Shown here piece by piece: positions 1 through 64,000 of a stretch of 64,000 nucleotides of DNA. The notes under the pieces are model-generated. The model did no database searches, had not been told where the DNA came from, and saw nothing but the letters and a program-made list of their open reading frames with translations. How positions within the stretch are numbered: the first letter of the stretch is position 1; every line of letters begins with the position of its first letter. Source of the DNA: Nereocystis luetkeana (taxonomy: Eukaryota > Sar > Phaeophyceae > Laminariales > Laminariaceae); contig JARUPZ010000005.1 of the NCBI GenBank assembly GCA_031213475.1, forward strand, positions 9,177,848-9,241,847, written 5' to 3'. Made by a program: the position numbers and the translations under genes.

Positions 1-8
1 TTTTTTTT

Positions 9-92
9 GTAGCTGCAGTTCCGTTTTGGGGATAAACCAGTCAAATTCCAAGCGTAACTTGTCCCCCAAAACGGGGCTGCGGTCCCAATAAA
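9..92. mobile_element. piggyBac-like MITE remnant (copy a)
   Basis: Short inverted-repeat element: the left arm (GCAGTTCCGTTTTGGGGA) is mirrored by the right arm (CCCCAAAACGGGGCTGC). It belongs to the family of about 100-bp elements whose better copies (57 kb, 21.5 kb) begin TTAACCCTTTTAGAAC and end with the mirror image. The outer TTAA/CCC termini are eroded here. Confidence 0.65.
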
Positions 93-194
93 AGTGTTGT
101 AACCGCGGCAGTGGAGACGGGGCAACACCCCCCCGCGTGCCGGTGAACAAAGGCGGTTGATAGAAAATATCTCCCTCCTTCCTCTGCGCGCGGC

Positions 195-425
195 GTGTGG
201 GGGGTTTATTGTTGCTGTGGCTGTGAGCAGCGCGGTTTCCATATGTACCGCTCGCTGCTCGCTGCGCTCGCTACTCGCTCGTCCAGGACCTCTCCCTGAA
301 TTTTGTCGAGATATACCACAGCACCAGAACGGGGTGTGGGCGTTTCATTGCCGTGACTGTGAGCAGCGCGGTTTTGATACGCTGCTCGCTGCTCGCTGCT
401 CGCTCCTATCTCCTCGCTCCTCCTC

Positions 426-460
<35 letters not shown>

Positions 461-485
461 CCCCGTGGGTTTGTCGAGATGCCAG
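195..485. repeat. two-unit tandem duplication, about 140-165 bp
   Basis: A block starting GTGAGCAGCGCGGTTT, continuing through GCTCGCTGCTCGCT repeats and ending TTTGTCGAGAT occurs twice in tandem (195-312 and 333-482). The second unit is expanded by a TCC run and a C homopolymer at about 418-464. The reading frames across it are low-complexity. Confidence 0.6.
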
Positions 486-952
486 TCAGCATAATGCGGG
501 GAAACATGCAGTAGTAGTTGCTGTAGTTTGATCAGAAACACCTGTGGTTATGTAGAAATGTAGCCAAATATGCCGGTACTGAGAACATATACTCGCATAT
601 ATATCACAGGTATAAACCTGGTGTATAGAATAGACCACTCTGTCCTGTTATATGAACACCATTTTTACACTTATTGTTAAACCAAGCGGTGTTTATATAT
701 CGGGACAAAGTGGGGTACGTTATGTAGTCCATGGTGGGTCTCTGCCTACCAACCAATTGCGCTTTTTTGTTGGTAGGTAAACACCGGAAAAAAAACGGAG
801 CTATCATTATGTATGTACGTAGAAGTCGACGCTGATTTATTTATAGCTGACTCACTCCACAGTGGATGTGGTGCATACCTACAGTAGCAGTGCTGTATGT
901 TAGCCCCTCGGAATGGTACCACGCTGTCGGAGATCTCCGCGTGCATACACCG
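486..952. other. no gene seen
   Basis: No recognisable gene or repeat family. Short frames on both strands have no coherent protein features. Confidence 0.5.
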
Positions 953-1030
953 CGTCACGCCGGGCGATAACCCAAATCACACCCGGTGATAACCCCATCA
1001 CACCGGGTGATAACCCTATCACGCCCTCTG
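953..1030. repeat. minisatellite with palindromic unit (1)
   Basis: Three to four units of about 20-22 bp built on the palindrome ATCACACCGGGTGAT followed by AACCC. The same palindromic core is tandemly repeated at 4085-4192. Confidence 0.7.
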
Positions 1031-1515
1031 GGATGACTCACCGCCCAATAGAGTGTTTGCGACAAAGGTAAACAAAAAAAAAAAAAAGTGTGCGCGCTCC
1101 CTGTGTCGTCAAGAAAACCGGATCCGAAAACTCGTTTTGAGGGGGGAGGGTGCTACCTTGTGACCCGTCTGATGCGAACGCTATTATCGAAGTTTGGGGT
1201 CCGTGAGATGTACTTCAGGTGCACCCCCCCCCCTTCCCCCCCCGACCCGCCTTTATTCGGTTCCCTTCCTGCTTCAGGCGTGGCCGATACTGCTATGAGC
1301 TGATTAGCTGTGAATCGCCACCTCTTTTTTTTCCAACCCTCTTGTCTTCAGTTTGAACTTTGTGAGTCCCGTTTAGGTTGTATACCTAGCTATTACAGTG
1401 TCTTCACAACAAATGTTTGTAATCGCCGAAAAAAAAATCGATCCTCTTTTTTCCGCTTCCAAGCCCGCCCCCCCCCCCCCCCCCAAAAAAAGAGGTGTTA
1501 CGTACGAGTATAGAT
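1031..1515. other. no gene seen
   Basis: Contains an A run (1073-1087) and a poly-C tract (about 1467-1484). No gene or repeat family recognised. Confidence 0.45.
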
Positions 1516-1612
1516 TATTAATATTTCCCTTGCCATCCGACAATGTGCAGCATGATCTTCAACATTGATCACTCATCGGAAGAAGAAAACCTCGGAACCA
1601 AAAGAAAACCCA
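1516..1612 (-). mobile_element. LINE-1 family 3' end (5'-truncated)
   Basis: Plus-strand text TGCCATCCGACAATGTGC ... CATGATCTTCAACATTGAT ... AAGAAGAAAACCTCGGA is the reverse complement of the 3' terminus of the reverse-transcriptase element at 41602-44035. The (TAA)-type tail lies at the low-coordinate side, so the fragment is on the minus strand. Confidence 0.75.
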
Positions 1613-1649
1613 CGCGTATATATTGAATAGCCCCAAATCCTGAAGGTGG

Positions 1650-3045
1650 TCGTCGCTTAGTTACGGCGCTTTTTTTCCCCGCTTTGAAGTCCCAAAGAGG
1701 CTACAACAACTATTCACAGTAGTCCCAAGTAAGTGCTGATCGTATACTCTTATACCCGCAACCTTTTCTCGGTGCACATTTTTCCCAGACCTCGAAGTCC
1801 CGAAGGAGTTATTCCCACATATACGTTCGAATGAACGTAACCGTGGCTCCTCGGTTTCGATGTGTTTTCCCTTTTCCAATCCCCGCAGAGGTTAGTTTCG
1901 AAGACGTTCGTGCCGAAAAGGCTAGCAGTCCCGAATAGGCCAACCCCTTGCATTTTAGTCCCGAAGAGGAAAGCCCCGCAGGTGTTAGTTAGTCCCAAAA
2001 ATACTATTACGGGGGACCATAGTTAACAGGACCTATGGTATACATAAAAACCTATATGTTTGACCATTTTTACTAACAATATTTGGTCCTGTTAACTATG
2101 GCCCCCCGTAATAGCTCCGAAGGTGCTACTAATAGCTCCAAAGGTGTGAGCCCCAAAGAGGTTAATCCTAATGCTCAACAGAATCGTCACGCTTGTTTTC
2201 GTCACTATTTTTCCCGTTGAACTCCCGCAAAGGCAAGTCCCAAAAAGGTTAGTCCCGACGAGGTTAATCCCAAAAGGGGTAGTCCCGAAGAGCTTAGCCC
2301 CAGAGAGGCTCGTAGTCCCGAAGAGGTTAGTCCCGAAGGGGTTAGTGCCGCAGAGGATAGTCTCGAAGAGGGTTAGTCCCAAAGAGATTATTCCCAAATG
2401 CCGAGCGTAATCGATACTCTTTTTTCAACCTGTTTTCTCGTTGAACCCTCGCAGGGGTCCGACGAGGATTTTTCCGAGGAGTTTGTTCCCGGAGAGGTTA
2501 GTCCCGAAGAAGAAAAGGCCACGAAAGGTTAGTCCAAAAGAGGTTAGTCCCAAAGAGGTTAGTCCCAAGCGAGATATTCCCAACCGCTGAACGTAATCGT
2601 CACTTGTTTTCGACACTTTTTCCCCTTGAACTGCCGCAGACGTTAGCCCGGAAGAGGTTAGTGCCGAAGAGGTCAGCCCCGAAGAACTTAATCCCAGAGA
2701 GGATTGTCCTAAAGAGGTTAGTCCCGAAGAGGTTAGTCCCAAAGAGGTTGTTCCCAAAATGCTGAAGGTAATCGTCATTTTTTTTTCGACACTTTTTCTT
2801 GTTGAACTCCCGCAGGGTTTACGGTCGCAAAGAGTTCAATCCCGAACAGGTTAGTCTCGAAACAGGATAGTCCCGCAGAGACTACTGCAGCTCCAAAGAG
2901 GTAAGTCCCGAAGAGCTTTGTCCCAAATAGGTTTATTCCCCTGAGAGGTTAGTCCCGAAGAAAGTTAGTCCCGAAGAGGTTAGTCCCGAAGAGGTTATAA
3001 GTAGTCCCGAAGCAGGTGATAATGCTTAGTCTCAAAGGAGGCCAA
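1650..3045 (-). repeat. degenerate 15-bp tandem array, pentapeptide-repeat-like on the minus strand
   Basis: Dozens of copies of a unit close to GTTAGTCCCGAAGAG. At 15 bp the array keeps frame, and minus-strand translations read as runs of TNLFG or TSLGL, matching the general form of the pentapeptide-repeat fold (A/T-N/D-L-x-G). Blocks of about 8-10 units are separated by a conserved spacer of about 63 bp (around 2173-2233, 2400-2455, 2585-2645, 2760-2822, and a remnant near 1730-1775). The spacer is itself open on the minus strand (peptide core like EKVSKTSDDYVQRLG). Stops split it into frames at 1661-1879, 1750-1998, 2092-2397 and 2425-2778, and a MITE sits at 2005-2113. Either a decayed pentapeptide-repeat gene or a non-coding minisatellite that keeps frame because its unit is a multiple of three. 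Confidence 0.6.
2005..2113. mobile_element. MITE-A copy 1
   Basis: A 109-bp element with long terminal inverted repeats beginning TATTACGGGGGACCATAG and ending with the mirror CCCCCGTAATA. It is inserted in the 15-bp array. The flanking and terminal TA is consistent with a TA target duplication. Near-identical copies recur across the window. Confidence 0.85.
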
Positions 3046-3094
3046 TTTCTCCCGTTTTGGGGCCTCAAGGAGAAAGAGCGCGAGCGGGGGACAG

Positions 3095-3170
3095 ATGCCT
3101 GGTAGATCACGGTCTATTGATAGATCATATAGATAATACAGATCATACAGATCATCTATATCGTAACCTG
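3095..3170. repeat. AGATCATA-rich low-complexity stretch
   Basis: Imperfect repeats of AGATCATACAGATCATC and similar words. No gene. Confidence 0.4.
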
Positions 3171-3329
3171 TCGTTACGGTATATATGCCAGACACTGCAA
3201 AGTGTGCAGGGTCTGTGCAGCGACCGATCCAACCCAGAAAACATCGCCTCGAGAGATCGCACGCGGGTTGCACGGCTCTCCTCCCACCCAGCAACATGAT
3301 GAGGTTATTATATTTATAGATCATACCGG

Positions 3330-3690
3330 TACACAGGCCGGCGTCCCCGGTGGCTTGGTAGGTGGTCCGCGTGCCTACTATAAGATCAGTTCCGTAGGTT
3401 CGAGTCTCACCGAGTGCATACTCGTCGGGACTTTTTCTTGCAAAACAAAAAGACTAGCGGAAAGCGCGAGAGCGTGAGCTAGCAACATTCGATAAAAACC
3501 GACGAGCAGTGGGAATGCTGAACCCTATACGCGATAAAAATGAAGCCACGTGCCGGGGGATGGGGAAGGGAAGGGACGACACCTGTGACCACACGGCTTT
3601 TGTCCGAAAGATGGCCGAGGGTAAACCATTCTCCTACGAGTTAAGCTGGAAAGTAAAAGTGATGATCGAAAATATATAAATATATACCTG
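3330..3690 (+). mobile_element. SINE-A, tRNA-derived head plus shared core
   Basis: The head has a pol III A-box-like TGGCTTGGTAGGTGG (about 3349) and a B-box-like GGTTCGAGTCTC (about 3398). The body runs GCGCGAGAGCGTGAGCTAG ... GACGAGCAGTGGGAATGCTG ... CGCGATAAAAATGAAG ... GACACCTGTGACCACACGGC and ends AT-rich. Body copies lie at 19095-19350 (+) and 16830-17043 (-). No open frame is expected. tRNA-like SINE is favoured over a tRNA gene because no clean acceptor stem is visible. Confidence 0.7.
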
Positions 3691-4084
3691 GTACGTATAT
3701 ATACAAATCAGGAACGTATCTGCAGCCGGTAACCCCCCCTGGGAGATGTAAATCATGAAGCGTGCACCGATAACCCGTCACAAGTATCAAGCGTATGAAC
3801 ACCGAGTGACGAGAGAACAGGTTGCGATATACCTGGTACTCAACTACTACACCGTAGAACGGCTGGCCACACGAAAGTGGCAGGGGCAGCAGCAGCAGCA
3901 GCAGCTCGGTAGGACGGAGATGTATCGACAAAAAGCAGGGGAGAGGCGTATGCACCCGATCTACGACGCGTTTCACCGTCAGTCTTGAGTCGGAAGTCCC
4001 ACGTACTTTAGGGCTTTCGTGCCTACCTATGTATTGTGGCAATCGAAGTGTACCCTAGATTTTCGATCAGACTGGTATCTTATC
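3691..4084. other. no gene seen
   Basis: Holds two TACCTGGTA motifs (about 3687 and 3829) and a short CAG run (about 3889-3904). The short frames are not persuasive as genes. Confidence 0.45.
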
Positions 4085-4192
4085 AAACACGGGTGATAAC
4101 ACCCCACCGTATCACACCCAGGTGATGATATCCCACCGTATCACACCCGGGTGATAATATCCCACCGTATCACACCCGGGTGATGAGAACCC
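4085..4192. repeat. minisatellite with palindromic unit (2)
   Basis: About four units of 27 bp, each CCCACCGTATCACACCCGG followed by GTGATAATAT. The core ATCACACCCGGGTGAT is a perfect palindrome and matches the array at 953-1030. Confidence 0.75.
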
Positions 4193-4417
4193 CCCCCCCT
4201 GAGATAAATTTCGGGGCCAATTTCCCTCAGGAACAGGGGAGTAGGCGGCAGGCAACACACGGGACGGAAGTTTTGTTGTGGCTTCATATGAAAAGATCTC
4301 ATTCATCGAAACCTTTCTTTCCTGGGATAAGTAGACGCATCATCGCTCTATATGTGATACGGCATTTGCACCTGCTCTCCCTGTCGCGGAGAAAACAGCT
4401 TCGAGAACTCGTGCGAG

Positions 4418-4502
4418 AAGGAGGAGGAGGAGGAGGAGGAGGAGGAGGGGGGGGGGGGAGGAGGAGGGGGGGGGGGGGGGGCAGGAGGAGGAGGAGGAGG
4501 TG
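4418..4502. repeat. GGA microsatellite interrupted by poly-G
   Basis: GGA trinucleotides flanking two long G runs. The overlapping reading frames are simple poly-Gly, poly-Arg or poly-Ser/Pro read-throughs. Confidence 0.85.
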
Positions 4503-5632
4503 CGGTCACTATCTTTGCATGCATCATTTGTTTTACGGGGTAGAACGCGAGTGGACACACGTCACCCCGGTCGGACCAATCCCACAGAAAAGCTGGATTT
4601 CTCCAAGACAACAGGGGAAAAGAGAATAAAACGCCGAGCGATATCTGCATAGATTTAGATTGATCTATCTATGGAAATATCTCAAAAAAAAAAGCAAAAA
4701 AGGGACCTCAGCGAGAGATTTGATTCCAAAAGCCACTTACTTCTCTTTTTTTTTCCGTTGTGTTTGTTGTGTGCGTATTCCTTTTTCTTGGATGCTTTTT
4801 TTTTTTTTTTTTTTTTTTTTTTGGGGGGGGGGGGGAGATTGTGGCTCTGAAAAACACCCCCAACATGACAGTATGTTATCCTGCGTGAAATCTTGCGTGT
4901 GATACGGGGGTTCTCTTCTACAACGCAAGAAGCTCGCCCCGGCACCTTGGCCAGTGAAAACCCCGACGCGCGCTCCCTCCTTACATGTGGTCATGCGACT
5001 GCGGCGACCATGCATGAACTTGAATGGGGACACCCCACCCCCGCCCGTCCCAGGCAAGCCTATTGCGCAGCGTGAAAACAGTCTCGTAGCCCTCCCGCCT
5101 AGCTCCCTATATTATGTGCCTGGAATATATATGTATATATGCACCATGTATAGGTTGGGTTGGCGTCGTTTTGGCGACGACGCTGTACAACACGCCTCTC
5201 ACTGCGTGAGCTTGAAAACCAGAGAACCGTTTTTGTTTTTGGTGGTTCTGTTTTTTTCCTGCGGTCACCACGGCTGACGGTCGAACTAGAGATCGTTTTT
5301 TTTTGTGTGGGGAGAACCTTGATTCCGCACGAGGGGGATGATCGTATCACGTAGCGTGTATATGGTGGAGGAAACCCACTAGGCAGTTACATAGTAAACC
5401 CACTATTGCTGTCTCTGGAATCGGCCACACCAGAAAACGATTCGCGTCATTTTGACGCTGTCATCGATATGCAAGAAAATCCGCCTCTAAAGCGATTCCT
5501 GGTAGGATGCAGCGCACCCTTCATGTGGCTCGCCCTACACCTCACGGCGCTTTGCGCTTGGTGCAAGCAATGTCTGCCTGGTCGGTGAAATCCCGACGGC
5601 GTGCTCCGTTCCGGTATAATAATAGTAGGTGT
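4503..5632. other. no gene seen; T(n)G(n) tract
   Basis: A compound homopolymer of about 25 T followed by about 13 G lies at 4797-4837. No other feature is supported. Confidence 0.45.
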
Positions 5633-5800
5633 CACAAGGATTACCCTGGGCTGGGTATAATCGATCGATCATTTACCCCTATAGCTCAGTATAGGTAATT
5701 CCTTCACATTTGGCGTTGCCCAGATCATCGGTTCGAACCTCACTTCCAACGTTTCTTTCACGGAAACGCTTGCAACCCTAAAAACTAAAAACACATCTCT
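5633..5800 (+). mobile_element. SINE-C, tRNA-like (copy 1)
   Basis: Leader GATTACCCTGGGCTGGG, A-box-like TATAGCTCAGTATAGG (about 5675), B-box-like GGTTCGAACCTC (about 5731) and trailer AACGTTTCTTTCACGGAAACG. The same order is seen reversed at 11490-11640. The spacing suits a tRNA-type pol III promoter, but the flanks do not pair as an acceptor stem, so I call a SINE or tRNA fossil. Confidence 0.6.
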
Positions 5801-5912
5801 CCCTGGTTCCCCAGGTAATGAAACGAAGCGGGTAGGTTAGCGTACAGACGTATACGGTTCTGACGCCCCAAAGATCAGGCCGTGCAGAGGGGGGGGGGGG
5901 GGAGTGTTTTAA

Positions 5913-6000
5913 AGATTACCCTGGGCTGGGGGTAATCGATCGATCTTTTACCCCTATAGCTCACAAGTAAGTAGGTAACACCTACTGCACACAGGTATAT
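5913..6000 (+). mobile_element. SINE-C 5' part (copy 2)
   Basis: Repeats the leader GATTACCCTGGGCTGGG, ATCGATCGATC and TATAGCTCACAAGTAAGTAGG of copy 1 in the same orientation, about 280 bp downstream, then diverges before a B box. Confidence 0.55.
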
Positions 6001-6049
6001 GCGGGGGTCTATGGTCACACGACTATGGCCATGCTTGACAACGAGTACC

Positions 6050-6078
6050 TCCCCCCCCCCCCCCCCCCCCCCGGCCCC
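6050..6078. repeat. poly-C tract
   Basis: More than 20 consecutive C, one of many long G/C homopolymers in the window. Confidence 0.9.
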
Positions 6079-6184
6079 CACCCCCGCCCCCTGCTGCTGT
6101 GGTGCGCGCGTCCACTATTAATTTCTAGAAGGCAGCTGATAAAATATCGCACCTGACATATATATGATGAACCGGTATAAAAGT

Positions 6185-6362
6185 TTTGGTCTCTCTGTGC
6201 AATACTGATGTGTATATTCTCTGCAGTAGACAGGGGTTTCTTCATCAGATTCTACCGTACGAATAAAGTAAGTAGCTCCACAACAAAGTCCGACTTCTGG
6301 ATCGCCCGTCCATCTCGTCAAGACACTACGTGAAGGTGTTACCTACTGAGCTATATATATAT
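6185..6362 (-). mobile_element. SINE-C, diverged (copy 3)
   Basis: GAAGGTGTTACCTACTGAGC followed by TATA is the reverse complement of the SINE-C A-box segment. The B box is weak. Confidence 0.4.
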
Positions 6363-7654
6363 AGGAATAAAAAAAAGTTATAACAACAACTACGGCGGCC
6401 ACGGAATAAAAAAGTGAAAACGTTGTGGTTCTTTTCTTTTTCGCGGAAGATTTTTTCTCCTCGTTTTTTTTTTTCTCTCCTCGTTTTTTCTCTTGCGCTC
6501 GTTTTATTTTAGTTTTTACTGGCGACGTGGACTGCAAGGAGAGGAGATACGAGTATACCATCAATAGTAATAATAGATCAAACCACAGCCGATCGATGTT
6601 CTAACTAACCGACCGGTAAACGCTCACTACTGTCGCGCTGCTGAGGCTGCCGCGCGTATCAGATTTTGTAGTTGCGCTTCAATCAATTATTGCGCTCATA
6701 TGCCTCATCAGCATCATCATCAAGCGGCAGGTAGGTGGGTGGGATGAATGAAAAGTTGGTTTTGAAATACTCAAAACTTTTCGAACACGTTTTCTTGTTT
6801 TTTTGTTTTTTTTGTCATTTTTTTATATCGAGTGAATCTCTTTCTTTCCCCAATCCCCTCGCCGCGTCCTTCCGCACACAAGCAAGCGCGTCTCCTTTTT
6901 TTTTTCGCCGTGCCTGTATTATACTGCTTGTACAGACGAGACTGTTATTTTGCGTCCGTCGCCGTTCGCTAGTAATAGGAACATATATTATTACCAGGTA
7001 CCTGGTATATATGATCATATTATACATGTGCTTGCGGCAGTATACATACCATGGTATAGTTCAGAAGTACCCACCAAGTTGTTTTTTTTACCTACAGGGC
7101 TAACAGCACAGACAGAGCCGTTGCTGTCGCAGTGTGTGCACATTATACGGTGTGTGATCGGCGTTGAAATTCGCAACATCTTCTAAAATATTGTGCCGTG
7201 CGGCCCGTTTGTCGTAGAGGGCAATGCACCCAACAACATTTTCGGTGTACTCGTATCTCTCTGTTGTATACGAAATTCTGGTTGTACGCACGAAATATTA
7301 ATTTGTCACGAAAAAAAAGGTCTCCCGTCTGTGTTTGAGTGTGTGTTCCTTCACGTTGAAAAAAAGCGTTCCTTATTCTGCCCGTCGACACCAAGCACAA
7401 CCAGTGTCCGTGCCGATTCTTCCATCCCAGAGAGAGGTAAGCTCCGTGCTCACAATACTACGACACGGAGGTACTACCAATTAATACCAGTACATTTTGT
7501 TAGGCCGTAAGCAGCGTAGACAGAAGAAGTACAATTATTGCTGCGTCGTTGTACTATGAATAGATTCGACAGGCACGATATACACATTCTATCAAAAGAG
7601 GGGAAAATCGAAAGAAGCAAAGGAAGACTAATAAAATCAGAAAACAACACTACT
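6363..7654. other. no gene seen
   Basis: Unique AT-rich sequence with T runs. A double motif TACCAGGTACCTGGTA lies at about 6992-7008. No coherent protein or repeat family. Confidence 0.45.
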
Positions 7655-7696
7655 ACACATTGATTGTCGGATGGCAAGCATAATAATAATATTAAT
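7655..7696 (+). mobile_element. LINE-1 family 3' terminal scrap
   Basis: ATTGTCGGATGGCAAGC followed by ATAATAATAATATTAA matches the last bases and (ATA)n tail of the LINE-1 family. Confidence 0.55.
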
Positions 7697-8161
7697 CAGA
7701 AACAACACCACGAATAAAAAAAACGAAAAACGAAAAAATGTCGCCCACCCCACCCAGAAGAAGTATATACGAGATAGATGTGGCAGGGACAATGAAAAAC
7801 AAGCTCAAGAAACTAATAAACCGATGCACCAACGAACGGATGGCACGAGAAATAATAATATTTATATGAACGGAGTATGTCCGACGACGAACCCAACCAA
7901 AGGAAAGGACAGACAAACCGAAGCTTACCGAAATCAACACAACGCAAAAACAAAAACAGTAAGATGAGTCTCCCACTCCCATATATATATGATATAAGAA
8001 AGCGCATCTAAGTATATATGATGATAAACAGCGTGACACTGCGTGCTTGCTGTGTGTGCACGCGAATTTGACGCGATCGAGGCGCCGAGTAGTAGGAGAG
8101 AAAAAAAGTTGGATCTGATTTTTTTTTGGTTTCCCGCGGCGTGATCGAGGCGACGGGTTGT

Positions 8162-8196
8162 TACGGGGGACTATAGTAAATAGAACCAAATATTAA
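8162..8196. mobile_element. MITE-A left terminal repeat only
   Basis: TTACGGGGGACTATAGTAAATAG and following bases match the MITE-A left arm and stop where a LINE-1 3' fragment begins. Confidence 0.7.
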
Positions 8197-8318
8197 TATC
8201 ATTTCCCTCGCCATCCGACAATGTGCAGCATGATCTTCAACATTGATTGGTCACTCATAACTTTCCCGAAAGAAGAAAACCTCGGAAATAAAAGGAAACC
8301 CATGCACCAAGTATATTG
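8197..8318 (-). mobile_element. LINE-1 3' end between MITE pieces
   Basis: Reverse-complement LINE-1 3' terminus (CCATCCGACAATGTGCAGC ... CTTTCCCGAAAGAAGAAAAC ... CATGCACCAAG), between a half MITE-A and a complete one. Confidence 0.75.
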
Positions 8319-8512
8319 TTACTACGGGGGGCCATATCAAATAGGCCCTAACTAGGGTACACACAAAAACCTACATATTTCGCTATATTTTCACCGACAA
8401 TATTTAGTCCTATTTACTATGGTCACACAAAAACCTGCATATATATATATATTTCGCTATTTTCACTAACAATAACAATATTTGGTCCTATTTACTCTGG
8501 TCCCCCGTAATA
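8319..8512. mobile_element. MITE-A with duplicated right half
   Basis: Starts TTACTACGGGGGGCCATA and ends GGTCCCCCGTAATA. The segment from CACACAAAAACCTRCATAT through TTTACTMTGGT is present twice, making this copy about 80 bp longer than the 109-bp norm. Confidence 0.75.
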
Positions 8513-8587
8513 TTAATATTAATATTAATAGTAAAAATAGGGAAGAAGTAAAAAAATGTATACCTGGTAGGTTTTTTGTGAGTACCG

Positions 8588-8640
8588 TCGTAGGTAGGTC
8601 CTATTTACCATGTATGGTCCCCCGTCCCCCGCCGTAATAA
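8588..8640. mobile_element. MITE-A right-end remnant
   Basis: GTAGGTCCTATTTACCATG ... GGTCCCCCGT ... CGTAATAATA matches a MITE-A right arm with a short internal expansion. A (CTG)n run follows at about 8670-8697. Confidence 0.55.
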
Positions 8641-9024
8641 TAGGCGGGGGGGGGGAACAATGTTGTACTGCTGCTGCTGCTGCTGCTGCTTGCTGCTGTA
8701 TTTTCTGCCGCGCGGTAAAAATGGAGTCACTCACCATCACGTGATTCCTACGGTATACGTTGCCGCTGGGAGAGGGGCCGGGGGCGGAGTGGCCCCTCTA
8801 CTACTACTACAGACTAATAAAAAAAATGTGTGACTCTCCCCTCGGATCTGAGGCGCCGAAAGGGAGACCAGGGCAACGACAATGGATGGATGGATGGATG
8901 GGGCTCGTAGAAAGAGAACAAAAATGACTCCCCTACGAACTCGTGCGGCGTGTGTGTCCTGCACGTAATCACCCCTTTTAGTAGCACAGCAGTAACTAGT
9001 TACCAGGTAGTTAGTTACTATCAC

Positions 9025-9150
9025 TGGGGGGGGCGGACCATAGCTAATAGGACCTATGGTATAATACTTAAAAACCTGTACTTGTACGTATATTTAACCA
9101 TTTTTACTAACAGTATTTGGTCCTGTTAACTATGGGTCCTCCGTAATAAT
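9025..9150. mobile_element. MITE-A copy
   Basis: Arms CGGACCATAGCTAATAGGACC and GGTCCTGTTAACTATGG with the usual interior. The left tip is altered to a G run. Confidence 0.8.
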
Positions 9151-9154
9151 ATAG

Positions 9155-9245
9155 TAGCTCCGTTTCGGGGACAAACTACTTGATATTTGAGTGTGGTTTG
9201 CCTCCAAAAACCAAACCAAAACGGGACTGACTGCGGTCCTGAGAT
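9155..9245. mobile_element. piggyBac-like MITE remnant (copy b)
   Basis: CTCCGTTTCGGGGACAAACT facing CAAAACGGGACTG. Abuts a MITE-A copy. Confidence 0.6.
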
Positions 9246-9554
9246 GAGGGTTAAACCGCTCTTTCTACCCGCTGACATCCAGCGCACACACACCCACCGC
9301 GCAGAGACACAACAAGCAAGCTCGTCGTATATACACCAGGTACGTATTTGGTACTATTATAAATAGTATACATACACCTATAATACCTGTGGATTATTTT
9401 TTTATTACCGGTACGTACCTGCCTGTTAATAAGTAGTACCGTTCGTTGCTACACGCGCATGGCCATCAGTTAGGAGGGGGGGTCGACGACGACAAAACAA
9501 GAGACGATTACGAAACAATAATTACAACAAAATACACAACGGAAACAAAACCAT

Positions 9555-9606
9555 CAACAGCAACAACAACAACAACAACAACAACAGCACAGCAGCAACA
9601 ACAACG
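9555..9606. repeat. CAA/ACA microsatellite
   Basis: ACAACAACAACA runs with CAG interruptions. Overlapping frames read poly-Thr or poly-Gln. Confidence 0.8.
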
Positions 9607-9856
9607 CGGCCTCTCACTCACTCTCTCCCTCGCACCGCGTTAGTTATTATTGGGAGGGGCGAGATTGATAAACGAATCAGTGCCGCGCCGCGAGATACGG
9701 CAGACAGGATGGTCTCAAATATAATGCAAAAAAAAAAAAAAGGATCTCGCCGCGTCCGTCGTGTACGCGGCGGCACGTAAGGCGGGGGGGGGCGCAACAT
9801 GTATGTATGCGTGTTATATGTGATCCCACCTACCCGTCCATGCTGCTATTATTTAT

Positions 9857-10030
9857 TGTCCTAGCGCTTGCCCTCCGGCAATGTGCAGCAGCATACGTAT
9901 GAACTTCAGCGTTGATCACTCGAAAGAACATTCCTGAAAGAAGAAATCCTCGGAAACAAAGAAACCCTACGTAATTGTGTGCATGCACGAGGTCCATCGT
10001 CCACCTTTTCTATGTCTAGTTCACCCTATC
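9857..10030 (-). mobile_element. LINE-1 3' end, diverged
   Basis: TGCCCTCCGGCAATGTGCAG, GTTGATCACTC, CCTGAAAGAAGAAATCCTCGG and ACCTTTTCTATGTCTAG follow the order of the element's 3' end seen at 13555-13700. Confidence 0.65.
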
Positions 10031-10087
10031 TATGCTTCATCTACGATGTGCTCTGTTTGTAGTTTTTATTTATGGTATACATATATA

Positions 10088-10094
<7 letters not shown>

Positions 10095-10145
<51 letters not shown>
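10095..10145. repeat. AT dinucleotide microsatellite
   Basis: About 25 AT repeats. The local frames are Tyr-Ile read-throughs. Confidence 0.95.
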
Positions 10146-10148
<3 letters not shown>

Positions 10149-10226
10149 GTTCGGCGCGAGCCGGCGAAGGAAGGAAAATATGGACTGAAGTCTTCTCGCG
10201 ATGTAAATAAAGAGGAAAAAGTCCCG
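10146..10226 (+). mobile_element. SINE core remnant
   Basis: Parts of this stretch (CGAAGGAAGGAAAATATGG, CTGAAGTCTTCTCGCGATG, TAAATAAAG) match the core shared by SINE-A and SINE-B, where the conserved word is CTGAAATCTTCTCGCGAT. Confidence 0.5.
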
Positions 10227-10231
10227 AATCG

Positions 10232-10340
10232 TATTACGGGGGACCATAGTTAATGGGACCAAATATTGTTAGTAAGAATGGTTGAATATATAGGTTTTTA
10301 TGTATACCATAGGTCGTATTAACTATGGCCCCCCCCAATA
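10232..10340. mobile_element. MITE-A copy
   Basis: TATTACGGGGGACCATAG to CTATGGCCCCCCCAATA, 109 bp, near-consensus interior. Confidence 0.85.
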
Positions 10341-10358
10341 GTGGGGAGGGGGAGAGAG

Positions 10359-10474
10359 TACGGCGGGGGACACTCTGTAGTAAATAGGACCAAATACCAT
10401 TGGTAAAAAAAGGAGGGTAAATATATAGGTTTTGTGTGTATCGTAGGTCCTATTTACTATGCCCCCCCGTAATA
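10359..10474. mobile_element. MITE-A copy (GTAAATAGG subtype)
   Basis: Left arm TACGGCGGGGGACACT ... GTAAATAGGACC and right arm GGTCCTATTTACTATGC followed by CCCCCGTAATA. Subtype with TTTAC rather than TTAAC in the arms. Confidence 0.8.
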
Positions 10475-10604
10475 GTTGCGACTATCAACAGGAGGGAGAG
10501 AGAGAAAAAAAGAAGGACGAAATATTTAGAACTGATGGGAGGACACTATTTTTTTTATGTACGAATTATTGTAAGACTAATATTAACAATAATAGGTTTC
10601 TTTT

Positions 10605-10691
10605 GTATCCGAGGACTTGTTCTTTCAGGAATATTTTTGAGTGATCAACGTTGAGGCTCATGCTGCACATTGCCGGATGGCAACCATAATA
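10605..10691 (+). mobile_element. LINE-1 3' end fragment
   Basis: CCGAGGACTTGTTCTTTCAGG ... GAGTGATCAACGTTGAGG ... GCTGCACATTGCCGGATGG matches the element's last 85 bp and runs straight into the next copy. Confidence 0.7.
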
Positions 10692-10908
10692 AGGATTTAA
10701 GGATAGAACGTAATGAGAAGGAAGGAGCAAATACAGCAAATAGAGTAGACAAGCCGAAAGTTGGCACGGAAGGGAGGTAGACTTGGTGCATGGGTTTCCT
10801 TTTGTTTCCGAGGTTTTCTTCTTTCGGGAAAGTTATGAGTGATCCATGTGTTGAAGATCATGCTGCACATTGTCGGATGGCAAGAGAAATAATAATAATA
10901 TTAATTGT
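10692..10908 (+). mobile_element. LINE-1 3' end, about 215 bp
   Basis: GGATAGAACGTAATGAGAAG ... GCACGGAAGGGAGGTAGAC ... ATTGTCGGATGGCAAG followed by AATAATAATAATATT. Close to identical to 18592-18815 and starts at nearly the same internal position. Confidence 0.85.
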
Positions 10909-10965
10909 CAAAGTAGCACGTATTGTTATAGGCGCTCATCTCATCATGCTGCTCGTACGCAGACA

Positions 10966-10988
10966 GACAGACAGACAGACAGACAGAC

Positions 10989-11047
<59 letters not shown>

Positions 11048-11050
11048 GGC
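10966..11050. repeat. CAGA tetranucleotide microsatellite
   Basis: About 21 units of ACAG/CAGA with one interruption. Confidence 0.95.
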
Positions 11051-11124
11051 AGACGCGGTTGATGACACGATGAGCTCCACAACGTTGACCACTCGTGAAT
11101 AAAAAGTAAACATCCCCAAGCAAG

Positions 11125-11295
11125 GGAAAACCAAGACAAAACGGAAAAAAACCGGTTGGCCTTCAGTAGACTACTGTGGACTCTACAATAGCCTATTGTG
11201 GAGGTTGTCACCTACTACTGAGCTATATAATATAGGGCAGATTATCGATCGATCACCCATCATAGCACAGACAGGGTAATCTTTACAACCCCCCC
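11125..11295 (-). mobile_element. SINE-C copy (4)
   Basis: Reverse complement carries TATAGCTCAGTAGTAGGTGACA, ATCGATCGAT and a GGGTAATC leader as in SINE-C. The flanking GGGAAAACCAAGACAAAACGG recurs next to copy 5. Confidence 0.5.
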
Positions 11296-11329
11296 TCTGA
11301 ACGTCGGGCTGGCTGTACTCGTACGCTGA

Positions 11330-11362
11330 TCTATATATATATATATATATCTATATATATAT
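11330..11362. repeat. AT microsatellite
   Basis: TATATATATATATATA runs with a single C interruption. Confidence 0.9.
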
Positions 11363-11489
11363 ATTCGCTTCGTTTCAATACCTACCTGTAACACTGTGGA
11401 GGAACGAGGGAGATAATTGTGTTCAGAGACGCGCGCGCATGCATGCATGCGCTTCTTCTTCTGTGAAGGAAAAGAAACGTTCGAAGCGA

Positions 11490-11730
11490 GAGGACCGAAC
11501 CGGTGTCCTTGACGACGTCAAGCGTAATAACGAAGGTGTTAACTACTACTACTGCTGAGCTATATGGATGGGGGTACTAAACGAGATCGATCGATTGCCC
11601 AGCCCAAGGTACTAACCCTCCTCCTACGAACAACGCTTGCAGCTTCAACGGTGATTACACTCGCGAGCACTCATTCCCCGCGAGACGAGTAAAACTTCAA
11701 GGGGAAACCAAGACAAAGCGGAAGCATACT
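11490..11730 (-). mobile_element. SINE-C copy (5)
   Basis: The reverse strand reads leader TTGGGCTGGGCAATCGATCG, A box TATAGCTCAGCAGTAGTAG, B box CCGGTTCGGTCC and trailer CGAACGTTTCTTTTCC, matching 5633-5800 in order. The flank GGGGAAACCAAGACAAAGCGG is shared with copy 4. Confidence 0.6.
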
Positions 11731-11844
11731 ATCGTACCAGTAGTGTAACCAGGTAAAATATATGGTTAGTCATCGTTGTTTCGGGCAACTTGCGTTAATC
11801 TCTGGACCCCCACAACAAGCTGGCTGTTGCTCTTCTTGTTGTGC

Positions 11845-11985
11845 TCTTGTTGTTGTTGTTGTTGTTGTTGTTGCTGTGTGTTGTTGCTGGCTGTTGTTGC
11901 TGCTGTTGTTGCTGTCGTTGCTGTTGTTGTTGCTGTTGTTGTTGCTGTCGTTGCTGTTGTTGGTGGTGGTGGTGTTGTGTGCCTC
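11845..11985. repeat. TTG/TGC trinucleotide repeat
   Basis: Imperfect GTTGTTGCTGTT repeats. Long frames on both strands are poly-Val/Leu/Cys or Asn/Ser read-throughs, not genes. Confidence 0.85.
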
Positions 11986-12147
11986 TGTCCCTGACGGCGA
12001 AAAGGTGAGTCTGAGCGTCATATTGAGTCCGATCGGCACCTACCTATATATTTCCGGACAGACGCTGGGACATGAAAGGACCCCGTTTGAATAATAGTAG
12101 TCCATCCAATCGGTACCTATTTTTTGTGGGACAGAGCAGTAGTAGTA

Positions 12148-12175
12148 AGTGTATATATATATATAACATACCAGG

Positions 12176-12210
<35 letters not shown>

Positions 12211-12218
12211 CCAGGCAC
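12148..12218. repeat. AT microsatellite with TACCWGGTA motifs
   Basis: ATATAT tracts broken by TACCAGGTA and TACCAGGCACCTGGTA. Confidence 0.85.
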
Positions 12219-12300
12219 CTGGTAATTGAATTGCCAATAAAAAGTGCCGAAGAAGGGTGTGGTGTGACCCAATTACAACTAAGTTACTCTAAGAAGACCG

Positions 12301-12356
12301 TATGTATGTATGTATGTATGTATGTATTTATGTATGTATGCATGAATGTATGTATG

Positions 12357-12387
<31 letters not shown>

Positions 12388-12456
12388 GTATGTATGTATG
12401 TATGTATGTATGTATGTATGTCTGTATGTATGTACGTATGTATGTACGTATGTATG

Positions 12457-12487
<31 letters not shown>

Positions 12488-12652
12488 GTATGTATGTATG
12501 TATGTATGTAAGTATGTATGTATGTATGTATGTATGTATGTATGTATGTATGTATGTATGTATGTATAATGTATGTATAATGTGTGTATGTATGTATAAT
12601 GTGTGTATGTATGTATGTATGTATGTATGTATGTATGTATGTATGTATGTAT
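12301..12652. repeat. ATGT microsatellite, about 350 bp
   Basis: Tetranucleotide TATG array with few interruptions. The long Tyr-Val-Cys-Met frames come from the repeat. Confidence 0.97.
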
Positions 12653-12810
12653 ACCTGTTGTTGTTACCAGGTATGTGATACTGCTTTGTCCGCTCTCCGT
12701 CATCTCAACATTGTACCGCATACCGCGCTACCAGTAATGACAGGGTCGTGCCGCGCGCGTGTCCTGCAGCTCCTCGCATTCGCCAGTGCTATCGATGTCT
12801 GCGGTGGTAC

Positions 12811-12921
12811 CACGGAGGACAATACCTGGTAGTAAACAGGACCAAATGTTCTTGGTAACAATAGGGAAATGTGCGCTTTTCAGCGTGTAACGTAGGTTCT
12901 ATTTACTACGGTCCCCCCGTA
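12811..12921. mobile_element. MITE-A copy carrying a TACCTGGTA insertion
   Basis: Left arm CACGGAGGACAATA is followed by CCTGGTA and then GTAAACAGGACC. The copy at 15438 reads GGACAATAGTAAACAGG across the same point, so this one has an exact 7-bp gain at a TA. Right arm GGTTCTATTTACTACGG followed by CCCCCGTAA. Confidence 0.75.
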
Positions 12922-12961
12922 AATAGTACCAGGTATTTAATAGTGACAACAGTCAGTTTCA

Positions 12962-13073
12962 TATTACGGGGGACCATAGTTAATAGGACCAAATATCGAT
13001 CGCAAAATTAGCGAAATATATACCAGGTTTTTGTGTGTAACGTAGGTCCTATTAACTATGGTCCCCCGTAATA
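12962..13073. mobile_element. MITE-A copy
   Basis: TATTACGGGGGACCATAG to GGTCCCCCGTAATA. The interior reads TATATACCAGGTTTTT where other copies have TATATAGGTTTTT. Confidence 0.85.
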
Positions 13074-13446
13074 GTATGTAGCATTGTTTGTTTATCGCCA
13101 CCGGATAAATCCCGTTGGTGCTGCTGTAATTAAGAGTGGTACACTGTGTGCGAGCTACATATATATACCGTGTGTAGCATCATGAGCTTCAAACGTTTAC
13201 AATGTACCGCTCATGAGCAATCTTTTTTTTCTCGAAAGAAAGAAAAGAAAACCGATCGGTATTGTTGGGCGGTTTGGATGTATATACTGCACTAATGCTG
13301 TAAACTTTCACCCTATACTACTGTCTGTACGCACTGCCGTTCAAAACCCGCAAGTAGCCCGCACGATCGAACTTATATACCACGTAGCACGGGGTGCAAA
13401 TATGATTTTCGACGAGTCGAGACCCTCGACCTCACAGCTGTATTTT

Positions 13447-13545
13447 TATTAATATTATTATTTCCCCTTGACATCCGACAATGTGCAACATGATCTTCAA
13501 CATTGATCACACTCATCATCACTTTCCTGAAAGAAGAAAAGCTTT
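13447..13545 (-). mobile_element. LINE-1 3' end fragment
   Basis: A 3' terminus (ACATCCGACAATGTGCAAC ... TTTCCTGAAAGAAGAAAAG) sits immediately beside the terminus of the longer copy that begins at 13555. Confidence 0.7.
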
Positions 13546-14849
13546 TTTATTAGCAGGCTTGCCATCCGACGACGATGTGCTGCATGAGCTTTCTTTCACG
13601 TTGTGGTCAATCAAAACATTGCTGAAAGACGAAATCTCCGTATACCAAGGAAACCTATACACCTGAGTCTACCCACCTTCTATGTCTGCTTCCTTTCATG
13701 TGTTATCTACGATACTCCATGTTGCTGTCTTTGGTCCCTCCTGCATCTTAATGTGTACTCGATACTTCTATTCTTAAATCCTAAGCCGCATCCAAGCTCC
13801 ATCCCCACGCCATCCGTGTGGGTCAGTCATCTCCCCCCCCCCCTGTCCCTTCTCTATTCCTGACGACCACCAAGCTGGAGTCTAAATCGCGATACCCTCC
13901 TCGAAATGGCGACCTGTGTAGTCACCGAGACAATTTGGAGTAGGCGTTCCTTCACCAATCTTTTCCTTCCCATCCACCCGCCATCCCTCCCTCCCCCTCC
14001 CACTACACTACTAGCTGCCAGCTGGTCGATGCATTACTGCCCTCTACCCCGTGACGCCCAAAGCTTTCCACTGCTAAAGTGGCAAGTTGATGACTGCGTT
14101 CGTCAAAGGACGCATACATGCCCCGGACGAGCGTCGTGTTGGCGCTTGCGCGCCTCGGAGGTAGAGAGGCGGCTGATCCGTCTTGGTCGGCATTGCCTCC
14201 TCGCAGGTGCATCTATCTGCGCTTGAGGGTTCGCATGGTTGACGTCCAGCAGGATGGACTTCTCCCCATACTCCCTATTAGGAGCATCCCGTAGACCTCC
14301 TCTCGTGACGACAATATCCATCCGCAGATTTCCGCCTGCGGTGAACCGGATCGCCGCTTTCCACTTGGTGTGGAACTCCCAGCCGCTTCAACGTTCGGGA
14401 CATCGCGTGGACGAGCGGTTGGTGTTGATGCACCTGCACCCCTGCTCTGGGACAGATAAATGCGCGCGTGGCGAGTGTCCACGTCCACTGCCTGCATCGC
14501 AGCAGAGGCACCTCACTGCCACGTGTTCCTCTATCCCAATGAACCGCCTTCCCATGCCCACAAACTCTTCTGCGGGTACGACCCGGAGTGAGTCCGCTGG
14601 TCTCGCCCGAAGGCCTGCCGCAGCTCCTGCCCCCTGTAGGCTCCTACAGCGAGCCTTGGCGAGGGCTTTGGTTTCGGTTCCACCCATCGGGTCGCCCGGT
14701 CCGGGGGGGCGTGCTGTCTCCGGTAGCCCCTCCAGCGAGGCAGCGCAGGCTGCGTGCCGACGTTAGTTTACCAACTTGCCCAACTTCTGTTGGACTTTGC
14801 GTGAGTTCGTTGTTATGGCGTCGTGTGCAGCCAGCATGTCGGTCTCTGG

Positions 14850-15237
14850 GGTAATCGATCACCTCGTGTAATGGGTTGCCTCGGTTAGGAGGGGCAGTGG
14901 GTGAACACCCGGGTGTTTGCCATGAGGCCAGGGAGAAGATGTTGAACCAGGTGTATATTAGAAACCACCAAATATGAAGTGAACGAAGGGGGGGCTATCC
15001 CTTCGTCCAAGGATCCCATAAAAAGGTATCCAGATGATATTTATACCAAAAAACCCATTCGGGTTTAATCATAAATCCCGCCGCATTTTTCCAGTCACAC
15101 AAATCACACGTATCCGCACGATTAGACACATCAATCAGCCTGGCGGAATATCCACTTATTTATACAAATCACACCCATCCACGATCAGACACATCAGACA
15201 TGTGTGCGCCTTATTATGACGAACGCTTTTGACCAAC
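14850..15237. other. extra segment inside LINE-1 copy 1
   Basis: The other copy joins directly at the equivalent point (42820-42835), so these 388 bp are either an insertion here or a deletion there. Within it the phrase ACAAATCACAC(G/C)(T/C)ATCC ... AGACACATCA occurs twice, about 60 bp apart. No ends or duplication identified. Confidence 0.5.
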
Positions 15238-15437
15238 ACGGGGGTCTTGGGGCCCTGTCCCCCTCTGCGCCTAGACCCCATTCCACCCCAAGACCCGGGG
15301 GCGATGCCCGCCATCGCTTCCTGTGACACCCCCCATGTATCCCTCATCTCCCGCAATCTGTCCCCTAGCTGAGAGACAATGCTCGATTCTGAGAGCCCCC
15401 TCTTGAAGTTATCGCCTAACGGGCCTGTGAGGTCCGC

Positions 15438-16392
15438 TATCACGGGAGGACAATAGTAAACAGGACCAAATATTGTTCGTAAAAATAGCGAAATACTAGG
15501 TACATACGTTTCTATGTAAAACCACAGGAAAGACTTATGCCAATGGAAACGCGAAGTTGAAAAGTTTTTTTTCAAATATATGGCTTTAAAAAAACAGCCG
15601 AAAATTTTCTCGTACCGCCGCTGTGGGGAAAAAAGAGAAAAATGTTTGATTTTTTCTTTTTTTTTCCCCAACGGCTGCAGGCGGCGCAATTTGTGTTTTT
15701 CTGGTCGCAACTTGTCAACACGGTGATCGAAACCAGCTCGTGCGACAATCGACCCTCGATCTCGACATAGACTCAGCCCACGGCCAACCCACTCGGTATC
15801 TGGCAAGCCCAACGAGTATAGATGATGGCCTCGAAGATATCAGGCGGATCCATGGTCTAGGGGGCGAGAGCTTGCCGGCGGCGTCGTACGGTATCCTCCC
15901 AAACCTGAAAAAAAGACTATTTTTTGCCATTCGAGACGGATGGAGCAGTTTTGTCTTCTGTTTTGTGCAAACCAGCGGCCAAATGTTTTTTATCACACGC
16001 CTGGTCAGCTCCCGCCACATGACACCGGCCATAGTGTGAAGACGGTGACCCTAGGGTGGGTCGGAGCCCCTAACGAGCGCACTCCGTTCAGAATTCGTGA
16101 CGCAATCGTTGGTTTTGTTGATCGATGTCTGTCGAGGACTCGGAATCTCGCCGCTTCGAACCAAAGATCGGCCTGAGTTTTTCTCAAGCCGATGTTGGCC
16201 CAACATCGGCCCAAGATTTGCTTTTTTCGGGCTTTTCCAAAGGTTAGGAACTTTTTTGTTTTTAGGTGGCCCATAGGAAGCGTGTTCTGAATTGTTTTGG
16301 CGGGTATCTTTGAAATTCAAACTTTTTATTGCAACTTCGCTGTACCATTGGCAAAGGTCTTAGGTCCTATTTAATATGGTCCCCCGCAATAA
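15438..16392. mobile_element. MITE-A copy split by a transposon
   Basis: Left half 15438-15528 (TATCACGGGAGGACAATAG ...), right half 16362-16392 (AGGTCCTATTTAATATGG ... CCCCCGCAATA). The host LINE-1 reads GTCTGCCTAAACCTCC at the empty site at 43022, and here TA precedes and follows the MITE, supporting a TA target. Confidence 0.8.
15529..16361. mobile_element. non-autonomous TIR transposon nested in the MITE
   Basis: Left end AAAGACTTATGCCAATGG ... GCGAAGTTG ... TTTTTTTTCAAAT, right end ATTTGAAATTCAAAC ... CAACTTCGC ... CCATTGGCAAAGGTCTT. Reverse-complementing the right end gives AAGACCTTTGCCAATGG ... GCGAAGTTG, so the inverted repeats extend about 45 bp. AGG flanks both ends (15526-15528, 16362-16364), a likely 3-bp target duplication. 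Internal frames (15740-16039 +, 15715-16032 -) are not recognised as a transposase. Superfamily undetermined. Confidence 0.75.
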
Positions 16393-16815
16393 ATAGGAAC
16401 CTCCGGCAGGGTCCCCACCCTGCTCCCGGTGGATGCCGACATTCTCCCTTGCTTCTGTCGACGGCAGCCCTAACCCCTAACCCTTCCCGCTCCAGTAGAA
16501 AGGCGTGCTTGGGCTTGCTGGTAAGGTTCGAGAGTCAGCCGACTATCTGGGCACCCCTCCTGGAAAAAACGGTTGAGGCGAGCCTCCGCCGTTCCCGGTA
16601 GTTCGAGGATTTTCTCGTACGCCCGCTGCGTTCCCGTCGTCTGCTCTTTGACATGCTTCGAGGGACAACCCGGGGCCCAGAGCGCTTTCGAGGTACTGTA
16701 ACTCGTCCGCTGCCCGAGAGATTCGACGGTGACGAGGGCGGCCGCCTGTTTGTCAGGCGAGCTAGCGAGGCAGAGCGCAAGGTGTGGTCCGCGCCCTCAC
16801 ACCCCTCACTACCTC

Positions 16816-17056
16816 CATTGCTCGCCATTTTTTTTATTTGTTTTTTATCATCACTTCCACTTTCTATCCTGGTATTAATAGGAGGTTTTTACCCTCAACG
16901 AGCTTCTGGACAAGCCGTGGTCACAGGTGTCTACCCTTTCTCCCCCCCGGTACGTGCCTTTATTTTTTGTCGCGCGTAGGGTTCATTCAGCATTCCCACT
17001 GCTCGTCGATTTTCATCGAATGTAGCTAACTCACGCTCTCGCGCATTGCTCGCCAT
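16816..17056 (-). mobile_element. SINE-A body with 13-bp target duplication
   Basis: The reverse strand matches SINE-A body words (GTGAGTTAGCTACATTCGAT, GACGAGCAGTGGGAATGCTG, GACACCTGTGACCACGGC). CATTGCTCGCCAT is repeated exactly at 16816-16828 and 17044-17056. On the minus strand the A-rich tail (ATAAAAAACAAATAAAAAAAA) abuts the low-coordinate repeat, as expected for LINE-driven insertion. The tRNA head is missing. Confidence 0.8.
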
Positions 17057-17132
17057 AATACGTACCAGGTAGCTGATGTTGTTTTTATTTTGTTGGTGAC
17101 TACCTGGTATGCTATTTCGAGTCACAGTATAG

Positions 17133-17238
17133 TAATACGGGGGGGGCATAGTTAATAGGACCAAATATTGTTAGTAAAAATGGTTAAATATATAGATTTT
17201 TATGTATACCATAGGTCCTATTAACTATGCCCCCCCGT
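17133..17238. mobile_element. MITE-A copy
   Basis: AATACGGGGGGGGCATAGTT to AACTATGCCCCCCCGT with consensus interior. Confidence 0.82.
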
Positions 17239-17317
17239 CGACGTGGGCAGATACAATAAACACAGAATTGGTTCGATGAAGTTAGTGGTATTCGATGAAT
17301 TATGTCAGCTTTTTCAT

Positions 17318-17386
17318 TTTGAATGAATAACGCCCTGCACATTGTCAGAAGGCAAAAAAAAAAAAACACACACACACACACACAAT
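17318..17386 (+). mobile_element. LINE-1 3' scrap plus A/CA tail
   Basis: GAATGAATAACGCCCTGCACATTGTCAGAAGGCAA resembles the LINE-1 terminus and runs into an A run and (CA)n. Confidence 0.4.
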
Positions 17387-17439
17387 TTTTCGTCTCCAAA
17401 CCTTCGCTCGGAAGTTCTGGTTACGTTTGCATGCAGTTA

Positions 17440-17553
17440 AAAGGCTTGACCGTTTTAGGACTGCAGTTTCGTTTTGGGGACAATCGGGGACAACCTAACT
17501 TGGAATTTGACTGGTTTGTCCCCAAAACGGGGCTGCGGTCCTAAAAGGCTTAA
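17440..17553. mobile_element. piggyBac-like MITE (copy c)
   Basis: Left TTGACCGTTTTAGGACTGCA ... GTTTTGGGGACAA, right TTGTCCCCAAAACGGGGCTG ... GTCCTAAAAGGCTTAA. The right flank supplies TTAA. Confidence 0.8.
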
Positions 17554-17848
17554 TTAAAGAAAGGCGACCGTTAGGGACGCGCGATATATATGCTGCTGCT
17601 GCTGCTCCGCTGCTGCCGCTCGCTGGTCTGCAGCGATGTACTAAGGTATTATCCGGAATTAAAAGTGAAATCGTACTAGGCAGTAGAATCACCTGTTATT
17701 TATTTCCCGAGTTCGGGCAGACGACATCAAAGGACTGTTTTGATTGCATCGTATTACTCCTACATACAAAGAGTACACACTACATTTTCGGGACGAATAT
17801 TCGCAGGGATGGATACATACATCCGGTTTCCCCTTGTTGGCTGGTATA

Positions 17849-17961
17849 ATATTGCGGGGGACCATAATAGTAAATAGGACCAAATATTGTCAGAAAAATA
17901 GTTAAATATATAGGTTTTTACGTATACCATAGGTCCTGCTTACTATGGCCCCAACGCGATA
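17849..17961. mobile_element. MITE-A copy
   Basis: TATTGCGGGGGACCATAAT to TACTATGGCCCCAACGCGATA. Confidence 0.82.
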
Positions 17962-18124
17962 GTGGCACCCCACGGATGCTGTGCTCTGAGAGTTGATGCT
18001 GGAGTTCGAATACCAGGAGGTGGGGTCGAGCTTTTGAGTTTATTTTCCCGCCAAAATAAAAACCAAGAAAAGAGTTCTTTACTTTATGTTCCTTACTGGT
18101 ACTGTAGTTTTTTTAGAACGACAC

Positions 18125-18168
18125 TTCGTATACACATTGTCGGATGTGGCAAGCAAAATAATAATTAG
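18125..18168 (+). mobile_element. LINE-1 3' scrap
   Basis: ACACATTGTCGGATGTGGCAAGC followed by AAAATAATAATTA. Confidence 0.5.
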
Positions 18169-18239
18169 AAAAAAAAAAACAAGAACGGAAATAAACCGCT
18201 GAGTGCGCCTGTATTAGTAGCTACTACCAGGTATTAATT

Positions 18240-18410
18240 AAAGTAATAGCGTGAGCAGGCGTGCCCGGTCCGATGTGAGCCGACGTAGGGAAGAAAGGAC
18301 CGGAGCCTTCTAGCGATAAAAAAGCCTTCCAAGGCACGGACCGTGTAATGGGGACGGGGGGGGGGAGAAGAGCCTATACTTTGCGACCCCGGATGACGAG
18401 AGATACGACT
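18240..18410 (+). mobile_element. SINE core copy
   Basis: GTCCGATGTGAGCCGACG ... GGAGCCTTCTAGCGATAAAAAAG ... GGAGAAGAGCCTATACTTTGC ... ACCCCGGATGACGAG follows the SINE-B body order (compare 56420-56555). Confidence 0.6.
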
Positions 18411-18413
18411 ACT

Positions 18414-18521
18414 CTTACGGGGGACCATAGCAAATAGGACCAAATATATTTGGTGAAATTATGGAAATATGTAGTTTTTTGCGTGTACCGTGGGTCCTAT
18501 TTAATATGGCCCCCCGTAATA
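18414..18521. mobile_element. MITE-A copy
   Basis: CTTACGGGGGACCATAGC to TAATATGGCCCCCCGTAATA. Confidence 0.85.
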
Positions 18522-18591
18522 CTACTGGAGGGAGAGATAAAAGAAGAGGGGGAATATGGTAGTAAAGGGGATGGGCAAACAAAATAATAAA

Positions 18592-18815
18592 AAAAGCTGA
18601 ATTAAGGATAGAACGTAATGAGAAGGAAGGAGCAAATACAGCAAATAGAGTAGACAAGCTGAAAGTTGGCACGGAAGGGAGGTAGACTTGGTGCATGGGT
18701 TTCCTTTTGTTTCCGAGGTTTTCTTCTTTCGGGAAAGTTATGAGTGGTCCATGTTGAAGATCATGCTGCACATTGTCTGATGGAAAGAGGAATAATAATA
18801 ATAATAAAAGCTGAA
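18592..18815 (+). mobile_element. LINE-1 3' end with possible target duplication
   Basis: Near-identical to 10692-10908. AAAAGCTGAA occurs at the 5' edge (18592-18601) and again after the (AATAAT)n tail (18806-18815). AGCTGA also belongs to the element at this point, so part of the match may be microhomology. Confidence 0.8.
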
Positions 18816-18904
18816 ACTATAGAATACGGAGAAAGACGCAAGCAGAGTCCCGCGAAGAACTGCAAGCAGCAATGACTATTTGACAACAATAATAGCAGCC
18901 CCTA

Positions 18905-18966
18905 CGTAGTACGAGCAGCCAACTAGAACTTATAGTCGGCGACTCACCGCCGGCCAGCCCATGACC
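18905..18966. repeat. isolated unit of the 60-kb inverted array
   Basis: AGCCAACTAGAACTTATAG ... TCGGCGACTCACCGCCGGCC ... matches one unit of the arrays at 60355-60850. Confidence 0.6.
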
Positions 18967-19094
18967 CTACACTACTCGGGTTGTTGGTAGTGCTCTCTCT
19001 CTACACGCGGCCGCAGCGGTGTGTCCGTGTGCGTGTGCTCGCGCCCGCCTGGGGTTAGGCCTCTACTATCGACAGCGAGACGATGAACGTTGTT

Positions 19095-19350
19095 ACTATT
19101 TTCTATATTTCTTTGCTTAAAACAAAAAATGATTGGCGGAAAGCGCGAGAGCGCGAGTTAGCTACCTGGTACATTCGATGAAAATCGACGAGCAGTGGGG
19201 ATGCTGAACCCTATGCGCGACAAAAAATAAAGGCACGTACTGGGGGGGAGAAGGGTGGACACCCGTGACCACGGCTTGTCCAGAAGATCGCTGAGCGTAA
19301 AACCTCCCACGAGCTAGTTAGGCCGGAAAGTAAAGTGATTACTATTAATA
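19095..19350 (+). mobile_element. SINE-A body carrying a TACCTGGTA insertion
   Basis: Matches 3430-3680. It reads GAGTTAGCTA-CCTGGTA-CATTCGATG, whereas the copy at 16.8-17.1 kb reads GAGTTAGCTACATTCGATG: an exact 7-bp gain at a TA (19163-19171). The tRNA head is absent. Confidence 0.75.
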
Positions 19351-19852
19351 AATATATATCCCTATCATCTATGTACCAGGTATAAATATGTACCAAGGTA
19401 GAATAGCGAATGGAAGACGGACAAGTATAAGGTAGTCACAAAAACGTTAAGAGGGAGTACGAGTATGTATTGTATGTATAAATAATGCATACAGGTATGC
19501 ACAACTATAAAGACCGATGCCCCCCCCCCCCCCCCCCCCGCGTGCTCCGTCTCGAAAGGGATGCGTGGTCAATGGTCAAATGACTAAGGCAAGCAACAAA
19601 TGAGTACACCCCCCCCCCCCCCCACCCCCCCCCTTCCCCCCCCGCGCCTACACGCTACAGCATATGTGAGTACTACGTGACGGAATGTACGTGCGTACAG
19701 TCGTACGTATTATGTATTTGTAATTAGTGTGACTATGAATAGAGTCAGTGCCACCCCGTCCTTTTTTTGTCACGTAGAAGAGGACAAATGAGCCCGATCA
19801 CACGCACCCGTGTGTGTGTAGTAATACAGTAGTGGTGTGCCACACCACAGCT
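19351..19852. other. no gene; poly-C tracts
   Basis: Long C runs at about 19519-19539 and 19608-19640. No gene seen. Confidence 0.5.
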
Positions 19853-19972
19853 ATTTTAAGGGGGGGGGGCATAGTAAATAGGACCCAATAATGTTAGTAA
19901 AAATAGGGAACTATGTAGGTTTTTGTGTCGACTGTAGGGGTCCTATTTGCTGCGTGTGGTCCCTCGTGAAAT
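19853..19972. mobile_element. MITE-A copy, diverged tips
   Basis: GGGGGGCATAGTAAATAGG ... GGTCCTATTTGCTGCGTG ... GGTCCCTCGTGAAA. Confidence 0.7.
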
Positions 19973-20940
19973 CAGCTGTGCTACTGTTCGTTCTCGTCGG
20001 TCGCATGGAAGCGAGAGGCAGACAGTAGTCCTATCTCACGGCGGGCATGACACAAACCGATTGAAGCACCGCGGGATGTGCTGGATGACCCACGGGAAGA
20101 AAGAACGGTTTTAATGTGAAGCACACACATTAGAACGGTAAAAATACAAAAGGTGAAACCAGCACAACAAAAACATGCCGGCAGATTATCGGGGTGCGTG
20201 CGTACCACACTGTTCTTTATCCACACGAGCGGCATAATGAGAGGGTGGGGATGCAGGGTGGATGTATGTATGTAATGTGTGGGGCCATCCCATCCCACGT
20301 CCCCTATTATCCCCATCCCATCACATGCGACGCTTGCTCAATAATACTGGTGGGACTCATCGCCGTGTTCATACACAAGAAACGAGAGAAGGGAGAGAGG
20401 AAGCGGAAAAAAAAAAAACACGACAAATCGAAGACGAACAACAGCACCTGATACTGCTGTCGGTAATATCGATCACGGGTAGCATACGCAGCAAACACCC
20501 CCCCCCCCCCCCCCCCCCCCGCCTCTGGGCGGTTAGTTGCCGCGTCCGTGGGCTGCCTGTAGTGTGGTGCAGAAATACGCGGAGAGCGCAGAGACACTGC
20601 ATGTAATGTACACGGTGACGTGGAGACTTGTACGCACGAATAGGCAGCGCCACAGCCAGCAGTGCTGCCGGGCGCCCTGCTGTTACTACTTATTACTGGC
20701 GCGCCAAAATCCGCATACCAGGTATATATATATTATATATATACCAGGTACCAGGTATGTATACAAGGTTTTTCTGTATTATTGTGCCGCGATTACTATT
20801 TACTATACAAGCAAACGTATTCTATATGTTATATATACAGCACACATTATGAAACAAAACCAAACAAAAGACGGGAATCGAAGACATTATTTGTTTTTCT
20901 CTCGCGTTAGCCGCGTGGCGGCGGTGTTGAGAGATGTGTG
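19973..20940. other. no gene seen
   Basis: Includes a poly-C tract (20497-20520) and a cluster of TACCAGGTA motifs in AT repeats (20716-20760). Confidence 0.45.
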
Positions 20941-20960
20941 ATGTTGCCCTCATCGAAATA

Positions 20961-21130
<170 letters not shown>

Positions 21131-21222
21131 GCGGACCTCGGCTATCTAGTTGGACTCCCGACGCACCAACAAGTACACAAGTATAGTCAGCCGTGAGAAC
21201 GCTCTCCGCTCCCCCAGCCGTC

Positions 21223-21318
21223 AGCCCTTTTAGAACACCAGTCCCGTTTCGGGGGCAAACTACTTGGAATTTGACTGGTTTGTCCCCAACACGGGACTGC
21301 CGCACTCAAAGGGTCAAC
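21223..21318. mobile_element. piggyBac-like MITE (copy d)
   Basis: CCCTTTTAGAACACCAGTCC to GGGACTGCCGCACTCAAAGGG. Mirrored arms around a short unique centre. Confidence 0.75.
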
Positions 21319-21455
21319 ACTCTGAACCTGTCATCTGCCTTACCTGTACCGGCTGGCTGTACGTGCCTTCTCTTCTTCTTGTTTCGCTTCATCATCAGCT
21401 TTATCTTGTCTGTTTGCCACAAACCACTACGTACTACTACTGTAATAATAACGTA

Positions 21456-21564
21456 TTAACCCCTCTAGAACTCCAGTCCCGTTTTGGGGACAATCCACTC
21501 AAATCCCAAGTAATTTGTCCCCAATTGTCCCCAAAACGAGACTGCATTTCTAAAAGGGTCGACG
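21456..21564. mobile_element. piggyBac-like MITE (copy e)
   Basis: TTAACCCCTCTAGAACTCC to CTGCATTTCTAAAAGGG, with inner words GTTTTGGGGACAA and TTGTCCCCAAAAC. Confidence 0.8.
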
Positions 21565-21571
21565 CGCACTT

Positions 21572-21667
21572 GACCCTTTTAGAACCGCTGTCCCGTTTGG
21601 GGGACAAAACCACTCAATTTTCCGAGTAGTTTGTCCCCAAAACGGGACAGCGGTTCTAAAGGGGATA
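21572..21667. mobile_element. piggyBac-like MITE (copy f)
   Basis: ACCCTTTTAGAACCGCTGTC to ACAGCGGTTCTAAAGGGG. Nearly perfect inverted repeat, third copy within 450 bp. Confidence 0.82.
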
Positions 21668-22001
21668 ATTGATGCTGTTCTAATGAGGGGTGACACAAAC
21701 GCAACAACAGGAAGGAAGAGCGCCTATCATTGATCGTTGTTTGAGCTGTGTCCTGTCACCAATGGCGGCAGTTGACTGCGTGCACTACTGTTGCGGCGAT
21801 GTGAGTTAGAGCGTGAACAATATAACAACAAACATCTCGCTCTCCCGTATTCATGTTCAAGAAGGTGTACTATAATAGGCAGTGGTGGCCCCCACAAAGC
21901 CGAGCGAGGTGTATAGAGCGGACCGAGAGAGGAGGTAACACAGTAGTACTATAAACACAAAAAAACAGAAAGCGGGTGACGAAACTCAAACTTCGGCGCG
22001 G

Positions 22002-22043
<42 letters not shown>

Positions 22044-22540
22044 CGGGTGAGGGAGCGAACTGCTCGTCACTCACCGTACGTCGTACACAAACTGCACGCA
22101 CCAAATAGTCTGTCTGTACGAGTATACATATATACCAGGGTATACGAATAATTACAACGGGACGTTGCGATACTTTTAAATGAGACCAGACAAAAAGAGA
22201 CTTTCGGCCACTCCATTCCCGACGTTCTTTCCCGCTTTTGAAAAATTCAACAACTTTGGTCGGGTCGGGTCGGGTCGGGTAAAGAAGAAAGAGAGGATAC
22301 GCAGACACGGAGCTTTTTTTCATGTATGAATCACGAACAAAAATTTAATTGTACACTTCTTCTGTCTGCAGTCCGCCGTATATCGTTGGCCTTTTTTTCG
22401 GCTGCCAGTTTTTTCGGGTCTCACATACTACATGCAGCTGACAGGCACAAACCCCAACCACCAGCAGCAGTCCCTATGCGCCAGGATTTTGGACTTACGC
22501 GCTGCCGGTCCGCCCGAAAGAGAGGAAGCGTGGGAACGTC
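21668..22540. other. no gene; 40-base poly-G tract
   Basis: About 40 G in a row at 22003-22043 and a short TCGGG pentamer repeat at about 22258-22280. Confidence 0.55.
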
Positions 22541-22648
22541 GATTCACCCTTCGAGAACTGCAGTCCCGTTTTGGAGACAACTCGCTCAAATTACCTGTAG
22601 TTTGTCCCCAATTGTCCCCAAAACGAGACTGCAGCCCTAAAAGGGCTA
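22541..22648. mobile_element. piggyBac-like MITE (copy g)
   Basis: CCCTTCGAGAACTGCAGTCC to GACTGCAGCCCTAAAAGGG. Confidence 0.8.
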
Positions 22649-23200
22649 AGTAGACTATGTTGTTGCAGATCCACCGTATACAGTACATACACGACATCTC
22701 GCGGTTCTCATCTGAACACCTGACAATCCACCTGCGGGCTGTAGGACAAGGCAGCGACGACCCCATGTCCTCAAATGTGACCATACCACGTGTAAAAAAA
22801 AAACGTGGTAATGATAAATGAAAAAGGAAGCAGGGCTGACCCTGGCCCAGTGGGTTAGGCTAGCTCTTTGCGGAGCTCAAGTTTTACCTGGTGGTGGCTG
22901 GCTCACGTTTTGTTCAGAGCTGATGTAGGTGCTCCGACATATTTTAACACGCGTCGTTGCTTTTACTGGTCTGCGGCCATATATATATACCGGTGTATGA
23001 ATAAAAGTATAAACTCTCGTTTGCCGGTGGACGGTCGCTGTGATGAGGGCGTTTCGGTAGACTTTCGCAAGACTGTAAACCATGCTTCGCGAGAGCTTGA
23101 AACTTTTCGCGTATACTGGTGCCACGCCGCCACAGCACCTACTACTGCTACTTGCTGCCTGGTGTAACACTTCGGATAAATACGAGGGATGCCAGGCACT

Positions 23201-23307
23201 AACCATTTTAGGACCGCAGTCTCGTTTTGGGGGCAATTGGGGACGAACGACTTGGAATTTGAGTAGTGTGTCCCCAAAACGGGACTGGAGTTCTAAAAGG
23301 GTTAAAG
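23201..23307. mobile_element. piggyBac-like MITE (copy h)
   Basis: CTAACCATTTTAGGACCGCAG to CTGGAGTTCTAAAAGGGTTAA. The TTAA is kept on the right side. Confidence 0.82.
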
Positions 23308-25305
23308 AAAGGTAGTCCGTGTCATGATGAACGCGTAACAATAGCTGGTATTCTAGCGACTATTTCTACAATGCAAACTACTGCCATTAACCGTTCAAGT
23401 CTTTCCTCGGCACTTCACTTACACCCACCAAAATGTTGTGATAACACGTTGTTCTGCTTGTAGTTACGCCTCGAGCGTCAAGTAACTTGCAAGCAAGCGG
23501 CACGAAATCGCTCGTCGTGATAAATCTTCCGATGTCGGTACCTTCGCTCCAACATTGCGTACGTACTACATCCAGCCAGTACCACCACCACCACCACCAC
23601 CAACAACAACCACAAACAAACCTAGCTTTTAGAGCGCACAATAAAATGTATCGCCGATACGGCGGTGTGCATTAATATCAGCTGGTGTGTCTATCTGTAG
23701 TGTACGCAGCTAGCGAGCAGTTTTTTATGTTGTGTGTTTTTCCTTCTGTTCCTGTTTTTTTGTGTGAAAATAATGGCCGAGGGGTCAAAACGTGAAAAAA
23801 AAAACGTAATTGTTGTGATGCTACCTATATCCCCACTACGAAGCAGCATGCCACACGCTTACCACGTACTGCTGTTTTGTGTACTGGTGCCATGTACACG
23901 ACACAGGCAGACAGACACACAACAAGCAGGCTATTAATAGGCACAATAACCTTTCAATCGTCGTCGGCTCACCTTTTTTTGCCGCGCTTTTGCCTAGTGT
24001 AAAGAAGTGGTCTTGGCGATGGCGCCCACGACGACGGCGGACGGTCATGACGATGACGGCCGACCAATGACTGACGCGATACTCGAGACCCGATCGGACC
24101 CGATGACGCCGTCCCGTGTAAACAGAGGGTTAGTTAACACACAAAATAAAAGCGCGGATCTCTTCGGCGATCCAGCAACCCGTTTTGTTGCGGGATCCGG
24201 TTACCGCAAGGCCGTCGCAACATCGCCGTCATCGTCAGCGGCATCACCACCTTCTGCGCGGGAGCCGAACGCGCTCGCTCGCTCATTCATTCGACGACAG
24301 TTGGTTTTTCAACCGCAACTAGTAACTGACAGCGAAAAGAAAAAAAAACACAGCGAGCACGCTCTTTGACTGACCTCCTGGCGTAACTCAGAAGCCGCGC
24401 GGCGCGCATCACAGACAGGCGGGCGTGAAACGCAAAGAAGAGGAATCCGCCGACAGAGCACCAACACCTTCTTCTACTGCATGCAGCTGTCTACCGTATG
24501 TAAGCGCGCCGCCGCAGCAGCCGCCTCCTCCACCGCCGCCGCCGCCGCGGCATGATGGGCGGAAAGAAAGAAAGGAAGGAAGACGTGAAGCCAAACATAC
24601 CGCACGGTCGACGTTAAGTCGTGTCGCGCGCAAGCGAGCGAAACGGTGTCGCGTGGCTTACGAGCTTCTCCTCCTTCTCCTCCTCCTCCTCCTCTTTCTT
24701 GCATCGTTGAAAGTTCGGGGTATAGACGATACTAAAACTTCGCTCTTTCCTTTATATAGCGTACCCCCCCCTCCCCCTCCCCCCCCCCCCCCCCCCAGCG
24801 CTCCGGACGAATTCCGATTGCGGCCGACATACTGCTGTATCGTGATATGATATTTCGTACCAAGGTATTAATATTAATCAAAGTACGTGACCCTTCTACC
24901 ACACTGCTGTTGTTCGATTTTGTTTGCATTTATAGTCACCTCTGTTCGCCCTCGGGACCACTCTATATGTTATCATCCACCGGTCGGTGCTGCCACGTAC
25001 TGGTACTCTTTTTCTGTTGTTGCTTATTGCTGCACGAATGTCAACATTATCATCCTCATCCTCATCATCGTCATATATATATATAATATATATATATATA
25101 TACCAGTATGTTGTTGTCCTCCCTCCCGCCTCCCAATTCTTTCGCCGGTTTCTTCAGTGCCCCTCCGGCGCTGCGATAAGCCCTTACGTCCACCGCGTAT
25201 CGGATTTCATTACAATATTCCGTCTGGCAGATAAATCAGATATTATTGTATCCTGTGTCCGCGTTCGTTTTTGTTTACCCCTCATAACCCTTTTATTAAT
25301 ATTAA
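23308..25305. other. no confident gene
   Basis: Short frames include one at 24007-24369 (+, 120 codons) of mixed composition, but no splice context or motif supports it. CCG and CTC repeats at 24511-24700, poly-C at about 24780-24796. Confidence 0.4.
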
Positions 25306-25414
25306 TATTACGGGGGGCCATAGTTAATAGGACCTATGGTATACGTAAAACACTATATACTTGACCATTCTTACAGACACTATTTGGTCCTATTAACTAT
25401 GGCCCCCCGAAATA
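25306..25414. mobile_element. MITE-A copy
   Basis: TATTACGGGGGGCCATAG to CTATGGCCCCCCGAAATA. Inserted next to repeated ATTAAT. Confidence 0.85.
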
Positions 25415-25419
25415 GTACG

Positions 25420-25510
25420 TCCGTCCCGTTGGTGGGACGCACTACTGAAAAAAAATGATCGGTTTGTCCTCAAAATGAGGCTGTGACTGCAATCAGTCCT
25501 AAAAGGGTGA
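25420..25510. mobile_element. piggyBac-like MITE, strongly diverged (copy i)
   Basis: The right arm GGTTTGTCCTCAAAATGAGGCTG ... TCCTAAAAGGG is recognisable. The left arm is eroded. Confidence 0.45.
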
Positions 25511-28500
25511 ACAACGATCGACCACCTCCTTTCTCCCATGGCGACACAGGTATTGCACCCATCTACAACCCACCCGCCGTTTTTTTCTCCCGTTTTTCCG
25601 GTAGGAGAGGTGGTGGGGGGGGGGGGGGGCGGGCGGGCGGGCGGCTGCTAGCCTCGTCCGAGCTATACAGAGGCCTCGCGAGCTCAACGGCGCGCGCTCC
25701 GTTTGGCACGCGGCCAGCATATGCCAGCGCAAGCATGCCAGCGCATGCAGCATGTATGGTATATATTCGGCATGCAGCACATACATATATTTATATAATA
25801 TACTGTATACCTGGTATATAAATATATATATATATGTTATTATATTATATAAATACTTTGTACCACCTGCACAAACCACAAACCAGCATACATACACGAC
25901 ATACAATGCATAAAGCGGCACATAATGCCAGCACCTTGCATGCATGCATGCATGCGTGATTGTGCGCGAATCTCGACCCGGCTGTCGAATTTCGGACCGG
26001 AGTAATATATAAACACGATAATAATCTCCGCGTGGTGCGTGACGTACTCCACATTCCCGTGTATGTATAATATACATATTATATCGCCGATGGTGGCACA
26101 GCGACTTCAACTTTCTACCAATCACGACCTCTTCAGGGGGGCTTGCTTGAGAGGGGTGAAAACGAAGTGGAAAACGAAAAAAAACGAAGCTTTTCTTGTG
26201 CACGCTCGTGTAGGACAAAAATTCACACTCACGAAGCAGGCACAGCTTTCGGGCATTGCATGCTGGGATACCATCGTATGGAGAGATGGTGTGTCTGGCG
26301 TGCAACGGATACTATGGCGGGGTGGGTGGAGGCGGGGGGAAAGCGGTGGGGGGGGGGGGGGGGGGGGAGTGGTGTACTCGATAAGGGGAGATAGGTACAT
26401 GAAGACACCGCGCTGCTGGTGCTGGCGGGTGGTACTGCTTCTTGTACTGACTGCTTCACGCGCTTCGCTTCCCAGGGAGCTGGCAAAGGCCGCGGCATTT
26501 ACTCACCGCGTACGATGCTTGTTTCTACCTTCCCGCCAAAATTTTGAGGCCGCGATGAAGAAAAGCAAAAAAGCTGGCTCCTCCTGCGTATATACTACAC
26601 CCAAATGGGGGGATAGTTCAACACACACACACACCTGTTCACACCGAAATATGTACTGTTTGTTGTGACACTTGGAACACCACCGCTGTTGTTTTCGACG
26701 TACGGATGTACCGCATTCCGTGTTGTTTTACTGCGTAAAAAGAAAAGAGTTTTTTTAGAAAACAAAACCAAAGAGAGCGACTGTCTCCTATACCGACCGG
26801 CCCCACTTTCTCGTACCAGTAGACGCGGCACCAAAAAGGCGCTATTCACGCGGTGCTACTGCCCCGTGTCCGAGGCGTCTCACGCGTCGATATGTTCTCG
26901 TCCAAAAACTCGAACCACTGGAGGGACGCTGTTAGATAATATTGCACGCCAGCTCCGCGGTTCTCAGCCACCCCCTTCCGCCCCGAAATACATAGAAGGC
27001 GTGCGGAGGTCGCTGGCCAAGGCACGCACGGTGAACCGACAAGAACCCGAGGCTACGCGCGCTGCCTCATGGACCGTACAGGATCCTCGCGAAAGACCAA
27101 GACACCGCAACTATTGTCGCGCGCGAAAGCAAACCCATCATGATACTGTACAATAATACAGCCTCCCCCCTGGCGATCGATAAACAACTCGGATCGGTCA
27201 GACCGAGACCAACTTTATTTGTTTTCAGTTTCGTTTTCTTGTTTTCTTTTCGTTCATCGTTCGTTGTTTCGGACAGTAGTGACACGTATAATAGAAGACA
27301 TGGTTCACCCATCGTAATTGTACCGACAAGACATCATAATTAAACCCCCCCCCCCCCTCCCGAAAGCTCCACCTTCCATCAACCCAACCCACCGATCTCT
27401 CCACCAACACAAGTGACTCACATCGTCTATAATATTGTTGTAAAGCACGCCAAGCCCACCACCAGGCAAAGACCCGAGAGAAAATTTCTCGGCCGAGACC
27501 CAACGGACATGTTATCGAGCTCTCTCTCCATCCTCCCCACCGATCCTTCACCCATCCAGTGATATTGGGGATGATGGCAGGTGATGGCTCCGAACGTACT
27601 CAATGAAAAACTTTTTAGATCTACAAGAGCGATCTCCCCCTTTCTCATGGCCGCACAGCCCCCCTCCTTCCCCAACCAACTTCGTTGTTGAGCGGAAAAC
27701 ACGCGCGGCGAGACCCCCCCTCTTCTGCCTGCTTGAACACGCGCGTTGGATGCGCGTGTTTTCGGCAGTGACCAGGAGGGAAGGAGGGGCGGGGGGGGAA
27801 GGGGCGTTTCCGTACTCCCAGGCAGCGTCCCATTCAAAAATACATTTCCACCCTGCAAGCAAAAACAGCTAGGTACGAACACCCTCCCTTCCTCTCTCCT
27901 TCGGTCCCTTGCAAGCAAAGCCATTCAGCTCGGTTTCAATTCAAACCTCCCAGAGCTCCCTCCCCCCCCCCCCCCCCCCCCCGTATCACCCACCAAAGAA
28001 AGAGAGCATTCAAGAGCCACCAGCAAACGAAGGTTTAGATTATTTGCTACTTCATCTCGCCGCGAGAGCTATACTGTTTTTGCTTCTTCCTGCTCGTCTA
28101 TGCATGTACGATATGTACCTGGCATCATAGCGTAGTGTACAGAGTACAACACGGCTGCACCGGGGGGGGGGGGGGGGGGGGTTCTTTCGATCATATTTTT
28201 CCTTCTCTCGGGGATTTCTCTCGTCTACGTAAAAAAAAGACACAACAAAAAAGCAGAGAAAGCAGCAGAGGGCATTACATTTCACAGCGCGGTTTGGAGA
28301 ACGTCTCATTACACGTTAGCCACCCGATATTACACCCGCAGAGAAAAGGCCAAGAGTAGAAAAGCAAGTCAGGCGGGCAAGCCAGCCAGCCCCGCTGAAG
28401 CAGCAACAAACACCCGACGGCATCGTCGGCGGTCTCAAGTTTCACACCCACAAGACGACAAAAAAAAAAACGGAGAAGAAGAAGAAAAAAAAAAAAAAAA

Positions 28501-29580
28501 GAGTACGAGCGAAAGCCAACAAGCACCGCCGTAGCCGCGGCCGCGAACCGGCATCGGACAATATCGCTGGCTGGAAAATCAACAAATACCAATACGTCTT
28601 CATTTCCTGATCAAATGGGTGCCCGCTCGCCGGTTATACTACCCACAATATCGCTTACTACGGCGAAGATCAACAACCGCCGACATGATACGATACGTCT
28701 CCAAATATTCGTCTGAAACGGAAGTCTCGCTCGCAACGTACCCTCACCCCGCAAATGGGCTGCCATGCCCTCTATAATTCTCCCGCCCCTCCCCCGAGAT
28801 CCAGCCGCGAGAGAGACTGACGGGCACAATGGCGCTCGTTGGTCCGCACACACACACATACACAAACACAGACGCATTTTTCTACCCCTCTGCGCGTGGT
28901 TCCTTTTTTTTTTTTGCGGCCAGACCAAACAGCAAAGCGAACGGGATCGAACCCCCCCCCCCCCCCCCCCCCCCCTATATAATGAACCTTACCTTTACCG
29001 CATCCTCTCCGTACTTACCGACCTACCTACGCTCCTTCGCAGAAATCACGCCATCTATAAGTGGTGACTCCCCAGAAGACATGAAAAGGTCTTCGCTACC
29101 GTTTTTTTGGGGAAGGAGGGGGGGAGGGGGGGGGGGGGGGGGGTCGGCTTTGATGGACTGCCGGTTGCGGCAAGAATTGCACCGCGCACAGGTAAACCCC
29201 GTGTATCATAACAAAGCAGCGCGCACACACCCCTCCGCCCAAGACTAAGAAGCAAGCGCAAGAAAGAAAAAAAAAAACCGGAAACAACTGCTGTACGTAA
29301 ACTAAAAAAGCGGGCCCACCGCATCCTCGTTTCACTTTCAACAGAACAGCACGCTTTCTCTCCCCCCACCCTCCCTCCCCTCCCCCAACCTCCCCAATCA
29401 CCCAGCCCCCCCACTCCACCCCGTGTGCCATACCACCGGCTACAACACCAAAAAGTCCCCGATCAACATCAAAATCAAAATCAAAACCAACCATCGCAGC
29501 TGCCACAATATTTTCGTGCGTAGCGTGACAGAGGTAACTCGCATTTTTCTCAGGTACGAGAAGGGAGAACAAAGCGGCAG
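25511..29580. other. about 4 kb without a supported gene
   Basis: Lies beyond the 3' end of the minus-strand gene. Holds G/C homopolymers (about 25613-25629, 26347-26367, 27345-27357, 27961-27982, 28160-28180, 28951-28974, 29108-29142) and small A/T repeats. Several 100-170-codon frames exist on both strands, but their translations are poly-Pro/Gly-interrupted and lack domains. Part may be the gene's 3' UTR. Confidence 0.4.
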
Positions 29581-30330
29581 TCATGCCCGACCCGCGACCC
29601 CCACGCCGAAAACCGGGGAACGCCTGTCCACCGTCCCCTCCCCATGCCTCGTCCCGTTGTCACCACCACCACCATCACCAACCACCCGCGACGCAGAGCT
29701 GCTACTCGAACGCTGCACCGGGTGGTGGTGGTAGCTACGGTCACCCTTGCGGGTCGCCTCCTCCCCCTCCTCGTCCATCGAGGAATCACCGCGCTGAGCA
29801 AAGAGCATGCCCAGCGCGGCGACCGCGTCTGCACGAGCCTCGATCTCCGCTTGAGACTCATGCTCCTCCTCCTCCTCCTCCTCGTCTTGCTCGACGAACG
29901 CCATGCGGTCGACCTGCGCTTCCGCTTCGGCCTCCGCGATAGCGGCGGCGGCGGCGGCCGCCGCCGCTGTCGCAGCCGCCGCGGCCGCCGTCGCCGCCTT
30001 TGCCGTCGCGGCAGCCGTCGCCGTAGCCGCGGCGGCAGCCGCGGCGGCATCTGAGGCCATCGGGTACGATCCCATCGCGCCCACGGTGGCGCTCGGCGCG
30101 GGACGGCTGCGAGGGTGGAACTCGTCACCGAAGCTTCGCTCGTCGTCGTGCTTGCGGTAGGATGCCCTCGGCTGCTGCTGCTGGTGCTGCTGCTGCTGCT
30201 GTCGGCTGCTGCCGCTGCTGACAGAAGAAGCCGACGCCGCCGCTGGCTTTGTGGGAGCCTTCGCCGAGGGGGGAGGGCACGGCTTTGAGCTCGCGCTGTG
30301 GTTGCCCCTCTGCCCGATGAACATTCGCAT
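29581..30330 (-). other. exon 5, terminal
   Basis: Starts ATGCGAATGTTCATCGG after CAGGTACACCCAG. 249 codons then TGA. Poly-Ala, Glu-rich and Ser-rich segments. An alternative acceptor ten bases upstream (CGCTCAG) would put the exon out of frame with exon 4. Confidence 0.68.
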
Positions 30331-33300
30331 CTGGGTGTACCTGAGCGACAAATTTAGAAGCAACATTTTCGGAGGGAGAGGAGTTGACAAATTTAGAAGC
30401 GACATTTTCGGAGGGAGAGGAGTTGGGAGGAGGAGAGAGGAGGGGGCGTACTCATTTGTTAGTCATTTGACCATTGGCCACGCATCCCTTTCGAGACGGA
30501 GCACCGTTCCTACTCCTAGTAAAGACACCAACATTGGGGGCGCTCATTACGTTGTTCCATATACTATTTTTCGAATACATAGAAACGTTTTGCTACTCGT
30601 AACCTTATCCTCTTCCTGTTTGGCCGCCTGTGGCCACCACCTATCTCCTAGGGTAGCGATCGTTTTCTTGCCATCTACTTCTGTAGAGTATCAAACTCCT
30701 CCATGTCACATTCGTCTACTCCCCTCATCGCCTCTTCCAACACATCCCGTTCCTCCTTAAAACGTTTCACATTCTCCTACTGTGTGACTTCTACGCTCTA
30801 TTGCTTTGCCACACGGGCACATGAAGGGAGCGGGGGGGGCGGAGGCATAACTCAGACCCAGGGACAGACCAGGTAGTCTTAGGGTTTTGGCCACGCATCC
30901 CTTTCGAGACGGAGCACCGTTCCTACTCCTAGTAAAGACACCAACATTGGGGGCGCTCATTACGTTGTTCCATATACTATTTTTTGAATACATAGAAACG
31001 TTTTGCTACTCGTAACCTTATCCTCTTCCTGTTTGGCCGCCTGTGGCCACCACCTATCTCCTAGGGTAGCGATCGTTTTCTTGCCATCTACTTCTGTAGA
31101 GTATCAAACTCCTCCATGTCACATTCGTCTACTCCCCTCATCGCCTCTTCCAACACATCCCGTTCCTCCTTAAAACGTTTCACATTCTCCTACTGTGTGA
31201 CTTCTACGCTCTATTGCTTTGCCACACGGGCACATGAAGGGAGCGGGGGGGGCGGAGGCATAACTCAGACCCAGGGACAGACCAGGTAGTCTTGCCCAAC
31301 AAATTAGTTGTGGTTGCAGAGATCATAAAACGCCCGTCTGTTTTACGATCGTAAATACTACACCACGAGGTGGATGACGGAGGGAGGGGTCGTGTAGTGG
31401 CAAAGTGTCCGTCTGGAAAAGAATCTCGCGCACGGAAGCCGAAAAACAAAGAACAACCCCCATCAACACAACAAAAGCTGTGCAGTTTCCAAACAAAGAG
31501 TTGGTTTGTTTTGCCAATGCTTCGTACATGCTGATCGTACGAGTATCTAAAAACATGCACGCCGCGGTAAGCAGCGCATGAAGCGACTGCAACCCCCCCC
31601 CTCCCCTCCTTCCCGCTGTCCCCGTGCTGGCGCCTCGCTTGAAACACCGCAACAGTATCATGCATACATACGTACTTCGACAATTCACAAAATACAACTT
31701 TTGACACGTTTGTACCTCCCCCCCATAGTGGTCGCAAGCAGCCCAGATATTGACACCCGTGTCGGGCTGCCTACGCAGATGAAGCTTCCGGCTGTTATGT
31801 ACGCACGGCGTCATGAAACACCGCGCACGTGAAGTGAGCTTCAGAGTACACACGTACGTACGTACGTGCTTCTTCTATGTTGTTCGGTTTTCAAAAAGCG
31901 GCCATCAGGGGGGGAAGGGAAGCAAGCGTCTGAAAAGACTCGACAAAATGAAAAAAAAAAAAAAAAAAAGAGAGAAAAAAAAAAAAAACTCACCAGTGGT
32001 TCTTCACTGCGTTCTCCGATCTTCCCGGAAGCAGCCCCGATATGTAGCTCCAGGCGTTTCCGTACTCCTTTTGGGCTCGCCACAATACCTCCTCCTCGTC
32101 GTGTGACCACACCTCCCTGCTCGCCTATATCGAGAGAGGACGGAACCGCAGCGATGTGGTGGTTGATTGGGACGAAACAACGGGGGGGGGGGGCGGAAGG
32201 AGAAGAGGAGAGGCAAGATAAGCAAGCGGCCGGACAGGGCAAAGAACCCTTTGGGACGTTCCAAAAAGTAAAAAGAGGGGGTGGGGAAAAGTTTCCAGAA
32301 ACGAAAGGACGAATTTTACAGCGTGGAAAAAACACGACATACCTGGTATATAGCAAGCACCACGTACGTTTTTTTTTTTTTTTTCCCCTGGAGCTGCTGG
32401 AGTAGGTACGAAAGGGATGGATAGCGAAAAAAAAAGCACAACCCCTTTCTAGTAAGCTGCGCAAGCCACGTCACGACTTTTACGGACACCCCCTGCTGCC
32501 GCGCGTTTCTTTTTGCCTGCGCCAGACGGTTTGACAAAATACGAGCCTCTCTAGAATACTCTACGCGTTTTCGATGCGTCCAAGAAGGCTTTTTGCATTA
32601 ATAACCTCTTCTCGACTCGAGAAATATACTCGTAGGCTCGGGGGGGGGGGGGGGGGGGGGGTGGTGAGGGGGAGAAACGAACTTCGAGAATATAAAACGA
32701 TTACAGGACCGGCCACGCGGAGCACAGCCCGCTTTGGTGGGGACGGCGACGTGTGTCCGAGGTGGGACTGGGTGCGATATTATTAGCAATTGCAGTCCTA
32801 CTTTGGGGACGAACTACTAGCAATAAGAGTTTGAGCGTTAATCGCCGCAAACGCTGCAAGCGACGCGCGGCAGCACAGCATGGCGACGGTCGGTCGTGTG
32901 CTGCCGCCTGCTTTTTCCTGGACGCTCCGTAGGCGCTTGACAAACATTGCTCTGGTGTCGCTCTTTTTTTTTTGGTCGGTATATTATCATACATGGGTGA
33001 TGATGGAAGGGGGGGGAAATATGTGTACCCATGGCATTTTGGTAAAAGACCACTCAAAAAGGCCACTCGTACCAAACAATATGTGACCATGTTGTTTGTA
33101 CCCCACGTGATGACAATGCCGAGCGCGTGTTTTCGGCCAAGTATGCGTGCGTGCGTGTATGCGTGCGTGGGTGTGCGCAGCAGTGGCAAGCCCAGCCCGT
33201 CCAAGGATCTCAGGGTGGCAGGCACCCCCTCCCCCCCCACTTCCCTCGCTTGCTTGGTTTTACTACATTCCTTCATCAAGACGAAAATAACAAATCAACA

Positions 33301-33688
33301 ACACAAGACCCGAAAAAAAAACAAACGAACAAACCGGCAAGCAAACAAAACAAAGAGGCAAATAAAACCAGCGTTGAGTATGATATGTACAAAACAAGTA
33401 ACATGAAACCTTTGGGCACCGCAACACAAACGACCCCCGAGTCTTACACCAAGTAGTTTCTCCAGGGCGCGCGTACGGGTGCGTGCAGTGGTATATGTAT
33501 GTATGCATCGTAGGTACACCAAGCGAACGAACAAACAAACAAACAAAAAACGGAAAACAAGATACATCACGTCCAATCACATTGATCTCGCACAAGACAA
33601 AACAAAACAAGAACAACTAAACACCTTGGGGTAGAGATTGGTGAGGTACCGCTGAAGAATTTGCTTGCCGTCGCAGCCTGACGCACGG

Positions 33689-33728
<40 letters not shown>

Positions 33729-36700
33729 GCTGTTGCTGCTGCTGCTGCTGCTGCTGCTCGGAGGAAGAACCCATCGTCCACTCGCCCCGCCCCCCCCCAC
33801 CACCGCCACCCCCGTCCGCCGCCCCCATACCCAAAGAATGGCGCCCGCCGCCGCCGCCGCCGCTACCGTCGCCAGTAGCGATGGCCGCCGCGGCCGCCCA
33901 AGCCTCGTGGCCCCTTCTGCCCGACATGATCGCCGACGTAGACGTAGGTGAGGCCGGGCGGTTCTGACGAGATGACGACAACGGCGAACTAGAATCAGCC
34001 CTGCAGGAACCCGACTCAGGGTAGTGGCGAAGGACCTGATCCCATGCGGCAAAACACAACAAAGCAAAACAAAGCGAAACAAAACAGCGACGACGGCGGC
34101 CACGTTTTCGAATAGGAAAAAAAAAAAAAAAGCACACACACACACGAAACACAAAGAAGACACGAATATACGGCGCGACCAGAAGGAGGAGGAGGAGAGT
34201 GCGAAGCAAAAAACGGGGGGGGGGGGGGGGGGGGGGGGGGGGGTACAACAGCTCATTCGGTATGGTACGGCTTTTGGTTGCAGAGGATACGGCATCGGCA
34301 TGACGTGGGATACGGTGGGAAGGCGCGGATGTCACAACGAAAATTGGGCAAGATAGAGCCACATGGGCAAGTTGTAAGATCCGGATCGAAGGCTAGGAGC
34401 GGGCGGGGGGGGGGGGGGGGGGGGGGGGCGCTGTACCCGTGTACACATACATACTCGTTCCACAGTACATGGAATTTTCTCCCCGTGTTGGGTCAGTACG
34501 ATGATGAGGAGCAGCCATATTATCTTTTTTTTCTTTCCGCCTTGTATCACACATAATATGATTATGATCGAATAAACAACTCACTGGTTCGTACTGGTAT
34601 GGCAGGCGCTTTTGGATCTGCGAAGACAGCAGCGATGATGATGACGATGATGTGATGTGAGAGTTGAATAGCCAGAGATGAGACCGCCCCTAGCCGCGAT
34701 CCGGATCGGGAGGAAGGTTTGTGGGAATCAACGCTTTGTATCGTCTACCAGGTACGTACTACCAACTGTAGTATTTATTGATTTAGTGTAATAATTAGTG
34801 GGTAAAACAGATGGCCATGCCGAAACAAAAACTGCACAACCGGCAATTAACCGATAGGAAGTAAAAAAAAAAGTTGTGGCCAGCATGAGCGAGAAGTGGC
34901 GACATAACGCCAAGACACCTTATAATAACGAGTACCTGGTAGGAGAGGACGAAGTCAGTATAATACAGACTCAACCGTTTATTACTTGTTGATGATCTAT
35001 CTTATTATTTGTCAAAACAACCAGGTAAAAAGCAACATATATTTTATAAGAAAATTTGAAAAGTTTCTTGTGTACGTCGTGGTATGTACATATCGTGCGA
35101 CATTTCTTTCGACGAAAAAAAAAGAAAGTACCTTTCGACGTACCTTCGTGAAACGGTGAACCTTCGTTCACCCGGGCCCCCCTTCTCTCTGCCCGGACAC
35201 GAATCTCGCTACGTCGATGTTCATGTCTCGTCTACCGTATCTCTCCCTTCTCCTCCCGTCCCCAACCCCTCCTCTCTGGGCAACCTCCTAACTAAGCGAT
35301 AGCCGGGCAATAACTATAAATACAAACACATCCTGAATTAATCGATCTGATCTGCCTACGGCAGGAACTACTGACTGGTACCAGGTATTAACCAAATGCA
35401 ATTCAACATCACTCACAGCCCGTGGGTAAAACAAAAGGTTGGTTGACCTTTTTGGGCCTACATTTTCAGAAACTTGGAAGAAAGCTTTGTACCGCAGTCC
35501 CGATTTGGGGACAAACCGGTCTAATTCCAAGTGATTTGTTCCCCACGTGATGCTGCGGATCTCACAGGGTTTCAAGTTCGTTTTTCGTGGAAAAGTACGG
35601 TACGTTTCAGCAACGCTTTTTGAAGCGTGTTCATAAGCGGCGTACGTATGCCGCAGCAGCAGCAGCAGCAGCATTGATATTAATAGCACTGCTGTAGTTG
35701 CAAGACCTAACGTACTACAGCAGCAGCCGCAGCAGTAATTTATCTAGGATTTACAGTCACGTATCGTATTACCCCTCGTATCGTGCCTATTACCGCTGGC
35801 TGTTGCATTTCAATATCCTTTCTTTGTTCCGCTGTTGATGTGCATGTCACCCAGCAAGTGCACGGAGAGCTCAACACCCCAAGGACTCACCCTACTGCTG
35901 GGCTGCTGTGCTGCCATGTCTTCCCTCTGGTGCTGCTGCTGCTGCTGCTGAAACCCCCCTCTCCGCCCCTGGCTCGCCATCCACTCCTCCTGCTCCCTGC
36001 TCGCCCAGCCACGCTCGTGGCGTCCCCCTGCGTCATGCCGAGCACACTCTACCTCCTCCTCCGGCCGGGAGTCGCAGCAGGATCCGCCGGAAAAAGACGA
36101 TGTTGGGTCAAACCCCCTGCTTGAAGAACCCAGTGCTGGTTTGGACCACGGGACAGCAGCATCCCACTGTTGTCTGGGGGGGCGGACCGCAGCGAGTGAT
36201 GCCGACGACTCTGGCTGAACCGCTTCCGTGCTGCTCAAGGCCTCGATCCTCGGTACCTGGCACCGCTCTCCGCTTGGGGACCAGCTCTGATGGTGGTGGT
36301 TGGAGTGGTGATTGTGGTGCTGGTGGTGGTGCTGGTGGTGGCGGTCGGACGCTGCTCCTACTCCTGCGCCTCCTGATCTGTTTTCGGCCATCCCAGCGGT
36401 ATGCATACCCGCCGGTACTGGTAACTGGTAGCGGGATGAGCCCGCTGTTGTCGTTTCTAGAAGACCGTGAGAGGTGTGTGGTACTGGTGCTGCTGGTGGT
36501 GATGGCGACGAGACACGTCGCTGGTGGTGCTCGTGCTGGAGGTAGTGCTGCTGCTGCTGCTGCTGCTGCTGCCGTGCTGACGCAATGCTAGCAGACTGGT
36601 GCTGGTGCTGCTGGCGCACGGTTGGCCGTGGCGGCGAGCTGGAGGAAGACCGCAAACCAGCAGGGGAAGCAGCAGCAGCAGCAGCAGAAGGAGAAGAAAC

Positions 36701-38681
36701 GGAATCAGAACCAGAAGAAACCGCAGAAAACGCAGCAGCGGCAGCAGGAGATGACGTCGTATTTCTATTTTTCGCCAAAGCCCGAGCCTCAGAAAGAGTC
36801 GACAGTTGCATCGGTGCAGCCATCACCATAATCCGCGATGTGGGAGCCGCTGCCTCTGCTGCTACCACGTGCGACCCAACCTCGGGTCGACGGTGGTTAT
36901 GCTGCTGCTGCTGCTGCTGGTGCCGGTGCCGCTCCGGGTCGCGATTGTGGTGGTGGAGCTCATGGCGAACTCTTTGCTGCTCCTCCTCCTGGCGCGGAGG
37001 CTGCTGCTGCTGCGTGGGCTGGAGCTCCTCGAGCGCGGCCAGCCGCGGAAGCTGGCGCAACCCTCCGGTGGCCCCGGGGCCAGCGGGGGCGGCGCCTGAC
37101 TCGAACGGCGCGGAATCTACCTGCAACCATGATCCGGCCGGAGCCGAGTCAGACTTTTGCGATTGGATTCGGGATCGCTGCGACGAGGGAGGGAGCGTGA
37201 AACCCGTCGAGGGCTCTGCTCGCTTGTTGATGTTAGCGGGGCGAAACGGCGAGGAGGAGGCGGCGGATTTGACCTCGTTTGGTAGCGGGGGGGAAGGGTA
37301 GCCGGCGCTGAGAGCAGAGTCTTCGGAGGCCGAGGACGTCTCTCCGTCGTCATCATTAGAGTCGTGGCCCCCAGCAGTCCTGCTGTGGTACGAAAACGAC
37401 AAAACGAATGTACGGTACGTACGACGAGCAGCAGCAGCAGCAGGGAGGCATACAATACTCGTTACAGTAAAGCAAATGGGAGCAAGAGAAAAAGAAACAT
37501 ATTATTTTTTTCGTGCCTATTCTATTTTTGTATGACTAAAAACAAAACGCAACAACCTACGTGTGTGTATGGTACTGCTGTTAATAAAAAGACGACACGA
37601 CATATACGACTCTAGATTGTTTTTTTTTTTTTTTTTTTTTTTTGCTCATCCCATTTATTATCTTCGCCCATCTTCTTCTCTCTCTCCTTCCAACTCGTAA
37701 CTCAGATCCGGGGTCACATAGCAGGCTCTTCTCCCCCCTTCCCGCTACGGTACGTGCCTTCATTTTTTATCGCGAGAAGATTTCAGCCTTATCTTCCCTC
37801 GTCGACTCGCATCGAATTGTGCCTACCCACGCTGCAAGGCGCTCTCAACAATTGAATCCCTTTTTTATTTTTATTTTTGCAAATAAAGTCAAAGTCCGAC
37901 CCTCCTGGGGCTCGAACCCAGGACTCAAACAAGTAGAATTCGAGGTTAACCACTTGAACCACCGGGGCGACCGTGGGATGATGTGATACGAAAAAATAAT
38001 ACCAGATACTACGTACATGGAAAAAAAAAAATCCAGTTCCGTCCAGTGAGACAGATGACTCTACATTATTTTATACCAGGTACCAGGTAGAAGACTCTAC
38101 ATGCAAGATAGATAGATTCTTCGTCTGATATTTTTTGGCGCCCCAAAGAAGATGTTTTATCTTTTTTTTTCCCCATGTCTTTTCGCACGTGTTTTATTAT
38201 TGTTGTGGCTCCCGACACGTTTTTTTTTTCTCGTTTTACCCGAGAGCGAGCGGCCCGGGCGCATGTCAAAGCAAGCGGAAAACGTCGCTGCGCCCATGGG
38301 AATCGGTGGGTTGCCGTGCGGCGCGGCGAGGCGCGATGCGGCGCGGAGTGTGCACGGGCCGGCGCAGCAGCACGCGCAGGTCGAGGTAGCGCAACAACAA
38401 CGAAGGTATAAGCAACGAGGTTGTATACATCTTTTATCTGTCGTTTGTTTTTTCGTTTTTTCTTGACTACTGTGAACGGGGAGAGCTGCTCTGCTGCTGC
38501 TACATATCATCCAGAAGAATACGATACTCGTATATATACCAGGTAAGATAAAAAAATGAAGATATTTTCCATCAACGCACCGGTGAGGTCTGGAGAAATC
38601 ACCCCGTTCTTTCCTGCTGGGCTGCTCATCATTGCGAAGCTGCTGCTTATGGTGATGAGTCGATGGTTGCATGCGCCTCGT

Positions 38682-38742
<61 letters not shown>

Positions 38743-39287
38743 GCCGGGTGCTGTTGCGGTCGCTGCTGCTGCTGCTGCTGCTGCTGCTCGCGCTGCTGCT
38801 GCTGCTGCTGCTCGAGTTGTTGCTGCTGCTGCATCACACGAATGCCACCGAGAGAACCTTGGAGGCGTGGTGGGAAAGTTTGGGCGCCGTACTGTTCCTG
38901 TGGGTAGGGAAAGAGTAGAAAAAATGGGGTCGTGTCCCGGAAGTCGGCTCCGTATCAGAGAGTAGTAGTCGTATGCAGTACATACAGTAAGTAAAATGCA
39001 ATGCAAGTGAACGTTGAATTTTTCAAGTAAAAAAAGGCGATCCCGAAACGCAGGGACATAAAAATCAAAAAGTTCCACGGACAGCAGTGCACTACTAGCG
39101 AACCCCGGCCGCGCCGCGAGGCGAAGCGCTCGCCGCGCTGCGGCCAGGCAAGACTTTCTACTGCGACCGGGTTGCGATGCCTGCGGCCCGTCGCCATGCC
39201 CGGTGATCTTACCGGCGGAGCACAAGGCGGCGCTGGGTGCTGGAATCGATTGAACCCTCCGTCATCTCCGCGAAAGATTGAATGCAT
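29581..39287 (-). CDS. five-exon gene for a 990-residue Gln/His/Ser/Ala-rich protein of unknown function
   Basis: Exons 39287-39213, 38897-38581, 37382-35891, 33963-33625 and 30330-29581 (minus strand). Every intron begins GT and ends AG (donors GTAAGA, GTGCGT, GTGAGT, GTGTTT; acceptors CCCACAG, CCACAG, CGTCAG, CCCAG). Phases match at each junction: 0, then a codon split 2+1, then 0, 0. The join totals 2973 bp, 991 codons with the TGA at 29581-29583. Residues 1-46 are of ordinary composition. About 48-98 is poly-Q. 131-628 is Ser/Gln/His-rich with several Q and H runs. 629-741 has Gly and Gln runs and ends in a non-repetitive LQRYLTNLYPK, which continues across the splice into MRMFIGQRGN. 742-990 has a poly-Ala block of about 40 residues, an acidic run and a short ordered-looking stretch (ADAVAALGMLFAQRGD). 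No catalytic domain, signal peptide or membrane segment is seen. The composition suggests a disordered nuclear or RNA-related regulator, which is only an inference. The start at 39287 is the first ATG in that frame; an upstream non-coding or coding exon cannot be excluded. Confidence 0.7.
30348..30425. repeat. 39-bp tandem duplication beside the exon 5 acceptor
   Basis: ACAAATTTAGAAGC(A/G)ACATT followed by TTCGGAGGGAGAGGAGTTG occurs twice in direct tandem with one difference, within the last 100 bp of intron 4. Confidence 0.9.
30474..31296. repeat. 413-bp tandem duplication in intron 4
   Basis: Two direct copies with period 413 bp (30474-30886, 30887-31296), essentially identical apart from one C/T seen in TATTTTT(C/T)GAATAC and the last bases. 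No open frame spans it. Very recent by its identity. Confidence 0.93.
31297..33624. other. rest of intron 4
   Basis: Intronic under the gene model. Contains A runs (31948-31990), a poly-G tract (32640-32661), a TACCTGGTA (about 32340) and half of a piggyBac-like MITE. No separate gene supported. Confidence 0.45.
32786..32830. mobile_element. piggyBac-like MITE half (copy j)
   Basis: GCAATTGCAGTCCTACTTTGG followed by GGACGAACTACT resembles the left arm only. Lies in intron 4. Confidence 0.4.
33625..33963 (-). other. exon 4
   Basis: Acceptor with pyrimidine tract (TTGTCGTCATCTCGTCAG) and a CTGAT branch-like word upstream. 113 codons including MSGRRGHEAW, Gly runs and a Q tract. Donor CCCAAG/GTGTTT. 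Confidence 0.7.
34205..34243. repeat. poly-G tract
   Basis: About 28 G at 34216-34243, in intron 3. Another of about 20 G lies at 34406-34428. Confidence 0.9.
35490..35573. mobile_element. piggyBac-like MITE (copy k) in intron 3
   Basis: CCGCAGTCCCGATTTGGGGACAAA facing GATTTGTTCCCCACGTGATGCTGCGG. Confidence 0.65.
35891..37382 (-). other. exon 3, main exon
   Basis: 1492 bp with 497 whole codons open on the minus strand: by far the longest open frame in the window that is not a microsatellite or simple read-through. Bounded by acceptor TTTTCGTACCACAG and donor AGG/GTGAGT. Q, H, S and A runs alternate with less repetitive stretches. Confidence 0.78.
37621..37972 (-). mobile_element. SINE-B, full length, in intron 2
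   Basis: The reverse strand begins GGTCGCCCCGGTGGTTCAAG (A-box-like TGGTTCAAGTGG), then GGGTTCGAGCCCC (B box), GACTTTATTTGC, GATTCAATTGTTGAGAGCGC, the shared SINE core (CTGAAATCTTCTCGCGAT, ATGAAGGCAC) and a tail of about 23 A (T at 37621-37643). About 85-90 percent like 56279-56619 by eye. Pol III SINE; mobilising LINE unknown. Confidence 0.88.
38581..38897 (-). other. exon 2, poly-Q
   Basis: Acceptor TTTCCCTACCCACAG, then EQYGAQTFPPRLQGSLGG and a long Q tract encoded largely by pure CAG (about 19 uninterrupted units at 38683-38740). Ends CACCG before GTGCGT, leaving two bases of an Arg codon completed by exon 3. Confidence 0.72.
38683..38835. repeat. CTG/CAG trinucleotide tract (coding)
   Basis: The DNA side of the exon 2 poly-Q tract: about 19 pure CTG units, then interrupted blocks. 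Plus-strand frames over it (poly-Leu, poly-Cys, poly-Ala) are shadows. Confidence 0.95.
39213..39287 (-). other. exon 1 of the 990-residue gene
   Basis: 25 codons from ATG (MHSIFRGDDGGFNRF...), ending GCTCCGCCG before donor GTAAGAT, phase 0. The following intron (39212-38898) is 315 bp. Confidence 0.6.
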
Positions 39288-41055
39288 GCTGTGCACCAGA
39301 TGTACTTTGGAAATCGCTTGCTTGCGCAGAAAATCCTTTGCTGCCGCGGTGGGTGTGCCCTAGCCCCACACACCGTGCGCGCGGGAGGGGCAGCGGTGGT
39401 GGTCGCGGGGCGTTCCTTCGGGAGCGCAGAGGAGAGGTGCTCGGTTCGGCGCGGCGCAGGTTGGGTTCAGGCCACGGCCGGAGAGAAAGAGAGGCAAGAG
39501 GCAGGTGATGGCGGCAGGTAGGTGTATAATAGTAGAGAGGTGGCGATGTTGTGTGATGATATGATGAAGCAAGATGACGATGGAACAGGGGAAGAGAAAG
39601 AGCGTGTGTTGTTGTTGTTGTTGTTGTTGTGTCGTTGTCTCTTGTGTGTGGCGGCCTGTACCGAAAAACTCGAGAATTTCGACCCAAAAACAAAAAAACA
39701 AAACAAAACAAAGAGGCAAAGAGTTTTTTGGTCGCTTCCCTTTTTTTTTGGTCGCCCGTCCGTGTGGGTGTGCGTGTGACTTGTTTGATGTGATGATGAG
39801 ATCGACGCTTTGCTGTGTTTGACAATGATGGTATGTGTGCGATGAAATCAGATCGGATTTTCTGTTCGGCCGTGTCATGACGAAAGGAAGCAACCGGACA
39901 ACCATTGGTCTTTTCTTTGGGGGCAAACTATTTCAGGAAAATCCGTGACGTTTGATGTGGAAGCATCGGATGATCTTTTTTTTTTTGTTTTGGGGGGTTT
40001 GGATTTTGGCGGATGATGATGATGATATTGATGATGATGATGATGATGTCCTATCGTGCGTATGTACCGTATGTATACCGTATGTACCGTATGCACAACC
40101 GTATGCACGTGGTGTGATGTTTCATACCCTGGTACGTTTTTTTTTCTTTTTTTCTTTTTTTTTTTCTCCTTTTTTTTTCTTTTTCTGAATTTTTGATGTT
40201 GCTGCAAGAAAGAAAGTGCAAGCGACGCAGGACGTTTTGTCGCAGCGTCCTCCGTCAATCGTTCGTTCGTTCGTTCGTTCGTTCGTTCGTTCGTTCGTTT
40301 GTTCGTTCGTTCGCCGGCATTTATATGTTTATTGTTTCTTTTGGGAGGTAGATATATGTATCTTTAACTTTAACTTCCCAAAAAGTCTTCGTATCATACG
40401 GCTGCTCCTGGTGGTGTGTACCAGGCATGTCGTATGTGCATGTATGATACGTTGTGTGGTGCAGCGAGCAGTGTACCAGGTATATTGATTGTTACCGCAC
40501 TTCATATTTATTTGGGAAATGTAGGGACCATCTACGAAGCACTTTGATATGGACATAGTGCTTACATTCTCGGACAAATTGGTGTATCTTTTGACATTCC
40601 ACGATTGCCCGGAAATAATAAATAATGGAGGACCGTTTGGATACACATTTCATATTCAAAATAATAACCAATCGTGGTATACCTTCTTCTGTACGACGAT
40701 ATACACAGGTACCAGGTACTATATACCACAGGTATTTAATACTGTTGTACCTACTATTTCATAGCCTACCACCTGGTGCACAAAAAAAACGGTCCACGCC
40801 CTGTGTTTCTTCGTATTTCTGACGATTTCACATGCATTGCATATATATATGCATTTTTTTGTGTTGTTGTGTCACCACATGATTTGCTAGCAGACTACTA
40901 AATTGTACACGCTGCAGACTCACCAGTCATCACTTTTTCGTCATCACATAAAATATACCTGGTACAAGATACAATACACATATACGAGTATACATACATC
41001 ATCGAATAAATTCAACATCCATCGATGATAAATAATAATAATATGATGAATCTAG
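39288..41055. other. upstream of the minus-strand gene; no other gene
   Basis: Would hold the promoter and 5' UTR of the 990-residue gene. I see no clear TATA box or initiator to commit to. Contains GTT repeats (39609-39633), GAT repeats (40015-40050), T-rich runs and (TTCG)n at 40258-40312. Several TACCWGGTA motifs at 40471, 40708 and 40955. Confidence 0.45.
40258..40312. repeat. TTCG tetranucleotide microsatellite
   Basis: About 13 units of GTTC with one variant. A shorter copy of the same motif is at 59039-59066. Confidence 0.95.
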
Positions 41056-41115
41056 AACTACGCTATATATTGTCGGAAGGCAACCATATATAATAATAAT
41101 AATATTAAATTAATA
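41056..41115 (+). mobile_element. LINE-1 3' scrap
   Basis: ATATTGTCGGAAGGCAACC followed by (ATA)n. Confidence 0.5.
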
Positions 41116-41601
41116 ATGATCTTCAGCACGCTAGATGGTTTATTACCAGCTTTATTAAGTACGGTGTCAGATATACATATAAATAAATAAATGTGATATT
41201 GTTATTTATCGCAAATAAATGTATATGTGTGATGCTGCTTTGGTGGGTTTTCGTTTTTGGGCTGTTTGTTGTTGTTGTGGTGTTCTTGTTGGTGTTCTTA
41301 CGTTTTTACCAATCAACAATTTTGTAGTTATAGTTGCTCTTCTTGTGGCGTTTGTTGTGGCTGGATGTGTCTTTTTTTTGTGTGTCAGAAATATGTACAC
41401 ATACATCTAACTATCTGTTTAAAATCTGATCTTAATAAGCTTCACATTCATTCCGGTTACATTTGCACACCTGGTACCATCACACACAGTGAATTAATAA
41501 CTGTGTGGTCCTCTCTCGCCTATAATATATACCTGGTACCTGGTATATATATATATATATATACTTCGCGCTCGTCCGCCCTCGTCAAATCAATGGTGGA
41601 T

Positions 41602-44035
41602 GTTATTATTATTTCTCTTGCCATCCGACAATGTGCCGCATGATCTTCAACAACATTGATCACTCATAACTTTCCCGAAAGAAGAAAACCTTGGAAACAA
41701 AATGAAACCCAAGCACCAAGTCTACCTCTCCCTTCTGTGCCAACTTCCGGCTTGTCTACTCCATTTGCTGTCCTTACTCTTTCCTTCTCAGTACGTTCTA
41801 TTCTTAAATCCTCAGCTGCATCCAAGCTCCATCCCCACACCACATCGGTGTGGATCTGTCGTCCCCCTCCCCCCTGTTCCTTCTTCTTTCCTGGCGGTCC
41901 CTAAGCTGGAGCTTGGACCGCGACATTCTCCTCGAAATGGCGACCTGGGTGGTCACCGAGACGATGTGGAGCAGGCGTTCCTTCACCACCCCCTTCCTTG
42001 CCATCGACCACCATCCCTCCTCCCCACGACGTTTGCTGTCAGCTGGTGGATGAAGTTGCTGCCCTCTACCCCGAGGCGCCCAAAGCTTTCGATCCGCTCG
42101 TCGAAGGGCACATGTCCTGGACGCGTGAAGTGTTGGCGCTTGCGCGCCTCGGAGGTAGAGGCAGCTGATCCATCGTGATCAGCGCTGCCTCCTCGCAGGT
42201 GGACCGGCGCTTGCGGGTCTGCATGGGTGACGTCCAGCGGGATGGACTTTTCCCTGTATTCCCTGTTAGGAGCGTCCCGAAGGCCTCATCTCCTGACAAC
42301 GATGTCCATCCGCAGGTTCCGGTCTGCAGTGAACGGTTCGCCGCTCTCCACTTGGTGTGGAATTCCTAGCCACTTCAGCGTGCGGGAGATCGCGTGAACC
42401 AACGGTTGATGCTGGTTTACCTGTGCCCCTGCTCTGGGACAGATGCGTGCGTGGCTTGTGTCTACGTCGACTGCGTCGCAGCAGGGGTACCTCACTGCCA
42501 CGTGCTCCTCGATGCCCATGAAGCGCCTTCCCATGCCCACGAACTCCGCTGCTGGTATGACACGGAGCGAGTCTGTTGGCCTCGCCCGAAGGCAAGCAGT
42601 GGCAACTGCTCCTTGTAGACTCCTGTAGCGAGCTTTGGCGAAGGCACTTGGTCTCGCTCCCCCCCACCGGGTCGCCTGGTCCAGGTGGGCGTGCAGTCTC
42701 CGGTAGTCCCTCCATCGAGGCTGTGTGTGCAGCGTGCCGACCCTGATTCACCAGCTTGCCCAACTTCTGTTGAGCCTTCCGGGAGTTGGTGGTTGCGGCG
42801 TCATGCAGAGCCAGCATGTCGGCCTAAGGGGGCCTTGGGACCAGGTCCCCCTCTGCGCCCAAGCTCCATTCCAACCAAGATTCGGGGACGATTCCCTCCA
42901 TCGCTTCCTTCGTCACGGCCCACTTGTCCCGAATCTCTCGCAAGCTGCCTCCGAGCTCAGCAATGATACTCGATTCAGGGAGACCCCTCTTAACTCTGTC
43001 TCCTAGCGGGCCCGTGAGGTCTGCCTAAACCTCCGGCAGGATGCCCACCCTGCTCCCAATTGAGGCAGACATTCGCCTCGCTTCCGTCGACGACAGCCCT
43101 AACCCTCCCGCTCCCGTAGAAAGGCGTGCTTGGGCTTGTTGGTAGGGTTTTAGAGTCAGTTGGCTAGCCGGGCACCCCTCCTGGAAAAACGATTGTGCGT
43201 CCGCCGCTCCCGGTAGCTCTAGGATATTTTCGTAGGCCCACTGAGCCCCGTTGTCGGGCCTTCGACATGCTTCGAGTGACAGCCCCGGGTCCAGAGCCCT
43301 TTCGAGGTAGCCCGTCCGCTGCCCGGGGAGCTTGCGGGGATGAGGGCCGCCGCGTGCTTGTCGGGCATGTTAGCGAGGCAGCGCGCAAGGCGGTCCGCGC
43401 CTCCATCCCTCACTACCTCCATTGCTCGCCGGTGGAAGGTAAAAGCTCTAACCGTGTTGGCCGTGACCCCCATAAGGCGGAGAGATACATCGTCCGTGTA
43501 GGCGAAGGATTCCACTCCTTCTCCCTCGAACTCCTGTTGGAAACGCTTCAGCCCCGGTCGCAACGCTGGACAGAACATTGCCGGCCCCATGGGGTCCCCT
43601 TGCTGGACACCGCTGGAGCAAGCGGTCGTCCTGGTCTCCCCTGAGTCCATCCGGAAATACACGTCGGTGGGTCTTGTGCCGCAGCACTTGGCTACAAACG
43701 GCGTGAGCGCTGGCACGCAGTTGGCCGCCTCTTCAAGCACCGCCGCCCGTTTAACCGTGTTGAAGGCGTTGGAGCAGTCGGTTAGAACGACCCAGTTGCC
43801 CGTCTCGTGTAACGTCCTAGCCCTCAGTCCCACATGCTCCACTCCTCCGGGTACGGCAACCCCAGACTGCCTCACCTCTCGGTTGACCTCCTCCAACCAC
43901 GGCCGCCACTGTCGCACAGCCCCCGCGGTGATGAGCCGCCTCCATGTCATGCCCACGCAAACCGGTCGGCACTTTTCCCCCAAGGCAGTGAGGCTCGACT
44001 GCAAGAAGAGCTGCCAGAATTCAGGCGGGAATGGT
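41602..44035 (-). mobile_element. LINE-1 copy 2: R2-like non-LTR retrotransposon with reverse transcriptase
   Basis: Longest copy of the family. Minus-strand order: reverse transcriptase (44004-43219), a linker (43022-42830), C-terminal Cys/His and endonuclease-like region (about 42560-42066, spread over at least two frames), 3' UTR (to about 41830) and a 3' end with (AAT)n tail at 41602. In the endonuclease region one frame shows DAVDVDTSHARIC, HQPLVHAISRTLKWLGI and LRMDIVV, which I read as the CCHC and PD-(D/E)xK layout of R2/CRE-type elements. The first expected Cys of the finger is Tyr here. Frameshifts break the frame after the reverse transcriptase, so the copy is dead. The 5' end is missing. 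Confidence 0.8.
43219..44004 (-). pseudogene. reverse transcriptase fragment of LINE-1 copy 2
   Basis: An open frame of 261 codons with the usual blocks: VLTDCSNAFNTVKR, then SGVQQGDPMGPAMF, then the catalytic box FAYTDDVSL with both Asp present (Thr where Ala, Met or Val is more usual). After the catalytic box the frame runs through FHRRAMEVV, which looks too short for the normal lead into the thumb, so an internal deletion is likely. It lacks the element's amino terminus. Confidence 0.82.
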
Positions 44036-44040
44036 ATGTT

Positions 44041-45353
44041 ATGTTGATGTTGTTTGACTTTGAGAGATTACTATTATACCTACTTGATATATATATATAT
44101 ATATATACATACAAGGTTGGCCTCCGGGAGGTGCCTGGGGGAGTGGCGCAAAAACGAAATAATACTCGTCGTATGAAATACCTGCACACACACCTGTTTA
44201 GAACTATTAATAACAACTGCATCCACCCATCATTAGTAATAGTGCGAAGAAAAAATACATGTTTTTTAGGACAGACTTCTGTACACTATGCTGTTGTTTG
44301 TGGAAATAGTGTGCGATCATTTCAACAGTATAAAAGAGGGGGTATATACGACCGGTACTCGTAAGTGGATATTGATCCTGAACAGATGACTCGCGGTGAT
44401 CAATTCAATGCTTGCGGCGTGAACGTAAGTATATCCTATTAATATGTACCAGGTATATATGTATGTATGTGTACGCATACCTAGTATGTATAATATGTAT
44501 GTATGTATGTATGTCATGTATGATGCATGCATGCATGCATGCATGCATGTATGTATGTATGTACGTATATGTTTTAACTATATATGTATGGTACGTATAT
44601 TATGCATATACGTACAAGTATGTACATATACTGTAGTATGCATGTATACAAATTTACGTATGATAGATATTAGGCGAAGCTGATTCGCGGATAACTCCCG
44701 CCGCCGGACGCCTGTCTCTGTGAGGTTTCTTCGCCGCGGGGCGAGCCCCAGCCTCGTGTACACCCGTCGGCGCCACCGATCCGCCCACGCAGCCCCGCGA
44801 GAGTCCCGTGTACCCACAACAGGTCGGAATATTGACGAAGTACTGCTCTTTCAGCGACCTGGGGGTGTTACCCTCTCGCGCGCCACAGAAGAGATGTGTT
44901 TTCAAGTGTTGGTGTTGTCGGGTAAGCTCTCTCCGGCCGCGAACCCACCCAGAGGCTTCGCCAGCCTGAAGGGGCTGACCTCGAGGGGGGGCTGGGAGCT
45001 CGAGGTCTATGATAAGAATTGCACCCCGAGCCGAACAAAATGCCATCCAGGTCTCGTATGGCGATAACGTCGAAATAGTTTCTACCATCATCATGTTATC
45101 GTGCAGTACGAGGAGGTGTCAGTAGACGAGTACGGCAAACATCGAACTCTCACGGACAGAAACCATCGCGTCGGTTATTGATATTGAGGCAGCTTACATG
45201 GCACTCAGCATCTGGCTCTCGGTAGATTCTTGGATACCCTGCGCGTTGCAAGGTCAACTCACCATTTCTCTGTCGCTCGAGAGGATCGATCAATCCACCC
45301 AGAATCGAGAGCTAAAGGGAACAGTAGACTGCAAAACGTTACGTATCTAATGC
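44041..45353. other. TATG/CATG microsatellites and an unassigned GC-rich block
   Basis: ATGT/ATGC repeats at 44455-44572. From 44660 to about 45200 GC rises, with a minus-strand frame of 146 codons (45094-44654) and an overlapping plus-strand frame of 115 codons (44720-45067). Neither is recognised. The minus frame could be a mobile-element remnant, since decayed pol sequence lies just upstream on that strand. Confidence 0.35.
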
Positions 45354-45462
45354 TATTACGGGGGACCATATTAAATAGGGCATACGGCAAACACAAGAAC
45401 CTATGTATTTCGCTATTTTTACCAACAGGATTTTATCCTATTTACTATGGTCCCCCGTAATA
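45354..45462. mobile_element. MITE-A copy
   Basis: TATTACGGGGGACCATAT to CTATGGTCCCCCGTAATA. Confidence 0.87.
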
Positions 45463-45862
45463 CCAGAGATTAAGGCTTATAAACTCGATTTCCACCACAG
45501 TTTCGCCCACTAAACCTGACTTATCTCTTCTACGAGTAAATCAGGAACCCCGATGTGAGACTCTGAGTGTCCAAGTTTTACCTCCGGTTTTCTCGGTATC
45601 GGACTCGGGATACAACCATCGCATTGCTCTCATCGTTCCTTCCTGGGTGTGTTTTCTAAGTGAGTGAGTTTTACAGGTTCTTGAACATGGTATATTCCCC
45701 TTTTTTCCTTATGTTGGGGGAGGAAGGTGACAATCGAACCCCGGACCTCGCTCTTCATAGTCTCACGTTTTGCCGACGACGCCATCGAACAGAAAAGTAT
45801 AGTAAAAATGTCACGTAACAATCGCTACCAGAGTTTGGCTTATAAACTCGATTTTCACCTCA
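45461..45862 (-). mobile_element. tRNA-like SINE candidate between 40-bp direct repeats
   Basis: TACCAGAG ... GGCTTATAAACTCGATTT(C/T)CACC occurs at 45461-45500 and 45826-45862. Between them the minus strand carries an A-box-like GATGGCGTCGTCGG (about 45785) and B-box-like GGGGTTCGATTGTC (about 45735), correctly spaced. The repeats could be a long target duplication or a local tandem duplication. Confidence 0.4.
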
Positions 45863-45961
45863 GCGCCAGTTGAGGTTTCGACATTTAAATATGGCAGTAG
45901 CAACAGGGGTTATTCGCATGGATTTCTTAGAGATTTGCAGTTGGCGCGGACCACAGAGGAG

Positions 45962-46452
45962 CTAGGAGTAGGCGGAGGTGCGGAAATTCAGCAGCACAGT
46001 GGTATGGTACTGCTTAACTTCGTGCCCCATTCGTAGGCACCCCCGGAGTCGTTTCATGGCCCAGACAATGCTGCCAGCTTCCAAGTCCAGGGGGTCCAGT
46101 GCCTCTCGGAATCGAGGGTAGCGCGGCCGAAATAAGCAATGGGACGTACTGAGCTCTTCGGTTGATCTTGTTCGAGCGCGGCACCAAAACCGTCGATGCA
46201 GGTGTCCCAGTACACGTGGAAGGGGCGGGAGCCGACCGCTACAGCGTCCCTCAGGGAAGACCAACATCGATTGGGCAGCGAGCTTGGCGAGGATCTGGCG
46301 TACGATAACTCCCATACCTGGCAACCAGACGTACTTAACCCCCTTCCGGAGAAATGTGGTGAGAGAGGGCGCATCCGTTTGGACAGGTCGGGTAGGAATT
46401 TTCGATAGTATCGCACGCCGTTTATCGGCTCCACGCACGTTGCGAGTGGCAT
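45962..46452 (-). pseudogene. Ty3/gypsy-type pol fragment (reverse transcriptase C-terminus to RNase H)
   Basis: The minus frame at 46452-46054 has INGVRYYRKFLPDLSKRMRPL, the connection typical of Ty3/gypsy polyproteins, and DGFGAALEQDQP, the start of RNase H. A second frame (46438-45962) supplies RKGVKYVWLPGM and LEAGSIVWAMKRLRG. At least two frameshifts and a premature stop. No LTRs or integrase found nearby. Dead fragment. Confidence 0.8.
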
Positions 46453-46469
46453 GTCGGTGGCTTTCGTTG

Positions 46470-47010
46470 ACGATTTACTGCTGTCCCTTACAGCTGGGCC
46501 TTCCTTTCTTTATCGTTTTTGACGTACCCTGCCGGCTTCGTTACCTTGCCGTTCAGAGGTGTGGGAGTGGGTTTTGAAGACCCGTATCTTCGACTCGTGT
46601 TCTAGCTCGTGGAATCGGGGTTTCCACGAATTTCCCATAATTTTGCGTATACGGCTCATCAGAGTAGGCTAGTGTTATGGTGCTGCTTTGAATGAGGCTG
46701 AAAGCCCGGTAATTATCTTGGCTCAGGTACTGGGATCGTATTTGTAGTACTTGGGAGGCGTATTTTAGATGGAAAAACCAGGGGTTTCCCCTGCGAGGCA
46801 CGAGCTTGGCTTTCAGTCTCGCGTGCACGAAAGGAATGAAGCTGCTATTTTCTTGTGTCTCTAAGCAAATAACACACACGTGAGTAAGTACCAACGAGTA
46901 CCGGCCCAACAGGAAAACCTGTCTAGGGACACAAAGCGTTCCGACCTTGATTTTAATAACAGCCGGTAACCGCAGTTGTTGCCCTGTGAAGCGTATGTCG
47001 GATATGAAGC
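46470..47010 (-). repeat. dispersed repeat X, copy 1, with conserved coding potential
   Basis: The minus frame 47020-46553 (155 codons) shares with 50320-50760 (+) the words GTLC, QVLQIRSQ, NYRAF, LIQS, ITLA, SDEPY, QNYGKF and ETPIP in the same order. Differences are spread through the DNA while the peptide words hold. Family unknown. On this strand it lies directly upstream of the gypsy fragment. Confidence 0.6.
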
Positions 47011-47454
47011 GAAGATACATACCAGGTACGTATCAGGACACACAACAGAATAGTACCAATCATGTCACCAGCCGTAGGCAATCATACATTAGGCGGCTTG
47101 GGTATGTGATCTCACAGTCTACATACCATGACTTTAAAGTGCCCAAGATACGCACAGCAGCGGTTGTTCGTCTGTCTCGGACGTGTGAGCGAGGCGCGGT
47201 TGAACCTCTGGCGCGGAGTAGGCAGAGATGTTCTACAACAGCCACAGCTGTGTTGAGCTCATCATGCAATGCATGTGTCAGGTTTGTGGCCAAGATACGT
47301 GCGAGTGCACTCGTTGCCGTATGTGCCCGCAGTAGTGATCGCATTTACGATGAAAATCACCTGTTATTCTCCGCGGAAAGTGCGCGAAGCGCTCTAGACT
47401 CTTGGCTTTGCGCCTGATCTACGTCCTTCACGGCAATGCTGCCACTCGTAAAAG
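47011..47454. other. no gene seen
   Basis: Two opposing unrecognised frames (47060-47344 -, 46947-47417 +). A TACCAGGTA lies at about 47018. Confidence 0.4.
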
Positions 47455-47461
47455 TTAAAGT

Positions 47462-47519
47462 TTTGGCATCGCGCAAGCCGGCGACCGGCGGCCGTTCAGG
47501 CCGCCGGCGAAGCCCCTAG
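47462..47519 (+). mobile_element. Helitron-like 3' terminus
   Basis: Perfect 9-bp hairpin stem CCGGCGGCC / GGCCGCCGG with a 5-base loop (47485-47507), then CGAAGCCC, then CTAG (47516-47519) followed by T. Hairpin about 10 bases before CTRR and insertion before T is the known Helitron signature. The 5' end was not found. Confidence 0.5.
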
Positions 47520-47730
47520 TATATTTTAAGAATAGAACGTAATGAGAAGAAAAGAGCCGGGACAGCAAATGGAGTAGACAAGCAAACAGTTGGCACAGAA
47601 GGGAGGTAGACTTGATGCATATGGGTTTCCTTTTGTTTCCGAGGTTTTCTTCTTTCCGGAAAGTTATGAGTGATTATTGTTGAGGATCATGCTGCACATT
47701 GTCGGATGGCAAGAGAAATAATAATAAATT
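47520..47730 (+). mobile_element. LINE-1 3' end, about 210 bp
   Basis: TTTTAAGAATAGAACGTAATG ... ATTGTCGGATGGCAAGAG followed by AAATAATAATAAATTAA. Starts within a few bases of the truncation points at 10692 and 18592. Confidence 0.85.
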
Positions 47731-47735
47731 AAGTA

Positions 47736-47993
47736 CCCTACCTGGGGCATGTACGTACGTGCGGCAACCGCCCGCGATGCGAAGTGTATGTGGCGTCCGA
47801 GCTGTTTTCTCCAGAAGCATGGCGCCGGGACGCTTTGCATTATCAAGTCGCCAGTTTGCAACTACGGTCATAATTAAAAAAACTATATTCAATCATGGAC
47901 CTCTGTCCGCTTTGCGTAGTAATTTGATGTACTTTTCCTTCCTGAGCGAGCGTAGCGGGCGGCGTGGGCCGCCCGCGGAGCGAAGCGCCTTGT
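47736..47993 (+). mobile_element. repeat Y, copy 1 (hairpin-ended)
   Basis: CCTACCTGGGG ... GAAGCATGGCGCCGGGAC ... TTGATGTACTTTT ... ends with stem GCGGGCGGC / GCCGCCCGC and GGAGCGAAGCGCCTTGT. A second copy is at 48882-49145. Resembles the Helitron end above but with CTTG in place of CTAG. Confidence 0.6.
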
Positions 47994-48880
47994 ACATACA
48001 TAGAATAGAACTACATACTTAGATCGCAACCCCTGAGCGTGCTCGGTTGGTGCATCCCTGGCCTCTCAGAGCCCCCACTTCCGAACCGCCTCCTTTCATT
48101 ACTTGCCGGACCTTTCCAGCAGTTCTTTGTTTTCTCGGTCCTTTCTTCCTTTTTTCTTCTTTCGTTTTGTGTGCATGCGTGTTCTCCGAGCACGGCATCG
48201 CGGGAGGACCCGGCACCGTCGCGGGTGTCAGTGGGTGCTGGCGGGTAGAGGGGGGGTTGCAAGGAGCGCGGTCGCCGCTTTCGTGCCTAGGCGTCGCGTG
48301 TGCCTCGAGACACGAGGGATGCATGAACGGGCTTTGTCTGGCTTCGATTCATGATTGTTGATAGAGTATGTACGAGTTTATAAAATTCGTTCGGGAGGGC
48401 AAGATATTATACAAGCGGTGCTTATTTTTGCGATCACGCTGAAGTTGAAAGAGGGAGGTGTGCAGTTTGAACACCAACGTGATCGAGCTGGCGAACGACG
48501 GCCACGGTGAGCACCGGGCTTCACGCGGGGCGGGCGACGGGGCTGATTGTGGCAGAGAGTGATAAAAGCCTTACCCGGACCGAATCGGTAGCGAGGTGGT
48601 CGCGAGAGGTGCGGGCGGCGTACGAGGCTGAGAGAGAAGCTCTTCTGTGCGATTTTTTTTTTTTTTTTTCGACCGGGTGTAAGGTGTTCCAATCAGGCAG
48701 AAAAATATTACACGAGAGTGACGGTGATTTTTTTTCCTTTCCGAGTTTTCGGTTTCATTTTCATTGTTTTTGCTGCTGTGCCGTGCTGTGCTTTCGCTTT
48801 CTTCGTACATACAGTGCAGACATAACTGGTACCAGGTAGAGCATATCGAAAGAAGAAAATAAGTACAGACAGCAGTAGTA
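47994..48880. other. no gene seen
   Basis: Moderately GC-rich; frames of 80-110 codons on both strands overlap and are unrecognised. Confidence 0.4.
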
Positions 48881-48881
48881 T

Positions 48882-49145
48882 CCTACCTGGGGTGTATGTG
48901 CGTACGTACGACATCCGCGACGCGAAGCGTATATGTGGCATCCAAGCTGACGTCGGAGCTGTTTTTTCCTGAAGCATGGCGGCGGGACTCTTGGCATTAT
49001 CAAGTCGCCGGTTTGCCGTTACGATCCTTGAAAGCACTAAACTCAATCGTGGACATCTGTTCGCTTCGCATGATTTGATGTACTTTTTTCCTTCCTGAGC
49101 GAGCGTAGCGGGCGGCGTAGGCCGCCCGCGGAGCGAAGCGCCTTG
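48882..49145 (+). mobile_element. repeat Y, copy 2, running into an ACAT microsatellite
   Basis: About 80-85 percent like copy 1 by eye, same orientation, same hairpin and GCGCCTTGTACATACAT terminus. Confidence 0.65.
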
Positions 49146-49578
49146 TACATACATACATACATACATACATACATACATACATACATACATACATACATAC
49201 ATACATACATACATAACATACATACATACATACATACATACATACATACATACATACATACATACATACATACATACATACATACATACATACATACATA
49301 CATACATACATACATACATACATACATACATACGTACATACATACATACATACATACATACATACATACATACATGCATACATACATACATACATACATA
49401 CATACATACATACATACATACATACATACATACATACATACATACATACATACATACATACATACATACATACATACATACATACATACATACATACATA
49501 CATACATACATACATACATACATACATACATACATACATACATACATACATACATACATACATACATACATACATACG
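49145..49578. repeat. ACAT microsatellite, about 430 bp
   Basis: Over 100 near-perfect CATA units. The long Tyr-Val-Cys-Met and Tyr-Ile-His-Thr frames come from it. Confidence 0.98.
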
Positions 49579-49660
49579 TTGTACATGCATGCGTGGACAA
49601 TACATATTATAGCAGCAGTAATATGTTCTGCCATGGCTATTATATCGGTTTTACTCATTC

Positions 49661-50212
49661 ATGATGAAGCTGTTGTGTGCGGTTTTCGCCCAGCACGATC
49701 AACGGTCGACATGCTGGTCGTCGTGCGCCGACTGCAAGAACTTGGACGAGCTAGAAAAATCTCCCTGTAAATGTGCTTCGTCGATCTGCAGAAAGCATAT
49801 ATATTATGACACCGTCGACCGTGAGCTGCTGTGGGTGGTGCTCGCACGCTTCGGCGTACCACCAGAGAAGATGCTAACCGTTATCCGCCAGTTCCACGAA
49901 GGCATGCGAGCTCGCGTGCGTACGGATGACGGCGAGCACTCGGAATGGTTCTACATCACTCAGGGGCTGCGGCAAAGATGTGTCTTGTCACCACTACTTC
50001 TGTTCAATGTCTTCTTCGCTGCTGTGATACACGCCGTGCTGGTACGCTTCAGTGAAGACCCAGATATTTTGAGGGACTTGGTTCACCTCGAGGAGGACCT
50101 CGGCGAGAATGGGGTCAAGGTTGACCCATTAACTTGCGTACGGAGGGCAGTATGGGGTATGCTGTACGCGAACGATGCAGGCATTGTGTCTATGTCGGCG
50201 GAAGGCCTTTAG
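49661..50212 (+). pseudogene. reverse transcriptase core of LINE-2 with mutated catalytic box
   Basis: Recognisable by [31 protein letters not shown] and the catalytic box, which reads YANDAGIVS: Asn replaces the first of the two catalytic Asp. The upstream Asp motif is frame-disrupted near 49770. Terminates at a TAG around 50210. Confidence 0.82.
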
Positions 50213-50310
50213 AAAATGATGACCGTCAATGTGACCGTTTTTGAAGCAGCAGGCCTCACCGTATCCGAAAAGAAAACGGAGACCATGCTGCTGCGGACAC
50301 CGAACCAGGC

Positions 50311-50933
50311 ACCTCAGTGTTAAGATCACGGACAGCGGGACACTTTGTATCCCTGGACAGGTCTGCTTATTAAGCCGGCACTCGTTGGTACTCACGTTGA
50401 TGTTCGCTTAGAGATAGAAGAGCCACTTTATTCGTTTCGTGCACGACGGTGACTGGGACCACGCTCGTGCCTCTCTTGGAAAACCCCTGGTTTTCCACCT
50501 AAGATGCGCCTTCCAAGTACTACAAATACGTTCCCAGTGCCGGAACCCAGGTAATTACCGGGCTTTCAACCTCATACAAAGCTGTATCATAACACTAGCC
50601 CACTCTGATGAGCCGTATATTATGCAGAATTATGGGAAATTCTTGGAAACCCCGATTCCACAACTAGAACATGAGTCGAAGATGCGGCTCCTAAAAACCC
50701 ACTCCCACACCTCTGAACGGCAAGGCAACGAAGCCGGCAAAGTACGTAAAAAAGAATGAAAGGAAGCGTAGCCTCAAGGGGCAGGAAGAAATCGTCAACA
50801 AAAAACCATCGCCATGTCACCCGCGCCCCGCGACGGGGGGGGGCGAGGAAGATGTAGGGAAAGTGAAAAGGGAACATGAAAAAAAGACGAGAAGAAAAAT
50901 ATCACGGAAGATGTCAAGAGACATCGAACCTCA
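50311..50933 (+). repeat. repeat X, copy 2, inserted in LINE-2
   Basis: ACCTCA occurs at both edges (50311-50316, 50928-50933), a possible 6-bp target duplication. Inside, the frame at 50439-50759 carries the same conserved peptide words as 46553-47020 (-). An earlier segment (50320-50400) also matches in translation (GTLC, LLSR, SLVLT). Confidence 0.62.
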
Positions 50934-50987
50934 CCGCTCGTCATCGAAGCTGCGGCGGGACAGAGATATAGACGGACAATTCAGTGT

Positions 50988-51470
50988 TTGTACCCGTGGG
51001 CGGCCTTGTCGTCGCAAGCGCTGACAATATGCCAGATATCACACAACGGGTCCGACTCACATGGCATGCTACAATCGGTTCAAATGGGAACTGTAGGATA
51101 TGGAGGAGATGCCCCGTTCACTCTACAAGTGCGCATGCTAAAGGCCGAGGTGATGGAGACCCTGCTGTACGGGTGCGTGACGTGGACTCTTGGTCAGGAG
51201 CAATTCGCTGAGCTCCGAGCGGCACACCACAAACTCCTCCTACGGATCATTGGCTTCCAGCGCCGACAACGCACTGACCACCTCATGTCGTACGCCAAGG
51301 CCCTGAAAAAGGCACAATGCGAGAACGTTGAGGCGACCATCCGCAAACGACGCCTCTTCTTTGCGGGGGCCGTACAGTGGCTGACCAATGAGTGGCTGAC
51401 CCGCCGGGTGATGGTTGGGACGATGGCTGGTGGGGAGAACCCAGGGTCTGGCCGACCGGAAAATAACTAG
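50988..51470 (+). pseudogene. C-terminal part of the LINE-2 polyprotein
   Basis: 160-codon frame ending with a premature TAG. The conserved block around LLYGCVTW ... HHKLLLRIIGFQRRQR is a usual region downstream of LINE reverse transcriptases. Homology continues out of frame to about 51700. Confidence 0.7.
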
Positions 51471-52004
51471 GCCCAATGTCTAGCAGACGACCCCAGGGTT
51501 TTTCAAGCCACCGAGGGGTCCACGGAAAGCTTCCCTCTGCTGTTCCGAGTAAAGACGGTGTTTATGGCCGAGGGCGGCTAATAAGAGCGGGAAGTGGTAC
51601 CGGGGGGTCGTCGAAGCGGCGGGCTGTTCCGTGGTGAGGTGGCACAGGGACGAGGCACAGAGGAGCCGGCTGCGCCACGCAGTTGAGGACGCCAAAAACG
51701 GCGACAAGGGGAGGGGGGGAGGGGGGAGGGGGGAAGGGCAGCCGTACTGGCTGCCGTACTGATAGAGCTGTCGCCGAATGCAGAAACGAAACGATAGATC
51801 GGGTGGCTAGGTATCGGTTCGACTACTTAGCTCTTCTTACAGATTTTTGCCTGTGACTCCCTCTCCTTCGTGTTGCTTCGCCCGCGCAGCAGATATCTGT
51901 CTTTCCTGAGTGCGTCTGTTTTCCGTCTGGCAGCCTTCCTGAAGTCCTTGCGTCGATTGTAGTCTGCTTCATTTCAGACTTTGGTTTTTTGTTTTTTATA
52001 TTAT

Positions 52005-52065
52005 CATCATTATTATTAATAATGGCCATCCGACAGTGTGTAGAATGACTAACATAAAGTAAAGA
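52005..52065 (-). mobile_element. LINE-1 3' scrap
   Basis: ATTATTATTAATAATGG followed by CCATCCGACAGTGTG. Confidence 0.5.
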
Positions 52066-52195
52066 ACTCTCCAGAACAAAAGCGTGGCTGTATCACACGA
52101 CAAATCGAAACTGATGTGACGCTCATGAAGACTACAACAACCAACATCCCTCCATCTCATCCACCAAAAAACGACCACCACTCCACCCCGTAAGA

Positions 52196-52700
52196 AGCAT
52201 CTACCAAAACCCCGCTGTCTATCAAAATGGCTCTGGTTTATAACTGCTACGCGCATGTTTCAACGCGCAGAGGGTCGTTGCGGTGTTGCTAGTCTACACT
52301 GCTATTATTGGTATTACGGGGGACCATAGTTAATAGGACCAAAGGTACACATAAAAACCTAAATATTTAACCATTTTTACTAACAATATTTGGTCCTGTT
52401 AACTATGGACCCCCGTAATAGTACCAAGGAGAGAGTCACTGCGGTTTTTCTCTCTCTGTAGCTCTTCTACCCCCTCCAACCCTTCCCCCCGCACACTATA
52501 CTACTACTGTTACTTGCCGTACCCCTGACCCTGCCACCTCCAACCGCAAGAGCCCAGTCCTCCCCCCAAGCACTCCCGAAGAAGCATTCACCAAAAACCC
52601 GCTGCCCATAGAAATGGCTGGTTTATTATTGCTACGCGCATGTTTCAACGCGCAGAAGGCCGTGCTGTGTTGCTGGTCTTTACACTGCTATCGGTAGTAT
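52196..52700. repeat. direct repeat pair separated by a MITE
   Basis: AAGAAGCAT(C/T) ... CCGCTG ... ATGGCT ... GCTACGCGCATGTTTCAACG ... ACACTGCTAT occurs at 52190-52306 and 52577-52690. Between the copies are the MITE at 52312-52420 and a unique stretch. Confidence 0.75.
52312..52420. mobile_element. MITE-A copy
   Basis: TATTACGGGGGACCATAG to CTATGGACCCCCGTAATA. Confidence 0.88.
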
Positions 52701-55700
52701 ACGCTGCCTTTTATTTTTATTTTTTGTTTTATTGTTTCTTTTTGTTCTTGTTTTTTCTGGTTTTGCTTGACAAATTGTTTGTGTTGTTGTGTTATCGTGC
52801 GTATGCCCGGTATACGATGGCATTTCACTTGCTTGACACTTGACTTTGCGATTATTTTTTTATTTTTTGGTATTCTTCAGCCTCACAGTCTGTGACCACA
52901 GAACCAGTACTCGTATCTCATTAGGATAAGGAATCAGGACGGGCGGACACTGGGTGTGTGTGCTGATGAAGCTGAGTAGAAAGGATGATTTAATGTGAAC
53001 ACGAGACAACAACGACAATAACAATTGAATATTATACCACAGGTATATAGTCTTAGTCTTGGAGCACGATTGCTACCACGTCATATATATATTATGTATT
53101 CGTATGTATATATATATATGCATACCAGGTAGATAGTATTATATGGAGGAGTATTCACACATAGTCATACATAGACATGCATAACAACACCACATCTCCG
53201 TGCAGTGCGTGCAGTAGTGCTATATTATATTGTATGTGCCCTGAAAAAAAAAAGAGAAGAAGAAGGGAAACCGACGGGCAAAGCCTCTGACATTTTAGAG
53301 AGCGGGAATAAATCTGTTTTTCTTCCTCCGCTCTGCTGCTGCGCTGTGCTGGATATTTTTCTTCGTTGATTCAGTCGGTGCGACCTGTTTGTTGTTGGCG
53401 TTATGATACTGCTTGTACTGCTTTGTATGAGATTGAAAGCCCGGTAATTACCTGGGTTTAGGCACTCTGGAACAGTTAGTCCGCGTTACGATGATAGTAT
53501 TAATACGTATTAATATGATATTAATAGTACATTAACAGTTATTTCCGACGAACATCCATCCACAAATCCACACACGTACGTGCCCATACATACGTGGGAC
53601 CGCCGTATCTCAAGCAATATTTTTTATCTTACCTTCTTGTACTCCATGATAAAAAAGTTAAACAAAAGCAGAGTGTGAAAAAAAACAATATGCCGTGTGT
53701 ACTTACCCTACGTTCTGTGGTAAATAAGGTAAAATCATTAATTTCATATTATGGGCGAACCTGGTGGTTTGTGTATGTATGCCGACGCGCGGCACTACCA
53801 CCACAGCACAGGCACGCTGCTGCTGCAGCTAGCTGTACATCATCCTTTTTCCATGCCATTCCTGGATCTTTAGTTTTCCACGCAACGCACCGGACCGTCT
53901 GGCTTTTTTTGGTGTATACGTATATCATGCACACAGCTACTTACTCTGGATACCTTTTTTTGATGTTATAATCTGTTAACGAGTACCAGACAGAGGTAGT
54001 ACTTACTTGTTACTGTCGGTGCAAAATTTAAGTACAACATGACATCATGTGCGAGTACAAAAATAATGCAATACATCCAGCGGTCTACCGAGCCCACCCC
54101 CCACACGACCCCCAAAACCCATACCAGGTACCTGCTTATTTCTACCTGCCACCACACCACATCATGATGACCATCATCCTGTCTGTGGTACGTACGAACA
54201 TTCAAGTTTTTTTTTTCGAGTCGAACTCGAAAGGATTTTTTTGTTTTTTAGTGATTTGAGCGGACCACACCTTTTTTTCCATGAGATTAAAAGCTTGACG
54301 GCGAGAGTTCCGCAGCAAGCAGGAGTTCAGTTCAAATTTTCGTTTTTATTAACAATTGCGAGGCATTTTACGAGGGCATTTTTTTATTTTCAGTTCTTCC
54401 GGTATCTGCTATTATTATTACATAATAATACCGCAGCAGGGTCTAGACTCCTATCAGCATACCATCGACACGAAGATATGTGAAGTATACCTGGTACTTC
54501 TGTATTATACCACGCACGATCCTACAGCTGCTGAAATATACCACCATTCGTCTGCGGCCCCCAGCAAACATATGCTAAAAACTACCTGTGTATATGTATA
54601 GAGAAAGTAGTATTAAATAGTGGCCGCGTTGTGATGATGGAACCGCTCTTCTTCTCGTCATGCTCGCTCGTGTATCACATCGATCGCCATTTTTTTACAG
54701 AACAATGTGTAATTATGTAATTATGTAATTAGGCACATGTGGCCATGAAGAATCACCGATGCAAAGTACAACAATATATACACGACCTACCTACGTTGTT
54801 CGTGATATTTCATCGTTTTGTTGTTGTATATACGAAGCATAATATAGTATATATATATATCTATATTGATGATATTCAGTCGCAGTATGTACTTACTATT
54901 AATATGTATATATACTTGTTATTATGTACAACAAAAGAAGAGTTGTTTCTATTCGCTATTCGCACAACATAAAGTAAAAACATGTTTTCTTTCCGTCTAT
55001 TAATCTATTAATAAGCGCAATTACTTCCATTAGACGGCGGTTGTGAGGCCAAAAGAATAAGAAGGATAAAAATATCACAATCGTCGTCCTATAAAATATA
55101 GGCTGCTGTTAACTCATATTAATGGCAAAGTTCTCGAATAGTATAAGTACTTAGGCATGATCACCCGTCTTGTCTGTGTGTTCTTCACATTAAATATCCC
55201 GCTAATCGCGGCAATGATTGAGATGTATTAAATAAATGATTACTATAAATACGTCATTTTACCGACACCTGGTTGGTATACGTAGACATGACATTATACT
55301 ATTTTACACGGTAATATAATATATCGATATTACCGGTGACCTTAATACTTGTACCTACCTGTAGATCCATATATTATACATACGACCAGCAGCAGATTAT
55401 ACAACTGCTGTGCCTATTACCAGTCACCAGCAAATATCATTCATAATACAGATGTTTTATGCTTCGAAGTATAGTGTGGTACCAGGTATGTATTATACCT
55501 GGTATATATCTTCGTGCATACATACCCTGGTACAAATAATAATGCTACCATGCTACTTACTGCAAAAGTCCAACTTGAATCAGGGTAGGCATATACAGCA
55601 TCAATCGTTCTATGCGCGATACCTGGAACGCATTATTATGCATAGACATCATAGATACTCAAGCAGCAGTAATATCATGATATTACATGCATCAAATTCA

Positions 55701-55740
55701 TATAAAGAACCCGTTTTTATTGTGTCGTACCAGGTATTGT
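52701..55740. other. 3 kb without a supported gene
   Basis: AT-rich. Holds a repeat-X scrap at 53419-53470 (-), AT repeats and TACCWGGTA motifs (53122, 54122, 54487, 55480, 55494, 55728). Short frames are not persuasive. Confidence 0.45.
53419..53470 (-). repeat. repeat X scrap (copy 3)
   Basis: The reverse strand reads CCCAGGTAATTACCGGGCTTTCAA as in the other two copies. Confidence 0.6.
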
Positions 55741-55744
55741 ACCA

Positions 55745-56000
55745 GTCAGTATATTATTATTATTTCTCTTGCCATCCGACAATGTGCAGCATGATCTTCA
55801 ACATTGATCACTCATAACTTTCCCGAAAGAAGAAAACCTCGGAAACAAAAGGAAACCCATGCACCAAGCCTACCTCCCTTCTGTACCAACTTTCAGCTTG
55901 TCTACTCCATTAAATTTATTTGCTGTCTTTGCTCCTTCCTTCTCATTACGTTCTATTCTTAAATCCTAAGCTGATCCAAGCTCCATCCCCACGCCATCAA
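55745..56000 (-). mobile_element. LINE-1 3' end, about 250 bp
   Basis: TATTATTATTTCTCTTGCC ... TAACTTTCCCGAAAGAAG ... CATGCACCAAGCCTACC ... TTCTTAAATCCTAAGCTGATCC. Slightly longer than the other truncated copies. Confidence 0.85.
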
Positions 56001-56009
56001 TATTGTTGT

Positions 56010-56105
56010 TACGTACCAGGTACCAGGTATTGCGTTTTTGCCATTTGAAAACTTCCAGCTCAGTCTCGGTATACCAGGTATATATATCAAGTACCAGGTA
56101 CCATG
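56010..56105. repeat. cluster of TACCAGGTA motifs
   Basis: Four exact motifs in 96 bp, including the double TACCAGGTACCAGGTA. Confidence 0.85.
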
Positions 56106-56136
56106 CATGTTAGGTCGTAAATAAATAAATGTAGAA

Positions 56137-56250
<114 letters not shown>

Positions 56251-56278
56251 ATTTACCGGCATACATACGTGATACCCG

Positions 56279-56619
56279 GTCGCCCCGGTGGTTCAAGTGG
56301 TCAACCTCGAATTCTACTTGTGTTTGAGTCCTAGGTTCGAGCCCCAGGTGGGTCGGACATATGACTTTATTTGCAAAAATAAAAAATAAAAAGGATTCAA
56401 TTGTTGAGAGCGCCTTGCAGCGTGGGTAGGCGCAATTCGATGCGAGTGGACGAGGGAAGAAAAGGCTGAAATCTTCTCGCGATAAAAATGAAGGCACATA
56501 CCGTAGCGGGAAGGGGGTAGAAGAGCCTGCCATGTTACCCCGGATCTGAGTTTCGAGTTGGAAGGAGAGAGAGAAGAAGATGTGCGAAGATAATAAATGG
56601 GATGAGCAAAAAAAAAAAG
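56279..56619 (+). mobile_element. SINE-B, full length
   Basis: GGTCGCCCCGGTGGTTCAAG (A box), TAGGTTCGAGCCCCAGG (B box), GACTTTATTTGC, GATTCAATTGTTGAGAGCGC, the shared core, and a poly-A tail at 56608-56618. Second full copy at 37621-37972 (-). Confidence 0.9.
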
Positions 56620-56927
56620 GTACGAGTAGGCATGCAGAAAAAATAAACGAATTTCAAACAACGAAGCCATTTTTATTAATAATAATAGAAAAATATAAAA
56701 AAGTTACGGCAACCGATACACCATCACAGAAAGTATTTCATTGATTAGCAATACATACATAGTTTACATTGACCTTGGTTTACGTTGACCTTCTCTACGT
56801 ACCCGCCCCTCACGGGCCTAGAAGCGATCTACTTTCAATTTTCTGTTGGCATGCCCTTTCTAAAAGCGTACCTATTATAATATAGCATACCCTGGCATAC
56901 CCCTGGTTGTATGAATCTGACATGTTA

Positions 56928-57038
56928 CCATTAACCCTTTTAGAACCACAGTCCCGTTTTGGGGACAATTTGGGACAGACTACTTGGAATTTGGCTGGTG
57001 TGTCCCCAAAACGGGACTGGAGTTCTAAAGGGGTTAAC
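56928..57038. mobile_element. piggyBac-like MITE, best copy (l)
   Basis: TTAACCCTTTTAGAACCACAG ... GTTTTGGGGACAA ... TGTCCCCAAAACGGGACTGG ... GTTCTAAAGGGGTTAA. TTAA is intact on both sides and the termini begin CCC, as in piggyBac-type elements. Confidence 0.85.
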
Positions 57039-57522
57039 ATGAAGGTATGTTTAGCATACCTCCTTAGCCGCATCCTGGCTCCATCCCGACGCAATGGTCG
57101 CTATATTTTGTCACCCCCCCCAGAGTAGAACTTACATACTACCTCGCACTAGTAAGTAGTAGAGCAGGGAGGAACATCGTGTGTTATTGATAGAAGAAGA
57201 GGAAATGAGGGCTATATAGACGAAATTCAATGTTGGTCAGGAGTGTAAACATGGTGGTAACATCAGGAAATTATATTTATCGGGTTCCCATGGATACCTC
57301 CTCTCTTGTCTTGTGAAGATTGATTCGAGCGTGTGAGACCGGAATGATGTGTTAACAATCATTGGTAGAACACCCACAAAACGTTTTTCACTACAAACAC
57401 TGAAGCTCCTACGTACGCGCGCACCATGAATATACTTTTTATAGTTCGTCCTACCCTGGTATGTATTATTAATAGACTATTGCAACGAGTGTACGCTTCG
57501 TTTATGGAAGTCCAGCATTGTT

Positions 57523-57849
57523 TTGCTGTGTGTGCGCACGTTCGTCATTTTATCAGGCATTCGAAAGATATATAAAACAAGTGTGCAGCGTACATTGTAC
57601 TTTTCAAACCATAAACAAAAACGCTTTGAATGGCAATCAGAATTATGCGAAGGGGGGCGAGATTTGAGTTGCACATATTGTAGGGAGGGCCATGAATATT
57701 TGAAAAACTGCACACAGACCAAACCCGTGGCATATCGGAAGCTTCTTCAAAAATTGAATATTTGCGAGCTTGGTGAGATGTTGATACTAAGATCAGAGCG
57801 TGCTATAACACGGGTCGTGCAGGTTTTAGAGTGCTCTTCAAAATTGTGA
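57523..57849 (+). CDS. short frame with a zinc-knuckle-like motif, possible element remnant
   Basis: 108 codons. Residues around 49-62 read CTYCREGHEYLKNC, which resembles a CX2CX4HX4C zinc knuckle except for one residue too few before His and one too many after. Zinc knuckles are common in Gag-like proteins. No neighbouring polymerase is seen. The upstream start is uncertain because 57560 onward is the more protein-like part. Confidence 0.25.
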   Translation: MLCVRTFVILSGIRKIYKTSVQRTLYFSNHKQKRFEWQSELCEGGRDLSCTYCREGHEYLKNCTQTKPVAYRKLLQKLNICELGEMLILRSERAITRVVQVLECSSKL

Positions 57850-60127
57850 CAATGTAGTTACGAGCGAAGGCTGTTAAGATTTCAACTTTTGACGGCGACG
57901 ATAACATCACGACCCCTTGCGAGCCTCACGAAGCGTCCGCCGTCCGCCATCACAGTGCCATCCATCATCGCACACACCGCCCGATGACAGCTACTATAAT
58001 CCCGATGCGTGAGTTCCTAGCGACAGCTACACGTTCCGAAAAAATGGCATACGAGGGCGACCGTTAGCACGGCAGAAGTCGAAGGGGGACGAAGGAACCC
58101 CCCGTCAGTCAGAGCTGTTGGGGCCCACGAGTACCCCTACCACACTGCTGTATGAGGCATGACCCCTCCCGTCCGACTAGACTGAACCCGGTACGCTACG
58201 TGGTGGTTGACGACGACATTTGTGGTTATTCGTTGTTGTTATGGTGGTGGTGGTATGGTCGGGAAGGCCTGTAAAGGGTTCACAAGGGGGTGTATCGGTA
58301 GGGCTACTTCTCACGGCACGAGTTGTTTTGATATAACGTACAGGTCGCTCGTCTTCTAAATATCACAACGGTCTGCTACATATGGATATATGTGTGCAAC
58401 TGTGAATCTCAAGTCGTTGCTCTAACGTCAGTTCGCAATATCTGTCATGCAAGATCGTGCACGAACAGGAGGTGTTCCTCCGCTCTTGTGGATATTGACT
58501 CTTGTACTAAAGTAGCCACAGGTCTTCGTAGATCTGATGATAGTTGAGGCGGGGATTCCCAGCCTCCGTCACCAAGTAGTTGCTGACGACAGCTGTCATA
58601 ATCGTCGATGTGAGATGAACCGTGTCTTGTCTCGTGATCAGTTCCGCTCGGCTCGCCGTGCCGAGCATCCCCGATACCTCGCGTGTCCCACACGCTATAC
58701 CTCACAAGAAGAGAAGCCTGCTGCAGACCCAGGGCGGACCTGAGATACACAGATATCTCACATTGGCATCGATGGCAGGACGTTGTACACACATATAACA
58801 CACGTCAGTATGTATGATAGCGTTCACGACGTGGTAAATGGGTGGGTGGTACAACGGTATCAATCCTGGGAGAAGACCTTCTGTTTTGTGTCTCCCTGTC
58901 TGCTAACCCTATACCCTACGGTAGCTCCGTGTACCTGGCATCTCTTTAATATCGGCGTCGTCGACAGGACTACACAACATGCCAGGATACGTGGTATCGG
59001 GCTCTTCTTTAGCTTGCCCACGGGGAAAGAAAGAACCCAGCCTTTCCGTTCGTTCGTTCGTTCGTTCTATATCCGCCTTGATCCGTGTTTTTCGATGCTC
59101 TTCGCCCGCGCCTAGGGGGCGGGGGCTTTCGTCTTGATTTTCGTCACCCTGAGCAATCGCGGGCCGTTTCCCTTGCCCTTCCAACCGCCGTGCCACCAAG
59201 GATGTCAATAGACTCAGCGGCAGCGTGAGGGGCGGTAGCCACACCCGCGATCACCAAACACCCATAGGACGTCCTACCACCTCCTCTCCATGCGGGGTTG
59301 GGCACTGGTACAGTGTGTACTCGCGGCAGTGATCTACTGGCAGCGACTATCCACTGATTGAGCGCGCCGGTGGATGCTGCCCCAGAATACTTGTCGTTGC
59401 TTTAGTCTGAGAAACACGCCTTATTATAAGATGGTAAACCCGTCAAAATGTGTTTCGGACGGAGACAGGAGGGAAGAGAGAGAGGACGGGGAGTATTGAG
59501 GCCGGTCTCGTGCTTCGGTTGCTGGTGAAAACCTACTACCCTGTGTCCCAATGGTAGGCGCGACGGAGTAGCAGTAGTACTGTACATATCAAGAGCGTGT
59601 TGCAATGCGCCTGCGTGGACGACCAACATACTGATACAATCCAGTGCACTGATTGCTGACGGAGACAGCACGATATATATACGTACTGATTTGAGGCTGC
59701 CAGTGCCCAGCCCTAGCCGTTTGTCTTCCAGACTTGCGGGCTTGCGTGAGGTCCCATGCACGACCGGAACAACCCCCCCCCCTACCGCAGGTCTCGGTGG
59801 TATGAGGGAGTCTCACCTGACTCTCTGGTGCCCAAGGGTCCAACGAGTTCTGAGGGGAGGAAAAAAAAACGAGCAGCCTCCTTTCCAGGTTCGTGGCGCT
59901 AGCCCAGCCGGGGAGAGGGGGGCGGGGCTCTGGCGCTGGACGTAAACCCGTTGGAACACGTACTGCTACGGTAGGGTGTACGGCACCTATCTGGTGCATT
60001 TTAGAAGACTCGCAGACTTGAGGAGGTCCGTGCCTTCGGCCGATAACAAGGTCAGTGAGTTGGCTGGACTTCTTGGCTACCAGGTAGTTGTTAGTTGGAT
60101 TAGTTGGGTGTGGCGAAGTGAGTCAAC
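57850..60127. other. no supported gene
   Basis: Mixed GC content. Frames such as 59589-59999 (-, 136 codons) and 58445-58801 (-) are unrecognised. A short (TTCG)n lies at 59039-59066 and a TACCAGGTA at 60078. Confidence 0.4.
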
Positions 60128-60236
60128 TATTACGGGGGACCATAGTTAATAGGGCCTATGGTATACATAACAACCTATATATGTAACCATTTTCACTAGC
60201 AATACTCGGTCCTCTTAACTACGGTCCCCCGCAATA
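60128..60236. mobile_element. MITE-A copy
   Basis: TATTACGGGGGACCATAG to CTACGGTCCCCCGCAATA. Confidence 0.87.
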
Positions 60237-60339
60237 ACCGCCTTTTTTGTATTTCGGTATAAAACAACGATAAAAAAGCGAAACCCGAGCCACCACGCGC
60301 CAGTGGGATATACACAAAAATACAAAATTCTGCAGATTA

Positions 60340-60850
60340 CCGCCCGCAACCAACTGCAGTGCCTATCCGGCTAATAACTACTCGGCGACTTATAGTCGGC
60401 CAACTCACAGCCCTATATGCTAATCATGGAACCTACCTACTTATCTAATAACTAGCCGGCGACTCACAGTCATCGCCAGCCAACGCAGAGTCCTACTAAT
60501 CATGGAACCTCTTTAGCTCACCGATAATTATGTCAGCGGCTTAGACCTATTCACTACTCATGGAACCTACCAAGCCAACTAACAACTAGTCGGTGACTTG
60601 TAGTCGACCAGCTCACAGCCCTAGTAATTATGGAACATACCTAGCATACTACTAACTAGTCGGCGACTTGTATCAACCAACTCACTGCCCTACGAATCAT
60701 GGAACCTACCAACGGTAGCTAACTAATATCTAGTCCGTGACTTATAGTCAGCCAACTAGCTGCCCTACCAGTCATGGAACCTACCTGGCCAACTAATAAC
60801 TAGTCGGCGACGTGTAGTCAACCAACTACAATAACAGCCCGACCACTGAT
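60340..60850. repeat. left array of about 70-bp repeats
   Basis: About seven units, each with words like AACTAATAACTAGTCGGCGAC, TATAGTC, CCAACTCACAGCCCTA and TCATGGAACCTACC. The CATGG anchors fall near 60425, 60501, 60559, 60629, 60698 and 60773 (spacing 58-76 bp). Outer edge: CCGCAACCAACTGCAGTGCCTA. Confidence 0.85.
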
Positions 60851-63670
60851 CGATTTTGATTTTGTAAGCGAAGGATACCGTCGCATGGGCTTGAGCACTT
60901 ATCTCAAGAAACGTATTGTGAATGCGCATCAGATCTAGTAACGGGTGCAGGACATGAAAAATACCTTACGACACCACAATCAAAAATACCAAAATAAAAA
61001 ACACACTACTAATAGTTGGGGTGGGGGTTTCTGGAAGATAATTTCGGAAAGCTGTGTTTTTTGCAGAGTGTTTTCTTTTGAATGTATGCCCGCCCCCCGC
61101 CCCCCCGGTCTCAAAATATGCGTACTAGAGAGTCGGATATTTGTGTTCACGTGCATCCCTGAATCTAAAGGTAATGGGTAGTTTTGAGAGTTGCAAGGGC
61201 TCAACAGTTTCGTCAGTGGGAGGCGTTTCGGCCCAACATCGCAACCCCTACCGCCACCCAAGGTGCTGTGTACGCTAGCGATACGTAGCACATTTTGTCC
61301 CCAGAGTACTTATGCGCGCCGTATCTACGATGTAACGAGTAGCACATTTTGGCCGGAAAACATATCTGGCCGATGGGGTTCAACTGAGGGGAGCTATAAC
61401 ACCTACCAGGAGTCATCTTTGGATTCGATCGTGTATCGCAAAATTAAGATTTGCAAGCCTTTGATTCTGCATTTTTCGGGCTGTGCTCACATTGTTTTCT
61501 CGGAGTGGGTTGTCGGTTGGGTGGGCGGGGTGTTGAGCCCCCCCAAATGTTTGAGCGAGCCTCAGGAAAAAAATAGGTGCTACGTATGTTCCTCTACCGT
61601 AACACGCGCCTTTTGACTGACGGGGCTCCTTAAGGGCGCTAAGGCACTATGTACCCAATAAGACATGCCTTATCGTTGGAACACCGTTCATTTTGTGTTT
61701 TGCGATACGTAAGACATGGGGGATTGTCCGTCCATCGGGTTGCACTTTATTTCCGTATTTTCTCGGGGTTAGTTAGTTTGCGGGTGAGGTACAGAGCTCC
61801 CGCGCCTCGAGTAAAGAGGCTATTGAAATAGTTGGTGCATGTCTACCGCAGCACGGCGGCACGGCGGGGGCATTGAACCCATCAGGCGCTGCTGCTGCTG
61901 CTGCTGCTGCTGCCCGTAGAGCCAATGCTCATGGAGCCCTCCGGGCCTGAGCAAAGAAAGCAGCTTGAGATGGTATTCGCCCACGCAGCCAGTTTGTTCT
62001 TACTCGTGAGGGACCCCTCTCACTCGGACATATACCCCCTCTGTAATACCTGAAGAAGCCGCGCCTACACCCTACGGCGAGGAAGAGAGGAAACTTGCCT
62101 GCGAGGGGGATAGGTGGGGTTATCCACGCGAGTCTGGAGGGATCTAACGGGCAGCAGGAGCGGAGCGAGGGGCCGGTGCGCCGAGCCGGACCCGGGGACA
62201 AGGGCTCTGGACCACGGTGTGCCGTCGCTTAAGTCCGCCGAATTAGCTCAAGGGTGACTGGGAGAGCGCCCCCCGCTTCGGAGACAGCGGACAGAGCCGA
62301 CGATGTGGTGTGGCAGTGGCAGACCCCCCCGGAGAGCCGCGCGTTGACTATTCGGTTGGTCCGGAACCCACGACGGTATGTCCAAGGACACGGTGGTACT
62401 GGTGGGTTCACTGGAGACTGAAGCAAGTCCGCCCGCCCGCCCACCCGCCCGTGGCGCCCATCGGGAGAGGGCGCCACCATCTGTGGGGTCCAGGAGAGGG
62501 GGGAGATATGGACTCGGGGGACGTGCGGAGGCTCCAAATAGCCTTCGCTAGCGCAATCGTAGGCGGCGTGACGCGAGGGGGTTGTCGGGAGAAGGGTTGC
62601 TCGCTCATGCGGTGCACCGAATGGTGGAGGCTGCCAGACGGGCACCGGGACGTTTTTCAAATATGCACGCGCAGTGTGTATTGAAGGCCGTCGGAGGAAT
62701 GAATCGACCCGTGTGGAACTGTTCCCACGCTTAGGAGACGAACAACCTGGACTTCGAGTACATTTTTTTTCTATGGCGGGTCGAAAAAGGGGTTCTAAAC
62801 CTCTTGGAGTCTTCAGAAGAAAAGGCATTGACGATGAAAAAAAGGGAAGATTACCGTAACGGCCGGGGCACTGCGTGATTGGGGGCGTGACACAATGGTT
62901 GGTGTCCGAGTTACAATGGTTGACGCAAGGAGTCGTACGCCACGGGCACGACATCATCCCACCCGTACCGCTGGGAGCTCACGCCGCTCGTATTTAATCG
63001 GTTGATAACACCTACACTACCGCTGCTTAGGTCGTTCTCGGTGCTCCTAAGGGTTGAATGCGCAGGCGCCGTCTTTGTGTTGCGGCGCACGTGGTGTGCA
63101 CGGCCCCGCCATGGGAGGCAAGAATCATTGCTTTTATGCCGGCAAATCAGGCTGGCTTGGTTGAAGGGCTCTGCTAGTTCTGGGATCAAGACACTCGGGG
63201 GGCGGCAGCGCGACCCAATTAATGAAGCTTCCCTTGAAACCCGCCAACGACACGCCTATCGCCGCCAGCAAAAAACGCAGCCGGGGTTGGCTACTGCCCC
63301 CTACCAAGCTGTACGTGACCACGTGCTCGGCCTCCTTGATCACAGCCCTTGGAGTGCATCGGCAGAGCAGGCGACACTTCTCGGAGAAGAAGCCGAACTC
63401 TCTCCTGAGGGGGAATCAAGCTGCGGGGTGCACCCTCCCGATTCTACTGCACCCGCGAGCACTCGCAGAGCTTCCGAATCAAGGTGGCGGCGCGAGACGT
63501 TCGCGTCTCTCTCCTGAAACTGGGCAAGCATCGCCATTGTTCTACGTACCATGGTTGACGCGAGTGGCCAAGCCGAAACATGAGCAACCCTTGCTTGTCG
63601 TGCTAGGCAGCATGCTTCATCGATACAGATGAGGCGGTCTCACCTCGCTTCGCCTCGCCTCTGGGAGGGC
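60851..63670. mobile_element. GC-rich interior between inverted arrays, possible cargo of a large TIR element
   Basis: About 2.8 kb, increasingly GC-rich from 61850. Frames include 62310-62684 (+, 124 codons; TEWWRLPDGHRD), 62674-62859 (+), 63002-63517 (+, 171 codons) and 62229-62957 (-, 242 codons). None is recognised, and opposing frames overlap, so I do not choose a coding strand. (CTG)8 at 61889-61912. A tRNA-like D-arm (TTAGCTCAAGGGTGACTGGG followed by AGAGC) at 62237-62262 lacks a B box. Confidence 0.4.
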
Positions 63671-63674
63671 AAGG

Positions 63675-63935
63675 GGTGTGAGTTGACTATCAGCCGCCGA
63701 CTAGTTTAACAGTTGTCTAGGTAAGTTCCATGATTAGTACATAGGGCTATGAGTTGGCCGACTACGAGCCGCCGACTAGCTCACAGTTGGCTAGGTAGGT
63801 TTCACTATTAGCATATAGGGCTATGAGTTGGCTGGGTAGGTTTCGTTGTTAGCGTGCAGGGCTGCGAGTTGGCTGACTGTAAGCCGTCGGCTTGGTTGAT
63901 ATTATTTGGGTTCGTAGGTATTGCAGTTGGTTGCG
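63675..63935. repeat. right array, inverted relative to the left
   Basis: Three or more units in reverse orientation (GGGCTATGAGTTGGC, AGCCGCCGACTAG, TAGGTAGGTTTC). The outer part GTAGGTATTGCAGTTGGTTGCG is the reverse complement of the left array's outer part (CGCAACCAACTGCA...). The terminus lies beyond about 63935 and may fall outside the window. Confidence 0.8.
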
Positions 63936-64000
63936 CGTTTTCTGTGGGTCGACGTGTGCACTATGGATAAAGCACTACGGGAGCACAACAATCAGAACCA

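Follow-up and report, generated by a model that had tools for sequence, protein, structure and literature searches.

Of the systems described so far, the closest are the Tc1/mariner transposons, in which the short 3' tails left on the donor become the footprint; the scar of Sleeping Beauty, TACWGTA, is palindromic with a mismatched centre and presents a 3-nt analogue of the motif considered here. Two further systems are relevant: HIP1, a short cyanobacterial palindrome iterated genome-wide far above chance, and the internal eliminated sequences of ciliates, which have TA boundaries, Tc1-like end logic and very many sites, and the excision of which restores one TA.

In the Tc1/mariner group, the 3' ends of the element are cut precisely, and the cut at the 5' ends falls 2-3 nt within it (PMC2170065). 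The footprints are 2-4 nt long for the group and 0-3 nt for ZB (PMC7913693). Those of the pogo-type Passer measure 0-4 nt (PMC9976928), and Stowaway leaves 2-4 nt of one side plus 1-2 of the other, so that totals of five or six are possible, varied and non-palindromic (PMC1925063). The target consensus is CAYATATRTG for Tc1 (PMC9635669) and the palindrome ATATATAT for Sleeping Beauty (PMC3271037).

The window, i.e., the whole 64-kb stretch analysed (a part of contig C5), contains 45 matches to TACCWGGTA, where 100 dinucleotide-preserving shuffles average 0.55 (largest 3), in agreement with the preliminary description, which had counted about 45 copies where fewer than one was expected. It had also proposed a genome-wide count against controls and regarded a result near expectation as an objection to an excision scar. 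The genome total (465,085,209 bases, 1,987 contigs) is 182,395, about one per 2.5 kb, compared to 1,744 for the reversed motif used as the control, an approximately 100-fold difference; the objection fails. Outside the window, the same coordinate on each of contigs C1-C20 was taken, a systematic rather than random choice of 20 stretches of 10 kb each; these 200 kb contain 60 copies, with at least one in 18 of the 20 stretches, so the density varies.

Our main comparison sample comprises 279,045 bases (279 kb), the window included. Here the centre of the motif is A or T in 112 of 114 cases (TACCAGGTA 70 and TACCTGGTA 42 vs TACCCGGTA 2 and TACCGGGTA 0), and CCAGG is observed 112 times among the TA-N5-TA words, with 2.4 expected. 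When odd 9-base palindromes with the weak or strong centre grouped are ranked in 264 kb, TACCWGGTA is first (105) and the runner-up has 23. Beside the 112 perfect copies in 279 kb there are 98 one-mismatch relatives against 63 expected; this corresponds to about 0.3 changes per 9 bases, a divergence of a few per cent, so the majority of the scars are probably not ancient and decay is low. Two unplaced small contigs, C854 and C1722, are 100% identical to C5:9231747-9234047 over 2.3 kb, and such assembly duplicates may raise the genome counts a little. No Rfam family exceeds the threshold within the 64-kb window, and none of the papers listed in a literature search describes the motif at the level of titles and abstract openings.

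We consider it close to proven that CCWGG with a second TA is inserted at a TA. The SINE-A copy at 19140-19307 aligns to 17047-16881 with 86.8% identity and a 7-bp gap equal to the motif; in MITE-A, the empty GGACAATAGTAAAC near 15.45 kb corresponds to the filled GGACAATACCTGGTAGTAAAC at 12823. Both paralogue pairs had been quoted in the preliminary description and are real, and the exact gain of CCTGG plus a duplicated TA that it noticed is found in each of them. An all-against-all comparison of the 279-kb sample yields 78 pairwise 7-bp gaps between paralogues, seven of which are CCWGGTA at TA (five distinct sites, the one at 19163 being counted three times); CCWGG also constitutes 8 of the 13 TA-duplicating 7-bp gap entries, where a single site is sometimes entered from both strands.

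The direction of the change can be seen in a 105-bp MITE, which is almost wholly palindromic (TTACGGGGGACCATAGTTAATAGGACC..., ends TTACGGGGGACC) and TA-flanked. It has 51 full rows in 279 kb, many copies being listed twice, once per orientation, owing to this near-palindromic structure, and its internal 20-mer has 16,304 exact copies genome-wide. Private CCWGGTA inserts occur in the single copies L021:5704-5820 and L017:6238-6353, and shortened forms in two copies (window 13021 and L028:4674). At the TA within GGACCA-TA-GTTAATAGGACC of this high-copy MITE, the empty form is found 16,304 times in the genome (8,241 + 8,063) vs 167 filled matches (69 + 98) with 1-31 extra nt followed by a second TA; the reversed control gives 0. 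Considering this ratio and the private inserts in single copies, the insert is derived and the empty state ancestral, which answers the reservation, made at the outset, that the motif could be the ancestral state.

Among the first 100 of the 167 filled matches listed, 77 are simple inserts and 23 are a second MITE end. A single CCWGG makes up 23 of the 77 (9 A, 14 T) and 23 of the 26 five-nt inserts; there are also two doubles, one triple with mixed centres (CCAGG-CCTGG-CCTGG) and three six-nt inserts (CCAGGG, CCCTGG and CCCAGG). The dominant simple insert is 5 nt long, outside the range of 2-4 nt, which does not decide on the type of footprint; since Stowaway scars may total five or six bases (PMC1925063), the length alone is less new. 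The scale of the phenomenon and the uniform 5-nt form are new to us. The remaining simple inserts are CG 6, CA 6, G 7, CWG 3, TTAA 2, CTCG 2 and others. The CA and G inserts could be slippage of CATA and GTA, while CG, CA, CWG, CTCG and TTAA are possibly scars of other TA transposons; CG would fit the ends of a 1,242-bp TA-flanked element at L025:1708-2949 (TIRs CGATAGAGGTAGC, no inner ORF longer than 121 aa). The word TATTAATA is also over-represented in the 279-kb sample (54 vs 1.6 expected).

Table 1. Motif sites, filled and empty paralogues and MITE copies in the window (positions are those of the window)
Feature	Position	Strand	Basis or remark
105-bp MITE copy	2005-2114		
TACCTGGTA	3685..3693	.	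motif match
TACCTGGTA	3830..3838	.	motif match
Tandem pair CCAGG then CCTGG	6992..7007	.	motif match
TACCTGGTA	8561..8569	.	motif match
TACCAGGTA	9001..9009	.	motif match
105-bp MITE copy	10232-10340		
TACCAGGTA	12169..12177	.	motif match
TACCAGGTA	12665..12673	.	motif match
TACCTGGTA, filled site in MITE-A-like copy	12823..12831	.	empty at ~15.45 kb
TACCAGGTA, few bases beyond MITE end (CCCCCCGTAAATAG)	12927..12935	.	motif match
105-bp MITE copy	12962-13076		
TACCAGG, truncated/decayed insertion in MITE copy 12962-13076	13021..13027	.	MITE copy comparison
MITE-A-like copy, empty site (GGACAATAGTAAAC)	15432..15501	+	sequence comparison
SINE-A copy with empty site (GTTAGCTACATTCG)	16881..17047	-	paralogue alignment
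TACCAGGTA	17063..17071	.	motif match
TACCTGGTA	17101..17109	.	motif match
105-bp MITE copy	17130-17238		
105-bp MITE copy	17850-17952		
TACCAGGTA	18225..18233	.	motif match
105-bp MITE copy	18410-18522		
TACCTGGTA, filled site in SINE-A copy	19163..19171	.	empty: window 16881-17047, window 3442-3663, L025:6181-6390
TACCAGGTA	19374..19382	.	motif match
TACCAGGTA	20716..20724	.	motif match
Tandem pair CCAGG CCAGG	20742..20757	.	motif match
105-bp MITE copy	25297-25418		
TACCTGGTA	25808..25816	.	motif match
TACCTGGTA	32340..32348	.	motif match
TACCAGGTA	34746..34754	.	motif match
TACCTGGTA	34933..34941	.	motif match
TACCAGGTA	35379..35387	.	motif match
Tandem pair CCAGG CCAGG	38074..38089	.	motif match
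TACCAGGTA	38537..38545	.	motif match
TACCAGGTA	40474..40482	.	motif match
TACCAGGTA	40710..40718	.	motif match
TACCTGGTA	40956..40964	.	motif match
Tandem pair CCTGG CCTGG	41530..41545	.	motif match
TACCAGGTA	44447..44455	.	motif match
105-bp MITE copy	45348-45462		
TACCAGGTA	47020..47028	.	motif match
TACCAGGTA	48830..48838	.	motif match
105-bp MITE copy	52303-52424		
TACCAGGTA	53123..53131	.	motif match
TACCAGGTA	54122..54130	.	motif match; identical in two duplicate contigs
TACCTGGTA	54488..54496	.	motif match; identical in two duplicate contigs
TACCAGGTA	55480..55488	.	motif match; identical in two duplicate contigs
TACCTGGTA	55496..55504	.	motif match; identical in two duplicate contigs
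TACCAGGTA	55728..55736	.	motif match; identical in two duplicate contigs
Tandem pair CCAGG CCAGG	56014..56029	.	motif match; identical in two duplicate contigs
TACCAGGTA	56072..56080	.	motif match; identical in two duplicate contigs
TACCAGGTA	56092..56100	.	motif match; identical in two duplicate contigs
TACCAGGTA	60078..60086	.	motif match
105-bp MITE copy	60128-60236		

We believe, with a probability of roughly 0.72, that TACCWGGTA is what remains after the excision of a transposon that targets TA and is cut 5 nt in from its ends; this reading as a scar is likely, not proven. A TA, preferably in a symmetric A/T-rich site with TAs 7 bp off, would receive a TA-duplicating cut-and-paste transposon, both ends of which would read TA-CCAGG... 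from outside inward. On excision the two strands would be cut by the transposase at different positions, one right at the end and the second 5 nt inside, leaving a 3' CCAGG tail on each flank. The tails would anneal as C:G, C:G, A:A, G:C, G:C with the central A:A mismatch, and ligation would produce TA-CCAGG-TA, which is TA-CCTGG-TA on the opposite strand. A shift of the pairing by one base, or a cut at 6 nt instead of 5, would account for the CCAGGG variant, and both new TAs would serve as targets, which would give rise to tandem units. The insertion with its duplicated TA, the derived state, the preferred target, the trace of CCAGG in the variants and the abundance throughout the genome are observed directly, and we infer all three of the following: the transposase as the agent, the 5-nt stagger, and a parent element that is low-copy or lost. 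By analogy, the scar would work like an excision footprint of the Tc1/mariner type, but we do not file it as one, since element tips equal to the footprint, a defining feature of that family, do not appear in the 279 kb. Of the Tc1/mariner-like scar proposed in the preliminary description, the derived gain at TA stands; the symmetric target and the orientation-specific variants are two further expectations of a transposon scar, which that description had not named and which are borne out here. We consider that the Tc1-like symmetric target and the orientation-specific length variants support the scar reading.

The 5-nt insert is its own reverse complement, so that it cannot show orientation and the A:T ratio among single scars is uninformative on mismatch repair; orientation can be seen in the 6-nt variant. 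In 326 kb, TACCAGGGTA is found on either strand 11 times against 0.7 expected, and TACCTGGGTA once against 0.5. Genome-wide, TACCWGGGTA has 13,000 matches (6,505 + 6,495) vs 771 for the control (5.9% of the matches). The centre in the first 100 matches listed, all on C1, is CCAGGG in 93 and CCTGGG in 7, with about three T-centred rows per hundred expected by chance. Eight of the 93 A-centred rows lie within C1:1304145-1308362, and the ratio becomes 86 vs 7 if this array is counted once; seven of the eight TACCAGGGTA there are 528 bp apart, which suggests tandemly arrayed units, each carrying one TACCAGGGTA. Two identical CCAGG tails give CCAGGG/CCCTGG and not CCTGGG, so the end of the element is read as TA-CCAGG; the end "starting CC" proposed earlier can thus be sharpened to "starting CCAGG" on the basis of these variants. 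The "wrong" form CCCAGG is found once at the MITE site (first 100 of 167 listed) and once in the 326-kb sample. The 4-nt variants lean weakly the same way (CCAG 26 vs 18.1 expected, CCTG 13 vs 10; 326 kb).

The ends would need only CC if 2-nt CC overhangs, as in Tc1, were joined via one added A (the A-rule filler) into CC-W-GG. Staggers of 2 nt are known (PMC2170065), and a young pogo-type element (L041, see below) has TA-CC ends; however, the centre is C or G in just 2 of 114 motifs and the 6-nt variant repeats G (CCAGGG 11), whereas other forms are rare in 326 kb (CCAGGC 1, CCAGGA 2, CCAGGT 0). We regard this course of events as unlikely.

The preferred insertion target is symmetric, AYA-TA-TRT with TAs 7 bp off. 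The symmetrised flanks of 76 isolated motifs contain A at -1 (0.47), A at -3 (0.49), T at -4 (0.48), A at -6 (0.48) and T (0.50) or A (0.38) at -7, where C is depleted by 1.6 bits and G by 2.3 bits relative to all TAs. A TA at offset 7 is present in 38% of 224 motif flanks (tandem pairs included) vs 7% for TAs overall, and in about 32% after subtraction of the 22 flanks of 11 tandem pairs. The symmetric A/T-rich target expected of a Tc1/mariner-type footprint is thus present here; integration by a TA-specific transposase predicts such flanks, whereas a regulatory palindrome would not.

Tandem units, written as TACCWGGTACCWGGTA, form 11 doublets among the 101 motif arrays of the 279-kb sample. 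The doublets and the triple are explained by the two TAs that a scar provides, each having another TA at a distance of 7 bp. The three doubled forms noticed in the preliminary description exist; their starts are 20742, 38074 and 56014 rather than 20745, 38069 and 56012, and two more are located at 6992 (A then T) and 41530 (T then T). Like pairs in the sample (AA 5 + TT 3 = 8) exceed the unlike ones (AT 3), and both doubles at the MITE site, among the first 100 of 167 matches listed, are CCTGG-CCTGG, so slippage may make part of the doubles.

Another mechanism would do without any transposon: at broken TAs, CCAGGTA units would be added from a template by a DNA repair enzyme or one resembling telomerase. 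In its favour, the unit length is 7, there are arrays of two and three, and no parent turned up in the sequence searched. We consider it quite unlikely, since a fixed template does not give arrays mixing A and T centres (CCAGG-CCTGG-CCTGG, or 6992 in the window), the target preference is two-fold symmetric, and the 6-nt variants CCAGGG/CCCTGG are as expected of two identical overhangs.

An excision scar implies a parent, and the preliminary description had suggested a TA-flanked element with matching tips. For spans to 1.5 kb, the 279-kb sample yields no TIR element that is flanked by TA and has CCWGG at its ends. A wider search of the same sample (spans to 10 kb, one mismatch in CCWGG) produced 20 pairs. 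The best one, window 50558-53444 with 15/16 inner matches, has CCGGG instead and forms the central part of a longer inverted repeat. Just four pairs of the 102 half-sites in 279 kb align mutually, and the outer flanks of the full motifs have nothing in common there beyond repeats. Judging by the size of the sample, a family with a few thousand copies would probably be represented in it. The two duplicate contigs, scars included, show no filled/empty difference over 2.3 kb at 100% identity. The last objection named in the preliminary description, no strain polymorphism and no TA-target element with matching tips, is thus borne out in part, for the sequence covered.

Several specific candidates were rejected. 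The mini-element TACCWGGTTTA...CCWGGTA has 74 genome matches without a common interior outside one 30-mer (8 of the 74, on C13 and seven small contigs). Paired 6-nt ends TACCAGGG...CCCTGGTA occur at 24 places with unlike interiors; the reversed control gives 211, read as MITE sequence. A 245-bp repeat near the motifs at 41.6 and 55.75 kb (window 41600-41842 and 55751-55996; mostly 92-94% identity among the genome copies listed) ends in ATTATTATT, and TIRs are absent in its alignment; it looks retroposon-like. The 105-bp MITE is ruled out by its TTACGG ends, and GGACC at TA-N5-TA (24 vs 0.9 expected) is MITE sequence. Apart from these, the window ORFs 43219-44067 and 49622-50212 are reverse transcriptase-like by eye; L020:2-9133 contains several long open frames on one strand, and homologues of L020:3173-4249 carry PF01833 (IPT/TIG) domains.

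At the protein level, PF13358 (DDE_3) and PF01359 (Transposase_1) have zero genome matches; in both cases intron-split exons may escape, and for the latter the control was silent too. The DDE_1 transposase has 28 genome matches, and five of the six ORFs scanned were confirmed to contain the Pfam domain; the remaining one is a companion ORF of L041. The surroundings were examined for nine of the 28: six are L033-L038, taken with 1.5-kb flanks (for two of these, L039 and L040 extend the flanks), L041 contains two and L042 one. CCAGG ends are absent around these nine. No TIR is present in L033-L037, L039, L040 and L042; weak TA-flanked pairs (11-13/16) in L034, L036 and L042 do not begin with CC, and L038 has one 12-nt arm pair. 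The only clear ends among the nine belong to the young DDE_1 pogo-type element L041:403-3905: they are TA-CCGK (CCGKAATCATGCGG), in full TA-CCGKAATCATGCGGAGG / TA-CCGKAATCATGCGGAGGTTCGCACCG, and the element has no CCWGG site. Its relatives are found on C18 (45%), C33 (62-66%) and C7 (44-57%, one 29%). A partial inverted copy, L041:3904-5791 (1,888 nt, 100% complementary), abuts it.

The absence of the parent in 279 kb, together with more than 180,000 scars and the TA boundaries, could point to elements that exist in a different nuclear or life-cycle state and are lost from this one through programmed excision, like the internal eliminated sequences of ciliates. We believe this to be very unlikely: programmed excision in Paramecium is not known to leave added bases, the scars decay (35 excess one-mismatch relatives per 112) and lie inside individual MITE copies like inherited mutations, and the contigs are chromosome-sized, up to 21.9 Mb. 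Selection for protein binding or methylation could also maintain a highly iterated palindrome made by point mutation, similarly to HIP1 in cyanobacteria. This would agree with the perfect palindrome, W centre and high density, but is most improbable, because the motif arises in repeats as exact insertions and not base changes, near-miss words are in small excess only, and neither tandem units nor 6-nt variants would be expected.

A stronger form of the excision-scar reading is tentative and, in our opinion, rather doubtful: one transposase with a 5-nt internal cut and the target TA-N5-TA-N5-TA would have carried out some 200,000 excisions in the ancestry of this genome, the parent being very low-copy throughout, or now hidden or lost. 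If so, +7 inserts of frameshift size would be among the commonest small insertions of the genome, and a cut-and-paste system would have been kept near zero copies for a long time, perhaps tamed by the host; the scars, too, would be of a new class. If the motifs are scars at all, they preserve well over 100,000 transposition events as a fossil record, far beyond a count from surviving elements; the excision rate, target choice and repair fidelity become measurable from the sequence alone; a transposon can reshape a genome and stay almost invisible to ordinary repeat annotation; and a transposase with a 5-nt stagger is predicted. If they are not, one has to assume a new mechanism that makes short templated insertions. 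In both cases, the fixed-sequence 7-bp insertion is a predictable class of mutation that should matter for gene models and strain comparison in this organism.

Compared to Tc1/mariner elements (Sleeping Beauty, ZB, Stowaway/Osmar), the TA target with its duplication and the terminal bases between two TAs are common, while the insert here is a uniform palindromic 5 nt vs the mostly shorter or varied ranges cited above for those elements, and there are more than 180,000 copies with the parent not found in the part searched. The inner AYA-TA-TRT of the targets agrees with CAYATATRTG of Tc1 (PMC9635669) and resembles ATATATAT of Sleeping Beauty (PMC3271037); the contacts at ±6/7 fall outside the ten-base Tc1 consensus. 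With the pogo/Tigger/JERKY elements (DDE_1), the TA target is shared, 28 transposase matches are present in this genome, and the young L041 has TA-CC ends; these read CCGKAATCATGCGG, and CCAGG ends are seen at 0 of the 9 matches examined (of 28). HIP1 is alike in abundance, but every copy tested here is an inserted 7-mer at TA, in a eukaryote. Finally, a single TA is restored at the internal eliminated sequences of ciliates, whereas here five extra bases stay.
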